Positions 1 through 64,000 of a DNA stretch of 64,000 bases are shown here, one piece after another (the stretch's first letter is position 1; the number at the start of each line of letters is the position of its first letter). The stretch comes from Leuctra nigra. Taxonomy: Eukaryota > Arthropoda > Insecta > Plecoptera > Leuctridae. The position numbers and the translations under genes were made by a program. The notes below the pieces were generated by a model, which was given only the letters and a program-made list of their open reading frames with translations, made no database searches and had not been told where the DNA came from. The stretch spans positions 13,916,316-13,980,315 of the forward strand of contig OW203768.1 in assembly GCA_934045905.1 (NCBI GenBank). The letters run 5' to 3'.

Positions 1-192
1 CAAGGGAGCCAAAGGCTAAAGAGTCGACAGGACTCGCAGAAAATTTCGATTCCGATGTAAAAAAAATTCTAGAAATGCATGAAAATGCATTAGCTCTAAG
101 TTGTACGTGACATTAATCGTGTGTTGCATGTTGCATATTATACTGCTGTGAAGTAAGTTATTTTAATTCAAATATTGAAAACCACAAAAAAC

Positions 193-513
193 CATAAAAA
201 GGCGGCCCCTACTTTTTTCTTAACGGCTTGAGCGATTTTTTTTTTTTAAATTTAACAGCATAGAGATAAAGAGTAAATCTGTGTCTCTAGTGACCGAAAA
301 AAATTATAATTTATTTTTTTCTCATTTCGAGGAAGTGCTAACATGGGCAATGCCAATATATGAGTCTTTTTGGCACCTCTGCCCTGAAATAACTAAACAA
401 AAAGTTAAACTTCACTAGAGACACAGATCTACTCTTTATCTATAACCTGTGAAAATTTGAAGGCAATCGGTAAAGCCGTTTAGAAAAAAGTAGGGGACGC
501 CTTTTTGTGCTTC
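193..513. repeat. Foldback (hairpin) element, arms about 100 bp
   Basis: Bases 193-292 and 411-513 are imperfect inverted copies of each other. Shared blocks include CCCCTACTTTTTTCT and AGATAAAGAGTA. The spacer of about 120 bp is T-rich. This is the architecture of a foldback or MITE-like element. It abuts the 5S-derived sequence on its right, so the two may belong to one composite element. No coding potential is seen. Confidence 0.7.
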
Positions 514-790
514 ATAAAACATGGATTTCATCAAGTATCGTAGACTCTTAACGTCCCATCCAAAGGACGGTGTAGCATTCACAGCACGAGCCTCCACAAC
601 CCGCGCCGTCGAGAGACTGATAACAGGTGTAGGGAGGTCGTCACACTAACCCCCAAACACGCCAGTCCCAATGGCAACAACTGGCAAGTCAGTATAGAAT
701 GGTCACCCATCCAACCGCTGACCGCGCTCAATGTTGCTTAACCTCGGTGATCTGACGAGAACCGAGGTACCCAATACACTCACCGATGGG
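514..790 (-). mobile_element. 5S rRNA-derived SINE (or 5S pseudogene)
   Basis: Read on the minus strand, about 690-780 matches the animal 5S rRNA internal promoter: CGGTTCTCGTCAGATCACCG, then GTTAAGCAACATTGAGCGCGG, then a box C-like GGTTGGATGGGTGACC. The body continues into non-5S sequence ending near the GGATGGGACGTTAA block at about 548-561, a tail type I associate with insect interspersed repeats. The substitutions relative to true 5S (AACATTGAGC instead of AGCGTCGGGC) and the foreign 3' body argue for a 5S-headed SINE rather than a functional gene. Confidence 0.7.
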
Positions 791-1926
791 ATTTTTGTAC
801 CTACTATATATAGTATTTTGAAAGCTTTACAAAGCTATGGATCGTCCTAAATGCCAGGTCGCTAAAATTCAAAAGAAAATGAATGATGATGCCCACTTAC
901 ACTTAACCCTTTCGGGTCTCATTTATTTACTACTGGAGCGCTCCACAGGTCGGACTTAAAATGGGACTTAAGATGAATTTTACCTCCATGAAGATGAGAG
1001 TGATAGTGGGACTTATAATCTTTGTTTTCATTACAATTTCATTTTATATTCACATAAACATATGTACAGTCACTTTTGATACGTTTTGTGTACAGTTAAT
1101 TATTTATTTTATATAGAAAGAAATATAAATAAACAGTTCCAACTTGTTGCATATTTGCCGCCATCCCCACCCAGCTCATTATTCACTAGAATTCAGGTCA
1201 CTAATGTCGCCATCACTATCACAATCACTAACAACATCTTCCTTGAACTTCCCACTATCATTTTCATCTTCACTAAATTAATAATTGCTACTAAAATCGT
1301 CAAAAACTTCCTCCAAATCATTGCTGCACATTCCTTTCCTATAGGTAGACGCCATATTGGATTACTAGCAAAGAAATATTTCGACTTGGTTTGTCAACTT
1401 TTTCATGGAATAGGAACAAATAGAAGGCTGTGTAACTCAAATGCTCAGTAGATAAAATAGTGCTATACTTGTTTATTTCGCTGATAGATAGCGCCACTTG
1501 TACGAAAATTGTTTAGAAGCAATACAAAATGATGTCGGACCTGTTCCGACATACGGCAAGAACGGGAAAATAAAAATGTTGGAACCATTCCGACTTTCGG
1601 CCTGAAAGGGTTAATAAAAGTAGGGCCACATGTACAGCCCTGAGAGTCACATCTTCATTCCATTATATTTACATCACATAATACTTTAAAGAATGTTAAC
1701 CACCTACACAATGTCAATTGTAAAATAATTCATAAATTTCGTTTTCATCACATTAATACTTTAAAGAATGTTAACCACCTACACAGTCAATTGTAAAATA
1801 ATTCATACATTTCGTTTTGGGTTCGAGTGATCCATGTAGGGATTGTAAATTCAAGTTGATGGTTCAAAATGTCTGAATATGAGAAAGTCTTCTCCTGCAT
1901 GAAATTGACAGTATTCGCCGGCATAC
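791..1926. other. No gene recognised; region downstream of the last visible E(Pc) exon
   Basis: This interval probably lies within an intron or beyond the visible part of Enhancer of Polycomb. It is AT-rich. The 121-codon open frame at 1086-1451 is low-complexity and resembles no family I know. Apart from the short duplication at 1672-1818 I see no structure. Confidence 0.5.
1672..1818. repeat. Tandem duplication of about 74 bp
   Basis: The segment starting CATCACATAATACTTTAAAG at 1672 recurs at 1746 with a few small differences (one copy lacks two or three bases around ACAATGTC). Two copies only. Confidence 0.8.
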
Positions 1927-4900
1927 CTTTGTGGGCCAAATCTGGTGGTTGATGCCGAACTGGTTGGCGAAGATCGGAGCGAACGCAGGCCGAGGAACCT
2001 TCAACGCAGACACTTCCGCCAAGAGCTGGCCGCTGAAGTCACTGCATTGATACCTGAAAGAGCAATACCATCAGTTGCCTTGCCAACGACCACGATGAAA
2101 AGTGAGACATTCCAAGATTTAAAATGTGTATGATCATTACAAACAATCATTACGTGTATGTATGACAGTTAACTAGAGTATCACTCATCTTTCATAAAAA
2201 AATGTGTTCTCCCTCCACAATAAACTAAATATGCTGGAAAATAATTGGCTCTAAGATAGGTAATGTACCAAATTCAAAAAGAGAAATGAAAACATGCAGT
2301 CTAGGTTGCTTACGGTTTCCGAGTATAAAATCTATCAATATTAAATCTATCCAAAATGCACCAGTATGTATGGCATGGATCTCATGAATTAAATAATGGA
2401 GATGCCATAAGATTGGTACCTACTACAAGGAAGGTAACACCGTAGCTAATTGACAAACCAAATTAGCAAACAGCAATTCAAGATCCTCATTTCTTTGTAC
2501 ACTCGACAATTCATAAAACGGTATTTGAACGAAACGGATTGGCTGCTGGTCAGGTTCATTGACAATGAATCCTTGTTATTATCAATGAAATCAGAGCTCA
2601 CCTACTAGAGGTAGATGACGAGTTAGTGTGGACTTCATCAGAAGATGCCATCACATTTTTTTCAGACAATCCGTTTCTTTGAAATACCGTTTTATGAATT
2701 GTCGAGTGTACTATTTTGGCCATGACAAAATGATGTCTTTTACTGAGACAGTTGTGACGTGTTGGCCTTGAAAAGGGCCTGTAGAGAAGTTTTGGAAAGC
2801 TTCAGGTTGATAGTTCCATCCTCGGGGACAACATCACCAATGAAATCTTCTGATCATAACAGTAGGTACAGACATCTCTGAAACTCCTCTAGTTATCAAT
2901 TTGGAGTCTTTTTTGGTTTCATGGAACATGAACGATTCAATTTAACCTACCCAGTACCCAGGGAAGTAAATGAATAACAATTGAAATATATGTACCTAAT
3001 AAAAAATCTACCTACCGATCTGAAATATATTTTTAAACAAATTCAAAATGTATCAGGAGCTAAGACCTGGTGCGCACTGCGCTGAATCCATCCCCATTCA
3101 AAACGGTGAAACCAAATCGAAATCAAGCAGCTCACCGTTTCTCGAAAACTTCTATCGTCAGATGGAATAGCTCTCTTTTTGTCTTCTCCCTCCTCTTAGC
3201 CAACTCGAGTAGAGTCACCGCCCGACTTAGATCGCGCCGCAGTTTCAACATCTTCTCGTAGGAAGTCTCATCATTCTTCCGGTTCTTCCGAGTCTGCATC
3301 TTTTCAGTGCGGCGTCGGAATGCGAGGTAGGGGTTGTTGGCGGCGGAGCCCAAGCGGTGTTCCGTTTTGACGGCAAGAATAAGCGGATGTTGCTGAAATA
3401 ATTAAAGTAAATTACATATTAGAAATACATTTTAATTACAATTCCATGCAATGTTTAATCATGTAGGTAGAGAGTGCACTTAGCAAAGCAAAGGTAGGTA
3501 ATATGTAAAAAAAAAAGTATTGGCTCAATAAAATTATTTTATATTGCTGTTTTCATGAATTTAAAATGTAAATCATACCTTCCACCAATTTGGAAAATAA
3601 AGCTTTGACTAAGTTGTAGGCAACATGTACATTTTAATTGAACCAGTAATTTTTTGCTACACAGACACTGTAGGTAGGTATTACAAAATATTTTACTTCA
3701 TACGTTATCTTTTTTTAAATGAACCTAATCAAGGCACTTTTGAATTTGAATAGCCTACATTACTTCTTACCAGTTAGAATACCAGAAGTTTATACACCAA
3801 TGCTATTGGAAAAGGAAGAGAACCTATAGCAGATGTATACTCACGGTTTTCAATCGTTTGTTGAGCCAGTAGTCATAAACAGCAATAATCAGGTCATCAT
3901 CTTCTTTGAGCAGTGTCTTCGCTTCTTGTAAAGGCAGGACAGTTTGTCCGCTGCCTTTCTCAAGTCGATCCATCATTTCCTCGAACTAATCGGACAAATT
4001 TGTTAGAACAATGTTTTTGAAGAGAACGTCGCTTTTGGTTGCGACAACAAGTAGATGCCAAATTCTCAAAGACATCATATTTAAAATATAATTATTGTGA
4101 CTGATTTTGTTCCTTTATTATTTTCAAAAGGTACCTACAGTCAAAGAAATTGAATATTTCAATAATAATTCAATAAGTAGTGAGACGGTACGTGTTGCGG
4201 AGCATAAAAAGTAAGTTTATAGTAGGTGGGTAGCCTACAATAGGTAAAGGTAACCGGGCGGATATTGTTTTTAAAGATATATTAGTTCCGTTAAAAAGAC
4301 GTCTGCAATTGTCATCAACTGAGAAGAAGTTGCAGGTGTCTTTAGAGATTATACAATTAAGGTAGGTAGGTAGAAATCTGTTGATGCTTGAAAAGGTAGG
4401 CATCTTCCTATGGTCCTTCACTATTATCACTTCATTAGATTATAAATAAATCAACTGTCAGCGTCACTATAGTAGTACGTAACTTTAAAGTATGTGGCAA
4501 CATTTCAAAACCTTAATCATCTTTATAATCAATCAAGTTCTCTGGAAATAAAAACTATTTTAAAGGCTATTGTAATTTCCTGCCATCCTCGAACTACCTT
4601 CAGAGCATCGATGTCCATTTTCTTGGCCTGCAAGTTGACCCATCGTTCGTCTTCCGAGTCCATGTCATAGTCCGGAATGTCTTGCTCCATCGCAAATGCT
4701 GACAGAACAAGAAACATAGCATTCCCAGAACTTCGTAGGTACTAAGATAAGTTTCAACGACAAGTTTGACGAAGAAGAACAAACAATACTTACGTTGCAT
4801 GTGAATAAGCTGTCGAGGAAGTCTAGCATCGATAGGATAAATCTTATCGTATGCTTCAGCGTCGGCCATATCTGCGACTTCGGGCGTTGGAATAATGAGG

Positions 4901-5690
4901 CCCGTACAGATGGCTCGCTGGAGATGGTGTTCCTGTCAAAATATAAATATTGTTGACATCCATGAAAAGTGGTTAATTAGTGTGAAACAAATAGCTAGTA
5001 CAGTAACTTAAAAGCAAATTGGTTTGATAAGTACTTTAAATTCATGAAAAAAGAGCTAGTGTCTGGACAAAGAGCGCTAGCAAATCGACCGCATGTTGCA
5101 TATTTACAAATGGAAATATATATTAAAAAATAACCCCTTCCGTCAATAAATTAATGACAATATGATCTTTGGAATGGTTTTAAGCTATTTCATACATTTT
5201 TGGGTCCAATCTGTACCAGTGACAGCTGCTACAAGTGTTTTTTATTACAAATAGGTAAAGTTGGACAATGCAAAAGTAAGGTTATGTTGCCTCTCCAAAA
5301 AAGTGTCAACAGCTGTAACAGGTGTGTTATTGCTCGTGGGGCAGTATGTGGAAACAAAATATGGAATTTTTAGGGGTTGTCATTATATTTGTTGGGCCCA
5401 AAACAGAAGGTAAGTCACAAAATTGTGTAAAAATACATTTTAGCATTATTGCCTGGCGGGCATGCTTGAAAGCTTGGCAATTTCAAGATGGCGACCCAAT
5501 CACGCTCCAAGAATTCCTCTTTTGTAATAAAACTTACACATTCCTCTTCCTTTTCCATTCCGCTTGGCATTTGAGGAACTGCCCTATTTATTGCCGAATA
5601 GTCTGGCAAATCGGGCAATTCCTCTGCCATATATATTGGCATGGGCTTGGAGGCGTCCAGCGCCCGAGCCCGAAACGAGAGCTTGCTCAT
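1927..5690 (-). CDS. Enhancer of Polycomb (EPC1/EPC2 homologue), N-terminal two thirds, 3' end outside window
   Basis: Chromatin protein of the NuA4/TIP60 histone acetyltransferase complex. Six coding exons read in order on the minus strand: 5538-5690, 4794-4932, 4598-4698, 3845-3985, 3136-3392 and 1927-2053. All have GT-AG junctions and compatible phases, giving about 306 residues. The start at 5690 gives MSKLSFRARALDASKP, the hallmark EPC N-terminus, followed by INRAVPQMPSGMEKEEEC, EHHLQRAI, YDMDSEDERWV and the highly conserved AFRRRTEKMQTRKNRKNDE block, then YQCSDFSGQLLAE. This is the EPcA domain that contacts the acetyltransferase module. Six exons carry 306 of the several hundred residues expected, so the Q/A-rich C-terminus must lie beyond position 1. 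The gene is head to head with the dehydrogenase gene at 6147. No frame breaks are seen; it looks intact and constrained. Confidence 0.95.
2498..2710. mobile_element. Tc1/mariner-type MITE, 30-bp perfect TIRs, TA-flanked
   Basis: Bases 2497-2526 and 2682-2711 are exact inverted copies, beginning CACTCGACAATTCATAAAAC inside flanking TA dinucleotides. The length of about 213 bp, the TA target and the absence of an ORF fit a non-autonomous mariner-like element. It lies in the last visible intron of E(Pc). A second copy lies at 35308-35530 and a fragment at 27032-27112. Confidence 0.85.
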
Positions 5691-6120
5691 TTTTGTTGAC
5701 AGGCTATGAACACATTGGGCGACGAAGAAAATTCCTCCGTTTAGTCCCTATGCAGGGCCCCGGAGGGTAAAAACCCTGCACGAAATGAATCTACGATGCT
5801 CTTATTTTGTTCCCATTATGATTATTCACACACACTCAGTCACAATATTAAAAATAACGATTGCAAACATATCACTAGAGTTCGTTTTCAGAGCCATCAT
5901 GGCGGACCTATATAATTCAATACCAAAATGCAGTGCGCGGCAATTGACGCATGTTGTTGGAGTTGACAACATTTTAGTGTTTCACATTGTTTTTCATATT
6001 TTATCACCGAGAAAGTACATACAAAAATTATCGGAATACAGAATTATTAATAAAAACTTCGACACATAAGTTTAAAGTATAGTAGTATTCAATTTCTAAC
6101 GATAATCATTTTTTTCGTAG
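5691..6120. promoter_or_regulatory. Shared bidirectional promoter interval, E(Pc) / 2-hydroxyacid dehydrogenase
   Basis: The E(Pc) start codon at 5690 (minus) and the first recognised dehydrogenase exon at 6121 (plus) are separated by 430 bp, so both transcripts must start in or near this interval. There is no TATA box at a convincing position. A GCCATCATGGCGGAC element at about 5893-5907 and CAAGATGGCGACC at about 5483-5495 (inside E(Pc) intron 1) resemble YY1/Pho-type AAGATGGCGGC sites typical of housekeeping promoters. The exact start sites cannot be read from sequence. Confidence 0.55.
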
Positions 6121-6146
6121 GTCCGAAAGTACTTCATTTGACCTTT

Positions 6147-9100
6147 ATGTTAATGAGCATGGAGAGGACTGACCACGAGATGCCAAAGAATATTGCTGTT
6201 TTCAGCAATATCAATAGGTTGTTGAAGTGTTTGACTTCAAAATTACCAAATGTTCGCTTTCAAGAAGTAATTCCTGGTAAATAAGATCATTTTTATTAAC
6301 TGACAATAGCTGTTATTATTGGAAATTCCAGAAAACGAGCATTCATTGGGATAGGCTCACAGCCTTTCATTTACTTCCTTTCCTTCATCATCATTTTGAG
6401 AAAATGCGGTTCCCGTTTCCACCGCCACCAATATTTATAAAAATTGGCGGCAAAATTTCGATTGCTTCTTTTCATGAACTTGATTTGATTTTACTTTTCA
6501 GGATCAAAAGAGGAACAGACAGACCTACAGAAAGCAGAAATTCTTATTGCGGACTACAATTTAATAGTACCTTATATGTACAAATTACCTAATTTAAAAT
6601 GGATACAGGGAACATGGGCCGGCGCAGAAGTCATTCTTAATGGAATCGATTCGAAGAAAGTATGACAATGCATAGTACCTAAACAGTACACCTAGTTGAG
6701 ATTATAGGATAGCAGAATAATTATCATATCATTATCATTATGTATCATATTCATATCGAAGTCCTGGCAATTTTTTATGTTTACACTTTATTTATCAGAT
6801 TCGTACATACATGCTTCTATGTAATATTTTACTCCTCAAACGGGTGTTGTGCAGTATGAGTGGAAGTCTTCGCTTTAAGATTATATTTGGTGAAACCTGG
6901 AGTCGGAAAAGACCAACACATACCTAGGTATCCAGATTAACTACATTACAATTCTTCTAAAACTTCTTATTACATTTTCAGCCCCGTTTACCATACACCA
7001 TCACCAGATTTAGTGGTGACTACTTTGGCTCGATGATGGGTGAATACGTCATCACAGCAATAGTAACTCACGAACGTAACTGGGATGTCATGGTTGATAA
7101 TCGCAGGGAAGGTGTTTGGCTGAAAGAATCACAATTTCAGTTGAACATCAACGACCACCGAGGAGTCTATGATCTTAAAATTGGTATATTGGGCATGGGA
7201 GCTATTGGAAAAGAGAGTAAGCTGAATAATTTAAATAACTAAATTTTCAATAATGACAAGCATATTCTACATATTAAAAATTTTGTTTTACTACTTTATT
7301 TCAGTTGCTAATGTCTTAAAAACACTAAAAGGCACTATCTGGGCTATGGCAAGAACCATTCCCGCTGAAAAACCTGCATTCATTGATCGTTTCGTCCGAC
7401 AAGAAGACCTTCCAGAGCTCCTCAAAGAATGTGATTACATTATTAACGTTCTACCCTCGACATCGGACACGATCGGTCTTTTGAACGGGGAAATGTTAAA
7501 GCACTGCGCAGGAAAGAAAACCGTCTTTATCAACATTGGGAGAGGGACGGTGATCAAGGAGTCAGATTTAGTCGCAGCTCTGGAGAAGAAGTGGTTGGCG
7601 GCTGCGGTGTTGGACGTCTTCGAGGTGGAGCCGTTACCAACGAGCAGTCCTCTGTGGAAAATGCCTCAGGTAAATTTAATTCAAAGAGAAATTCGTTGAC
7701 TTTAAAATAATGTTTTCGAAAAGCAACTCCAGTTTTAAATCTTGGAGCTTAAAATGGGTTCCCATACTTCGCTTTCGTTTCGCATTCGGTTCGCTTTCGC
7801 GTCGCGAAGTTTGTAGTCGTTTCCATAATTTCTGTTTCGCGTATCCATGGATACGCGAAACATAAATAGTATTCTGCCAATAGTTAAAAACAAATTGACG
7901 GATAATAATCAGATAATAAGCAAGAACGGCAAGAAAATGCGGAAAAAGTGAAACTTAAAACGTCAAAACGTCAAAACATATGTTCATTAATCGAATATCG
8001 AATATAAGCTCGAGGTCGACCGGAAATGGAGATTCGATATATCTCATCACATCCGGATTTCGCGCGTTTCGGTTTCGTCGAAGTTGAAGTTGGTCCAACA
8101 TTTTTGCATTTCGGAGACGGAATTAAACAGGGACGATTTTCTGTGTTAAAAGGTAGCCATTTTGCGAAAGCGAAGTATGGGAACGCAGCTTTACTCTTAC
8201 ACATGGACTACATTACTAATGGTCTCTCTGAATTACTAACTCATTTTGTGGGAACACCCACACTCTGACCCATGATGGAAACAGACTACAGAAGATACCT
8301 ATATTATTATTACTATTTGGTTCCAACATAACGAACACATACGAGGCTTGGCAATATTAACCCAGTTATTCAGTGTTTTCGCACAAATACAATTTTAAAA
8401 ATCAAGCAGTAATGCACAATTCAAGCTTACTAATCTAAATAATGCAAACAATCAAAGAATGCATTTACGACTGCCGGTATAGGTACATGTTCAAAATGTT
8501 AAATCTGACCATCATCGTTCAGCGTTTTGTGATCTACAGAGGTCAGAATGTACACTCGGCCAAACAAAACTTGAACATTGACCAAATTTGAATGACTGCT
8601 GGTCATGTCCCATAACCAATCAAAGCTTGTTATTATTTAATTTTCAATTTATTTATTTAACAACTTTAAATTACAATACATTCCGTGGTTGTACATCAGT
8701 ATAGGTAGCGCTAGCATACATTAGTTACAGTTTAAAATATCATTAAAATATTGAATGTCCATTGAAATGTGAGGTCACCTACTAGAGTGAGACAATTGAG
8801 ATCGCTTAGACTGACTTCTGATGGTGCGACCTTACATTTATCAGCCTATCAGATTTATTGAACGCTCAAGTTTTGTTTGGCCAAGTGTAGGTACCTACCT
8901 ACTTTAGAGTGTGGCATTATTTGGTTTAGTTAGTTTTAATTGTTTGTTACTTCTGATTTGTTAACTCAAAAAAGCACTTTAACTGGGTTCAACCCATTTA
9001 CCTTCCCAAGCCTATAAAAATATCTTGATTAGAGTTTGGAATACCGCTTTACGATTTACCCTCATTTAAAAATGTGTTGCTCTTTTCAAAAAGTCAAAAC

Positions 9101-9423
9101 CTATTATCAAAAAGGCTGCAGAAAAACAAATTCATATCAACCTAGTAAAATTCTTTTATTATTGATGTTGTGATCCAGTGATGTGAAACAAATTTCACAA
9201 CTGTAAACCCATTTTAAATCCTGTTCAAATATCAAAGCCGCCATAAATCTTGTCTTAAGTCTGTACACTTATAAATGTTCTTATCACTCAGGTAATGATA
9301 ACGCCACACATGTCAGGGGTTACCAAAGCCGAGTACGTGGCAGAATTGTTCAGCGACAACTACGACAGATTCAAGTCTGGTCAAGAGCTCAAGCACATCC
9401 TGAATGTGGACCGTGGATATTGA
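6147..9423 (+). CDS. D-isomer-specific 2-hydroxyacid dehydrogenase (GhrA-like glyoxylate/hydroxypyruvate reductase family)
   Basis: NAD(P)H-dependent oxidoreductase of the D-2-hydroxyacid dehydrogenase family, which interconverts 2-keto acids and D-2-hydroxy acids. Coding exons are 6121-6276 (start within), 6502-6659, 6982-7216, 7305-7669 and 9292-9423, all with GT-AG junctions and matching phases, giving about 339 codons if translation starts at 6147. ATGs at 6159 and 6180 (MPKNIAVF) are equally plausible starts. The nucleotide-binding GILGMGAIG motif sits at the end of exon 3. The catalytic triad is present: Arg in NIGRGTVIK, Glu in DVFEVEPLP and His in ITPHMSG. The length is normal for the family. 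The last intron (7670-9291) has acquired two MITEs. A non-coding first exon may lie in 5690-6060. The substrate cannot be assigned from sequence. Confidence 0.93.
7758..8184. mobile_element. MITE with about 20-bp TIRs inside dehydrogenase intron 4
   Basis: GTTCCCATACTTCGCTTTCG at 7758-7777 is the exact inverse of 8165-8184. The CG-rich TTCGCGTCGCG and TTTCGCG motifs inside differ in composition from the AT-rich intron around it. An internal perfect palindrome lies at 7834-7861. No target duplication was identified with confidence and the superfamily is unknown. Confidence 0.75.
7834..7861. repeat. 28-bp perfect palindrome
   Basis: The half-site GTTTCGCGTATCCA is followed directly by its exact reverse complement with no spacer. 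It lies inside the MITE at 7758-8184 and may be a subterminal protein-binding or cruciform-forming site. Confidence 0.9.
8551..8889. mobile_element. Mariner-type MITE, TA-flanked, in dehydrogenase intron 4
   Basis: TACACTCGGCCAAACAAAAC at 8551 and its inverse ending GGCCAAGTGTA at 8889 form TIRs of about 25 bp with one or two mismatches, with TA at each outer edge. About 339 bp with no ORF. The related terminal sequence TACACTTAGCCAAAC occurs at 27031, suggesting a family. Flanking intron boundaries are intact. Confidence 0.8.
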
Positions 9424-9548
9424 TACATTCCGAGGAGCAGGCAGCTAGTATGAAACCCTTGAGTATAGACCCTATACTCCAGGACGAAACGCTTCTTAGA
9501 TGCGGTGGCGGCTACACAATATCAAGCTATCCGCTTTTACTGGCTGGA

Positions 9549-9554
9549 AATAAA
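9549..9554 (+). terminator. Polyadenylation signal AATAAA of the dehydrogenase gene
   Basis: Canonical hexamer 126 bp after the stop codon at 9421-9423, followed by T-rich and GT-rich sequence. It is the only canonical signal close to the stop. Confidence 0.6.
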
Positions 9555-10004
9555 TATGTTATTGTTATTAATTCAGATATGTATATTTGTACAGTCTTGA
9601 ACATATTTCTTTGCCACATACTGGCATTTAATATCAACCATTTTAACTATTGAAATATTAATACAACTGATATTACTCCTTTAAAATCTCTCATTTTATT
9701 TAGAACTAAGATCTTCCAATCTCCTCTCTGTCCTGATACGTATGTGGCCAGAGTTGCCTTTTTATCCATTTTTGCGGAACTTTGTATCCTAAAATGTAAT
9801 TTCTTTGTCGAATTGAGTGTTTTCCAGCCAGCTGGTAGCAAGTAGATCAGGAGTGCTTATTCTCGAATTAAAACCGAGCGAAAATGTTCAACTATGAATA
9901 GTGATAAAATCGGTATGGTATGTGGCTAAGCCTGGCGGATTCCTATTGATTAGTAACAAAATTTGCTCATTCTCTATTCTCATACTCGCTCACATAAACA
10001 CGGT

Positions 10005-10137
10005 ACACTGTCAATCAACTCTCCGCTTTTTCGATTACAATGACCGAATAGCAGAGAGGCAAATAAGGTGATGTGAAAGCTGTCAGCCAATGAGAGAGCT
10101 GCTCTTCACTCAGTTTAGGAGAGTTGATTGACAGTGT
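10005..10137. mobile_element. Short MITE, 20-bp perfect TIRs
   Basis: ACACTGTCAATCAACTCTCC at 10005-10024 and its exact inverse at 10118-10137 bound a 133-bp element. No ORF and no clear target duplication. Confidence 0.8.
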
Positions 10138-10534
10138 GTCTGGTCTTATACATCCAAGTGGATGAAGTTGTTAAAGGCCGGGTATACTTAACATATTTGA
10201 TTAAAGAAGACACAATGATAAGAATGCAAAAATCGCGGTTTCATTCCGCCACTGCTAACGTGCGCTAGCTGGTTTAGTTTGCGAGCTGTGACGTCACCGC
10301 CGCCACCCACTTTTATGATCATACCGCGCTCCAACACAGCTGGGCCATTTAAAACAGTGAGAAAACTCCAGTCGTCCAGAGAGTGCGTGTGTCAACATCC
10401 ATGTCTTGAAAACAAAGACAGCTAACACTTGTGAATTAATATTTACTGTATTTTGACTTAATAATAATCTATTTATAATCAAAGTGTGGTGACGGATACT
10501 TTTCATTGGTTTCTCCATCATTTTAGCCGTCATT

Positions 10535-11608
10535 ATGACAATTTGTTGCGTGTTTGGTTGTAGCAATTCATCATGTAAAGGACGGCGCGTAGGAAGGGGG
10601 GGGGGGGGAGTGGGGGTCCGTGCCCCCCCCCCCCCCCCCCCACTTTTCATCTTGACACCACCATATAGCACCCCCAGATATACAAAAAATTTGATAAAGA
10701 GATCCAAAAATGCACAGATTTGCTCCATTATGAGGTTGAACTCTCAAAATTTTCCTAAGTTTTGCAAAACTAGGTAATTGAACAGAGATTGTCCAACATG
10801 ATCATCCTCATGAATAAACTATGATACCAAAACAAATACAGATTTGTCTTATTGCTTATTGGTGTTGCTTATTGCAATTTTTTTCAAAAGAATATCAAAA
10901 TCGATTCTCTTTTACTATAGAAATTGAAAAAATTCCCTGCGGAGCCATTATAGGGATTTTATCAAATAAAAAAAAATTCAAATTATAATGCATTTTGTAC
11001 CAAGAATATTGCAATTAACACATTTTAAATATCTTTGACAATGATACTAAAATAGATTATAATTCGATTCTTTTGTATCAAAAACTCAAAAAAATCCCTG
11101 CGGGGCCAATGGGGATTCTATAAAAACAAATAGTTACAGATTAGATTACATTTGTATCAAGTTTCCATAGAATTTTGCATCATAAATTGAAAATTTCTTA
11201 GAAAAGAATACCAAGCTTCAAATTGGATTATTTTGTATCAAAAATTGGAAGAAAATCTTGAGAGGCTATTAGGGATTTTTATCAAATAACAACATTTACA
11301 GATTATAACGCATTTTGTCTAAAGTTTCCCCAAGAATATTGTATAGTATCAAACATTTTAAATTTCTTTGAAATGGATGCCAAAATAGCTTCAAACTCGA
11401 TTATTTTGTATCGATAATTAAAAAAGGCCCTGCGGGACAAACTGGGTGGCAACCCCCCCCCCCCCCCCCCCCCCCCCCCCAGACGCCATTGTAACGGCAA
11501 ACTACCTTTTTCTCACAATCATCGATCCCCGATAGTTTTGACCCCACCACCACTCAAAATAAAGTTCCTACGCGCCTGGGTAAAGGAACAATAATTGACT
11601 GGAATAAA
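10535..11608 (+). pseudogene. THAP-type zinc-finger exon, split by a hAT-like insertion
   Basis: The frame from the ATG at 10535 reads MTICCVFGCSNSSCKG, matching the start of the C2CH THAP DNA-binding domain (M-x3-C-x2-4-C). It is interrupted at 10582 and resumes at 11579, continuing as TIIDWNK to a good splice donor (AAA|GTAAGT) at 11608. THAP domains bind transposon ends in P-element-like and other DNA transposons and have been domesticated in animals. The remaining THAP residues (the Cys-His pair and AVPTIF motif) are not in this exon and I could not find them downstream. Confidence 0.6.
10582..11578. mobile_element. hAT-like non-autonomous element with poly-G/poly-C tracts
   Basis: The termini ACGGCGCGTAGGAA and TTCCTACGCGCCTG are inverted. 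They are flanked by TGTAAAGG (10574-10581) and GGTAAAGG (11579-11586), an 8-bp target duplication with one mismatch, as expected for hAT. Inside are G13 (10596-10608), C19 (10623-10641) and C28 (11453-11480), and four spaced copies of a CCCTGCGGGGCC-like motif near 10937, 11096, 11250 and 11428. No transposase ORF. The same family occurs at 37235-37655. Confidence 0.8.
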
Positions 11609-11897
11609 GTAAGTTTCCATATATTCCCTAATTAAGATAAATTACTAGCTATTCATCGTGTGTGGAAAATTAAAATACACCAAGTTGGATTTATTTACTC
11701 CAAGCAATCATTCGATTGTGTGCTCGTTGCACTTTGTTGACGAGAACTTTGAGATGAATTTTCAGATAAATTGTATCTGATTGGTAATTTGGTAATTACT
11801 CATTAGTAATTAGGCACTTATAAGTAATTGGTAATTTATAGACGACTGATAATTTATAATAAGAATATGGATCTACGTAGGTACCTATTGAACATAT

Positions 11898-12385
11898 TCA
11901 GGTTGACATCATGTGGTAGCTTTGAATAGTTTCAGGATATCGTTCGCGAATTGATTGATAAACGCAAGATGGTAACACTTTTTTCTGGCTCTTTCCAAGA
12001 CTAGACCATGCGTGGACCCAACTAACAAACTGTCTATATGCTAAATGACGGTATGTTTTATTATTTGTCTGTTGGAGATCGTCAATTACATATTGCGGTT
12101 GCACTTTGTCTGCAAGCATTAGGTGACGAGCTGTTTGTAGTGTATCTAGAAAGGATGTGTGATAAATATACAAGTCTCACTACCTCTCAAGTCATTGATG
12201 TTCTCACTCTCTGTGCAGCAAACACTTTCATGATCTGTTGGCATTACAATGCACTCACCACAATCACACCAATCTAACTTTCCAACGTGGTCTTTGAAGT
12301 AAATATTTGCTTTTTTCCCTCTTTTCGGCTTATCAATATTATCAGTTATTCGGGGCTCGAACTGGTACGGCTGAATGCCTGACAT
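11898..12385 (-). pseudogene. P2X7 receptor intracellular (ZCD/ballast)-like domain protein, one frameshift
   Basis: The minus-strand frame from 12385 begins MSGIQPYQFEP and contains WCDCGECIVMP and SVCC. These are the cysteine cluster and lead-in that define the zinc-coordinating cytoplasmic domain of P2X7 and of many stand-alone invertebrate proteins. After CIFITHPF (about 12150) the homology moves to the next frame (LDTLQTARHL, then YRHLAYRQFVSWVHAW, VLPSC and IRERYPE), consistent with loss of one base. About 155 residues in all, ending at 11898. It lies inside a transposon, opposite in direction to the THAP exon. The family is known to be dispersed in invertebrates. Its molecular role in the element is unknown. 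Confidence 0.75.
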
Positions 12386-12641
12386 TGTGTCTTGATGAAA
12401 ACACTTATCTGACTGATAGTTTTAAGTTATATTTCGACTGAAAACAATAAAAACGTCCAAGTGTTAGCGCACGTGTTTAAATGCAGCCGTCACGCCGGCT
12501 GGGATAGGTGACGTCACCGCTCGAGATTGCGTAAGCGTGTTCCTCGCTAGCTCAGCAGTGGCGTGCGATAGAGACCTCGGGATTTCGCTAAATAGCATAG
12601 AAAAAATCAGTCCTTATATCTCTCATGAGTATACCCGTCCT

Positions 12642-13173
12642 TTAATCTGTCATTTGTTCATGAATTTATTCACGTTTTTGGAAAGTTGTTACAAAGCACA
12701 ATGAAAATGAAAATCACATACATTTAACTCCCGAATTTTATCAATAGAAAGAGGTACCTATGTAATTAATATCACTGGTTTGCCTTTGATGATGAAAACT
12801 TTGACCTTAATTATCTCCAAACCTGTATTTTGTAACGAGAACAACATCATCCACTCCAGTCTCCAATTTTTAAATTCGTTCCTACTCTGAAGGACGTAAT
12901 AAATTTTTCGCATTAGTGTGTATCATAAGTTGCGTATAATGTAATGGTTAGGAACAATTGAAAAGTTACAGTCTACAAAGTACAAACAATAAGAATGTGT
13001 GATTTAAACGCAAGTCAAGTGCAAGTGCGTAGATTATTCGGTAATTAATTACTAATTACAATGCAACCAATAAGTGCATGTGAATTGATAGGTAATATTG
13101 GCACATACAAGTTTACATAAGTCATGGAAAATATTAATCAAGTTGTAATGTGTAAGTTATCGCGATCTTTGTG
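12642..13173. other. Intergenic, no feature recognised
   Basis: AT-rich sequence between the TTAA-flanked transposon and the 3' end of translin. I see no ORF, repeat or motif worth calling. Confidence 0.6.
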
Positions 13174-13179
13174 TTTATT
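13174..13179 (-). terminator. Polyadenylation signal AATAAA of translin
   Basis: Read on the minus strand, the hexamer starts seven bases after the translin stop codon. The 3' UTR would be very short unless another signal further left is used. Confidence 0.55.
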
Positions 13180-13185
13180 ACAAAT

Positions 13186-14456
13186 TCAGGAACCTGGCTG
13201 TATCCCTGCATGAGCACCCTCCCCATCCTCGGTGACCGCTGCCTCCGGTTTCAGTCCTCGGATTGTCAGATCGTAAACCACCTCTTCGATCTTCTTCACG
13301 TCGTACTTGAGCCCGTCGAAACGTTTGCGTAAGTTGTCGTTCTTCAAGTTGAGCAGACGGAAGCCGGCACCGAGTTCAGCGACGAAGCGAGAGATCTCGA
13401 GAGGGCGGTTGTAGTCGCCAGCCGTCACGCTGTTCACGGCAAAACGCGAGAGCTCGGAGGAGAGGGACAGGAGTCCCATGAGGTAGTCTTCGAGGTCCAA
13501 GTGGAAACCCTGGTCTCGGACAAGTTTGACTGAAATCGTTGAAGTTAATTTACTCAATTTGATCGATATTATCTTTCTTTTTGTTGCCTAAATTTACATA
13601 AATATAACAACATTTGAATGAAGTCCAAATATTTATTTTGTACCTAGTGTAGCAATTTGTTGATGAGACAAATAATAATATTTTGGTAAGTAAGAACTGT
13701 TAGGACATTTCCTTTAAATGCAAACAATTGGAGTCAATAAATCTACTGGTTTTGGATTTAAGTATAAGGTCCTATCAATAGGTATTACCTATTAATTTAT
13801 ACTAGAAGTTCATTTCTCAGCTCATGTTTATTTTGTTTATCTACAAAATTAATAGGTAGAGATCAAAATAATTACCATCCAAAAATTCGGCTACATTCTC
13901 CTTTGATGCCAATTTTCCACTCTCCAGGTAGATGGTTAATGCAGCAAGGAATGTGAGTCGCTGAGTAACGAATCGCCAGTGATCGTGATAGCGGTAATAT
14001 TGGTCAACTGGAATCAAGCCTGCCAACTTGCTGTAGCCAGGTTTAATATCTTCAAACAGTTTTCTTGCTGCAACACAGCTTTCAGGAACTGATAAAATGG
14101 AGAAGGAAAACAATTTTAATAAATGTACATTCAATGTTAGCCGAATTAAGTGACAGCAACGTTGGCTAGGAGTAGGACTTACTATTTGTAATCCCATCTG
14201 CTTTATGTATGTTCTGCAGTGTAATAACTATTTCTCTGCATGTCTGTTCAATGTCTTTTGTAATGGTGCGAATCTCCTAAACGAGAGGTAAGAACAAAAT
14301 GAGATCAAAGAGGTAGGTATAGGTACCTACTAGTAAGGTTAGGATCACAGCATTTTAACAAAAATAGAGTAACAAAACCATTCTTACCTCGCGCAAATCC
14401 TGTTCTTTACTCAAATACTCTTGATATGATTGAAATACATCCGCGTTTGATGCCAT
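13186..14456 (-). CDS. trsn: Translin
   Basis: Translin is a single-strand DNA/RNA-binding protein that oligomerises. With TRAX it forms the C3PO endoribonuclease that removes the passenger strand during RISC activation. Four coding exons on the minus strand: 14388-14456, 14183-14276, 13876-14088 and 13186-13529. Junctions are GT-AG and phases match, giving 239 codons, close to the usual size of about 230. Diagnostic blocks: IPVDQYYRYHDHWRFVTQRL in exon 3; FHLDLEDYLMGLL, ELSRFAVNSVTAGDYNRPL, GFRLLNLKNDNLRKRFDGLK and KKIEEVVYDLTIRGL in exon 4. The start MASNADVFQSYQEYL fits the family N-terminus. The C-terminal tail after LTIRGLKPE is lineage-specific. It appears intact. Confidence 0.97.
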
Positions 14457-14570
14457 AATTTGCTTACTTATTATTTTATATGTCTCTAAAGTATTTTATC
14501 CGGCAAAATGACAACAAAACTCGCATCAAAATATTCAAGGTAAGCGCGCAAGCGCACTGCACACACACCA
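14457..14570 (-). promoter_or_regulatory. Translin promoter with NRF-1-like site
   Basis: About 90-110 bp upstream of the translin start, GCGCGCAAGCGCACTGC (14546-14563) resembles the GCGCANGCGC nuclear respiratory factor site. It is one of few CpG-rich spots here. A nearly inverted version, GCACTGCGCAAGCGCGCGCC, occurs at about 53390-53409. No TATA box. Transcription start not determined. Confidence 0.45.
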
Positions 14571-15363
14571 CAACAACAAATAACTCAGATTACCAACTTT
14601 ACAAAACTAACACAGTTTATTTAAAAATCTTGTATTTGAAAAATACGTAGCTATTTGATAAAAAGAGTTCGTGCCACGTGCGTAATCCCATAATAAATAA
14701 AATTTAACTCTTCAATCAATACAAAAATATTATAATGGAAAACTCGATTGGAATATACATAAAAGCGCTCCATTTCTTGGAAAAAGCATGTGTTTTTGAA
14801 ACTTTAAAAAATATATTTGACGAATGCCTTTGCCTTTACAAGAAATGTTCCTAATGGGTGATTCAAATTTCAAAGCATTCAGTGAAAGCATTTTTTAATC
14901 ATTCAGTGATTCAAAGCTAATTTGCATAAAATTACAAATTAGGTATTCGGACTTTAGCAGCTGAATTTTGCAATTCATTTCTGAAGAGAAACACTAAACA
15001 CCAAAAGGTTGTTCATAAATGTTCAAATTTAAATCATACAGATCAAAAGCATGAATTGTTGGGAAAAGGATGTGAATGAAATATAGAAAGGAGCGAAGCA
15101 TCAATCATTTGAGGTCGCATCGTACATTATTATTTATCATATTACAAAAATATCAACATGATCATACAAAAATAACCATTCAGAAATGGTGAATACAAAA
15201 ACACTAGTACATGAAAAAGTACATCGAAACTACAAGTTTGCACCTCATTCCAGGTAACTCATATGAAAATGGCACTGTGAAGGCTGAGAAAATGAATGTA
15301 TAAAAATGACGGGGATTCAGCGAAGTTTCCGCTGAGTTGTGTTGATGTTCTTCTTCTTCTGTT
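14571..15363. other. Intergenic between translin promoter and CPAP1 3' end, nothing recognised
   Basis: AT-rich, no repeat with a second copy in this window and no significant ORF. It may contain the 3' UTR of the chitin-binding gene (minus strand), which carries AATAAT-type signals near 15126. Confidence 0.5.
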
Positions 15364-15369
15364 TTTATT
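15364..15369 (-). terminator. AATAAA overlapping the CPAP1-like stop codon
   Basis: The minus-strand coding sequence ends GGT CAA TAA AAA, so the stop codon is embedded in an AATAAA hexamer. Use of this signal would give almost no 3' UTR. A weaker signal further left may be the real one. Confidence 0.35.
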
Positions 15370-17963
15370 GACCTTGGCCAACTCGGACGTCGACCTTGGC
15401 TTTGGGAGGATCAGTGACGTATGTCAAGTCGTTCAGATAATACCTGGAAAACATGGATAAAACAATGTGAGAAATTATATTATATTCACGGCTACAAGAT
15501 CATGGCATCATCAACAATACTTTAAATTGGAATTTTAAATAAACGAAGATACTGTATTTGGTATAATCTACATCTATCTATCTATCTTCTATCTTTCTAT
15601 CTATCTATATAAAGTAGAATGTCTGTTTGTATGTATGTCTGTCTGTCTGTCTGTATGTTCTTTATACATTTCTACACCCTTTGACCGATCTTAACCAAAT
15701 TTGGTATGGAGATTCTAACCGATCCTGCGCACATCGTAGGGTACTTACCCCCTCCCCCAAACCACCCCTAATTGAAAAAACCATCCCAAATGAAAAAATG
15801 TAATTCACACTTTCGGCCAAATAGGCCTACACCATTGACATACATCAATAAATTGATATAATAAATGATAAATGGTATAATGACGACAATAAACATTAAT
15901 TTAAGCCAAGGGAATTTGAGTGATGCTAGGTTATTTTATAAAATATTAAAAAGATTAATTACGAATATAAATATTTAATACTACTCGCAAAATGAAGAAT
16001 AGGGAATTATTTAAATTAAAAAATGAGTGTTTTGCTGTTAAGCCCAATTTACACGGAGCAATTTCTTGTACAACTTCTGTACCACACTTCTGTGTCACAC
16101 TTCTTGAATGGAAATTTGAACATGTTTTAAGTTCTGTGACAGAAAGTTGCGCCGTGTAAATACAAAATTGTATATGAAAAATGGGAATGTGACACAGAAG
16201 TTGTTCAAGAATTAATTGCACCGTGTAAATGGGGTTTTATTTTCCCCAAGAAATAGGGATTTTGTGTGTAATTAATCTTACTGATAAATCACAACCAAAT
16301 GTATAATTATAATGTCTACTTTTTAAGCAATTCACGTTTTGCTATAAGTAGAGTATTTGCACAAAAGTGAATTGTGAATTGTTTAAAACTTAAAAGTACC
16401 TAGATATTTCTGATTTCGAAGAACAAAAAAATTCTAATAAACTTAATGTCTTCTGGATGCATGATTTTTCCCCATTTTACGCATAAAAATCTCGGACATG
16501 GCAACACAACCGAGGCTAAACCCCTGCACCTACCAGCTCTTGGCCTGGTTGCACTCCACATTGTAGTCCCAGTCGCAGGTCCTGTACTGCTGGTTGAAGG
16601 ACGTCTCATTGGCGCAGATGTAGGGGATGCGTCTTCCGTCCTCGTCGCACATATGGAAGATCTGGCAGTGGTGCTCCTCGTCGGCGTAGAAGCCCACAGA
16701 GCGGTCGGCGCAGTCGAAGGTGAAGGTCAGGTTGGGGAACTCTTCCCATCTCTTCGCCTGGAAGAAGTTCAATCATGTCATTTTGTCCAGTGGAGTAGCT
16801 AGGCACTGCCTAGTTAGATTAACATGAACCGCACGCCACTGTCTCTTATTAAAATTATTTTGTGTAAATTCGATTGTATAAAGTTAATTTTAAGTTTGAA
16901 TTAGTATAATTCGAAACATACATAGATGTTTTGATATTTGATATCTATTTTTATTTTTTCCGCTTGATTAATATTGGACACTTTTTTCTCGTTTTTTTAT
17001 ATAAATGAGTGTACTGTATCGATTTGTGTGTTTTTTAACTTGTAAGTTTGCAAAACAATGCTGTTCTTGTCCACTGTTACCCCTTTATATTATTTTGAGT
17101 GTAACTTTCAGTTTCAATGTTACCTATTTAATTTTCATAGTTATTCATATTTTGTAATAAGTTGATTGGCAACTTACCCTGTGCAGCACTTTTGAGGGTT
17201 TGGAGTAGACATAGGCGAACGCTGAAAGAAAAAGAAAAATAAGGTTGATTAATGATTATAAACATTGCACACAAATACCCTAACCATGCAAGTTGGGGGA
17301 CGCCCCGGCCCGGGAAAATTTGGATCATCAGTGGTGAATTTGGAGCATTTCTATGCGTTTTGCGAAATAGTTTTCTGCGATTTAAAATTTGATCACCGAC
17401 TGTGCTAATATCAAAAATGACAACCTTGTTCTCGCTTGGCAATCTTCTCATATCAATGAATTATTCCACTGCCTTGTGGGTGAGATGAGAAGATTGTCAA
17501 CCGAGAACAAAGTTGTCACTTCATCCCAGCACATTATTTCTTCACAATAAGAATTTGTTTAAAAAAAAAGTTTTCCATATTTTTGTTTTTTGTATTTTGT
17601 ATTTTTGTACTTTAATTTGTATTTGTATTTTTACGACAACAATTCCACCCTTGTAACCGTAACCCCCACCCCTGAATCACCTGCTGAGAAGTGAGAACCA
17701 CTGTTCTAAACAGTGGAAAATTACGGAACTGTGAATAATTGCATGTGCGAGCGTACTAAACGATGTTAATTTGCACTTTCATCGCTAATATTTGCGGAGC
17801 CAAACCTTTGGGCAATCATTTTTACAATTTATTACAGACCACTTGTTGTCTTCTTACTTGTCGATGACATAATCTTTTGAATGAGCATTTAGTTTGTGAT
17901 GGAATTACGAAACAGTAGTGGCTCACCTATGATAAGAAACGTCAGTAAGATTTTTCGAATCAT
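15365..17963 (-). CDS. Secreted single chitin-binding-domain protein (CPAP1 / peritrophin-A type)
   Basis: Complete 127-residue protein from four coding exons: 17927-17963, 17178-17221, 16534-16757 and 15365-15443, all with GT-AG junctions and matching phases. The N-terminus MIRKILLTFLIIAFAYVYS is a clear signal peptide. One CBM14/ChtBD2 domain follows. It has six cysteines in the order FDCAD, EEHHCQIFHMC, PYICAN, RTCDW and VECNQ, with the aromatic positions GFYAD, IFH and CDWDYNVEC that bind chitin. The tail YYLNDLTYVTDPPKAKV is typical of cuticular proteins analogous to peritrophins with one domain. It should act in extracellular cuticle or tracheal chitin matrix. An untranslated first exon is required because an acceptor (TTTTCAG) precedes ATAGCTGGCATCATG at 17975; a candidate promoter lies at 22.6 kb. 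Confidence 0.93.
15573..15810 (-). repeat. TCTA/GTCT microsatellite plus insect dispersed repeat
   Basis: Bases 15573-15655 are (TCTA)n followed by (GTCT)n. Then comes GACCGATCTTAACCAAATTTGGTATGGAGA, a sequence type very common in insect dispersed elements, followed by ACCCCCTCCCCCAAACCACCCC. The latter is the inverse of the block around 63216-63260, so this is a second, oppositely oriented copy of the family at 62889-63300. Confidence 0.65.
16042..16234. mobile_element. MITE in the last CPAP1 intron
   Basis: Left end CCCAATTTACACGGAGCAAT and right end inverse GCACCGTGTAAATGGGG form TIRs of about 38 bp with mismatches (a shared ACAACTTCTGT block extends them). About 190 bp, no ORF. Confidence 0.7.
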
Positions 17964-17975
17964 GATGCCAGCTAT

Positions 17976-19084
17976 CTGAAAACAAAGAAAATTACATTTT
18001 ATTTGTTATATTTTTATAGTAAAGACATATTACATAAACAAATGACTAACCCCACAAGCTCGACAAGACTTCATTGTGTGGAGAATACATAAATAAATTT
18101 GTGTAATTCCACAAATTCCAAAAATACTTTAAATATGATCCACAATATTACAAAATCCAAACAATTACACAATCAATTAGGTAGATCAGTTTTTGGCAGA
18201 TTCAAAATTAACTCATTCAAATATTATTTAAAAGTTCTTGCTATGATTAATTTCGAATGTCGTTTTCCTATCTGATGATACACAAATGACGAATTCGTTC
18301 AATTCTTTCTCTAACCAAAAATCAGACAATTTATTACACTAACCAAAAACGAAAAAAACCTTTCTCTAACAACACAAAACAATTTATCATTCCGAATCTT
18401 TTAATTATTAAGAAGACACTCAATAATTTATATAATCCGTCGTTTTAAGGTCAATAGAGAAAAAATATATAAAAAGTTGACGTTCATTCTCTAGTTTATT
18501 CAGAGCTTACATAAGTGTTGAAAAAGGTCACTTACTTCACGAGTGTTCATCGTTTAACACGGGTCTAACTTTCTCTTTCTTTCATCTGACATCTCAGGTT
18601 ATCAATTATCAATGTGTTATCATATGAAGAGAGGATGACACTGCTACTGGCTTCATAAAGCGCTTTCACTGGATTATTATCTAATAGTTGGCTTCATGAT
18701 TAGTCTTTGTGGTGCATCGCACTGTTGTTAATGCTCTTAAATGATAGTGAATATTAATATGTTAGTAATTAATATGGATGGTGTAGATTTCAACAAGGTA
18801 ATAATGTAACATGTAAGATGGTTTTAGTAATTAATATGGCTGAGTCTCATAAGACTAATGTTCATTCAGTAAAGACGATTTATTTAAATAGTAGTCACTG
18901 ATTTATTGCTATTATTAATCCTGAAATTTAAAGTCATTTAAGAATTACGATTATTAATTGAAAATGTACGATTTTCAAGAATGTATTTTAAAGCCATATT
19001 TAAAGTCAATGTGGGTAATTATGAGAAATTCCTATGTTCAATTAGTACGCTGTCAATCTTGTGGATTTATTTTGAAAGAAAGAG
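17976..19084. other. Probable first intron of the CPAP1-like gene; nothing certain
   Basis: AT-rich. AAATATATAAAAAG at about 18465 on the plus strand looks like a TATA box followed by a TCATTC initiator, but no gene follows. No other structure is seen. Confidence 0.4.
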
Positions 19085-19165
19085 CTACGGTGATCTGAGA
19101 GTAATACTAGCGGGAAACTACGGTGCTCTGAGAGTAATACTAGCGGGAAACTACGGTGCTCGAAG
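19085..19165. repeat. 33-bp tandem repeat, about 2.3 copies
   Basis: The unit CTACGGTGATCTGAGAGTAA with TACTAGCGGGAAA is repeated directly, the third copy partial. Confidence 0.8.
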
Positions 19166-19608
19166 AGTTCTTGTCTACTCTTGCATTGAAGTCTCCAAGA
19201 CTTCGCTTTCAAAATGTTTATTTCTAAACTGTTTAATTTCCGTAGTTAAATGACTAGACAATTGAAATTTGTATTGAATGTTGATTAAGATGACACTCAT
19301 ATTAAATCAAAATATTTATATAATATAACAGGTGTGCAAATAAGTTGTTCAATAAAATTTAAAATGTCTAATACCTACAAGTTAGATAAAATAAACTTAT
19401 AAAATGTATTGTACAAACAATTTTGAGCATTCGCTTAAATGATCAACTTTGCGTCATACAAAGTCAATAACCGGTTGGAGACAAATAATTTAATTAAAAT
19501 AAAATTTGAAATGAGTTGTGTATTTCTTTTTATGGCGGTGATAAATAAAGACACAATGGTCTCTAGTGTCGTCCTTGGCTGGAGCTAGGAAGTGTCTCCG
19601 TGTCATCT

Positions 19609-19626
19609 GGGGGGGGGGGGGGGGGG
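19609..19626. repeat. G18 homopolymer
   Basis: Eighteen consecutive G in otherwise mixed sequence. The surrounding 19560-19720 is unusually GC-rich for this region but has no match elsewhere in the window. Confidence 0.85.
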
Positions 19627-19726
19627 CAAGGACGAGATGGCTCTTGACCCTGAGGATGCTGAGGGTCCTGACAGATGCGACTTAAGATTTCCTGGACCAC
19701 ACGATGGGATGGGTCGACGCTAAACG

Positions 19727-20774
19727 AGAACTGAAGTGGAATTTTAGAAGCACTTTGACATTGAAGTTAATGAAAAAACTGACTATGTATGGTCCATTAT
19801 TCCATAATCATTATCAACCACTTCATAGTTATTGCATACAAGTTTTTGCAATGAAGTGTATGAATTAGAATACGACTTTGTAACACAAGAAAAAAGCACA
19901 TAAATGGGCTCACTTTCTAAGATAATTTTGAACAAAATGATCAATGAAGACGAGGTAATTGGAATATTGTGCTTTATGCTTTTCATTGAGCTTTTGTTTT
20001 CCCAATAGGTTGTTAGAACGAATACACTTCAAGAAATGGGAACCGTTTTATGGAAAATATCTCTACCGTAGTATACAGACTGTATTTTAGAACATTTACT
20101 TTCGGATTACGTAATTTTTTTACTATTTTCACGTGTTTTTGTAATGATTTCAGTAAACGTGGCAACAACAAAAATATAAAAGAATTGCACTAATGAAAAA
20201 AAAAAATCCCAAAAAAACTGGAATCCGTATAAATTTTAAATTAATCTTGAGCTGGTCACATAAGAAAAAAGTATCGAGAACAATTCGTTGTAATGGTTGT
20301 ATATTCCATGGTTAGACATTAATTGAATTTACCCATATTGGCCCAATGGCCAAACAATCATAACAAGATTAAGTCGCTCAAATAAATAAATAATTAGTAG
20401 GAAATTAATAGTCTGATTAATAAACGATTTTATTAAATTTGGAATAGTAAAGACCAGTATGATTTTTTTAAATTACATCAATGAATCACCAAAAAAACAA
20501 CCCTAATGTGTAATCTAGAAAAGTATTCCGTATCTAATGCAACCCTTACTGGAGTTACAGATGAAATGACTGAACATTATTTTACACTAGGGGAGACACC
20601 CATTCATTTTCTTAGTTTACACTAAGTTTTCTTAGTTAGATGTCGGGAGTAACAAAACAATGAATCTCTTGAAGAAAAGCGGAATCGCAATAATCTTGAC
20701 CTATCAACGAAACCACGAGAGAAGGGAAAATAATTATTCCATAAAAGGCTCGGCCACATTTTATGATGTACATC
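19727..20774. other. No feature recognised
   Basis: AT-rich intergenic or intronic sequence with only short uninformative open frames. Confidence 0.55.
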
Positions 20775-20820
20775 CGTTTTAATGTCAAACGCATACATGT
20801 ATGCTTTTGACATCAAAACG
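20775..20820. repeat. 46-bp imperfect palindrome
   Basis: Centred on GCATACATGTATGC; the arms CGTTTTAATGTCAAAC and TTTTGACATCAAAACG are complementary except at two pairs. It could form a hairpin or bind a dimer. Confidence 0.8.
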
Positions 20821-22559
20821 TCAAAAGTTTTTTGATTTTTAAGTTTAGAAATAAAAAAAACTCAACCATTCAGGTTTACCAGACTTAAAGTGGACTTTTG
20901 ACAACTTTGAAGCTTTTAAATCCACCTAATCCAAGAAATGAAGCCAACCGTAGATAACATTATTTCTACCTCTTTTTAGGGAAGGGTTTATCTACATAAA
21001 AAGGCTCCATTTATTGATTTTTTTTAACAAGAGTCAACTTATAAAACTTTGAAATCTGAATGGTCATCGCTCTCTATACTTCTATAGGTATAGTTACTTT
21101 GGTGACATAAAAGCTGTATGACGCATTTACACCCCATAACAGAGCTTTTACGTAGATCCATTCCCCTTCTCTCACCGTGAGCATGAACGGAATGCTGAAT
21201 GGCACTTCATATCATAAACTCTGGCTAGCACTTCATTAGGACTTGTACTGATTCAACTGAAGAAGATTGTCTCAAGGAGAACAGGTCTGTCAGCTGGGAC
21301 TCATCTCTCACGAGTTAACTAACTTGCTGACATTTTCATGCGACGCTCTGCAACCACAAGGCCGTTACAGTTGACCAATTCCATCTTCGTGCGATTGATT
21401 CACGGGTCACTGTTACGACATGTCGGGGTGACCTCTTGCGAAAATAACGCGCGGGAAATGATGGATTTTATAGCGGTGTGGATTTTGTAAATTGTAGTCG
21501 TTTTGCGTAATTATTAGAATAGGCTGGAATAAATTAGGTGCCTAATTTATGTTCTCTTTTAATTTTGAAGTATTAAAAATTACGAGATTTATGAGATGTC
21601 AAATTTTATGTTGTAAAAGTAGGTTTAGAGTAATTCCGATTGGCTGAGCTTCTTTTGGCGTACATGCAGTATAAGTTTTGTGAAAATTTTCATTTTGAAA
21701 AACTTGTATTTATTTACTTTATATTGAAGGAAATTACAACACACAGCAACACTAGTAGAATTGTTATGCCAACGCCTTGATGTGTATTTATACCTGCATT
21801 ACCGGATATTTCTTGACTAATAAGTTCTTAAATAACTTTGACTAATAAATGTATCATGTTTAAACCAAAATTTGTCGTTTTTCTCATCATTTTTTGTAAT
21901 TCAATTATTTGTTTATCTCAATTGCCCTGTTTTAATTTGAATTATTTACGTTTGGATCTTGATTTTTTATTAAGAACATTTATCTGTGAATTTCACGGTT
22001 TTATACACTAATACCTCAACCTGTAAAGCACTTTACGTATTTTTGTACAAACAAAATGTCTTATATAATTGTTAGTTGTACTTGGTTTACCTACATAATG
22101 TTCTCAGAAATCACCTTAATGCCAACGTTCATATTTTTTAAGACATTTAAAATAAATATAAACGATTAAATAAGCATGCTCTCTGTTCTCGGTGCACCCA
22201 CAAAATAAATGCTGGAGGCACTTTGAATGAATTGAGCACAAAAATATTGACTGCCATAGCCAATAAGAACTTTCACAATAATTGCACAAACTAATTTTAG
22301 TCCAAATATTAGTAAACTTTGCATGCAAAATATTTTCTATAAACTATAGGTACAAGCAATATTACCTACCCATCGACCCATTTTTTTAAAAACGTATAAT
22401 ATCTATTTTTTATCCTATTTGGATCTTATTCAAAAAATAAAACCAGATCTAAAAAAACCATCAAAAGTCTTGACCTACCTTATATCGATGAAATGAAGAA
22501 TATGTATGTAATGAAGCTATTAAGTAGGTATTACTTCTAATAAGTGATGTAATGTATAG

Positions 22560-22650
22560 TGACCAACCTTCTACTGCAGCGTTGTGAAGGGATGCTGAAG
22601 AGAAACTGGTAATCTTTGATGCGCGGTTCAAACGACATCTTTATATAAGA
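22560..22650 (-). promoter_or_regulatory. Candidate TATA promoter and untranslated first exon of the CPAP1-like gene
   Basis: On the minus strand a canonical TATATAAAG (about 22640-22648) is followed 25-30 bases later by CGCATCAAAG, an initiator-like site. Then come about 60 bases ending at a possible donor AGAAG|GTTGGT near 22566. This is how many insect cuticle-protein genes begin (a TATA box, a short first exon and a long first intron). The next acceptor downstream on this strand that belongs to a recognised gene is CPAP1 exon 2 at 17975. The linkage is inference. Confidence 0.35.
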
Positions 22651-23486
22651 TGTCCCCCACTTCTTCCCCCTCTGATCATCTTCACAGCATCTCATGTACC
22701 TCCCCCCATGGTCGACGATTATTTGGCACTTGCGTCTCTTCTAAAACCACATTGGTAATTTATTAGAAGTGCTCCCGGATATTAAATCTTTTGGTTTTGG
22801 CCAAATAAACCAAGGATGCGATTTGTCGCTACTTGGAAATCTTTGTTAGGGGGAAAAGTTCAAGGAACAATCTTTGTATCATCTCTTCTAGGTCATATAA
22901 GTTTTAATTAAAAAAAACTACATATATTATATATTTTATATTCTTTAAGCTGATATTTTATGGAACAAACTAGAATATGTCGTTGTGAACAACTAGAATA
23001 TGTCGATGGTTTTATAACAATTATTGCATTTTATGCATTTCAGTCTTAACCAATTTGGAAAGAAGTAACAACAAAATATATGTATGAAAAAATAAGCATA
23101 CATCCATTGTATTGTTTGATGTTTGTTGTTGTTTGATTGTTCATCTATTTTTATGATATTTATATTTACGTCGATTTAATACCAATAACAAAGCCCTTAT
23201 TGCATTATTATGAGTAAACAATAATCCTTGTCAGGTACCTACATTAATTTTTGCCATATTGACTTTCATCACTAATATTAATATTTATGTTTACTATTAC
23301 CATAGCTATTATTACTATTCTTTAGCTGAGAATGGCTTAAAAAACTCAATCGTTACAAAATGCAGGACTTTCAATAAATTAAGTTTCTAGCACGAGGATT
23401 GTCTGGATTGGTCTTATTTGTAGCGTATGGCGAACAATAATTAGCTATAATTATGTTAGTAAAATAGATACAAAAAAACTACTTTA
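22651..23486. other. No feature recognised
   Basis: AT-rich, including a short direct duplication of ACTAGAATATGTCG near 22969 and 22991. Otherwise nothing supported. Confidence 0.5.
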
Positions 23487-23558
23487 GGCCCTTTTTCAAT
23501 GCTCTGTTACATTATTAAATAATCCGATTATGACTATATTGCCGCGGTGACAACCAAC
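23487..23558. mobile_element. Half of a Harbinger-like MITE
   Basis: GGCCCTTTTTCAATGCTCTG and the following 50 bases up to GTGACAACC align with the left half of the element at 53700-53835 (GGTCCAGTTTTTCAATACTC, then ATGGCAACAACC). The right half and TIR are missing. Confidence 0.6.
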
Positions 23559-24612
23559 AAGTTTATAGAACCTTCATATTATTTAATTAATATTACACTC
23601 AAATCTATTCTAAAATGCTTTATAGGTATCTATATTTTTGCCGGTGTACAGAAGTGTCTGAAGCATCCTTCTAAGATGATATAATGTATTCATCCACATG
23701 AGCACTTAAAGATGGTCAGAGAAAGAAGAAAGGCGTGGGCGACGGTCAAAGTTCAGAAGCCCACCTCCAAATCTTCTTCTTCTGTAGATAGGAATCCGCT
23801 CTTCCGTTCTCTGTCCTCGTCTGTACAACACAACTCATCATCTTAGACATTTACAAGATCGCTCTTCTTTAATGTCATCTTCATAGAAGGTGAGTCAGCC
23901 ACTTGGGCATGTTAATAGATGCATTATAATGAAGACTGCAACTATGTGTACCACAAGGGAAGGGGACTTGAATATACATAAAAATGATTCACTTCTTGTC
24001 GCAGATAAAATGCCAATAAAGACCAAATATATTATTATAGGACTCTTCATTTAATTCATGTAATATAATTTGTGGAGAGTGTATACATTAAAAACAGAAC
24101 AACTAAACGTCCCTGCATACAAGGATGAATAAAAAAATATAGGAATTCCTGTTAAATTGAAGAAGAAGAAAAGTTACATCAAATGCCATTGTTTTATTGC
24201 GTTTAATCGTTCCAAAAAAATTGTACAGTAACAGGTTTATTGCTGATTAATTTGCAAAAATTTACAATTTCTCACCATAGAAAAGCACTAATGAAAATTT
24301 AAAAAATGCTTGAAACCTATGATAAACTTGCGTGAACAAACTCTAAAGATATAAAATTATGATTTTGCCACTCCTATTGTCGTATTCCTCTAAGTCCTGA
24401 CAACAATGCACATGATTAAGGACACTGAACAATGAACGCACTGTTACGTCAGGATTAAGGACAGTGAAGCGATCGCCATGATGTAGTCATTACCTGATAG
24501 ACACACGATCAAGGTGCTAATTACAATGTGCATGGCTGACTGGAAAGTAGCATTCATAACTAGGCACAAGTGTTACAATGTAAAATAGTAGGAAATAGTT
24601 TGTAACATTCAT
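23559..24612. other. No gene recognised
   Basis: AT-rich. A short stretch at 23700-23850 is richer in coding-like trinucleotides but has no frame I can identify. No repeat is seen. Confidence 0.5.
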
Positions 24613-24867
24613 GGGGGGGGGGGGGGGGGGGGGTTTGGAAACCATTTATTAGTAGAATTCCCTGTTTTAAATTTTCTTAGAATATTACACCACATTAAAC
24701 TGATAGTAACATTATAAATGTATATTATTTTATTTTACATGTATTCTAATAAAAATGTCCCATTATGGGGGATCATTGTTTCTTGTCAGAATCCCTTGAC
24801 AGAACTTCCGTTTCATAAATAAAATACATATTTTTAGATCCCCCCCCCCCCCCCCCCCCCCCCCCCC
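24613..24867. repeat. Segment bounded by G21 and C28 tracts
   Basis: G21 at 24613-24633 and C28 at 24840-24867 face each other across about 206 bp of AT-rich sequence. This resembles the inside of the G/C-tract hAT-like elements, but those elements' termini (GGCGCGTAG) are absent. Confidence 0.6.
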
Positions 24868-25429
24868 AGCAAAGATCCAGTGGTGACCACATCAAAACGT
24901 TAAAATGTTTCACAATAAGAAATCATAACAAAGTAATTACAAATCTGCTCTTTTGTTATGTCAACATTACCCTACGTTTAGGAAAGATAATTGTTGATTT
25001 ACAAAATTAAACACTGTTTTTCACAATATTGATTACATGTTATACGAGGTGATAATTGTATACATCACGTCAAACCACAATCACAATGTCCGCCTACTGG
25101 AGTCGAACTAAGTCGTGGTGAACTCGCCTGTAAAAGAAAGCCACAAATTGAGGCCTTAAGTCATACTCATATAAGTTACCAAACTTAAGACCAAGAGCTA
25201 ATAATCAATTAGCGAATAATAAACAATGGGCTATCAAACGCTGCCAATTTATATTTTAATTACCAATTAGTCATTCACAGTTTAATTTATAGTTGGTAGG
25301 ACCGGCTATGCCTTACGTATAGGTTGCTTCTAGGAAATGGTTTTAATTAAGAGACTTTGGTGTGCATATAAAATAGTTGTTTATTTGGGGAGCGAGAATT
25401 TATTCTTTAGAGGTGGAGAACTTCACAAG

Positions 25430-25555
25430 TATTCTGCAAAGGTGACGGATGAATGATTATGATGGTGATTGGAAGATGATGGTGAAGAATGGATAAGGAT
25501 GGAAGCTGGGGAGGAGGCGGTAGTGGCATATTAGTAGGGAAACTTCCTACCTACC
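25430..25555. repeat. Dispersed repeat, copy 1
   Basis: GGTGACGGATGAATGATTAT through GGAGGCGGTAGTGGC and TTAGTAGGG matches 32262-32370 over about 110 bp at roughly 80 percent identity. Copy 2 is preceded by GGGCTTAACGTCGCACTG, a motif frequent in arthropod dispersed repeats. Confidence 0.7.
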
Positions 25556-25879
25556 ATAAGCTTCTCGACTGACTAAGGGAAACCACGAAAGATACTCAGT
25601 AAGGTAGGATTGTAGTTGGTCCTTGGCTGACCAAAAGGAGACCGTTTTCTATAAATTTAGAAGTTCAAATATTACAAAATTTCCAAAGATCACAAAAATC
25701 ACAAAAATTACAAAAATTATTTTAAATATTATTTTCTGTCAAATCATTTGATCAAATCTTTGCTTCAAAGAAATTTGACTGTGTATAAACAACCGACATT
25801 GATAAAAAGAAAAGAAAAAAATAACGTGTAAATGGGGATTTACACTGATAATAGTACTTTAATAGTACAACAGAACTTT

Positions 25880-26200
25880 AAAATAAATATATGTATATTT
25901 TATTTATTCACACCAGAGAGATGGTATGCACATATGTGCAAATTTTCGGATTGATCAGAGCCACATTCCGACCTCCAACCATGTCAAAAGCGTCAAAAAG
26001 CAACACTCTCTTTGCTAAACATCTAATTCTCTTCCTCCTTGTATCACCCCATCTCGTTATATTTCGTGGTCCATCACGACAATACATCCAGCGAGAGTAA
26101 TTGGCTCTCCGACATCGGGCGGGATTCGAACCCACGCCCGATGACTAACAGGTCAGGTCACAAACCCGGGTCATCAGAGAAGAAGAGCCCATCTTGACAG
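25880..26200 (-). mobile_element. tRNA-derived SINE
   Basis: On the minus strand the head contains GTGGGTTCGAATCCCGCCCG, a perfect pol III B box (GGTTCGAATCC) with flanking complementarity. It is followed by about 200 bp of body and a tail GAATAAATAAAATA near 25895. An A box is not convincing, and the head is too diverged to name a parent tRNA. Confidence 0.7.
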
Positions 26201-26826
26201 TGAAAGTGGCTAGGTTCCTATACATTCCTCAGTCCTCCATCCGTCGATAACATTCTTACATCATCAGCATCAAATTCCTTGAATACATTCTGAAGAGTTT
26301 TTTTGTCAATTTTTTGTTGTTAGAAATTAATGACAGTGTCATCTTCATGACATTACAGGTATTGGGGCAACACTTTTTATGCAATACTATACGTACAGTC
26401 TAGACCAATTAGTACATTACAAGTATTTAAACACTAAAATGTTGTTTTAATTTCTTTTAAGTCTACTGTAAAATGAGCACATCAGGTTTTTAGTGACTTG
26501 GCGTAGTTTGCTAGTTTGTGAGGCAATTATTGTACAGGTTATTGACAAACTGATGTGGATTTAATACATATGTAATGATATTGTAACAATGTTTACTGGC
26601 AAACATTTCATGAGTTTGTTTAAATGATGATATGAAAATGTCATTTCCTATTTATTATTACGTTGCCAAGGAGACGATATTGCTTGTTTGAGGAGATGGG
26701 AGTGGGGGATGGGACTTGTCCTTCCCACCTACGCTGGTAAATGTACTCAACACATTTTAAATTTTACTTGCTCAATAATTATAATATTTATTTCCAAATC
26801 CAACCTGGTCAAAATGAGCAACTTTA

Positions 26827-26830
<4 letters not shown>

Positions 26831-26864
<34 letters not shown>

Positions 26865-26965
26865 AAAGAATTTTATTTAATAGAACACATGAAATACACA
26901 ATGTATATACAATGTTGTAGAATGCGACAGTTCAGTTCGGTCAATCACATTGCTAAATTACATTG
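26831..26965 (-). mobile_element. Poly(A)-tailed retroposed fragment
   Basis: T29 at 26831-26859 read on the minus strand is a poly(A) tail, preceded 15-25 bases earlier by AAATAAAATTC with a near-canonical AATAAA. The body extends right for roughly 100 bp with no recognised homology, consistent with a 5'-truncated LINE-mobilised insertion. Confidence 0.6.
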
Positions 26966-27031
26966 TTAAAATAACGTTAAAATATTCCTTTATGGAATAT
27001 TACTTATTGGATTGAATTCTAAAGTACACTT

Positions 27032-27112
27032 AGCCAAACTAAAAACGGTACTCGAAAGAAATGCATTGGCTAAAATGATGTGATGGCATCATCCGATGAA
27101 GTCTATGCTAAC
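27032..27112. mobile_element. Fragment of the TA-flanked mariner-type MITE family
   Basis: GAAATGCATTGGCTAAAAT and GATGGCATCATCCGATGAAG followed by TCTATGCTAAC are the inverse of 35435-35510 in the copy at 35308-35530. Only one arm survives. Confidence 0.7.
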
Positions 27113-28739
27113 AAACAGTGTTTTGTAGAAATCAAATTTATAGATTATTACTCTTTGAATATATTATAATGTACCTATGCTTATTGTTATTAATAATCAA
27201 TTTTATTACGCTTTAAAAAAAGTAGAAAAAATGTACTGGAAAAGTTTTACGAGGTAATAATAATATTTTCCATCAAGTATGCATTTCATCACATTATGGA
27301 ATTTTTTTCAACAATTTTCAACAATCATAAGAGCGTTTTCCTTGCAGATATTTAATAGAAAGGTCCAAACGATAAAAGAGTGGGGCGATTTATGTGCCAC
27401 AGTTTGCAAACTGACCACGCCAATATGTTATTGTGTTCTTCATTTGGAATGGCTTATAACTGGATTTTGTTTTATTTATAACACTGAATTGCGTCATCTG
27501 ATGATACGTCAACACCTACACGACAGAAAGTGAAACTGTACTCTTGAGGAATATTTATTACAACTTGATCGAGCTCATATAGGGAAAATCCTGGTGAATT
27601 TATGGTTACAATTTGTTTTCTTCTTTTATTTGATGGGAAACCCACTCAATTTGGCATGAAATCACACTGTAAAGTATTATTGTATCATCATACCCAATAC
27701 AAAAAACAATTCGATAATATTTATTTGTCAGATTTTTAAAATATCGAAGGAGAAATTAATTTGCAATGAGAACTGAATATTATTCGATTTTAACACAAGG
27801 CAATGAATAATTAATTGAATATAAATACAGGGAATGCATTGACAGTAACTATTTTGTTTCCAATAATGCTTTGTGTAATAACGGTGAACTTAAATAAAGT
27901 GCGTAATAAATGGCTAACATTAACCTCACGTCAATTCTAATAAGTACTTTAGAAACTTGTGCCAAACGACCTACTCATAGTCATACGATAGGTACTTAAA
28001 TATGTCAAACTATAAATTTCATGTTCAATAAAACATATTTATTACACATTTATCACGTTTTAAGTTCTCAATAACAATTGTCTAGTAAACGTCATTCAGA
28101 CAATACTTTTGAATTTGACAGAATGTTTGTTGACATTGATATGCGCATGCGCGATCTTTGTCACGGCATACTAAAATCATAAAATGTCGTCCCGCTGCAC
28201 TGTCAGTACCTGATGGCATGCAGAAGGCAGTGATATTTGAGATACCCGAGCGTCAATGCACGGATGGGACGATCGGTATACCAGTGAACACCCATTCGAA
28301 CGGGTTTATGAAGAATATAACCCGGACGATCGGAAATATTTATACTATATTTTCTAAAAACATCAAATTTCGAGCGGTAATTTTAAAATGTGGAACGTTT
28401 TGAGTATGAGTGAAAAACTATGCATTTTCGAATGGAATATTTTCGTTTTTGATCGTATAAACGCAATTAATCAATATGTTCACTAACTCAAGCATAAAAC
28501 TTATGTTTATGGAGTAGGTACTTTGGTTTTATGTTGAAATTTGTTATGTTTTGCCTCCCGGTTTAAATCATTTCTTTTTATTATCGACTTTCCCTCTCTT
28601 GTCGATCGATAAGGTCGATCCTCTGCCGGAAATAATCGATTCGTGAAGTGAGATCTCGATTACCTGATTATATTGTTTGATTTGCGAGAAAAGCAATGAT
28701 TTGCAAGTCATTCAATAACATGCAATCCAATCAGACCTC
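27113..28739. other. No gene recognised
   Basis: AT-rich sequence. The 81-codon frame at 28158-28403 has no recognisable domain, and its GATCGG-rich centre looks like non-coding repeat. No second copies in the window. Confidence 0.45.
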
Positions 28740-28860
28740 ATTGCTGTGGAGCAAGTCAGATCAACCGGGATCGAACCCGAGCCGTCTTATTATCAGAACC
28801 TGTTCCACAGATGCGGAATACAATCCATCCCCATAAAAAGCAATCAGTGTAAAAATACAA
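28740..28860 (-). mobile_element. Probable tRNA-derived SINE head
   Basis: On the minus strand GGCTCGGGTTCGATCCCGG contains a perfect B box within a short complementary stem. The sequence upstream does not fold as a full tRNA, so a SINE or decayed tRNA-like element is more likely than a gene. Confidence 0.5.
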
Positions 28861-29437
28861 GCCAAGTCTCTGTAACTGAAACAAATCTAAGAATCAGCAC
28901 TGAAAAGTAGTGATATCAAAATTAGGCCAAACCAACGCAAAAAATTAAACAAAAAATTGCATGTATAAAATGAACAAAATGTAAACGTTAGTATTCGTGA
29001 TGAAATAATGATACAGAGTTGGCCAGAAATTAAATATTGATATACCAATAATATACAATGCACTAAAAAAACGATGAGCCAAGTATTATTGTTTGTTTTT
29101 AATTAATTTGCTGAAAATGTTCCCAATTTTTATATATCACTACTTTTCAGGCTGAATTTTCAGTACCTACTTCACAGTGTAATTTCATATTTTTTACTGC
29201 GTTTTGGTAGTAAACGGCATAAAGTATTGTTGTCTTACTGGGATTGGATTTGGAATACTATCATAATTATGGAAGGATGGGCTTGTTCAAAATTAAAATA
29301 TTTAACAGCAATGTGAGATATTCCATTTTACATCCACTATACCAACTTAATCGATTAGAATCTAGATCTCTAATGTAAAAGTGTTTGATAGGTCTTATAG
29401 TTGTGTGTTGTGTGAGAGTGTGCACGCCGTACGACTT
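28861..29437. other. No feature recognised
   Basis: AT-rich; nothing supported apart from the short family motif that begins at 29438. Confidence 0.45.
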
Positions 29438-29466
29438 GGCTGGCGTGGAGCGACCGCTCCTCTAAA
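29438..29466. repeat. GGAGCGACCGCTCC element, copy 1
   Basis: GGCTGGCGTGGAGCGACCGC followed by TCC matches 62611-62640 almost exactly. The core is nearly palindromic. Probably the end of a dispersed repeat. Confidence 0.6.
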
Positions 29467-29696
29467 TATTAATGTTGGCAAAATTCCATTGTGAAGTTCA
29501 GTAAATATGAATATGTGAGCTTTTATTATTTCTAAAATTGCATTTTGCAACTTATTACTGTTAAAATAAATAATTATACGAAAATAAATGGACAATTTTA
29601 TGTTGATTACATTCTCCTTATATAGTGTACATAATTACAGTATGAACATACACACAAGCAAAAGCAACCAAGCTGACACCTATTGATGTATAAAAA

Positions 29697-30475
29697 AACT
29701 ATTTTTTTTATTTATTTTTGATTGGTTTTTACAGAATACATTTTTACACTAAAAAATAAACTGAAGCCCCACAAAGCCACGTAATGGCTTGACTGCGGGG
29801 CAGAATTAATATATTATTAAAAAACACAAAAACACATCACGAACTCTTCAAATAATAACAGTATACCTATAGGTACACAGTAAACAATACATAATACACA
29901 CATAAGGCATTCATACAACAGACTTAATACAGATCACATAAAAACTATATCATACTCTCTTCAAGAAGCCATTTTTTTAGTGGCTTCTTGATATCGGAAA
30001 CTTTATCAAAACCATAGAAAACATTTGGCAAAATATTAAAGAAGTGAGGGACTAAGAATTTTCTTTGCTGTCGACCATAAGAATTTATCACAGCATTCGA
30101 CGTTACAAATTTATCTCTGTTTCTTGTCTCATAGGAATGCTGCGTTAAATCCTTATACTCATCTTCAAAATAGTTACTCAAAATGAACATATAAAAATGT
30201 AGTTGTTGCGTTGTAGCCAGCCGCAGTTTGATTTTTTCCCATTTATAATATTCCAAAATGATTTTTGTAATGCAGTTATTTTCTGTAAATAAGAGTCAGT
30301 TGTGTATCCCCATGCCAATATTCCATAGTTGATCAACGATTCAATTAAAGCCGAATACACAATTTTCAAAATTCGTATGCTAACGTATGCTAAAGGCAAA
30401 AAGCAAAATTTCAATAGTACGAAAGGGGTTGCTTCATCGAAATTGAAAACATTAGAAAGATATTGCAAAATCCAA
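29697..30475 (-). mobile_element. Non-LTR retrotransposon (LINE), 5'-truncated, reverse transcriptase C-terminus and 3' end
   Basis: The minus strand from about 30468 encodes KIVYSALIESLINYGILAWG and LQKITALQKSFWNIINGK, the thumb and post-RT region of Jockey/CR1-type LINEs. A frame change near 30215 leads to a second frame with SYETRNRDKF, GRQQRKFLVPHFFNILP and LKKWLLEE, the usual C-terminus. The 3' UTR contains CCCCGCAGTCAAGCCA and TGGCTTTGTGGGG, which pair as a hairpin. The tail at 29697-29716 is A/AAT-rich. Broken by a frameshift and 5' truncation, so inactive. The same 3' end is seen at 54660-54930. Confidence 0.8.
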
Positions 30476-31884
30476 TTTTTTTATGTGTGCGGAGGAGCAT
30501 GACTGTCTTTTACAAGTTTTCGTTTTTGCACAGTTGTAAAGACATAAAGCTGTCGATTCAAACCCTGATTGTCATTGTTCAAACATTACGTAGAAAATTT
30601 CAAAACAATATTTTATTGTTTTGTAGAAAAAAGGTTAGAAACAAGTTTTAACGAATCATGTTGTGGTCAAACCTTGGGCTAGTTAGATACTGATTGTAAT
30701 AAATGTTCTTTTTTGGAAACATATATTGAAAGAAAACAGGTTTATTTAAGTACCATTCATATACAATGTATTCAAATTATTTGCTTGCAAAATATTGACA
30801 GATAATGCGAGTGTTAAAGAGCTAAACAATCAGTATGTTTTGAAAAAGAAATAAATTTAACGAACAAAAACGAACAAAAAAATCACATGATAATTTAAAA
30901 AAATCCAAACAAAAAAAATTAAAATTGGAAAAAATACAAAAAAATAAATGCATACAGACTCAAAAAAAATACATAAAAACATACAAAAAGCAATAATTCA
31001 TTTTTTTTAAATAAAAAAATTACATGAAAATTCTGAAATCATAAACCAATAAACTAGGTACTATAATACCTCTTTAAAAAAAAAATATCAATCACAAAAA
31101 TATTACATTCAAAGAAAGACATGAGTTGTAGGCTTGTAGCACAAGTTGTCCACACGGCATATCTTCTTCTCCAAGTCTGAATCGATGTGACCTGCTGAAT
31201 GTGCTGAAAGTTATAAATATGTAGATCTTGTCTCTGGATTTCGGGTCATTTAGTGACAGTTTGTCAACGCTGCTGGAGTCCAGAAGAGCTAAATGCCAAG
31301 GCAAAGATTTCTACCTACACGCAATCTTCAGTTACTCAACGATAATAATATTATTGTATCATCTTCATTTAAGACTTGTGGGCACTATGAACTAAACTAG
31401 CAGGATCTTCTTGTTTTTAAAACTGTAGAATAGTATATTACACATTTTACAACTTCTATCAGCATTTGTTTGTACATATTTTGCAGATTAGTATTGTGTT
31501 TACATATAATTTTTGTAGTTATCATAAAATTTATAATTTGTGTATGATATTATTTGTAAAATTAGATAACTTATTATTTGTATTAAGCACCTGATAAATT
31601 GTTCAAAACGTCCAAATATTGGGTAGATACGCCTATTTTGAAAAAGCTCATACCAACGACAATATTTGGTATTTGTCATAATTTAGATCTACGTGGATTT
31701 AAAATAATTTATCTCTAATGTTGCAAGTGTTGGTGTAATTACATTTTTATAAAATTATTGGAATTTTTTGTGTTTAATTATAAAGCTTGTAAAAAAAACC
31801 TAAAATCATATAATCTCTATGTACAGGTAAACCATGAAAATGTTTAATTTGGTCGGTTAGAATTTACACGATTTGAGGTACTAA
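30476..31884. other. No gene recognised; strongly A-rich 30840-31080
   Basis: Homopolymer-rich AT sequence. The 70-codon minus frame at 31092-31304 lacks any known motif. Confidence 0.45.
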
Positions 31885-32021
31885 GGTCCGATATTACCAA
31901 AGTTAAAATGTGCTGGATTAACTAACTTTTGGATTAAATTCAACTGTTTCTATCGTTTTGAGATTTCTGATTGGCTGTGATTAGTTCATCTGGCTCAGAT
32001 TAACTTTGGTAATACAGGCCC
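31885..32021. mobile_element. PIF/Harbinger-like MITE, 137 bp, TAA target
   Basis: GGTCCGATATTACCAAAGTT and its right-end inverse (reading GGGCCTGTATTACCAAAGTT) are TIRs flanked by TAA at 31882-31884 and 32022-32024. The GG-initial termini and the 3-bp TWA duplication are diagnostic of the PIF/Harbinger superfamily. No ORF. Confidence 0.8.
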
Positions 32022-32261
32022 TAAACTATTTAAATTTTGGAACCAATCACCGGGAGGAGAAAACAATATTTTCTTTTTGGTATGATCATAGAAACAATCA
32101 ACTAAAACGACCAAAGAAACACACAGAAATCTAAAGTCAAAACAAGATAAAATTCTACCGATCAATATGGAATATGCATAAGTTTTTTAATGCGGTTACA
32201 ATATTTTTTCATTTTTTTTGTCTGGGCTTAACGTCGCACTGTTTTGCAGCGAGGCTAATGG

Positions 32262-32370
32262 CGACGGATGAATGATTATAAGGATGATTGGGAGATAATG
32301 GTGAAGAGTAGGTAAGGATGGAAGGTGGGAAGGAGGCGGTCATGGCCAATTAGTAGGGTACCTTCTATTT
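32262..32370. repeat. Dispersed repeat, copy 2
   Basis: Matches 25438-25555 (GCGACGGATGAATGATTATA, then GGAGGCGGTCATGGCC). Preceded by GGGCTTAACGTCGCACTG. Confidence 0.7.
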
Positions 32371-33728
32371 CACCCCCGCCCCCTCCCCAATAACAAAATA
32401 CATATACGTTGGAAAAAAACTATATTTTTATTTTTTATACTCAAAAGTGTAAGTTTTCATTCATAGAATTTAAAATTCAGATGCCATTTTGGCAGGAAAA
32501 AAAGTATTCCTGTAGAATGATGATATATTTTATTGTAACCATGGCAACACCAATGTCTATACATATTCTTACCTATGACGACTATTGTATAGATCTTGGT
32601 TGTAGCGGTCCTTTTGAGAGCCATTACAAACAACCACAAATCAAACCAGCTCCGAATATTCTATCAAGAAAAGTTCTGCAAATCAGGTTTATCGTAATTA
32701 TGGGTCGCCTGGTACTTCGATTAAAAGAAAATTTGATTTCAGTGAAAATTTTCATTATACTGATTAAAAGAAATCAAATCAAATAAAACCCAAGGAAACC
32801 ACTAAATAACATAATTCAAGTAAAAATAGCATGTTTCCATTTTTAAAGTGTACTTCAAATTGTATATCGACAAATTACCTTAAGGTGATAAAAAAAAAAC
32901 GCCCAAGCTTGATTGTTAATGTTATATTCTTGCTTTAAATTATAGTTTTAAAATTTAATTTTATGGTTAACATTATGAAATTCGGAGGCTTATTTTATTC
33001 CAAATTCTACACTAAGCTATAAATATCCTTTGTCGGCAGTAATGTCGAAATGATTTCACAAAATTTTCAGTGCGGAAAGAATCAGCAAACTTTAACTTGT
33101 CCCTACTTTTAGAATTAATCCTTCTAGGCACAAACGTGCTTGTCAGTCCTTTTACAAGTTTTCGTTTTTGAATAATCCTTGAAAGCATTTCAAACTGTGT
33201 CTAGCTCTCTTAGCCAACATTCAAACGTCACAAATCATGCTTGCAGGTTTAATTGAATAGCCGTAATTATGATGGATAGTTTATTGAGATGAATTTACGC
33301 ACACTAATGTGTGTTTCTCAATATATGTTCACAAAGTTTGACACCTTTTAACCTCGGGATTTCGTCAGTCTATTATGTGAACACATTTGCCGTGATTTCG
33401 GTGGTTTAGAATCAATGATTAACGGGTGGATGCTGTCGCATAGATCAACTCTTGCAGAGAAACTTCAAGTGATTCGTGGAAGTAAATACTCTACTTAAGT
33501 TACTTGTTGAGTCAGGCTACTTAGGCCAGGTCACTTACCGAAGAAATTTATGGATGGTTTAAGAATGTTACTAAAATGATTGGTGATTTATGGTTTTGTG
33601 TGACCGTTTTCTTTGTAGTAATCACGGGGGGAGGGCAAGTACCTCCCCTCCCTCCCTGAAAACCGTATTTCAAAGATTTGCACGCTTTTAAAATTGTGTC
33701 TATTTATTGGTCAACCTTATATGAAAAT
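32371..33728. other. No gene recognised
   Basis: AT-rich; the 125-codon plus frame at 32409-32786 has biased low-complexity composition and no motif. Confidence 0.45.
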
Positions 33729-34344
33729 AACTAGGAAAACGGTCAGTGTAACGCGTTGATGAGCGAGCACCGATTCGTAAAACATCTTCAACCAAACACG
33801 ATCCATTCAAATCAACGATAACTACTAAATTATTTCTAATTTTCATTGTATCTTTCCAAACAAATGTGATGTGAATTTGTTGCGATAAATCTATTTTGAC
33901 AGCTATTACAAACTCTTAAAATGGCAACAACTGTAAATACTTGACCGATTGGGTTGTTGATCGCATATGAACCAATATATATTTTTTAATTTGAATTTAA
34001 TTTGTTTTTCGAAAAAACGTTCTTCACGCCCCGGTCTTTGCATGTGTGCACATTTTTAGCTCGATCGGAGAAACGGTGCGACATGTAATCAGCAGGGACA
34101 GAATGACAAGCAAATACGAAGATCCGTGCCAAATGAGTCATAACAAGGAGTCACTTGCTTCGCTCGCTCAAAAATCGCCTCGTGGGGTGTGGGGCACCTT
34201 CCATTTTCTTTCCAATTTCCATTTGATTTCAATTTCTTGTAAACCCGTCGGCGCCTACAAATGTACTCAATCGTGTTTTTTTTTTGCATCCAAGCATCTT
34301 GCAGTGAATTTTTATAGTTCAGTTAATTCTTTATAAACAAGTTG

Positions 34345-34450
34345 CACAACGTCGTTTTTCCATAGCGTCGGTTTTCTTCCCAGACGTCGTTTTCCCATAG
34401 CGTCGGTTTTCCTACGGCGTCGATTTTCTTCCCACGCGTCGCCGACGTCG
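34345..34450. repeat. Degenerate CGTCGTTTTCCCATAG tandem repeat
   Basis: ACGTCGTTTTCCCATAGCG with TCGGTTTTC recurs two to three times in units of about 35 bp, ending in ACGCGTCGCCGACGTCGCTG. Strikingly CpG-rich within AT-rich DNA. Confidence 0.6.
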
Positions 34451-34859
34451 CTGCGGATGACCCAGCCTAACCTCTTTCAGGCTATGTCTAGAATATAATC
34501 ACCGACAGACAAAGCCTAGGAGAGGCTAAACCAGGCGCATCTCTCACGACCTTGTCTCCCCTGCTGGCGGCTGAGTATGCAACCCGCCGTGCGTGGACGT
34601 AGCACAAGTTGCAGATATAGCAAGGCTCACTGGCGCTAGCATTCCACTTCGCTTCCGCTCGGAGTAGAATCTGAAGCAATCCATCTTGGAATATTTATGA
34701 TTTTACAAGTAACTCATATGTCAAAGGTTTACTTAACCGTTTTGTTTACTTTATACTTATTTAAAAATGAAATACCGAAGCAACCGGTGACTTTTTATGC
34801 ATATTTCGTTTCTCATCTTTCGTAGTACATGTTCGTTCTATTTAAAAGTTGACTTGATT

Positions 34860-35030
34860 TATACAGAGATATGGTTCAGGCGATGCAGATCTGGGTTCGA
34901 TTCCCGCGGCCGACCTTCCAATCTCTAAGGTTATTTCGTGGTTTTCCTCAATCAAGAGCAAAATTCTGGGAAGAATCTTGAAAAATGCAATCCTAGTTTT
35001 TTACTCCTAATTTTCGTGTTAGGTATAAAT
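34860..35030 (+). mobile_element. tRNA-derived SINE
   Basis: CTGGGTTCGATTCCCGCGG contains a perfect B box (GGTTCGATTCC). Downstream is TTTCGTGGTTTTCCTCAATC and TTCTGGGAAGAATC, the body type of a widespread insect SINE class. The tail is T/A-rich near 35030. Confidence 0.65.
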
Positions 35031-35307
35031 TTTTTATCACGCAATAGGTTTTAGCCCAATCTAGCTAATTAATTCTAAGAGAGCGAGCAAAGCGTCTCCT
35101 TAGGACTCTTTTAGTTGGGATATCTGCCTATTTTTGCTGCACCAAAAAATTTAAGAAAAGATTTGACTTGTTGAAAGGTAAGATGTTCTGATCAATTTGA
35201 ACATTTGCACTGTCATCAAGAGAAACATTATATCAGATTTTAAACATTTTCAGTAAATAGATAAAGAAATTGAAGGCATCGACATTTGAATATTTCTGTC
35301 AACAAAG

Positions 35308-35530
35308 TACACCCAACAAATCATAAAACGGTATTTCAACGAAACGGATTGGCTGGTGGTCAGGTTCCTTGACAATAAATCCTTGTTATTATCAATGAAA
35401 TCAGAGTTTAACTACTATTAGACGTAGATGACGACTGACGAGTTAGCATAGACTTCATCGGATGATGCCATCATATTTTTTTCAGCTAATGCATTTCTTC
35501 CATATACCGTTTTATCATTTGTTGAGTGTA
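35308..35530. mobile_element. Mariner-type MITE, second copy, TA-flanked
   Basis: TACACCCAACAAATCATAAA and the inverse ending GTTGAGTGTA enclose about 220 bp matching 2498-2710, including GAAACGGATTGGCTG and TTATTATCAATGAAATCAGA. TIRs differ at several positions, so this copy is older. Confidence 0.8.
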
Positions 35531-35559
35531 CAGTGAGATTCAGAAGAAAGCGGTCGGAT

Positions 35560-35885
35560 GCCCACCATGCATGAGCGTCCACAGGATTTCTGGCAAGGGG
35601 GGGGGGGGGGCAATACAAGGAACACAAGTTTCTATGAGGGGGGTGTGGGGGCGCGCCCCCCATTTTGAGGCGTTGTGAGGTGTATTTTGTTGAAATATGC
35701 AATATTTTTAAAAAATAATACTTTGGGGTGGTGGAGGGCATGCCTTCTTGCCCCGCGCCCTGCCCCGAGGGCATGTTTTGGTCTTTTGACACTTTGACCT
35801 TTGTAATGAGTTTTAATGAGTTTTTTGTTTACAAAATGATATTTATGTTTTCCTGACATCCAGACCCCCTGTGGACGCCCATGCA
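35560..35885. mobile_element. G-tract element with CATGNGCGTCCACAGG TIRs
   Basis: CATGAGCGTCCACAGG near 35563 and CCTGTGGACGCCCATG near 35868 are inverted. The inside holds G14 (35597-35610), GGCGCGCCCCCC and TGCCCCGAGGGCATG, echoing the hAT-like G/C-tract family. No target duplication could be assigned. Confidence 0.6.
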
Positions 35886-36169
35886 CACCGGTGCTCGCTT
35901 ATCAAAGCGGTGGGTGTTTGGGTGGGTTTAGGAATGTTTACTAATCTGCTCTCTTTCAGTTTCAGTTGATGTCTATGGCGTAATCTTTGGGGTTGGGGGT
36001 TTATTTCTAGTAGAATGTCCAACTATCTATAGGTACCAGAAAATAAGTTTTTTGTTTCAAGTTGGGAACAGATAAAAATTAGATCTTCGTTATTGAGCGA
36101 GCGTCACCACGGTACTCTTATGGCACTTTCTCTGTGTATTTTTTTTGCCTGCACTGCCTAGGTCAAACC

Positions 36170-36850
36170 GCAGAACCAATCAATCTGAAATTTTGCACAC
36201 ATACTAACATAATCTATGCGGTCTCTGGGATCGTTTTTGAACGGGTTCCTTTGATTGATTCAAATTTAAATAAAAATATCTTTCGATTGGTTTGTCCGAT
36301 CTATTTGAAATTCTGCAAAGTCATTGCAACCAACATTGTCCCCAATTTACAAAGTTTCAGCCAAATCCTCCCATTGGTTAAAATTTAAAACTATATTTCC
36401 TGTGATTTTTGACATTTAAACTAGAACCGATTGGCCGATCAACTTAAAACTTCGCATGGCCATTGGTACCAACATTTTATGTATTTTTGCTAATTTGAAG
36501 ACTAATCTGTCTTAATTTTCAAAATGTATTGTCATTTTAAGGACATTTGATTCCATAATCTTGAAATATTTGAACATTTTTACTAAATTGTCATCCCTGC
36601 CTTCTTTAAGCTTCTGCTCCAAGGCCTGTAGAGCAGCCAAGTAGTCCACAATACCCAGTAAAATGAAAGTATTTTTGAGCTAGCGCCAAATTGGATGCAG
36701 TACGAAGGCCAAATCCTCCAATTGGTTTTAAGTTTAAATAATATCTTCTGATTGGTCGATAATCAAAATGTTCCGATTAGTTCACATTTTGCATGGTGAT
36801 CAAGACCAACATTATCTAAAATTTTACATATGTTAAGCCCAATCAGTCAA
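36170..36850. repeat. Degenerate internal repeats (CCGAT...TTTGCA...ACCAACATT)
   Basis: At about 36176, 36292, 36429 and 36775 the same theme returns: a CCGAT-like start, a TTGAAATTCTGCA-like centre and GTCATTGCAACCAACATT. Spacing varies (116, 137 and 346 bp). Old non-coding tandem repeats. Confidence 0.55.
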
Positions 36851-37234
36851 GTATTAATTGTCAATTTTTTCGAGGTTAGTATGGGTTCTCATAAGAGATT
36901 TCTGGAAAAAGTATGTAGGTAAATCACGACACAATGGATCTGTTATTCATCCAGAGTATTTTTGGAAAGATTACAGAGAAAATCGTCTTGTACCGTGTCG
37001 TGTATCGTGACTGGGGATGATGCATGTTCTGTGCTTGCTTATCAACGCGTTACATTGAGCGTTTTCCTAGTTAGCCTAAATGTGACTCGATATTACTTGG
37101 CTGCCATAAGATAACATGGAGGAGAACACTCAATTTAACTCAGAAACAAGACTAGAGAAGTGTTTAATTTTTTGAGAGATTGCAGTATGAGATGATTATC
37201 AATAAGTAGACAAAAAGTTATGAAGATCTGAGAC

Positions 37235-37655
37235 CATGCGCGTAGAAAGCCTGCACTTGAGCAGGCGGACCCCCCCCCCTCCCCCCCCCCCCCCCATTCA
37301 CCAAACAAAATTACGTTTAGTGTCCAAGAATCACTTAAAAATTGTTTAAATTCTAAAAAAAAACGCCCTGCGGGGCAACAATATGGAGTTATTTGTTGTA
37401 ATTGGAGCAGTTTAGCCTCCCAGAATCAATTATAAAATGTTTATATTCGAAAAAGTGCCCGGCGGGGTAACAATTGGAGGGATTTTTGCTTCAGTTTGTG
37501 CTTTTTAAAGCCCCAGAATCACTTTTAACTGGGTTAAATTCTAAAAAAAACACCCTGCGGGCCTAAAACTGGTGGCGAAGCCCCCAGACCCCCTTCTGGG
37601 TGTCGCATACCCCCCCCCCCCCCCCCCCATTGAGAAAGTAGTTCCTACACGCCTG
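37235..37655. mobile_element. hAT-like non-autonomous element, perfect 8-bp TSD
   Basis: TCTGAGAC at 37227-37234 and 37656-37663 is an exact 8-bp duplication. Termini CATGCGCGTAG and CTACACGCCTG are inverted. Inside are C10-T-C15 (37270-37295), C19 (37610-37628) and three CCCTGCGGGGC-like motifs. A shorter relative of 10582-11578. Confidence 0.85.
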
Positions 37656-38698
37656 TCTGAGACCATGCCCCCATTGGTTGAGCCACCTTAAATAGAACAG
37701 CTCCATCAACCCTTGCAGAGAGATCGAAAACTGTCAAATTAACGTGATTCTTTTAGGCTAGAATTCAAAATAATACTAATTACGTTGCTTGACAATGATA
37801 TCTATATTTCGTCATTATGCATCGAGTTTGAGATAACAAAAATCTATGTGAACCCTCAAAGTAAACTTTAACAACATAATAATAATTTAAAACGTAAATT
37901 AAAAAAATTCATATTTAAAAAATTGAACACTGAGTGTAATGGAGAGAATGGGTTCTCTTGTTCGACGTGCAATGACTTGTCAGGGATTTGCTAATGATTC
38001 TAATAGAAAACAAATTGTTGGTTCTGAGTCTTGATCCACAGCTGGCACCAAATGTACTTTCCTAAACGGTAAAATAAATCATAAAATATATCATATCATA
38101 TCATCATAAAATGGTTGATATTAAAATGCGCCCTTCACAATTACCTTTTAATATGATAGGGCAATAACATATCTTAGTTTAAATTTTGTCCTATTACTGA
38201 CCCAAAACCAGCAGTTGTGGGTAAAAATAGCAAGACTTATTAATTACCTGTATTTTTAATGTGTGCTTTTTGCTAATAATTGAATTAAGTATTTATTTTA
38301 TTTTATATCCCACACCCATTACAAGAAGAATACAAATTTTCGTTTTCATATGATTAATTGTATCTTCTGTGAAGTTCATTCCAAACCCGACCCACCATTG
38401 GCACTTTACCCTACCTAGGATGCAAGCGTGAGCGATTTTGCCGGAGTTTGCAGGCACTTTTTTGGATACGATTGGAGACAAAATGGGTTGACGAAATGAT
38501 TTGAAATTTTAACCATGATTAGATAAAAGACAACCTTAGGGTTATCCCTTGGTAGATTTTTTATTTTTTGCTTCGTTAATTAGTAAAAATTAGTAGATTT
38601 ATGGTGATTTTTTTTGTCTATTAGTGGGTGCCGTATGAAATTTATATTAAAATAAAATTATATTGTAATCATGATTAATATTTAAGATCAATTGGTTA

Positions 38699-39330
38699 AA
38701 GGGTATGGTCCCCAATCGTACCGGAAATTTCCTAGTTTTGAGCGTTTTTTTTTTTATAAAACGGCGCCTTATTAACAATGCAAGAGCAAAAATTAAAAAT
38801 TGCTACTAATATACATTCAGACTGATCATGTGAGCATCCTAACAAAGTTACACCCACTTATGAAACAATTTTTCTCTCTCAATTTTCTAAAACGACCGAG
38901 CGTCAAGTGATACCACGTGATCATAAATGTAAAATAGGAAATTGGCCCAGCTACTGCACTCAAAGTTGCGAGAACGTTTTTCCGCATTATAAAAGTGATT
39001 CTACAACTCACGTTACCTTTTTCACCACAAACATTTGCAATTTAAATTTTTTGCCGATATAATTGCTGTTTCAATGGGATTCAAAAAAAGTCCCGTAATT
39101 ATCATTCATACAGAATTGCATGTGGTCTCATTGTCTTCGTTATGAAAAGGCGAAGAAAACAACATTTCGTATTTTTTTACTTTTGTATGTATTGTTAATT
39201 GATTACAATCGTTCTATAAAAAAAATTTACTTCCCAGATTTTTCTTCAAAATTTATATAATTTACATAAATTTATCAAATTTTATTGGGAGTATAAAGTC
39301 GAGTTGTTTCAAATCGTTTACCATACCCTT
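38699..39330. mobile_element. Possible MITE with AAGGGTATGGT ends
   Basis: AAGGGTATGGT (38699-38709) is inverted at 39320-39330 (ACCATACCCTT), with CGAT shared further in. About 630 bp. TTAA precedes the left end only, so the target duplication is unproven. Confidence 0.45.
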
Positions 39331-39336
39331 ATCAAC

Positions 39337-39374
39337 GCTCGCTCATCAACGCGTTACACTGAGCTTTTCCCTAG
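39337..39374. repeat. Third copy of the CAACGCGTTAC arm
   Basis: GCTCGCTCATCAACGCGTTA followed by CACTGAGCTTTTCCCTAG is the inverse of 33731-33768 with three mismatches. Confidence 0.65.
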
Positions 39375-39744
39375 GTATAATACATTGTGTTTTATGTTTA
39401 TATATACACAATTTTGACTTACGTTATCCTTCGGTCAGTTATATTCAATTATAGAAAATAATATGTTATAATTACATAAAATAAAATAGTGGCTAATTTA
39501 TTGTGGTTTGAAATAACGATTCCTTGACCAAAGCTTTGACGATTATTTTATTATACAAGAACAATTTTTTGTATAGGGAGGGATAACACAAATTCACTCA
39601 TAATATTATGTCATATAATAGTGTTTGGCAATGATTAGCAACCTACGGGTTAGAATTCTCAAGTTTTTCTTGACATCATCTCTTTTACATATTTTATTGC
39701 ATTTAGGTTTCAGCTCTCATATTAAAATTGTGGTGCTCGTTTTA

Positions 39745-42700
39745 CAATGCGTTCAATGAATACAGCAATTCAAGGTAGTTATTTGATGTCTTACAGTCGT
39801 ACATAATAATATTCATTTTCATGCATTTATTGTAATTTTACTACCTATAATATATCAATAATTTTAAATAATATTGTTGAAACATTTTACGGGTAAATCT
39901 GAAATTGATGTTTTCATATTTGCAAAATTTCAGTTTGATCAGAGCAACGATCTTTTCTTTCGACGCCAAAAGACAATGCATTCAATAAATACAGCAATTC
40001 AAGGTAGTTATTTGATGTCTTACAGTCGTACATAATAATATTCATTTTCATGCATTTATTGTAATTTTACTACCTATAATATATCAATAATTTTAAATAA
40101 TATTGTTGAAACATTTTACGGGTAAATCTGAAATTGATGTTTTCATATTTGCAAAATTTCAGTTTGATCAGAGCAACGATCTTTTCTTTCGACGCCAAAA
40201 GACAATGCATTCAATAAATACAGCAATTCAAGGTAGTTATTTGATGTCTTACAGTCGTACATAATAATATTCATTTTCATGCATTTATTGTAATTTTACT
40301 ACCTATAATATATCAATAATTTTAAATAATATTGTTGAAACATTTTACGGGTAAATCTGAAATTGATGTTTTCATATTTGCAAAATTTCAGTTTGATCAG
40401 AGCAACGATCTTTTCTTTCGACGCCAAAAGACAATGCATTCAATAAATACAGCAATTCAAGGTAGTTATTTGATGTCTTACAGTCGTACATAATAATATT
40501 CATTTTCATGCATTTATTGTAATATTACTACCTATAATATATCAATAATTTTAAATAATATTGTTGAAACATTTTACGGGTAAATCTGAAATTGATGTTT
40601 TCATATTTGCAAAATTTCAGTTTGATCAGAGCAACGATCTTTTCTTTCGACGCCAAAAGACAATGCATTCAATAAATACAGCGAATTCATGGTAGTTATT
40701 TGATGTCTTACAGTCGTACATAATAATATTCATTTTCATGCATTTATTGTAATTTTACTACCTATAATATATCAATAATTTTAAATAATATTGTTGAAAC
40801 ATTTTACGGGTAAATCTGAAATTGATGTTTTCATATTTGCAAAATTTCAGTTTGATCAGAGCAACGATCTTTTCTTTCGACGCCAAAAGACAATGCATTC
40901 AATAAATACAGCGAATTCATGGTAGTTATTTGATGTCTTACAGTCGTACATAATAATATTCATTTTCATGCATTTATTGTAATTTTACTACCTATAATAT
41001 ATCAATAATTTTAAATAATATTGTTGAAACATTTTACGGGTAAATCTGAAATTGATGTTTTCATATTTGCAAAATTTCAGTTTGATCAGAGCAACGATCT
41101 TTTCTTTCGACGCCAAAAGACAATGCATTCAATAAATACAGCAATTCAAGGTAGTTATTTGATGCCTTACAGTCGTACATAATAATATTCATTTTCATGC
41201 ATTTATTGTAATTTTACTACCTATAATATATCAATAATTTTAAATAATATTGTTGAAACATTTTACGGGTAAATCTGAAATTGATGTTTTCATATTTGCA
41301 AAATTTCAGTTTGATCAGAGCAACGATCTTTTCTTTCGACGCCAAAAGACAATGCATTCAATAAATACAGCGAATTCATGGTAGTTATTTGATGTCTTAC
41401 AGTCGTACATAATAATATTCATTTTCATGCATTTATTGTAATTTTACTACCTATAATATATCAATAATTTTAAATAATATTGTTGAAACATTTTACGGGT
41501 AAATCTGAAATTGATGTTTTCATATTTGCAAAATTTCAGTTTGATCAGAGCAACGATCTTTTCTTTCGACGCCAAAAGACAATGCATTCAATAAATACAG
41601 CGAATTCATGGTAGTTATTTGATGTCTTACAGTCGTACATAATAATATTCATTTTCATGCATTTATTGTAATTTTACTACCTATAATATATCAATAATTT
41701 TAAATAATATTGTTGAAACATTTTACGGGTAAATCTGAAATTGATGTTTTCATATTTGCAAAATTTCAGTTTGATCAGAGCAACGATCTTTTCTTTCGAC
41801 GCCAAAAGACAATGCATTCAATAAATACAGCAATTCAAGGTAGTTATTTGATGTCTTACAGTCGTACATAATAATATTCATTTTCATGCATTTATTGTAA
41901 TTTTACTACCTATAATATATCAATAATTTTAAATAATATTGTTGAAACATTTTACGGGTAAATCTGAAATTGATGTTTTCATATTTGCAAAATTTCAGTT
42001 TGATCAGAGCAACGATCTTTTCTTTCGACGCCAAAAGACAATGCATTCAATAAATACAGCAATTCAAGGTAGTTATTTGATGTCTTACAGTCGTACATAA
42101 TAATATTCATTTTCATGCATTTATTGTAATTTTACTACCTATAATATATCAATAATTTTAAATAATATTGTTGAAACATTTTACGGGTAAATCTGAAATT
42201 GATGTTTTCATATTTGCAAAATTTCAGTTTGATCAGAGCAACGATCTTTTCTTTCGACGCCAAAAGACAATGCATTCAATAAATACAGCAATTCAAGGTA
42301 GTTATTTGATGTCTTACAGTCGTACATAATAATATTCATTTTCATGCATTTATTGTAATATTACTACCTATAATATATCAATAATTTTAAATAATATTGT
42401 TGAAACATTTTACGGGTAAATCTGAAATTGATGTTTTCATATTTGCAAAATTTCAGTTTGATCAGAGCAACGATCTTTTCTTTCGACGCCAAAAGACAAT
42501 GCATTCAATAAATACAGCGAATTCATGGTAGTTATTTGATGTCTTACAGTCGTACATAATAATATTCATTTTCATGCATTTATTGTAATTTTACTACCTA
42601 TAATATATCAATAATTTTAAATAATATTGTTGAAACATTTTACGGGTAAATCTGAAATTGATGTTTTCATATTTGCAAAATTTCAGTTTGATCAGAGCAA

Positions 42701-44102
42701 CGATCTTTTCTTTCGACGCCAAAAGACAATGCATTCAATAAATACAGCGAATTCAAGGTAGTTATTTGATGTCTTACAGTCGTACATAATAATATTCATT
42801 TTCATGCATTTATTGTAATTTTACTACCTATAATATATCAATAATTTTAAATAATATTGTTGAAACATTTTACGGGTAAATCTGAAATTGATGTTTTCAT
42901 ATTTGCAAAATTTCAGTTTGATCAGAGCAACGATCTTTTCTTTCGACGCCAAAAGACAATGCATTCAATAAATACAGCGAATTCATGGTAGTTATTTGAT
43001 GTCTTACAGTCGTACATAATAATATTCATTTTCATGCATTTATTGTAATTTTACTACCTATAATATATCAATAATTTTAAATAATATTGTTGAAACATTT
43101 TACGGGTAAATCTGAAATTGATGTTTTCATATTTGCAAAATTTCAGTTTGATCAGAGCAACGATCTTTTCTTTCGACGCCAAAAGACAATGCATTCAATA
43201 AATACAGCGAATTCAAGGTAGTTATTTGATGTCTTACAGTCGTACATAATAATATTCATTTTCATGCATTTATTGTAATTTTACTACCTATAATATATCA
43301 ATAATTTTAAATAATATTGTTGAAACATTTTACGGGTAAATCTGAAATTGATGTTTTCATATTTGCAAAATTTCAGTTTGATCAGAGCAACGATCTTTTC
43401 TTTCGACGCCAAAAGACAATGCATTCAATAAATACAGCGAATTCATGGTAGTTATTTGATGTCTTAGAGTCGTACATAATAATATTCATTTTCATGCATT
43501 TATTGTAATTTTACTACCTATAATATATCAATTATTTTAAATAATATTGTTGAAACATTTTACGGGTAAATCTGAAATTGATGTTTTCATATTTGCAAAA
43601 TTTCAGTTTGATCAGAGCAACGATCTTTTCTTTCGACGCCAAAAGACAATGCATTCAATAAATACAGCGAATTCATGGTAGTTATTTGATGTCTTACAGT
43701 CGTACATAATAATATTCATTTTCATGCATTTATTGTAATTTTACTACCTATAATATATCAATAATTTTAAATAATATTGTTGAAACATTTTACGGATAAA
43801 TCTGAAATTGATGTTTTCATATTTGCAAAATTTCAGTTTGATCAGAGCAACGATCTTTTCTTTCGACGCCAAAAGACAATGCATTCAATAAATACAGCGA
43901 ATTCATGGTAGTTATTTGATGTCTTAGAGTCGTACATAATAATATTCATTTTCATGCTTTTATTGTAATTTTACTACCTTATATCAATAATTTTAAATAC
44001 TATTGTTGAAACATTTTACGGGTAAATCTGAAATTGATGTTTTCATATTTGCAAAATTTCAGTTTGATCAGAGCAACGATCTTTTCTTTCGACGCCAAAA
44101 GA
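39745..44102. repeat. Satellite array, 229/230-bp unit, 19 copies
   Basis: Head-to-tail units start CAATGCATTCAATAAATACA at 39974, 40203, 40432, 40661, 40891 and so on to 43877, plus a more diverged first copy at 39745. Two main forms alternate: 229 bp with CAGCAATTCAAGG and 230 bp with CAGCGAATTCATGG, plus a hybrid CAGCGAATTCAAGG at 42727 and 43187. Identity between units is near total, while the last unit is degraded, as expected at an array edge. AT-rich, non-coding. Shared private variants hint at higher-order duplication. Confidence 0.95.
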
Positions 44103-44199
44103 CGGGTACTCATTTCGGTACTCACTCGAGTACTCATTTCGTTTAAAACCGCTAGGAACTCTATTCCCTGGATATTCCCTATTCCCTATCTATTCCCTG

Positions 44200-44457
44200 G
44201 ATATTTTTAACAATTCTATTGAAAACATTAGGTCCACTTTTAATAAATTTGTATTTGATTTAGCATCAGTTTAGATTAGGTTCATAGATTAGCATTAGAT
44301 TAGTATAATTTAGTTTGTGGTGATTATTTAAATTTTTCCTGTTTTAATTTTTAACTTTGTATCAATTGCTTTTCTCTGTTAGTTTTTCATAATTTGTTGT
44401 TATTTTATATGTTATGTCCACTTGTGGAGTTTTACTCTGTTGGATATATTGTACAAA

Positions 44458-44503
<46 letters not shown>
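44200..44503 (+). mobile_element. LINE 3' tail ending in (AAAT)n
   Basis: A T-rich 3' UTR-like stretch ends GTTGGATATATTGTACAAAT and then about 12 AAAT units (44455-44503), the tail type of CR1/Jockey-like LINEs. It separates the satellite from its diverged relative at 44510. Confidence 0.6.
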
Positions 44504-44504
<1 letters not shown>

Positions 44505-44509
44505 GAATG

Positions 44510-44720
44510 GAATATAATCTATGAAATATTTTTGAAATATTTGACGAGTAAATCTGAAATTGATGTTTACATTTTTTTAAATTTCAGCTTGATTGATTAT
44601 AGCACCGATCTTTCTACGACGCCAATAAACGGGAAAATACAGATATTAGTTATAAAGTTTTGAAAGGATGCTCATTCCGTTCGTTCACTTAAAACCGCTA
44701 CTCTCCCTGAATAGGTATAG
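44510..44720. repeat. Diverged satellite-related segment
   Basis: GAGTAAATCTGAAATTGATG, TTTCAGCTTGATTGA and ACGACGCCAATAAACGG match the second half of the 229-bp unit with many changes. A block TCATTCCGTTCGTTCAC with TTAAAACCGCTA also echoes the sequence following the main array (44110-44150). It is an old outlying unit. Confidence 0.65.
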
Positions 44721-45241
44721 GTGGGAATATAATCTACTTAAAAAGCCTTATATTTTTAGTGCAATTGTACATTCTAACAGCTAATGAATTGTAAAAATAC
44801 AGCTTTAAAAGAAATAAAGACCACTGTGATCAGTTATGCCGTACTCCAAAGTAAGCTTTAAAATCTTAAAAATCTGTTAAACATCATAAAACTTCAAAAA
44901 ATTAAGTTAATTTATGTTGATTCTAATCCCCTTCTTCAAAGGTAAGGAGTAGCAATTACCATGCCAATCAAAACGGATAATGAATACTCTTTAATTATTA
45001 CTTATCATTTGAAAATGAGTAGGCTAATAAAAGTGATTAACTCTACGAAATGTAACCACACAACTTACTCTTAGCAACCAGTTCTCTAACCAATCAAAAA
45101 TCTTCAAACCAGAGAAGAAGAAAAAAAATGTTAATAAAAAACCATCATTATATAAGCATTAAGTTAGCTAAGTAATTTGGCGCCAAGATACAGCATTGAG
45201 CGGGTTCAAATATTTCGAATCTGTTCCGGCATTCCATTCGG
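44721..45241. other. No feature recognised
   Basis: AT-rich, no ORF or repeat supported. Confidence 0.5.
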
Positions 45242-45266
45242 TGACGTCACAAGGTATCTATAAATA
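45242..45266 (+). promoter_or_regulatory. CRE plus TATA, candidate promoter
   Basis: TGACGTCA (45242-45249) lies just upstream of TATAAATA (45259-45266), within ATCTATAAATAAATGGCGCC. GGCGCC motifs flank it at about 45180 and 45271. The next 200 bp are more GC-rich than the surroundings. No coding exon was recognised downstream, so a non-coding transcript, an upstream exon or chance remain possible. Confidence 0.35.
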
Positions 45267-45529
45267 AATGGCGCCAATGGTTTGGAGTTGTTTTTTATTC
45301 TTTTTAATTTTTTTCGTTCTCGTTTACTGGGCCAGGCTCCCTGACATTGGGTGTGTATTCCATCAGGTCCGGTCCTGAGGTCTGATTCGCTAACTATTCG
45401 TCCTGAGTTGTCGACGAGATTGCTGTGTTGTTCTTATGGAGATGAGAAGATGTCGACGAGTGGATTTGTTAGAGAATAGGGGTCAATGTCGATAGCGAAC
45501 GCTCACGCTTTATTCTAATTTAATTTCAT

Positions 45530-48500
45530 GAGGAGCGAAAATAGATAACATAGTTCTGTCTTTTGTTGATTTTTGTTTTTTGTGTTTTGTTACTTGACAG
45601 CTTTACCGTTTTGTGTCTGTAGTTGACAAAATATATTAGTCTAGAAAAACATATGTTTTTTTTTAGCAAATCTTAAAAAAAGGTAAAATAAATAGTTATA
45701 TGCTGAAAAATTTAGGTCAGTATTCATACATTTGTTTGGATTTAATTTTCTAACATTTTATAGAATTTAATTGGCATAATCAAATAAGATATTTCAATTT
45801 AAATCCTGAAACTTAATTTGTATATTGCTTTTTCCATTTTGTAGTTTTGTACGATCTTTATTGCCTTTATTTCTTAAAAATCAGTAAACCCACTTGAATG
45901 CCATTATTTTTCCTAAAATAAACGTATTGTTTACTAAAATCTGAATTACACGTTTCAATGTTTTGAATCATGAGAGTCAAGACATCTTTTACAAATTAAA
46001 AAACTCAACAAGACAAGACTGAAAATTACTTCAAGAATATTTGTTAAATCATGCTTTGTGTGTAATTTTAAAGTTCTGTCAAATTCATGATCTTGCACCT
46101 TGATACGAAAATATAATCTTTGTTATTCAGAATGAAACAAATATATTATTTTGACAAAAATATTTTGAAATAGTACCAGAAAAGTTAATTATAGATTTTC
46201 CCTTCTTCTTTCAAATCGAATCCTTGTTTTTTTTGTTCTGCGACCAATCAGTGAGAATGTAAAAGTAGCAACCGTTTATTTAATCTATTAGAGTAAATGA
46301 TAATAAGAATAAGTAACAGTTGCAGTTTTAATAGCATGTTGGTGTTTTTACATCAGGGCTGAAACGAGAGAGGATTTGGCCCAATTATTTGGGAATGTTC
46401 TGCGGACCATGTGCGTGATTTTCACAGATTATAACAACGACCCTTTTTTGGCGGTTGTTGCATGGTTGGAATTGTTGCATTTTAAATCCGGCTATAAATA
46501 CATTGAAGTGCCTGTTTAGAAAATATTTTAAAATAGGAATCAAAGATTCTTCGTATTTTTTTTCAATCGATCGAAAGCGGAATAAAACACCTTAAAAAGT
46601 CCTTCTATAATTATATATGGCAATTTTGTATAAAGTAGAAAAATCAAGAAAACCTGAAATGTGCAAATTATGAATATTAAATTAATTAATTAATTAATGT
46701 ATAAATTTAAAAACAGTGCATTCATTATACTTTTTAACTACTCTAAAAGTAACACTATTTTGGTCGTTATTTATTGTAACGTTCAAATATTTGTAAATTG
46801 TTCAAGATGAAGAAGGTACCGAAATGATACATTGCATTTTGTATCAGTAATTTTAATTGTGTAATCGAAATCCGAATTAGATTTTTTGTCCAGCTTGTTC
46901 TTATTTTGTTTAGTATGAAAAAACCTAAATTCCACTAATTATAAAAACTCTGATCTGGATAAATTTAATTGACAACATTTCTGGACTTTCTTGATGACAG
47001 CACATAGATACTAAAAATAATAATTTCCGTACAAGATCATGAGTATTGCAAAACTGTAAAACGAAATATTTCAACTAAAGAACAATATTCGTAAAAATGA
47101 TACAGATGCCGGCTCAAGGTACGTGATGTTTATAATTTATCACTCACATAAGGAAAAGTGGTGTAAAATCGAGAATTCGCAGAAAAATGACAGAAAGAAT
47201 CTCATAGCATTCAGGAATGTACCGAGGAAGAATAAATGTGTAATTTGTTGACCTACAAGTCTTCTTAAAAATACCAATTTTGATACTAAGTATCAGAAAC
47301 TACATTATAAATATACGATAAAATATATAATATAAAAATATATTATAGTTATATCAATAGTATAATATAATAATTATGTCGAATATAATTTAACATACAT
47401 TTTCTTTAAACTTGTTGGGTGCAACTAAACAAATTTGGGTCAATCAGATATTTGGGACAGAACTATAAAAATTTCATGAATAATAATTGTAACTGAGTTT
47501 TGAACGACTAAAAAGTCAAAAACCTTATACTCGTCCAAAAGAATTGGAGTAGGTATTTACTATTTTGTGTGAATTCCATTCCTAAAAGTTTTCAAAACGT
47601 ATACATTCACACATTATAACATATTTTAAATTAAATTTGAAGTAAGCAGAACTTACCCTCAATGCCGGAGAAGATATTAGAAGCACAAACCTACCTCTTA
47701 ATAACTAAATATTAATGACACACTGTTAGAAACATTAATGGACATGAAATTGTTGTCAACAATCAGGTTTGTGTAGCAAATTAAATAAATTTCATTCTTG
47801 AATGTAGGTACCTATTAATTGTTTAGGTACCGATATTTAGCACACAATTTTTATAAAATAAAGGTAGCGATCGCTATTTATAGATTTTTATAGAACTCAG
47901 ACGTAATAAATTTTCATAATTTAAAACACTTGACACCAACCAATTAAAATATTTAAATTAAAGCGATTAAAATTATAACGGCTATTAAAACGTATTTTTT
48001 TCAGAACACAAAATAAAAATCAAGCTAACCTCAAAACACTTCAATCAAACGCTCTTCAATTGAAACCTAATTAACACTCACAAACCGGCGCCTAAAAAAA
48101 AACAATAGCCGATCTAAAAATACGCCACTCGGTCTATTCCCGACACCGAAAGAGAATTCCCAGCTATTAATGTCTAGCGTGGCTGCCACTGATAGTGTGA
48201 GGGTATATTCGGACTACTGGCGCTTCTAATAGTTTGGCTCCTAGAGGGGGGTTAGAGAGAAGGTACATGAGGGCGTTACGGGACATTGAAATCAGTACTC
48301 AGGGACGTGCGCTGACTAGGTGACCTTGAATATTTGGCTGCTACCAGACCATTCGCGGAGGCTTTTTTTTAGATTGATATGATGTTTGGTTTTGTTGAAA
48401 ATGTAGGGAGGTTTAGGTGGAGTTGGAATTTTATTGTTGTTATTATTTTATTATGTGTAATCGATTTCTAAAATTTTAAAAAATCTGTAGTTTGGGAAAA

Positions 48501-50450
48501 ATTGCAATTTAACTAATCAAGTATACTCTTCTATTTACTAATTTTTTTTTCAGTAAAAATTTGTATAATTTGGCTTGCAATCCCATAATTACAATTTTAG
48601 TGACATATTTAAAATTTCTTTATAGTAGACCGACTATCGCTTTTTTTCATATTGAACAAATTACAAATATTTGAAAATATAAAGAAATGTTAGTTGAAGA
48701 ATGCAAATTCCTTTTCATTTATTAAAATTTGGGGGAATTTTTTTCAAACTAATTAATTTGTATAAAAAAAGTAAAGTACTTTAAAAAAAAGTAGTGTCAA
48801 CGAAAATAGTGAGGAAGTGAATATTTGTATTATTTGTTATTTTATGCAATACATTTCGATCAAATATAAAATGACATTTTCTTCTGAGTTGGATACTAAT
48901 TGGACCATTGCAATGTGTAAGAATGCGATAATTTTAATAATTAAAACAGAGTCAAACTCTATACTAAAAAGCTAAATTAATACAAAATAATACCTGACCA
49001 TTTACTTAGAGTAGTTTTGGTCAAAATATAATAAACTAATTAAAAATTCATTCAGTACGTTTTAGACTTTTATAATTAATAAAACTAGATCAAAGAATAT
49101 AAATTTGTTAAACATACAATAGCAAAAAATCTTTGTAGTAAGTATATCTATGCCACAAGATAATCGGTATAGGCTCCACAAAATAGGTTCCATTTCTTCA
49201 GAAATTTTCAGAGTATAGATAAAAGCTCAACCATCTAACTTTTCTGTACTTCCAAATGGTTTTTGTTATAAAGTTTTTACTCAGTGGAGCCTTTTCATGT
49301 ATATTTAATTCCCCTCTCTCGTAGCACCGACGATAATTTGGTAATTTTCCAAATGTGATTTCATGTCAATACCATGCATAATGTAACCAAGTCCGGTATC
49401 CATTTAATTTCACTTTCAAATCTTCAAAACAACAAATTTCATAAAACTATTTTCGTACTTGTTTTTCAGTTGTTTTCGATGAAATGATTGTTATAAAAGT
49501 GATTAGTAAATGTGTTATTTCAAGTGACGAGGTCATGTAGAATCATGGCTTGAAGAGGTGAGGAGAATGTTTGGGGGTTTCCCTATGGTATGCCAGGAAT
49601 GCCGTGTGCACTCATTTGCATATAGCTGGTTGAAGAGGTGTTACAGAGATAGCTATGCAGTGGGTGGAAGTTATTTCAAGTATTCACGGTTCGCCTAGAG
49701 TATCGGTTTTATTGTTTTCTCTGCTTGCATACATGGAATGGAATGTAAATAATAAATGTTATGTTCATTGAGAAGATGACTCTTATGCAGAATTATTTAA
49801 AGGTTATACAACAGTGGTGGTAATAAAATTGTATTAAAGTTATTCTCTCTCGTGAATATCCATGAAAGGGCTCCATAAGTTAAAATAGTTAAAAGGAGTA
49901 AAATAAGAAGGTAATAAAACCAATTCGTAAATAAATAACAAAAACATGTTTTGATATTTAATTTACATATGAAAATGGGATTGATCAAAATCTATTATTT
50001 CGCAAAAGTGTTAAAAGCTGGAAGTCGAAACAAAAGTCAAAATGTTGACGAAAATCCAAAATAACAGCCACAAATGCCCCAAATTTCCATCAACTTTTCA
50101 TTCCCTACTTTTATATCTTTCCGAAAAGTTAAAATTCAAAAATAACACTAAGTAATTGTATTGGAACATACATTAATTTTTACTTTTAGCTTTTTAGAGC
50201 ACGAGGAAGGGATTAGAATCAGGGTATCTGTAGCTCGATGGCCTGAAGTCCATTTTCTCGATTTTGGTTTGCACACTTTGGAAGGATGCAATGAAGCTCT
50301 ATCAATTGCCATTTGACTATGTTGTCACCAAATATAGATATATTGAAGTATTCTCTTCCACAATGAATCATGCCACCATTACAAATATGATTGTATGAAG
50401 ACAAAATTACAGGTTGAGCTCACCTCAAAAATCATTGAAGGGGACTTGGC
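45530..50450. other. Five-kilobase gene-free AT-rich stretch
   Basis: No exon, domain or transposon end could be recognised on either strand. Short features only: (ATTA)n near 46681-46698 and a pure AT run at 47320-47390. 48100-48350 is slightly GC-richer without an ORF. This is probably intron or intergenic spacer. Confidence 0.5.
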
Positions 50451-50451
50451 C

Positions 50452-50870
50452 ATCTACTTCTTCTTCTACTTCTTCTTCTACTTCTTCTTCTACTTCTTCT
50501 TCTACTTCTACTTCTACTTCTACTTCTTCTTCTACTTCTACTTCTACTTCTTCTTCTACTTCTTCTTCTACTTCTTCTTCTACTTCTTCTACTTCTTCTT
50601 CTACTTCTTCTACTTCTTCTACTTCTTCTACTTCTTCTACTTCTTCTACTTCTTCTACTTCTTCTACTTCTTCTACTTCTTCTACTTCTTCTACTTCTTC
50701 TACTTCTTCTACTTCTTCTACTTCTTCTACTTCTTCTACTTCTTCTACTTCTTCTACTTCTTCTACTTCTTCTACTTCTTCTACTTCTTCTACTTCTTCT
50801 ACTTCTTCTACTTCTTCTACTTCTTCTACTTCTTCTACTTCTTCTACTTCTTCTTCTTCTTCTACTTCAA
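50452..50870. repeat. (TTCTTCTAC)n / (TTC)n microsatellite
   Basis: About 46 copies of a nine-base unit TTCTTCTAC after a more irregular TTC/TAC section. Open frames through it (Ser-Thr-Ser or Tyr-Phe-Phe repeats) follow from the period being a multiple of three. Confidence 0.97.
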
Positions 50871-51254
50871 GTCTACTTATTTGAACAATTATAATTCTGA
50901 TATAGAAGTATAGGATACAATGTTGTGTTCTGACATCTATTACATCAGTAAAATTATGGATATATTTTCAGTGCTGAATTTCAAATTAAATACCCGAACA
51001 TTTATTATTTTAAATGGTTTCAGGCTTCTGTGAAAGAAATTTTATAACATAATCTAGATGTATCAATAATATATTTTCTTAAAAATCTTTTTCTACATTT
51101 AAAAACTGGCTTTTCAAACAATTAATGTTTTCTCTCATTTACGAAGTCTTTGCCAGTAAAATATTCGCGTCTATAGCGAACTTGAAAAGTTGAGCTTTTT
51201 TACCAGTCAGTAAACTTTTGACGTTATACCAAACGGCTAAAACGTATGAACAAC

Positions 51255-52445
51255 CCCAATAACTGGAGCCTCTTTCTGTATCTCATGAACCTCATCCTCC
51301 TCAGATCTCTGTCGCTATCTCACAGGCAAATGGAGCCTCTTTCTGTACCTCATGAACCTCATCGTCATCAGATATCTCTCTTCATCTCGCACGACTAATG
51401 GAGCCTCTTTATGTACCTCTTGAACCTCATCCTCCTCAGATCTCTCATCATCTCGCTCGGCAAATGGAGCTTCTTTCTGTACCTCATGAACCTCATCCTC
51501 TCATATCTCTCTTCATCTCTCACGACTAATGGAGCCTCTTTCTGTACCTCCTGCACCTCATCGTCCTCAGATCACTCACGGCAAATGGAGCCTCTTTCTG
51601 TACCCCTTGAAACTCATCCTCCACAGATCTAAAAGTAAAGTAAAGTAAAAGTAAAGTAAAAACGTCTTTATTTGATACGGCGAGATTAAGCACTGACGGC
51701 TTTTCTTCCACCTAACCGTTTCTCTTCATTTCACAGGCAAATGGATCCTCTTTCTGTATCTCTTGAACCTCATCCTCTCAGATCTCTCTTCATCTCGCTC
51801 GGCAAATGGAGCCTCTTTCTGTACCTCATGAACCTCATCCTCTCATATCTCTCTTCATCTCTCACGACTAATGGAGCCTCTTTCTGTACCTCATGAACCT
51901 CATCCTCTCATATCTCTCTTCATCTCTCACGACTAATGGAGCCTCTTTCTGTACCTCCTGAACCTCATCCACCTCAGATCTCTCTTCATCTCACAGGCTA
52001 ATGGAGCCTCTTTCTGTACCTCCTGATCCTCATCTTCCTCAGATCACTCACTGCAAATGGAGCCTCTTTCTGTACCTCCTGATCCTCATCTTCCTCAGAT
52101 CACTCACTGCAAATGGAGCCTCTTTCTGTACCTCCTGATCCTCATCTTCCTCAGATCACTCACTGCAAATGGAGTCTCTTTCTGTACCTCCTGATCCTCA
52201 TCTTCCTCAGATCACTCACTGCAAATGGAGCCTCTTTCTGTACCTCCTGAACCTCATCCTCCTCAGATCTCTTACGACTAATGGATCCTCTTACAGTACC
52301 TCCTGATCCTCATCTTCCTCAGATCACTCACTGCAAATGGAGCCTCTTTCTGTATCTCCTGAACCTCATCCTCCTCAGATCTCTTACGACTAATGGAGCC
52401 TCTTACTGTACCTCCTGAACCTCATCCTCCTCAGATCTCTCTTCA
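51255..52445. repeat. Minisatellite, 55-68 bp units, about 18 copies
   Basis: The unit begins AATGGAGCCTCTTTCTGTAC and includes CTGAACCTCATCCTCCTCAG and a variable TCTCTTCATCTC end. Spacing is irregular (56-68 bp early, 55-58 bp in the block 51990-52260), so no frame is conserved through the array. Each unit read on the minus strand contains CAGGAGGTACAG, a weak splice-donor-like site. A retroposed tail interrupts it at 51630-51715. Confidence 0.9.
51630..51715 (-). mobile_element. Retroposed LINE/SINE 3' tail inside the minisatellite
   Basis: On the minus strand GTGCTTAATCTCGCCGTATC followed by AAATAAAGACGTTTTT ends in a (TTTACTT)n-type A/T tail. AATAAA is present. Only about 60 bp of body survives. 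Confidence 0.6.
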
Positions 52446-52634
52446 TCTCGCTCGACGGATGCTGCGCGAATGGAGCCAGCATGACAGTGACCTTGCGCAT
52501 CGACCTCGAGACTTGACCTACTGTCTCATTCCTGATCCACATCGATCTAGAGGCGCCGGCGTCTCGTAGCGCCACCCTCAACCCACAAGCAAACTCAAAC
52601 CCTGACAACCCCAATGACATCTCTCGCTATTCAA
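52442..52634 (-). CDS. Possible exon of unknown gene, GC-rich, low confidence
   Basis: An open minus-strand frame (REMSLGLSGFEFACGLRVAL, then MWIRNETVGQVSRSMRKV) runs from about 52627 into the minisatellite and stops at 52390. Its base composition differs from the surroundings, and a weak acceptor (TTGAATAG) precedes it. I recognise no family. It could be an exon, the non-repetitive ancestor of the minisatellite, or chance. Confidence 0.2.
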
Positions 52635-53369
52635 CGTTTTTGATACTTTTGTAAACACCGAAATAATTTTGGAAAATATGGAATAAATAAAATAATAATT
52701 AAATAATTCCTTTGTAACGTTAAATTGGCAAGTATATATAAACAATCATCTTTTTAGAATCATCCTTTACAATTTAAACAAAATTGTAAATATTTTAGGT
52801 ACGATAATTAAAATATAATTTTAACTCATATTTGCTTTATTACAATTAGAAAATAGCAAGAATTTGAGGAATTATCTAGGTAAGCAAATGAGATGATTTT
52901 AGTCACACCATTGCTGTCGAATTATTATCAACACCATCTACTGTGTACCCCACGAGAGAAGGGGAATAGAACCTACATAAATGGGATCCATTTCACAAAA
53001 TGTATGACAAAATATGGATCACATTTATTTATATTTTATTCCCTTTCTTCGTCTCCTAAAACGCATATATAACGCAGACATGTTGTCATTTTGTGTAGAT
53101 TCTCTCGCGGATGCAACGATAATCAACCGCAAGTTTAGCAGCAAAGCGTGTATTTTTGTCGCATTCATTCTCTCGCTTATCAAACGTATAACTTCAACTT
53201 AATATATATTTGTGATATCTGCACCACACAACATTCCTGAAATAACTGACGCATCTGAGTGAAGGACGTTCGAGGCAAGGTCGTCCGACTATGCGGCACC
53301 ACCTCGTCAATATGCCTACATAAAGCGGAATGATGGATCTTGCTGTAGGTAATCATACATCGTTTGTTT

Positions 53370-53470
53370 GGGTACTAATGAGTCGAAGCGCACTGCGCAA
53401 GCGCGCGCCCGCCATTTCGTGGCGGTTTTCTTAGGGGCGGACATCTTGGCGAGGGAGGAGGTAAGGCGTC
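53370..53470. promoter_or_regulatory. CpG-rich promoter-like segment
   Basis: GCACTGCGCAAGCGCGCGCC (NRF-1-like), CCGCCATTTCGTGGCGG and ACATCTTGGCGAGG (YY1-like, inverted) cluster within 80 bp of otherwise AT-rich DNA, with a CACGTG E-box at about 53475. A minus-strand ATG in good context (AAGATGTCCGCC) opens a 42-codon frame MSAPKKTATKWRARACAVRF with no family match. Either direction is possible. Confidence 0.4.
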
Positions 53471-53699
53471 GGAACACGTGACTGTTTGGTTTATTTGTGT
53501 TATTAAATATTTGAGTCACATATTTTATATGATTTTTTGGTTGTGTTGCATTTTATGATTGTTGAGTACAGATTACACTTTCAATAACTAATTAAAAAAT
53601 TGCTGTGGATAAATAATTAAGTTTATAGTGAAACGACACGACGTGTTTTAACGAAATTTCAAATTTGAAACAGATAAGTTTAATTTTAATATTCATTAA

Positions 53700-53835
53700 G
53701 GTCCAGTTTTTCAATACTCTGCTAAATTTTAAACAGTTGATTAGGACTAAATTGTCATGGCAACAACCAATAGCATTCCTTGGATGGCCGTTTAAATTTA
53801 ATATTGGTTTTAGCAGAGCTTTGATAAACCTGCCC
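53700..53835. mobile_element. PIF/Harbinger-like MITE, 136 bp, TAA target
   Basis: TAA at 53697-53699 and 53836-53838 flanks TIRs GGTCCAGTTTTTCAATACTC and, inverted, GGGCAGGTTTATCAAAGCTC, both followed by TGCTAAA. Its length is almost identical to the element at 31885-32021, and its left half is related to 23487-23558. Confidence 0.8.
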
Positions 53836-53945
53836 TAAATCTATAAAATATGCAATTAATAATCTTTAAAATAAGAATAAAAATGTAATGTTTGCAAAAA
53901 GTTGTAAGTAGTCCAGTCTGTATTAGGTTGGCCAATCCTAGACAT

Positions 53946-54176
53946 TTATTTTGTCAGAGAAGAATGCGTAACATATTTCAGTAATTTATTCATTTTGTTC
54001 TGGAATTTCATTCTACTGCAAATGCTCTTGGAACTTTTTCGTCTTCTCCATTCTGGACTTGCGTATTTTGAAATTAACTTTTCTTCATATCTGAAACGAA
54101 TAACAATTCTAGCAGCCCAGTGTAACACCGCCTTGAGGAAATCTTCCATCTCACCCGTAACCTTGCTAATAGTGAT
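53946..54176 (-). CDS. Possible terminal exon of an unknown gene, low confidence
   Basis: A minus-strand frame ITISKVTGEMEDFLKAVLHW, then RRRKSSKSICSRMKFQNKM, ends in a stop that overlaps AATAAA (CAAAATAAATG). It begins after an AG (ATGTAAG) with a T-rich tract. A candidate preceding exon (YSVQQLALEHCLKPVM, about 54211-54287) has a good acceptor and donor, but its phase does not match. No family recognised. Confidence 0.25.
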   Translation of the reverse strand: MTISKVTGEMEDFLKAVLHWAARIVIRFRYEEKLISKYASPEWRRRKSSKSICSRMKFQNKMNKLLKYVTHSSLTK

Positions 54177-54659
54177 CTTACATAATAATAATACAATAAT
54201 AATAACACAATTATTACCAAATTTCCGCGAACTAACTGATGAAATCATCACCGGTTTCAAGCAATGTTCTAACGCCAATTGTTGCACGGAATACCTGAGA
54301 GTGACGACTAAAAATAAACTGATAATAGATTAATGAACGCATTATTACTAAGGCTATTTTACAGCATTCCTATAAATAGATTTAGGTAGAAGATCGAGAG
54401 AGCGATGTTTCTTAGCTCATCGTAATTGTGCAAAAAAAAATTATTCTGTTTTGATTATTTGAATCACGAAGAGCTATCTTTTTGTAGGTACCTTTTTTTG
54501 AATATCTTACATGCGTGTTTTTACCTTGTATAAGCTACGAACCAGAATTACATGAATACCTCAATTTTTTATACAAAAATGCAGAAACAGGACAACTGAA
54601 ACAATTATTGAGTCAAAATAATACTATATTGGAGAACGTTCGTTAAAATTGTAATATTT

Positions 54660-54899
54660 AATTTAGCAGTTATAAAAAAAGCTCTATATTGATATTGTGT
54701 TGTAATATTCTGATTTGTATGTTTAAATTATATTTTAGTGAGTATGGTTATGTATATTTATGTATTTATTTTGTATTTGAAGAGTTCGTACAATTTTTCT
54801 GTGTTATTATTATAATTTATGTATCTTCCCCGCAGTCAAGCCATTTTTTGGCTTTGTGGGGCTACAGTTTATTTTTTATTGTATGATTGTGTTGTGTGA

Positions 54900-54930
<31 letters not shown>
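54660..54930 (+). mobile_element. 3' end of the same LINE family, plus strand
   Basis: TATTTGAAGAGTTCGT, CCCCGCAGTCAAGCCA and TGGCTTTGTGGGGCT match the 3' UTR of the element at 29697-30475, followed by A26 (54905-54930). 5'-truncated. Confidence 0.75.
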
Positions 54931-55867
54931 TTATTGGCTATTGAAAATGAAATAAAGACATTTTAGCAAACGGTGAGTTAATATTGCAATAATTTTATTT
55001 TAAATATGGCGAACCGACACTTCTTGGTTTGTCATAAAATTTGTAGGTATTCGTAAAAAGTGTTTTTTGCGGACAAAACTGTCATGCTATTTTGAGCATT
55101 ATTTACAACACTAAAATACAATTATTACATTTTGTCACAATTCCATCGATATTCATTATGACAATCAAATACAAGAAAATATATATATCAAGCCAAATTG
55201 ATAATGGCTTTTATAATTTTGTATGTAAAAATAAACTCTGTGTTGTCTTTAGGTATAATTTTATAAAGCGGATCAAGGAAGATGTTATTCTAAATAATTA
55301 TGTAGAAAAACAGTTTATTCTCTTGAAGGTCAATACATTAGTAAAGGGTTCACGGATGTATATTAGTAGATTATTTCATGCCTCAAAAACATTACTATGA
55401 CTCACTAGGCATTATCACACTGTCCCGGATTTTACTTTAAAAATCACAATTTTAATGACATTAACAAAGAAAAATGTTACCTTTTGTGTCACTAACTATT
55501 TAATTTCCGGGGTTCTCGGAATCTCCCACAATTATATTGAACATACTGAACAGTTTCCATTACAAATACAATTTATCAATGTAGCTGGGATAACGTGATC
55601 TTCAATTATTCACGCCAAACACGTGACCCATTAGCGGCAGCCAACAAAACCTTTGTTGCTCTTTCAATATGACTGTATACTTGTTTTATGTTAATAACCA
55701 AACACAATCACAATTCATGAAATCTGTGACGAAAGGAAAGAAAAGAACAGGATCAATGTATTTTATTATTATGAACTGGTGTAAGTAAATGTATTAGAAT
55801 TAAACAATCTTGATATGGGATTGACTAGATCCTGTGCGATTATCTTCCGCGTCATGAATGTAAAGGA
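54931..55867. other. No gene recognised
   Basis: AT-rich; the 102-codon plus frame at 55092-55400 is Ile/Lys/Tyr-rich and has no motif. Confidence 0.45.
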
Positions 55868-55920
55868 CCGGAAGTGCGATGACCGGAAGTAGATCTAATT
55901 CTGTGACTGATGATCACGTG
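55868..55920. promoter_or_regulatory. Twin ETS sites and an E-box
   Basis: CCGGAAGT at 55868-55875 and again at 55883-55890, then CACGTG at 55915-55920. Paired CCGGAAGT boxes plus an E-box are typical of TATA-less promoters, but no adjacent gene start was found. AGATCT/GTAGATC repeats nearby (55890-55965) could also mean a small repeat element. Confidence 0.3.
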
Positions 55921-56261
55921 GTTGCCGAGATGTTTTCGGTAGATCTTCGCAAGTCGGTAGATCTCTGCCTTTTCGGACTGTAAGAGGGTATAGTTACAAT
56001 AGTATAGTAATAGTATAGGCTGAATAGGGAATCCGAAACTATTTCACTTTGGGGTGATCTTAATATTTTTTGGGAAATTATAATTTTAGTAAAACCCTAT
56101 TTTAATTTTGGTTTAATTTTTGTCACATTTATTTTGATTGGTGATCAACATTGTTAACGATATACGCATAATATTGACTGCGTTTTCCAATCTCGTACAT
56201 TCTTGCTAAAAAATGTTTATAACAATTCTTCACCTCCTGCTCAAAAGAAAATGTCACTCAC

Positions 56262-59200
56262 TACGATCAAGATGACTGGTCCGCCATATTGCAACAGAAG
56301 AGGGCGCAACCTGGTGAGCATCTCGTACATGAAGTCCACCTCCATGAGGTCCGCGTCGTGCCAGGACGTGAGCCAGGGGGGTGGGAGAGTGCAGGGACGT
56401 ATCAGCACTCGCAACCTGATAGAAGTCATATTGTAACAGCAGAGGGTGAGCATCTCGTACATCGCCTCCATGTGGTCCGCGTCGTGCCAGGACGTGAGCC
56501 AGGGAGGTGGGAGAGTGCAGGGACGTATCAGCACTCGCAACCTGATAGAAGTCATATTGTAACAGCAGAGGGTGAGCATCTCGTACATCGCCTCCATGTG
56601 GTCCGCGTCGTGCCAGGACGTGAGCCAGGGAGGTGGGAGAGTGCAGGGACGTATCGGCACTCGCAACCTGATAGAAGTCATATTGTAACAGCAGAGGGTG
56701 AGCATCTCGTACATCGCCTCCATGAGGTCCGCGTCGTGCCAGGACGTGAGCCAGGGAGGTGGGAGAGTGCAGGGACGTATCAGCACTCGCAACCTGATAG
56801 AAGTCATATTGTAACAGCAGAGGGTGAGCATCTCGTACATCGCCTCCATGTGGTCCACGTCGTGCCAGGACGTGAGCCAGGGAGGTGGGAGAGTGCAGGG
56901 ACGTATCAGCACTCGCAACCTGATAGAAGTCATATTGTAACAGCAGAGGGTGAGCATCTCGTACATCGCCTCCATGTGGTCCGCGTCGTGCCAGGACGTG
57001 AGCCAGGGAGGTGGGAGAGTGCAGGGACGTATCAGCACTCGCAACCTGATAGAAGTCATATTGTAACAGCAGAGGGTGAGCATCTCGTACATCGCCTCCA
57101 TGTGGTCCACGTCGTGCCAGGACGTGAGCCAGGGAGGTGGGAGAGTGCAGGGACGTATCAGCACTCGCAACCTGATAGAAGTCATATTGTAACAGCAGAG
57201 GGTGAGCATCTCGTACATCGCCTCCATGTGGTCCACGTCGTGCCAGGACGTGAGCCAGGGAGGTGGGAGAGTGCAGGGACGTATCAGCACTCGCAACCTG
57301 ATAGAAGTCATATTGTAACAGCAGAGGGTGAGCATCTCGTACATCGCCTCCATGTGGTCCGCGTCGTGCCAGGACGTGAGCCAGGGAGGTGGGAGAGTGC
57401 AGGGACGTATCGGCACTCGCAACCTGATAGAAGTCATATTGTAACAGCAGAGGGTGAGCATCTCGTACATCGCCTCCATGTGGTCCACGTCGTGCCAGGA
57501 CGTGAGCCAGGGAGGTGGGAGAGTGCAGGGACGTATCAGCACTCGCAACCTGATAGAAGTCATATTGTAACAGCAGAGGGTGAGCATCTCGTACATCGCC
57601 TCCATGTGGTCCACGTCGTGCCAGGACGTGAGCCAGGGAGGTGGGAGAGTGCAGGGACGTATCAGCACTCGCAACCTGATAGAAGTCATATTGTAACAGC
57701 AGAGGGTGAGCATCTCGTACATCGCCTCCATGTGGTCCGCGTCGTGCCAGGACGTGAGCCAGGGAGGTGGGAGAGTGCAGGGACGTATCAGCACTCGCAA
57801 CCTGATAGAAGTCATATTGTAACAGCAGAGGGTGAGCATCTCGTACATCGCCTCCATGTGGTCCACGTCGTGCCAGGACGTGAGCCAGGGAGGTGGGAGA
57901 GTGCAGGGACGTATCAGCACTCGCAACCTGATAGAAGTCATATTGTAACAGCAGAGGGTGAGCATCTCGTACATCGCCTCCATGTGGTCCACGTCGTGCC
58001 AGGACGTGAGCCAGGGAGGTGGGAGAGTGCAGGGACGTATCAGCACTCGCAACCTGATAGAAGTCATATTGTAACAGCAGAGGGTGAGCATCTCGTACAT
58101 CGCCTCCATGTGGTCCACGTCGTGCCAGGACGTGAGCCAGGGAGGTGGGAGAGTGCAGGGACGTATCAGCACTCGCAACCTGATAGAAGTCATATTGTAA
58201 CAGCAGAGGGTGAGCATCTCGTACATCGCCTCCATGTGGTCCGCGTCGTGCCAGGACGTGAGCCAGGGAGGTGGGAGAGTGCAGGGACGTATCAGCACTC
58301 GCAACCTGATAGAAGTCATATTGTAACAGCAGAGGGTGAGCATCTCGTACATCGCCTCCATGTGGTCCACGTCGTGCCAGGACGTGAGCCAGGGAGGTGG
58401 GAGAGTGCAGGGACGTATCAGCACTCGCAACCTGATAGAAGTCATATTGTAACAGCAGAGGGTGAGCATCTCGTACATCGCCTCCATGAGGTCCACGTCG
58501 TGCCAGGACGTGAGCCAGGGAGGTGGGAGAGTGCAGGGACGTATCAGCACTCGCAACCTGATAGAAGTCATATTGTAACAGCAGAGGGTGAGCATCTCGT
58601 ACATCGCCTCCATGTGGTCCACGTCGTGCCAGGACGTGAGCCAGGGAGGTGGGAGAGTGCAGGGACGTATCAGCACTCGCAACCTGAAAGAAGTCATATT
58701 GTAACAGCAGAGGGTGAGCATCTCGTACATCGCCTCCATGAGGTCCACGTCGTGCCAGGACGTGAGCCAGGGAGGTGGGAGAGTGCAGGGACGTATCAGC
58801 ACTCGCAACCTTCATGAGATAAGCCTATTTGTAGGTATAACCATCCCATCATTCGTCTTCAGGGTCTTGCAAATGATTGTCTAGTACTCTGCCTTTTTGT
58901 CAACTCCTGCTGTCCTTTCCAAGTGAAGAGCTTTGTTATCTTAGGGATTGTAGCAGAGTTTTGCGTTTCCATCTTCTTACCCAATATTTCTGAATCTTCT
59001 ATGTAGTACCACGAAAATCTTGGGAATATTATCTAAGTCAATGGGAGCCATTGCATAGGTTAAGCGTTCTTACAGTTTAAATTCCAACAGATTTTAAAAT
59101 TCCGCTGGGAAATCAGTTAAATCTGGAAGGAAGGTATTTTGCTTATAAAATTGCCTAAAATTGTCAATTAGCGTCTTCTTCCCTAAATTCAGTTAACGTT

Positions 59201-60921
59201 CCTAAGTTAAAATCGTTGCATACCTCACCATGATCATGATCTCACCATGACCTCATCTAAGAACACTATAATCTGGTCTAGAAGTTGTCCAACTTTACCC
59301 ACCCCTCCTCCTGCGCCAATCTCGCCGCCAGGACAAAGTCTAGATTGTCCGTGAAGTTGTACACCCCTGGCGTCGGTTCATGTTGACTCCACGAGATGGT
59401 CACGTCGATCGTGTCGACGCCTCTGCTCCTGTGCGCGCGCAGACGAGCCCGCCATTCAGATGGAGGTAGTCGCGGGTAGTCGAAGACGGCGGCGACCACG
59501 GACTCCGGGAACTCGTTGTAGAGATCTGTGTAGAATGCGACGCCGTCGTCCATCGTTGCATTGAAGGTTTTGGTGTAGAACTTGAGTGTCTGGATGGAGG
59601 GTTCATGTACAGAGTACATCGACACATTGCTAGTTGGGTGGTGGTCGTCGAGTACCATGGTGGAGGTTGTGGGTTCGGAGTCAGGAGTCAAATTGCTGGT
59701 TGTGGGGTGGTCGTTGAGAATCTCGGTGGAGGTTGTGGGCTGGTCGTTGAGAACCATGATGGAGGTTATGGTTTCGGAGTCCATCGACATATTGCTGGTT
59801 GTGGGGTGGTCGTTGAGCACCATGATGGAGGTTATGGTTTCGGAGTCCATCGACATATTGCTGGTTGTGGGGTGGTCGTTGAGAATCTCGGTGGAGGTTG
59901 TGAGGTGGTCGTTGAGAACCATGACAGAGGTTGAGGGGTGGACGTTGAGAGCCACGACGGAGGTTGTTGGTCCGAAGTCAATCGACATATTGCAGGTTGT
60001 GGGGTGGTCGTTGAGAATCTCGGTGGAGGTTGAGGGGTGGTCGTTGAGTACCATGGTGGAGGTTGTGGGTTCGGAGTCCATCGTCATATTGCTGTTTGGC
60101 CGGTGGAGAGTTGGGGGGTGCAGGATCAGAGTCGCGTTGGAGGTGTAGGTGTAACCGTTCGAACTCCAGTCCATTGCTAAGATCAAGGACGAGAGTTTAC
60201 CGCTCATGGGTGGACAGGGAATCATGTAGTCGGCGTTCAGCGTCGTGTTGGAGGTGTAGGGGCAACCGTTTGACGTCCAGTCCATGGCGTACGATGGACA
60301 GGGAATCATGTAGTCGGCGTTCAGCGTCGTGTTGGAGGTGTAGGGGCAACCGTTTGACGTCCAGTCCATGGCGTACGATGGACAGGGAATCATGTAGTCG
60401 GCGTTCAGCGTCGTGTTGGAGGTGTAGGGGCAACCGTTTGACGTCCAGTCCATGGCGTACGATGGACAGGGAATCATGTAGTCGGCGTTCAGCGTCGTGT
60501 TGGAGGTGTAGGGGCAACCGTTTGACGTCCATTCCATGGCGTACGATGGACAGGGAATCATGTAGTCGGCGTTCAGCGTCGTGTTGGAGGTGTAGGGGCA
60601 ACCGTTTGACCTCCAGTCCATGGCGTACGATGGACAGGGAACCATGTAGTCGGCGTTCAGCGTCGTGTTGGAGGTGTAGGGGCAACCGTTTGACCTCCAG
60701 TCCATGGCGTACGATGGACAGGGAACCATGTAGTCGGCGTTCAGCGTCGTGTTGGAGGTGTAGGGGCAACCTTTTGACCTCCAGTCCGTGACACATCTCG
60801 GCGACATGGCCGAGGTTGTGACCACGGGGTCAGTCTTCAACGTCATGGTGCAGGTGAGAATTGAAGCGTAGAAGACACTTGCAGCTGCAACCATTGCGAC
60901 ACTCTTCAATAATAGCGTCAT
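56262..60921 (-). CDS. Divergent glycoside hydrolase family 35 (beta-galactosidase-like) protein with amplified exon; 3' end not found
   Basis: Exon 1 (59303-60921) starts with a signal peptide MTLLLKSVAMVAAASVFYAS. It then encodes seven 28-residue repeats (PCPSYAMDWRSNGCPYTSNT type), a Thr/Ser/Asn-rich repeat region with many N-glycosylation sequons, and finally GH35 sequence: DYPRLPPSEWRARLRAHRSR, SWSQHEPTPGVYNF, LDFVLAARLAQEEG. The donor GGAGGG|GTGGGT (phase 2) joins to G|TTGCGAGTG to give EEGLRVLIRP, matching family EEGLYVILRP. Exon 2 ends RPLLLQYGGPVILIV|GTGAGT, corresponding to the strand just before the catalytic NEYG. If the whole array is one exon (56262-58809), frame is kept throughout, giving about 1389 codons so far. 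Oddities: the loop normally reading RPGPYICAEW and following Gly-Gly is shortened to RPCTLPPPWL, and no NEYG exon is visible. Secreted; activity doubtful. Confidence 0.8.
56288..58809 (-). repeat. 126-bp tandem array, 20 units, derived from the GH35 exon
   Basis: Nineteen exact 126-bp periods (unit boundaries at 56411, 56537 and so on to 58805) plus the terminal, ancestral-looking unit. On the minus strand each unit encodes LRVLIRPCTLPPPWLTSWHD, then VDHMEAMYEMLTLCCYNMTS and IR (42 codons), with only a few substitutions (V/A, H/L, L/P). The ancestral unit (56262-56415) instead continues EMLTRLRPLLLQYGG. Repeats lack about ten bases at that point and read on into GACTTCTATCAG|G, a splice-acceptor-like junction present at every boundary. 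Because 126 is divisible by three, other frames and the opposite strand are also open; those are by-products. Confidence 0.95.
59640..60810 (-). repeat. Coding repeats in GH35 exon 1
   Basis: From 60223 to 60810, seven 84-bp units (28 codons, two Cys each). From 59640 to 60080, a second set of Thr/Ser/Asp/His-rich units (VLNDHPTTSNMSMDSETITS and TSTEILNDHPTT types, about 22 codons or multiples). Mucin-like low complexity suggests a glycosylated extracellular stalk. The units are nearly identical, so they are evolving by unequal exchange. Confidence 0.85.
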
Positions 60922-61675
60922 GTTCTGTGATGACGACTAAAATACGTATAAAATATGAGATTGTGTTATAAAATGGCTCGAGAATACGTGCTTGCGAGCT
61001 GTTTTCTTCGGTTGGCAGATGTTAAGCGAGTCAGAGCCAGTTTGATGATGACAATCAGAGATGATGAATTGGCGCGAGTGTTTGAATACACCCACTGCAA
61101 GAACGTTCTATTCTGCATTTACATACTCTCACTTCATGTTGATTTGTAGTTCTTTCCTTCCTTCTTTCACTCTTTCTTTCTTTCCTTTTTTCTATCTTTC
61201 ATTATAATTGTCATTCCTATACCTTGGTCGCTGTTTTTGGAAATGTGTGGATTTGCTTTTGAAATTAATTTCTTCAAAATAAAATGCAATAAATAATATT
61301 ACATATTTTTCAGATGAAACTCACAAGTTGGTTAAATTTAAAAAAAATTAAGTATCTGAGTATAGGTAGGTATACTTTTATTATTATAAAATACAATATT
61401 GTATGATCCTTTAGGTCACTTGCAATTTTAAATTTGAATTGTAACAACAATAATATTCCAAAACAACCGCCATCCAATTTATTTAAAATGTCACAAACAT
61501 GTTCCTGAATGATGTAGGTAGGTACTTTAAAAAATGCAGAAATAAGAAAAATAATATGGCTAATTTTGACAAAAAGTTACAAACATCGTTTCATTTTTAT
61601 CGTTATAACAAATATTGGGGAAATTTTCTTTACACCATTTCGTCGTAATCTCTAAAAATGTTTTGCAAAAAACAG
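60922..61675. other. Upstream region of the GH35-like gene, nothing certain
   Basis: It should contain the promoter. A T/C-rich run near 61150-61200 (TTTCTTTC) is the only visible structure. The small plus frame at 60955-61149 has no motif. Confidence 0.4.
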
Positions 61676-61825
61676 GAAAGCGATTACGCTAAGAACCAGC
61701 AACTACAGTTACCTAATGAGAATGATCATCAATCAAGTGCTAACTCATCTCTTGCCAATACTTACCTACTGAAATCTCTTGGCAAATCAGTATCAATTAC
61801 ACCCATTGGAAAGAGATTATCAATG
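61676..61825 (+). CDS. Candidate internal exon, unknown protein
   Basis: AAAACAG|GAAAGC acceptor and TCAATG|GTAAGTA donor bound exactly 150 bp (50 codons, phase 0-0), open as ESDYAKNQQLQLPNENDHQS, then LLKSLGKSVSITPIGKRLSM. Composition looks coding, with Ser/Asn/Gln-rich polar sequence. No neighbouring exon was identified and I recognise no family. Confidence 0.35.
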
Positions 61826-62610
61826 GTAAGTACCAATATTGAATTAACATGGTGTGTAATAATATGGGAGGGGCAACAGAGAAGTTCATCTTCATTATAT
61901 TTACATTTGTCCAAAACTTTCTCCATAAGGCAAAGTGAAAACATCGTGTAGTGAACTTTAATAATAACTTATTATAATAGTATGAGAGAGGTGTCAAAAG
62001 ATTACGATTCCTTCCGGGTTATGCAGCTGGATTACGTGTTCACTGTTTGGCTCGTGCCTATGCACTTTATGCCGGATTTGGAGGTGATTTGTTAGGGCTT
62101 TGAAAGTGACAGGTTTTGGCTACACAAACCTGCCACGAATGTCAAATCGAACAATAAAACAATTCAATAAAACAATTAATATTGTAAAACTAACCATTGA
62201 TATGAGAGCAGTGAGAGATCTTCCTAGATGCGACCACCTTGATCCACACCGACCGAACTGACTGGTAGGTAAGACCGAAGCAAATACAGTACCGAAGGCA
62301 ATTGGCTATACAATGTCTATGGTATGAGTCATACATCTCCACGTCACAGCAGTATAGTTTAGGGTAGTTATTACCATAGATAACCTTCAGACCATAGAGG
62401 GTGGTGCCCTTCAGACATACCTTCAGACCACTGGCTCTACTAGATATAATTCGACCTTTAGTGACTCGCTACCAAGACTTCTTCGTATACTCACAATAAT
62501 AATGAACAAACGCAGTACACATGAAATTATTAGATAATTCAAAACTAGACTAGTTTTTATTCTTGTAAATTACATGTCTTTTGTAATGTAAAAGTAGTTT
62601 TTATTGTGTT
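61826..62610. other. No feature recognised
   Basis: AT-rich. The short block ATAGAGGGTGGTGCCCTTCAGACATACCTTC contains a local direct duplication (CCTTCAGACCAT at about 62384 and similar), nothing more. Confidence 0.4.
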
Positions 62611-62640
62611 GGCTGGAGTGGAGCGACCGCTCCACTAGAT
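62611..62640. repeat. GGAGCGACCGCTCC element, copy 2
   Basis: GGCTGGAGTGGAGCGACCGC followed by TCCACTAGAT; compare 29438-29466. Confidence 0.6.
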
Positions 62641-62888
62641 TTAATTAATTGTATTACCAAATGAAAAATAAGTGATAACTACTTTAAATAACAACCAATA
62701 CATTGTTTTCATTCTCATGCCCATTCTACAATGCTATTTCATGGAAATTAGTTCAAACATTTCAACATTTTAACATTTTGAACAGAAATTGCATTTTATA
62801 CTTGACAAGTGAACTATCTCCAACAGGAAATCAGCTGATTTTAGATGATTGGCTTATTAAATGTAATATTCACGAAAATATATTAATA

Positions 62889-63300
62889 CTAGCTGACCGG
62901 CCTGGCGTTGCTCGTGCTGATGGGCGAGTGTCCTACATAAAAGCAGAAAATCCGGGGATAGTTTCACACTTGACAATATCCTTTCCGTAGAATGTCTGCG
63001 TGGTCTGCATAATATGCGCTCATGCTCCCGCGCGTAGATAACGTGTCTATTTTTATGTCATTTTTCCTCAATTAGGGGTGGCTTGGGGGGGGGGGGGGGG
63101 GGTAGGTTGAGTACGTCCACATAAAGTGTGTTGCTTCCCATATAGAATCTCCCTGCCAAATATGGTCATGCTTGCGCGTGTAGAAAAGTGTATATTTATA
63201 TATTATTTTGAATATTTCAAATTAGGGGTGGTTTACGGGGGAGGGGTTGAGTACGGTCCTAATGTGGGCTGGTCCCGTAGAATGTGTGCCTAATATTATG
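62889..63300 (+). mobile_element. Dispersed insect repeat beginning ACTAGCTGACCGG
   Basis: ACTAGCTGACCGGCCTGGCG is the start of a repeat class widely seen in insect genomes. It then holds two successive versions of a TAGGGGTGG(TT/CT)...GGGG...TTGAGTACG block (63074-63120 and 63222-63265), the first containing G18 (63085-63102). The inverse of this block lies at 15725-15770. Confidence 0.6.
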
Positions 63301-63415
63301 GTCATGCTGATGTGATCATCCTATCAAAGTTACACCCACTCTTTGCCTCAGAATGTATAAACTAACTACAAATTTGTCATTTTGAGCTAAAGCTTGTCGA
63401 AAGTTTCAACAGAGC

Positions 63416-63529
63416 TAATTTGATATTATGTGTCTACAAGTGGATTATTTCAACACCAAATAATTAGTAATGACCATACATTAATTTGGTATTGAAATAA
63501 TCCACTTGTAGACACATAATATCAAATTA
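63416..63529. repeat. Near-perfect hairpin, 46-bp arms
   Basis: Arms 63416-63461 and 63484-63529 are complementary at 45 of 46 positions with a loop of 22 bases. It contains TGTCTACAAGTGGATTATTT in both arms. Probably a snap-back MITE or an unusual retroelement end. Confidence 0.9.
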
Positions 63530-63540
63530 CTTCCTTCATC

Positions 63541-63625
63541 TGCAGGAAGGTCGCCGCCAGAAGATGAAGGAAGTAAGTCCTTCGAAACGTCGCGAACGGC
63601 CCTTATCAGGGCCACCAGCACCTTC
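63541..63625 (+). mobile_element. Retroelement-like tail with hammerhead-like and histone-stem-loop-like motifs
   Basis: AGATGAAGGAAGTAAGTCCT followed by TCGAAACGTCGCG keeps the GATGA, stem II and GAAAC elements of type I hammerhead motifs known from Penelope-like elements. The CU of the CUGAUGA core is replaced, so it is unlikely to be catalytic. At 63598-63617, GGCCCTTATCAGGGCCACCA is a six-bp stem, four-base-loop structure matching the animal histone 3' stem-loop plan. No histone coding sequence precedes it. Confidence 0.5.
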
Positions 63626-63727
63626 ATCGGAACAAACCGTCACCACTTCCCTGCAAAGTTAAATTTGTTCGCTTTCATTGAAATTTAGTAATTATGGGTT
63701 TTAAGACCAGGAATATCTAGGGTCAAC

Positions 63728-63990
63728 TGGGGTAAGTGTGGTCGTTAAAACCATAGAGTCACTTTAAGGCTTTGGTAAACAAAAACTGTTCATTGTACAA
63801 TCTTCAAATTTTGGGGATATTTTCTCCAATATGTTTTCTGTAATATCTGAAACTTTCGATATTCAAAAAAATTTACTTCATTACAAAAATGTTATACAAG
63901 CGATCAACTTTCCGGCCACACTTACCCACCGAAACGAGGCAAGTGTGGCCGCACCTTGGGGAAGGAAGTGTGGTCGTGGTCAAAATTTGG
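63728..63990. repeat. GGGTAAGTGTGGTCG inverted and direct repeats
   Basis: TGGGGTAAGTGTGGTCG (63728-63744) is inverted at 63913-63927 (CGGCCACACTTACCC). Two more direct partial copies (GCAAGTGTGGCCG at about 63938, GGAAGTGTGGTCG at about 63965) follow. A MITE-like end cluster running off the right edge. Confidence 0.65.
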
Positions 63991-64000
63991 ATGAAGATAA

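Follow-up and report, generated by a model that had tools for sequence, protein, structure and literature searches.

A 126-bp minisatellite with same-phase candidate splice acceptors at an exon boundary of a GH35-like gene of Leuctra nigra

Results and discussion

Organization of the GH35-like gene

The window, that is, the whole stretch of 64,000 nucleotides of Leuctra nigra DNA that was analysed, carries on its minus strand a GH35-like gene (Table 1). Exon 1 lies within an intact open frame of 552 codons from stop to stop (59281-60936), and it is this exon that carries the GH35 match. Its residues 475-545 match positions 6-76 of the 319-position Pfam profile PF01301 with an E-value of 2.7e-13 and 50.6 bits, above the curated cut-off of 27. 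The Pfam ASCIZ zinc-finger family is also listed for the same frame (3.4e-12), with no single stretch passing; since the 28-residue repeats contain its best stretch, this match is probably spurious. Two of the three arrays of the gene sit within exon 1.

Table 1. Features of the GH35-like gene, in the order of transcription (window positions; the slash marks an exon or unit boundary)
Feature	Positions	Strand	Remarks
Exon 1	59303-60921	-	Start codon, N-terminus called hydrophobic by eye, in-frame arrays, GH35 N-terminus ending ...LAQEEG
84-bp (28-residue) in-frame array in exon 1	60211-60787	-	6.9 copies, 98% matches; units translated
33-bp-based (11-residue) degenerate array in exon 1	59612-60098	-	Overlapping Tandem Repeats Finder rows with periods 33, 66, 99, 132, 165
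Candidate intron 1	58684-59302	-	Donor GGG/GTGGGT at 59302 to the top-scoring acceptor CTTCTTTCAG/G before 58683
CTTATCTCATGAAG, front of unit 1	58810-58823	-	No CAG acceptor, unlike all other unit boundaries
19 units of 126 bp	56416-58809	-	Each a modified 5' part of exon 2, with CAG at its end
Full 154-bp exon 2 (LRVLIRPC...LLLQYGGPVILIV)	56262-56415	-	GH35-like, without the CAEW..GG stretch; only complete copy
Proposed donor GTA/GTGAGT after exon 2	56256-56261	-	Score 2.01; the GT at 56233 scores 2.65

Homologues of exon 1 were sought among 7986 scored candidates and none was found at E ≤ 0.01. The joined exons, used as query, recovered two proteins among 14 candidates, both of them GH35 fragments and, in our judgement, bacterial-looking. 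Against solved structures, the joined exons matched 21 distinct chains (E ≤ 0.001), some but not all of which aligned through the end of exon 2; the join between the two exons, AQEEG/LRVLIRP, lines up with the solved GH35 proteins. Splice sites were scored with a generic matrix, which rates the plausibility of a site and not its use. The exon-1 donor (last exonic base 59303, first intronic base 59302) scores 2.46. Higher-scoring GTs occur downstream of it at 59245 (4.67), 59228 (5.06) and 59223 (3.15), all three past the in-frame stop at 59278-59280. Joining the donor to AG/G restores EEG/LRVLIRP as in GH35 proteins, which bears out the original prediction of a donor at 59303.

The 126-bp array and its candidate acceptors

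Directly upstream of exon 2, the minus strand from 58809 to 56416 splits into 19 units, each exactly 126 bp long, which are followed by the 154-bp copy (56415-56262). Tandem Repeats Finder (TRF) places the array at 56339-58811, with a period of 126, 19.6 copies, 99% matches and 0% indels, and both approaches confirm the predicted arrangement of 19 units in front of one complete exon. With near-identical copies of a unit above ~10 bp lying head to tail, the array is a minisatellite. Ten of its 19 units are identical, and the variants, taken over all 19, are confined to four sites. When the exon was used as a DNA query against the whole genome (536 Mb, 144 contigs), at least 20 matches were obtained, all at this locus; very common words were skipped in this search and its counts are lower bounds.

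All 19 internal junctions carry a CAG/G acceptor in one shared phase, as had been predicted. The junction reads GACTTCTATCAG/G in 18 of them and GACTTCTTTCAG/G in the remaining one, before 58683. Unit 1 (58809), on the other hand, is preceded by CATGAAG and not by CAG. The array thus shares with VNTRs of the ABCA7 type a splice-site consensus in each unit, in the same phase, except at the front of unit 1, and the expectation of an acceptor at every junction fails at this one boundary. Since it lacks CAG, the good acceptors give exon lengths of 154+126n with n=0-18; the in-frame series of lengths stands as proposed, but its range of 0-19 does not. When the 118 AGs from 59280 to 56262 are ranked by the generic matrix, the CAG junctions take the first 19 places and the unit 1 boundary comes 31st. 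The acceptor before 58683 scores highest (3.39), and the other CAG junctions score 1.60. Judged by sequence, the array junctions are plausible candidate acceptors.

The unit is open in two of the three sense frames and in one of the three antisense frames, and one frame stays open across the whole array of 19 units and continues into exon 2. Of 20,000 single-base shuffles of the unit, 25% kept a given frame open and 60% kept at least one sense frame open, and a period divisible by 3 arises by chance a further one time in three. The array itself is beyond chance and its openness can be explained by chance; this openness is unremarkable and constitutes weak evidence. An antisense frame of 864 codons was rejected as a gene, openness being its sole support.

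The array could be wholly coding, which we regard as rather unlikely: splicing would then go mainly to the first strong acceptor (58683), and the product would be a secreted, repeat-rich protein containing 18 of the 42-residue modules, for which the GH35 remnant would have been raw material only. Such an arrangement would agree with the top score of this acceptor (3.39 versus 1.60, generic matrix), with the two in-frame arrays already carried by exon 1 and with the single frame that crosses all 19 units into exon 2. It accords poorly with the second sense frame and the antisense frame, which are equally open, with the lack of exon 1 homologues in the search described above, and with the unit variants, which are all missense, albeit at four sites only.

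Comparison of the unit with the full exon

Alignment of the unit with the full exon shows gaps of -6 and -10 bp, several substitutions and a different sequence over the last ~11 nt. Four differences fall within unit positions 1-78 (37, 63, 69 and 78); site 78 touches the first gap, and sites 63 and 69 also vary among units. The 6- and 10-bp deletions, together with the replaced tail, put the last quarter of the unit outside the GH35 frame. Since the -10 gap shifts the frame, the last ~10 residues of the unit (TLCCYNMTSIR) are non-GH35 sequence. The units had been described as shortened copies of the exon; this is accurate for the modified 5' part but not beyond it, given the two deletions, the replaced tail and the lost GH35 frame.

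The four unit variants, L/P, V/A, H/L and I/F (codons read on 18 of the 19 units), are all missense, which argues weakly against coding constraint, four sites being too few to judge selection. At site 69, the exon-like base is present in units 1, 3 and 17 only, of 19, a pattern fitting an expansion from the interior, as if the interior copies were newer. At site 63, it is found in seven of the 19 units (5, 9, 12, 15, 17, 18 and 19); this distribution has no edge pattern and fits interior expansion less well. The start of the array coincides exactly with the AG/G exon boundary. Exact RNA-based copying of the exon was considered and rejected, because the end of the unit does not match the end of the exon.

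Search for the GH35 catalytic core

In a phmmer alignment of exon 2 with 3thc, which we take to be the human enzyme, a gap covers the greater part of the CAEW..GG stretch as well as some of the loop after it, and the alignment resumes at DLMEVDFMYEMLTRLRPLLLQYGGPVI. This stretch, located after the RPGPY strand, is present in all five bacterial GH35 proteins aligned and in 3thc, so that exon 2 falls short of GH35 in this conserved element; exon 2 itself was misplaced in the alignment of the five bacterial proteins. Exon 2 alone, queried minus its first codon and plus three codons of the following intron, gave no GH35 match in Pfam at E ≤ 1, and neither did the array translated together with exon 2.

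Downstream of exon 2, no GH35 exon was found in the window or in 60 kb of flanks. Pfam searches with stop-masked frames detected no GH35 exon in 48000-56262 (three minus-strand frames, E ≤ 1) and gave only a sub-cut-off COMM match in 36000-49000 (two of the three minus frames, E ≤ 0.1). With a profile of five bacterial GH35 proteins, exon 1 alone was significant among 2884 open stretches of the window, and the same profile again singled out exon 1 in the 124-kb context. The array frame reached a non-significant E-value of 7.8 in the five-protein profile search, at profile positions 154-180, which correspond to the end of exon 2. As regards the GH35 catalytic glutamates, presumably borne by an ENEYG-type motif and a later nucleophile, no significant profile match lies past exon 1 in the window and 60 kb of flanks. 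A six-frame motif scan of the window matched the GGPVI of exon 2 itself. Nineteen ENEY matches, all within stop-ridden frames of a 230-bp array, are not credible, and one YWGG and one TNFG match were likewise judged not credible as a GH35 core.

Since no catalytic core is found nearby, the GH35-like gene looks, as an enzyme, either truncated or decayed, unless a missing exon is more distant or too diverged. The original prediction spoke of an active-site-proximal glycosidase exon; that the repeated module is such a part of a working GH35 enzyme is not supported, given the missing CAEW..GG stretch and the core not found nearby, and the out-of-GH35-frame tails and all-missense unit variants also oppose the reading as a GH35 module. 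The truncated aspect of the gene would suit a fragment of a pseudogene that bears an array and is not expressed, or a copy number set by the assembly, for which we see only a small chance. A pseudogene sits uneasily with the intact frame of exon 1 and with its GH35 N-terminus well above the cut-off. For an assembly origin, the scattered unit variants argue against simple copying, and 2.4 kb should be short for long-read assembly (the contig spans 37 Mb, with some N gaps).

Minisatellites elsewhere in the genome

Twenty regions of 10 kb along the same contig (200 kb in total, two regions holding 200 N each) were analysed with TRF for arrays with a unit of at least 30 bp and a length of at least 250 bp. 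Eleven such arrays were found, in eight of the 20 regions, and three of them have at least 15 copies and at least 96% matches (unit in bp x copies: 93 x 15.8, 110 x 18.8 and 124 x 16.8), which brings these three near the 126-bp array in length, copy number and uniformity. Scaled crudely from this one contig, the genome would contain some tens of thousands of such arrays, so that some of them should fall on exon edges. On the other hand, the periods of the three arrays of the GH35-like gene (126, 84 and 33) are all divisible by 3, versus five of the 11 in the sample (counted from the shortest TRF period of each array), which hints at a coding constraint.

Several other arrays were observed in the surroundings. 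A satellite-like array of 230 bp x 19.0 (99%) occupies 39744-44103, where G+C is low (0.263 for 40001-44000). Diverged 56/66-bp arrays at 51264-52454, which read on the minus strand as EEDEVQEVQKEAPFAVRD-like repeats, are possibly another repeat-bearing exon; two pieces of them gave no Pfam match at E ≤ 0.01. A 9-bp array of CTTCTTCTA x 45 lies at 50460-50868, with several frames open on both strands. In the flank, about 26.5 kb past the window end, a 55-bp array has 13.1 copies at 99% (L016:6487-7208).

Known systems with repeated splice sites

In EBV, the W repeats each carry their own splice acceptors, and their units are of kilobase scale and contain introns. EBV internal repeat 1, with the W exons of EBNA-LP, gives a protein ladder by W-module number, and Cp transcripts mostly include all repeat exons, skipping being rare (PMC12451641). 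The likeness to our locus lies in repeat-derived exons with acceptors of their own and in a protein ladder such as was proposed for the array. The difference is that EBV is viral and, since the repeat exons are mostly all retained in its Cp transcripts, that its ladder does not arise mainly from a choice among acceptors.

In human ABCA7, the VNTR of intron 18, which has a 25-bp unit, starts with the donor of exon 18; one unit is retained through a cryptic donor, unchanged with VNTR size, and exon 19 skipping rises with VNTR length (PMC5954066). Here too, a minisatellite adjoins an exon and its unit begins with a splice site. However, ABCA7 concerns donors and not acceptors, its unit is out of frame, and its effects were demonstrated in RNA and in the population, whereas the present case is drawn from genomic sequence. 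For the REST/semenogelin genes of mammals, the central exon was expanded by short duplications and slippage, with a shift in acceptor use (PMC7556508). Exon expansion is thus combined with moved splice acceptors, but the source as available describes no acceptor per repeat, and these are expressed seminal proteins. MUC1 has a coding VNTR, and some of its spliceoforms are without the repeat domain (PMC2538764); an acceptor in each unit, as in our array, was not reported in the portions available. LPA kringle IV-2 is a coding VNTR as well, which differs from the 126-bp array by its unit size of 5.6 kb.

The ABCA7, EBV and REST cases show that repetition of splice sites is, in principle, already known. 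In the available portions of the literature searched, on splice-site-reiterating arrays, repeat-bearing GH35 genes and arthropod minisatellites, we found no minisatellite in an animal exon that reiterates an acceptor, in frame or otherwise, and no glycosidase example. The claim that no such case had been described therefore holds for glycosidases in these sources, but not for reiterated splice sites as such, known from the ABCA7 donors and the EBV W exons.

According to the original prediction, a choice among acceptors could add extra modules (0-18 with the good acceptors); in an evolved ladder, the array would have been kept for that purpose. We consider such an evolved ladder improbable. It could account for the presence of 19 acceptors in one phase, of which 18 have the same sequence, and protein ladders set by repeat number do exist, as EBNA-LP illustrates (PMC12451641). 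Yet the module tails are not GH35, no catalytic core that the modules could modify was found nearby, and comparable arrays are common in this genome. Furthermore, EBV is a weak precedent as far as its available description goes, skipping of repeat exons being rare in Cp transcripts (PMC12451641).

Origin of the array

Probably, the array is an ordinary minisatellite that by accident extends across the splice acceptor of a decayed GH35-like gene. It would have started at the 5' end of exon 2 in the truncated gene, through a tandem duplication that may have captured the first part of the exon and brought a CAG resembling an acceptor to the junction. The 126-bp unit could then have been spread and homogenised by unequal crossing-over or replication slippage, presumably like the many other arrays of this genome, and the acceptors would have been copied passively. 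If the locus is transcribed, the 19 near-identical acceptors would probably be used mainly at one end of the array, and any isoform ladder would be a by-product.

In favour of this minisatellite origin weigh the frequency of similar arrays, the missense variants, the pattern at site 69, the lost GH35 frame, the lack of a nearby core and the unremarkable openness. Less easily reconciled with it, though not enough to overturn our preference, are the periods divisible by 3, the intact 552-codon frame, the 19 CAG junctions that outscore the other AGs, the departure of site 63 from an edge pattern, and the start of the array at AG/G, for which the minisatellite origin offers no cause. The array is real and unusual, and most likely it simply resulted from the growth of repeats and does not serve to produce many forms of a protein.

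There is nonetheless a slim chance that this animal protein-coding gene uses its minisatellite, with 3' splice sites all in one phase, to generate a graded family of proteins differing by the number of 42-residue modules. Array length would then set the range, and heritable copy number would become isoform range. With 19 near-identical acceptors in one candidate intron, the locus would offer a natural test of spliceosome choice (first transcribed, last or random). It also illustrates how, in a minisatellite-rich genome, a repeat array can develop from the edge of an exon.

Other genes in the window

Exon-like pieces of three other protein genes were observed in the window; two of them, translin and CBM14, together with a mir-282 hairpin, point to a protostome of arthropod-like affinity. 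One of D-2-hydroxyacid dehydrogenase lies at 7235-7696 on the plus strand and one of a CBM14 chitin-binding protein at 16533-16772 on the minus strand. A translin piece is located at 13844-14227, also on the minus strand; its five best solved-structure matches are 3riu ('Translin') and four entries named 'GM27569p', presumably a Drosophila protein. Finally, the precursor of the microRNA mir-282 is present at 34453-34542 on the minus strand, as a full-length Rfam match of 66.7 bits (gathering score 55).
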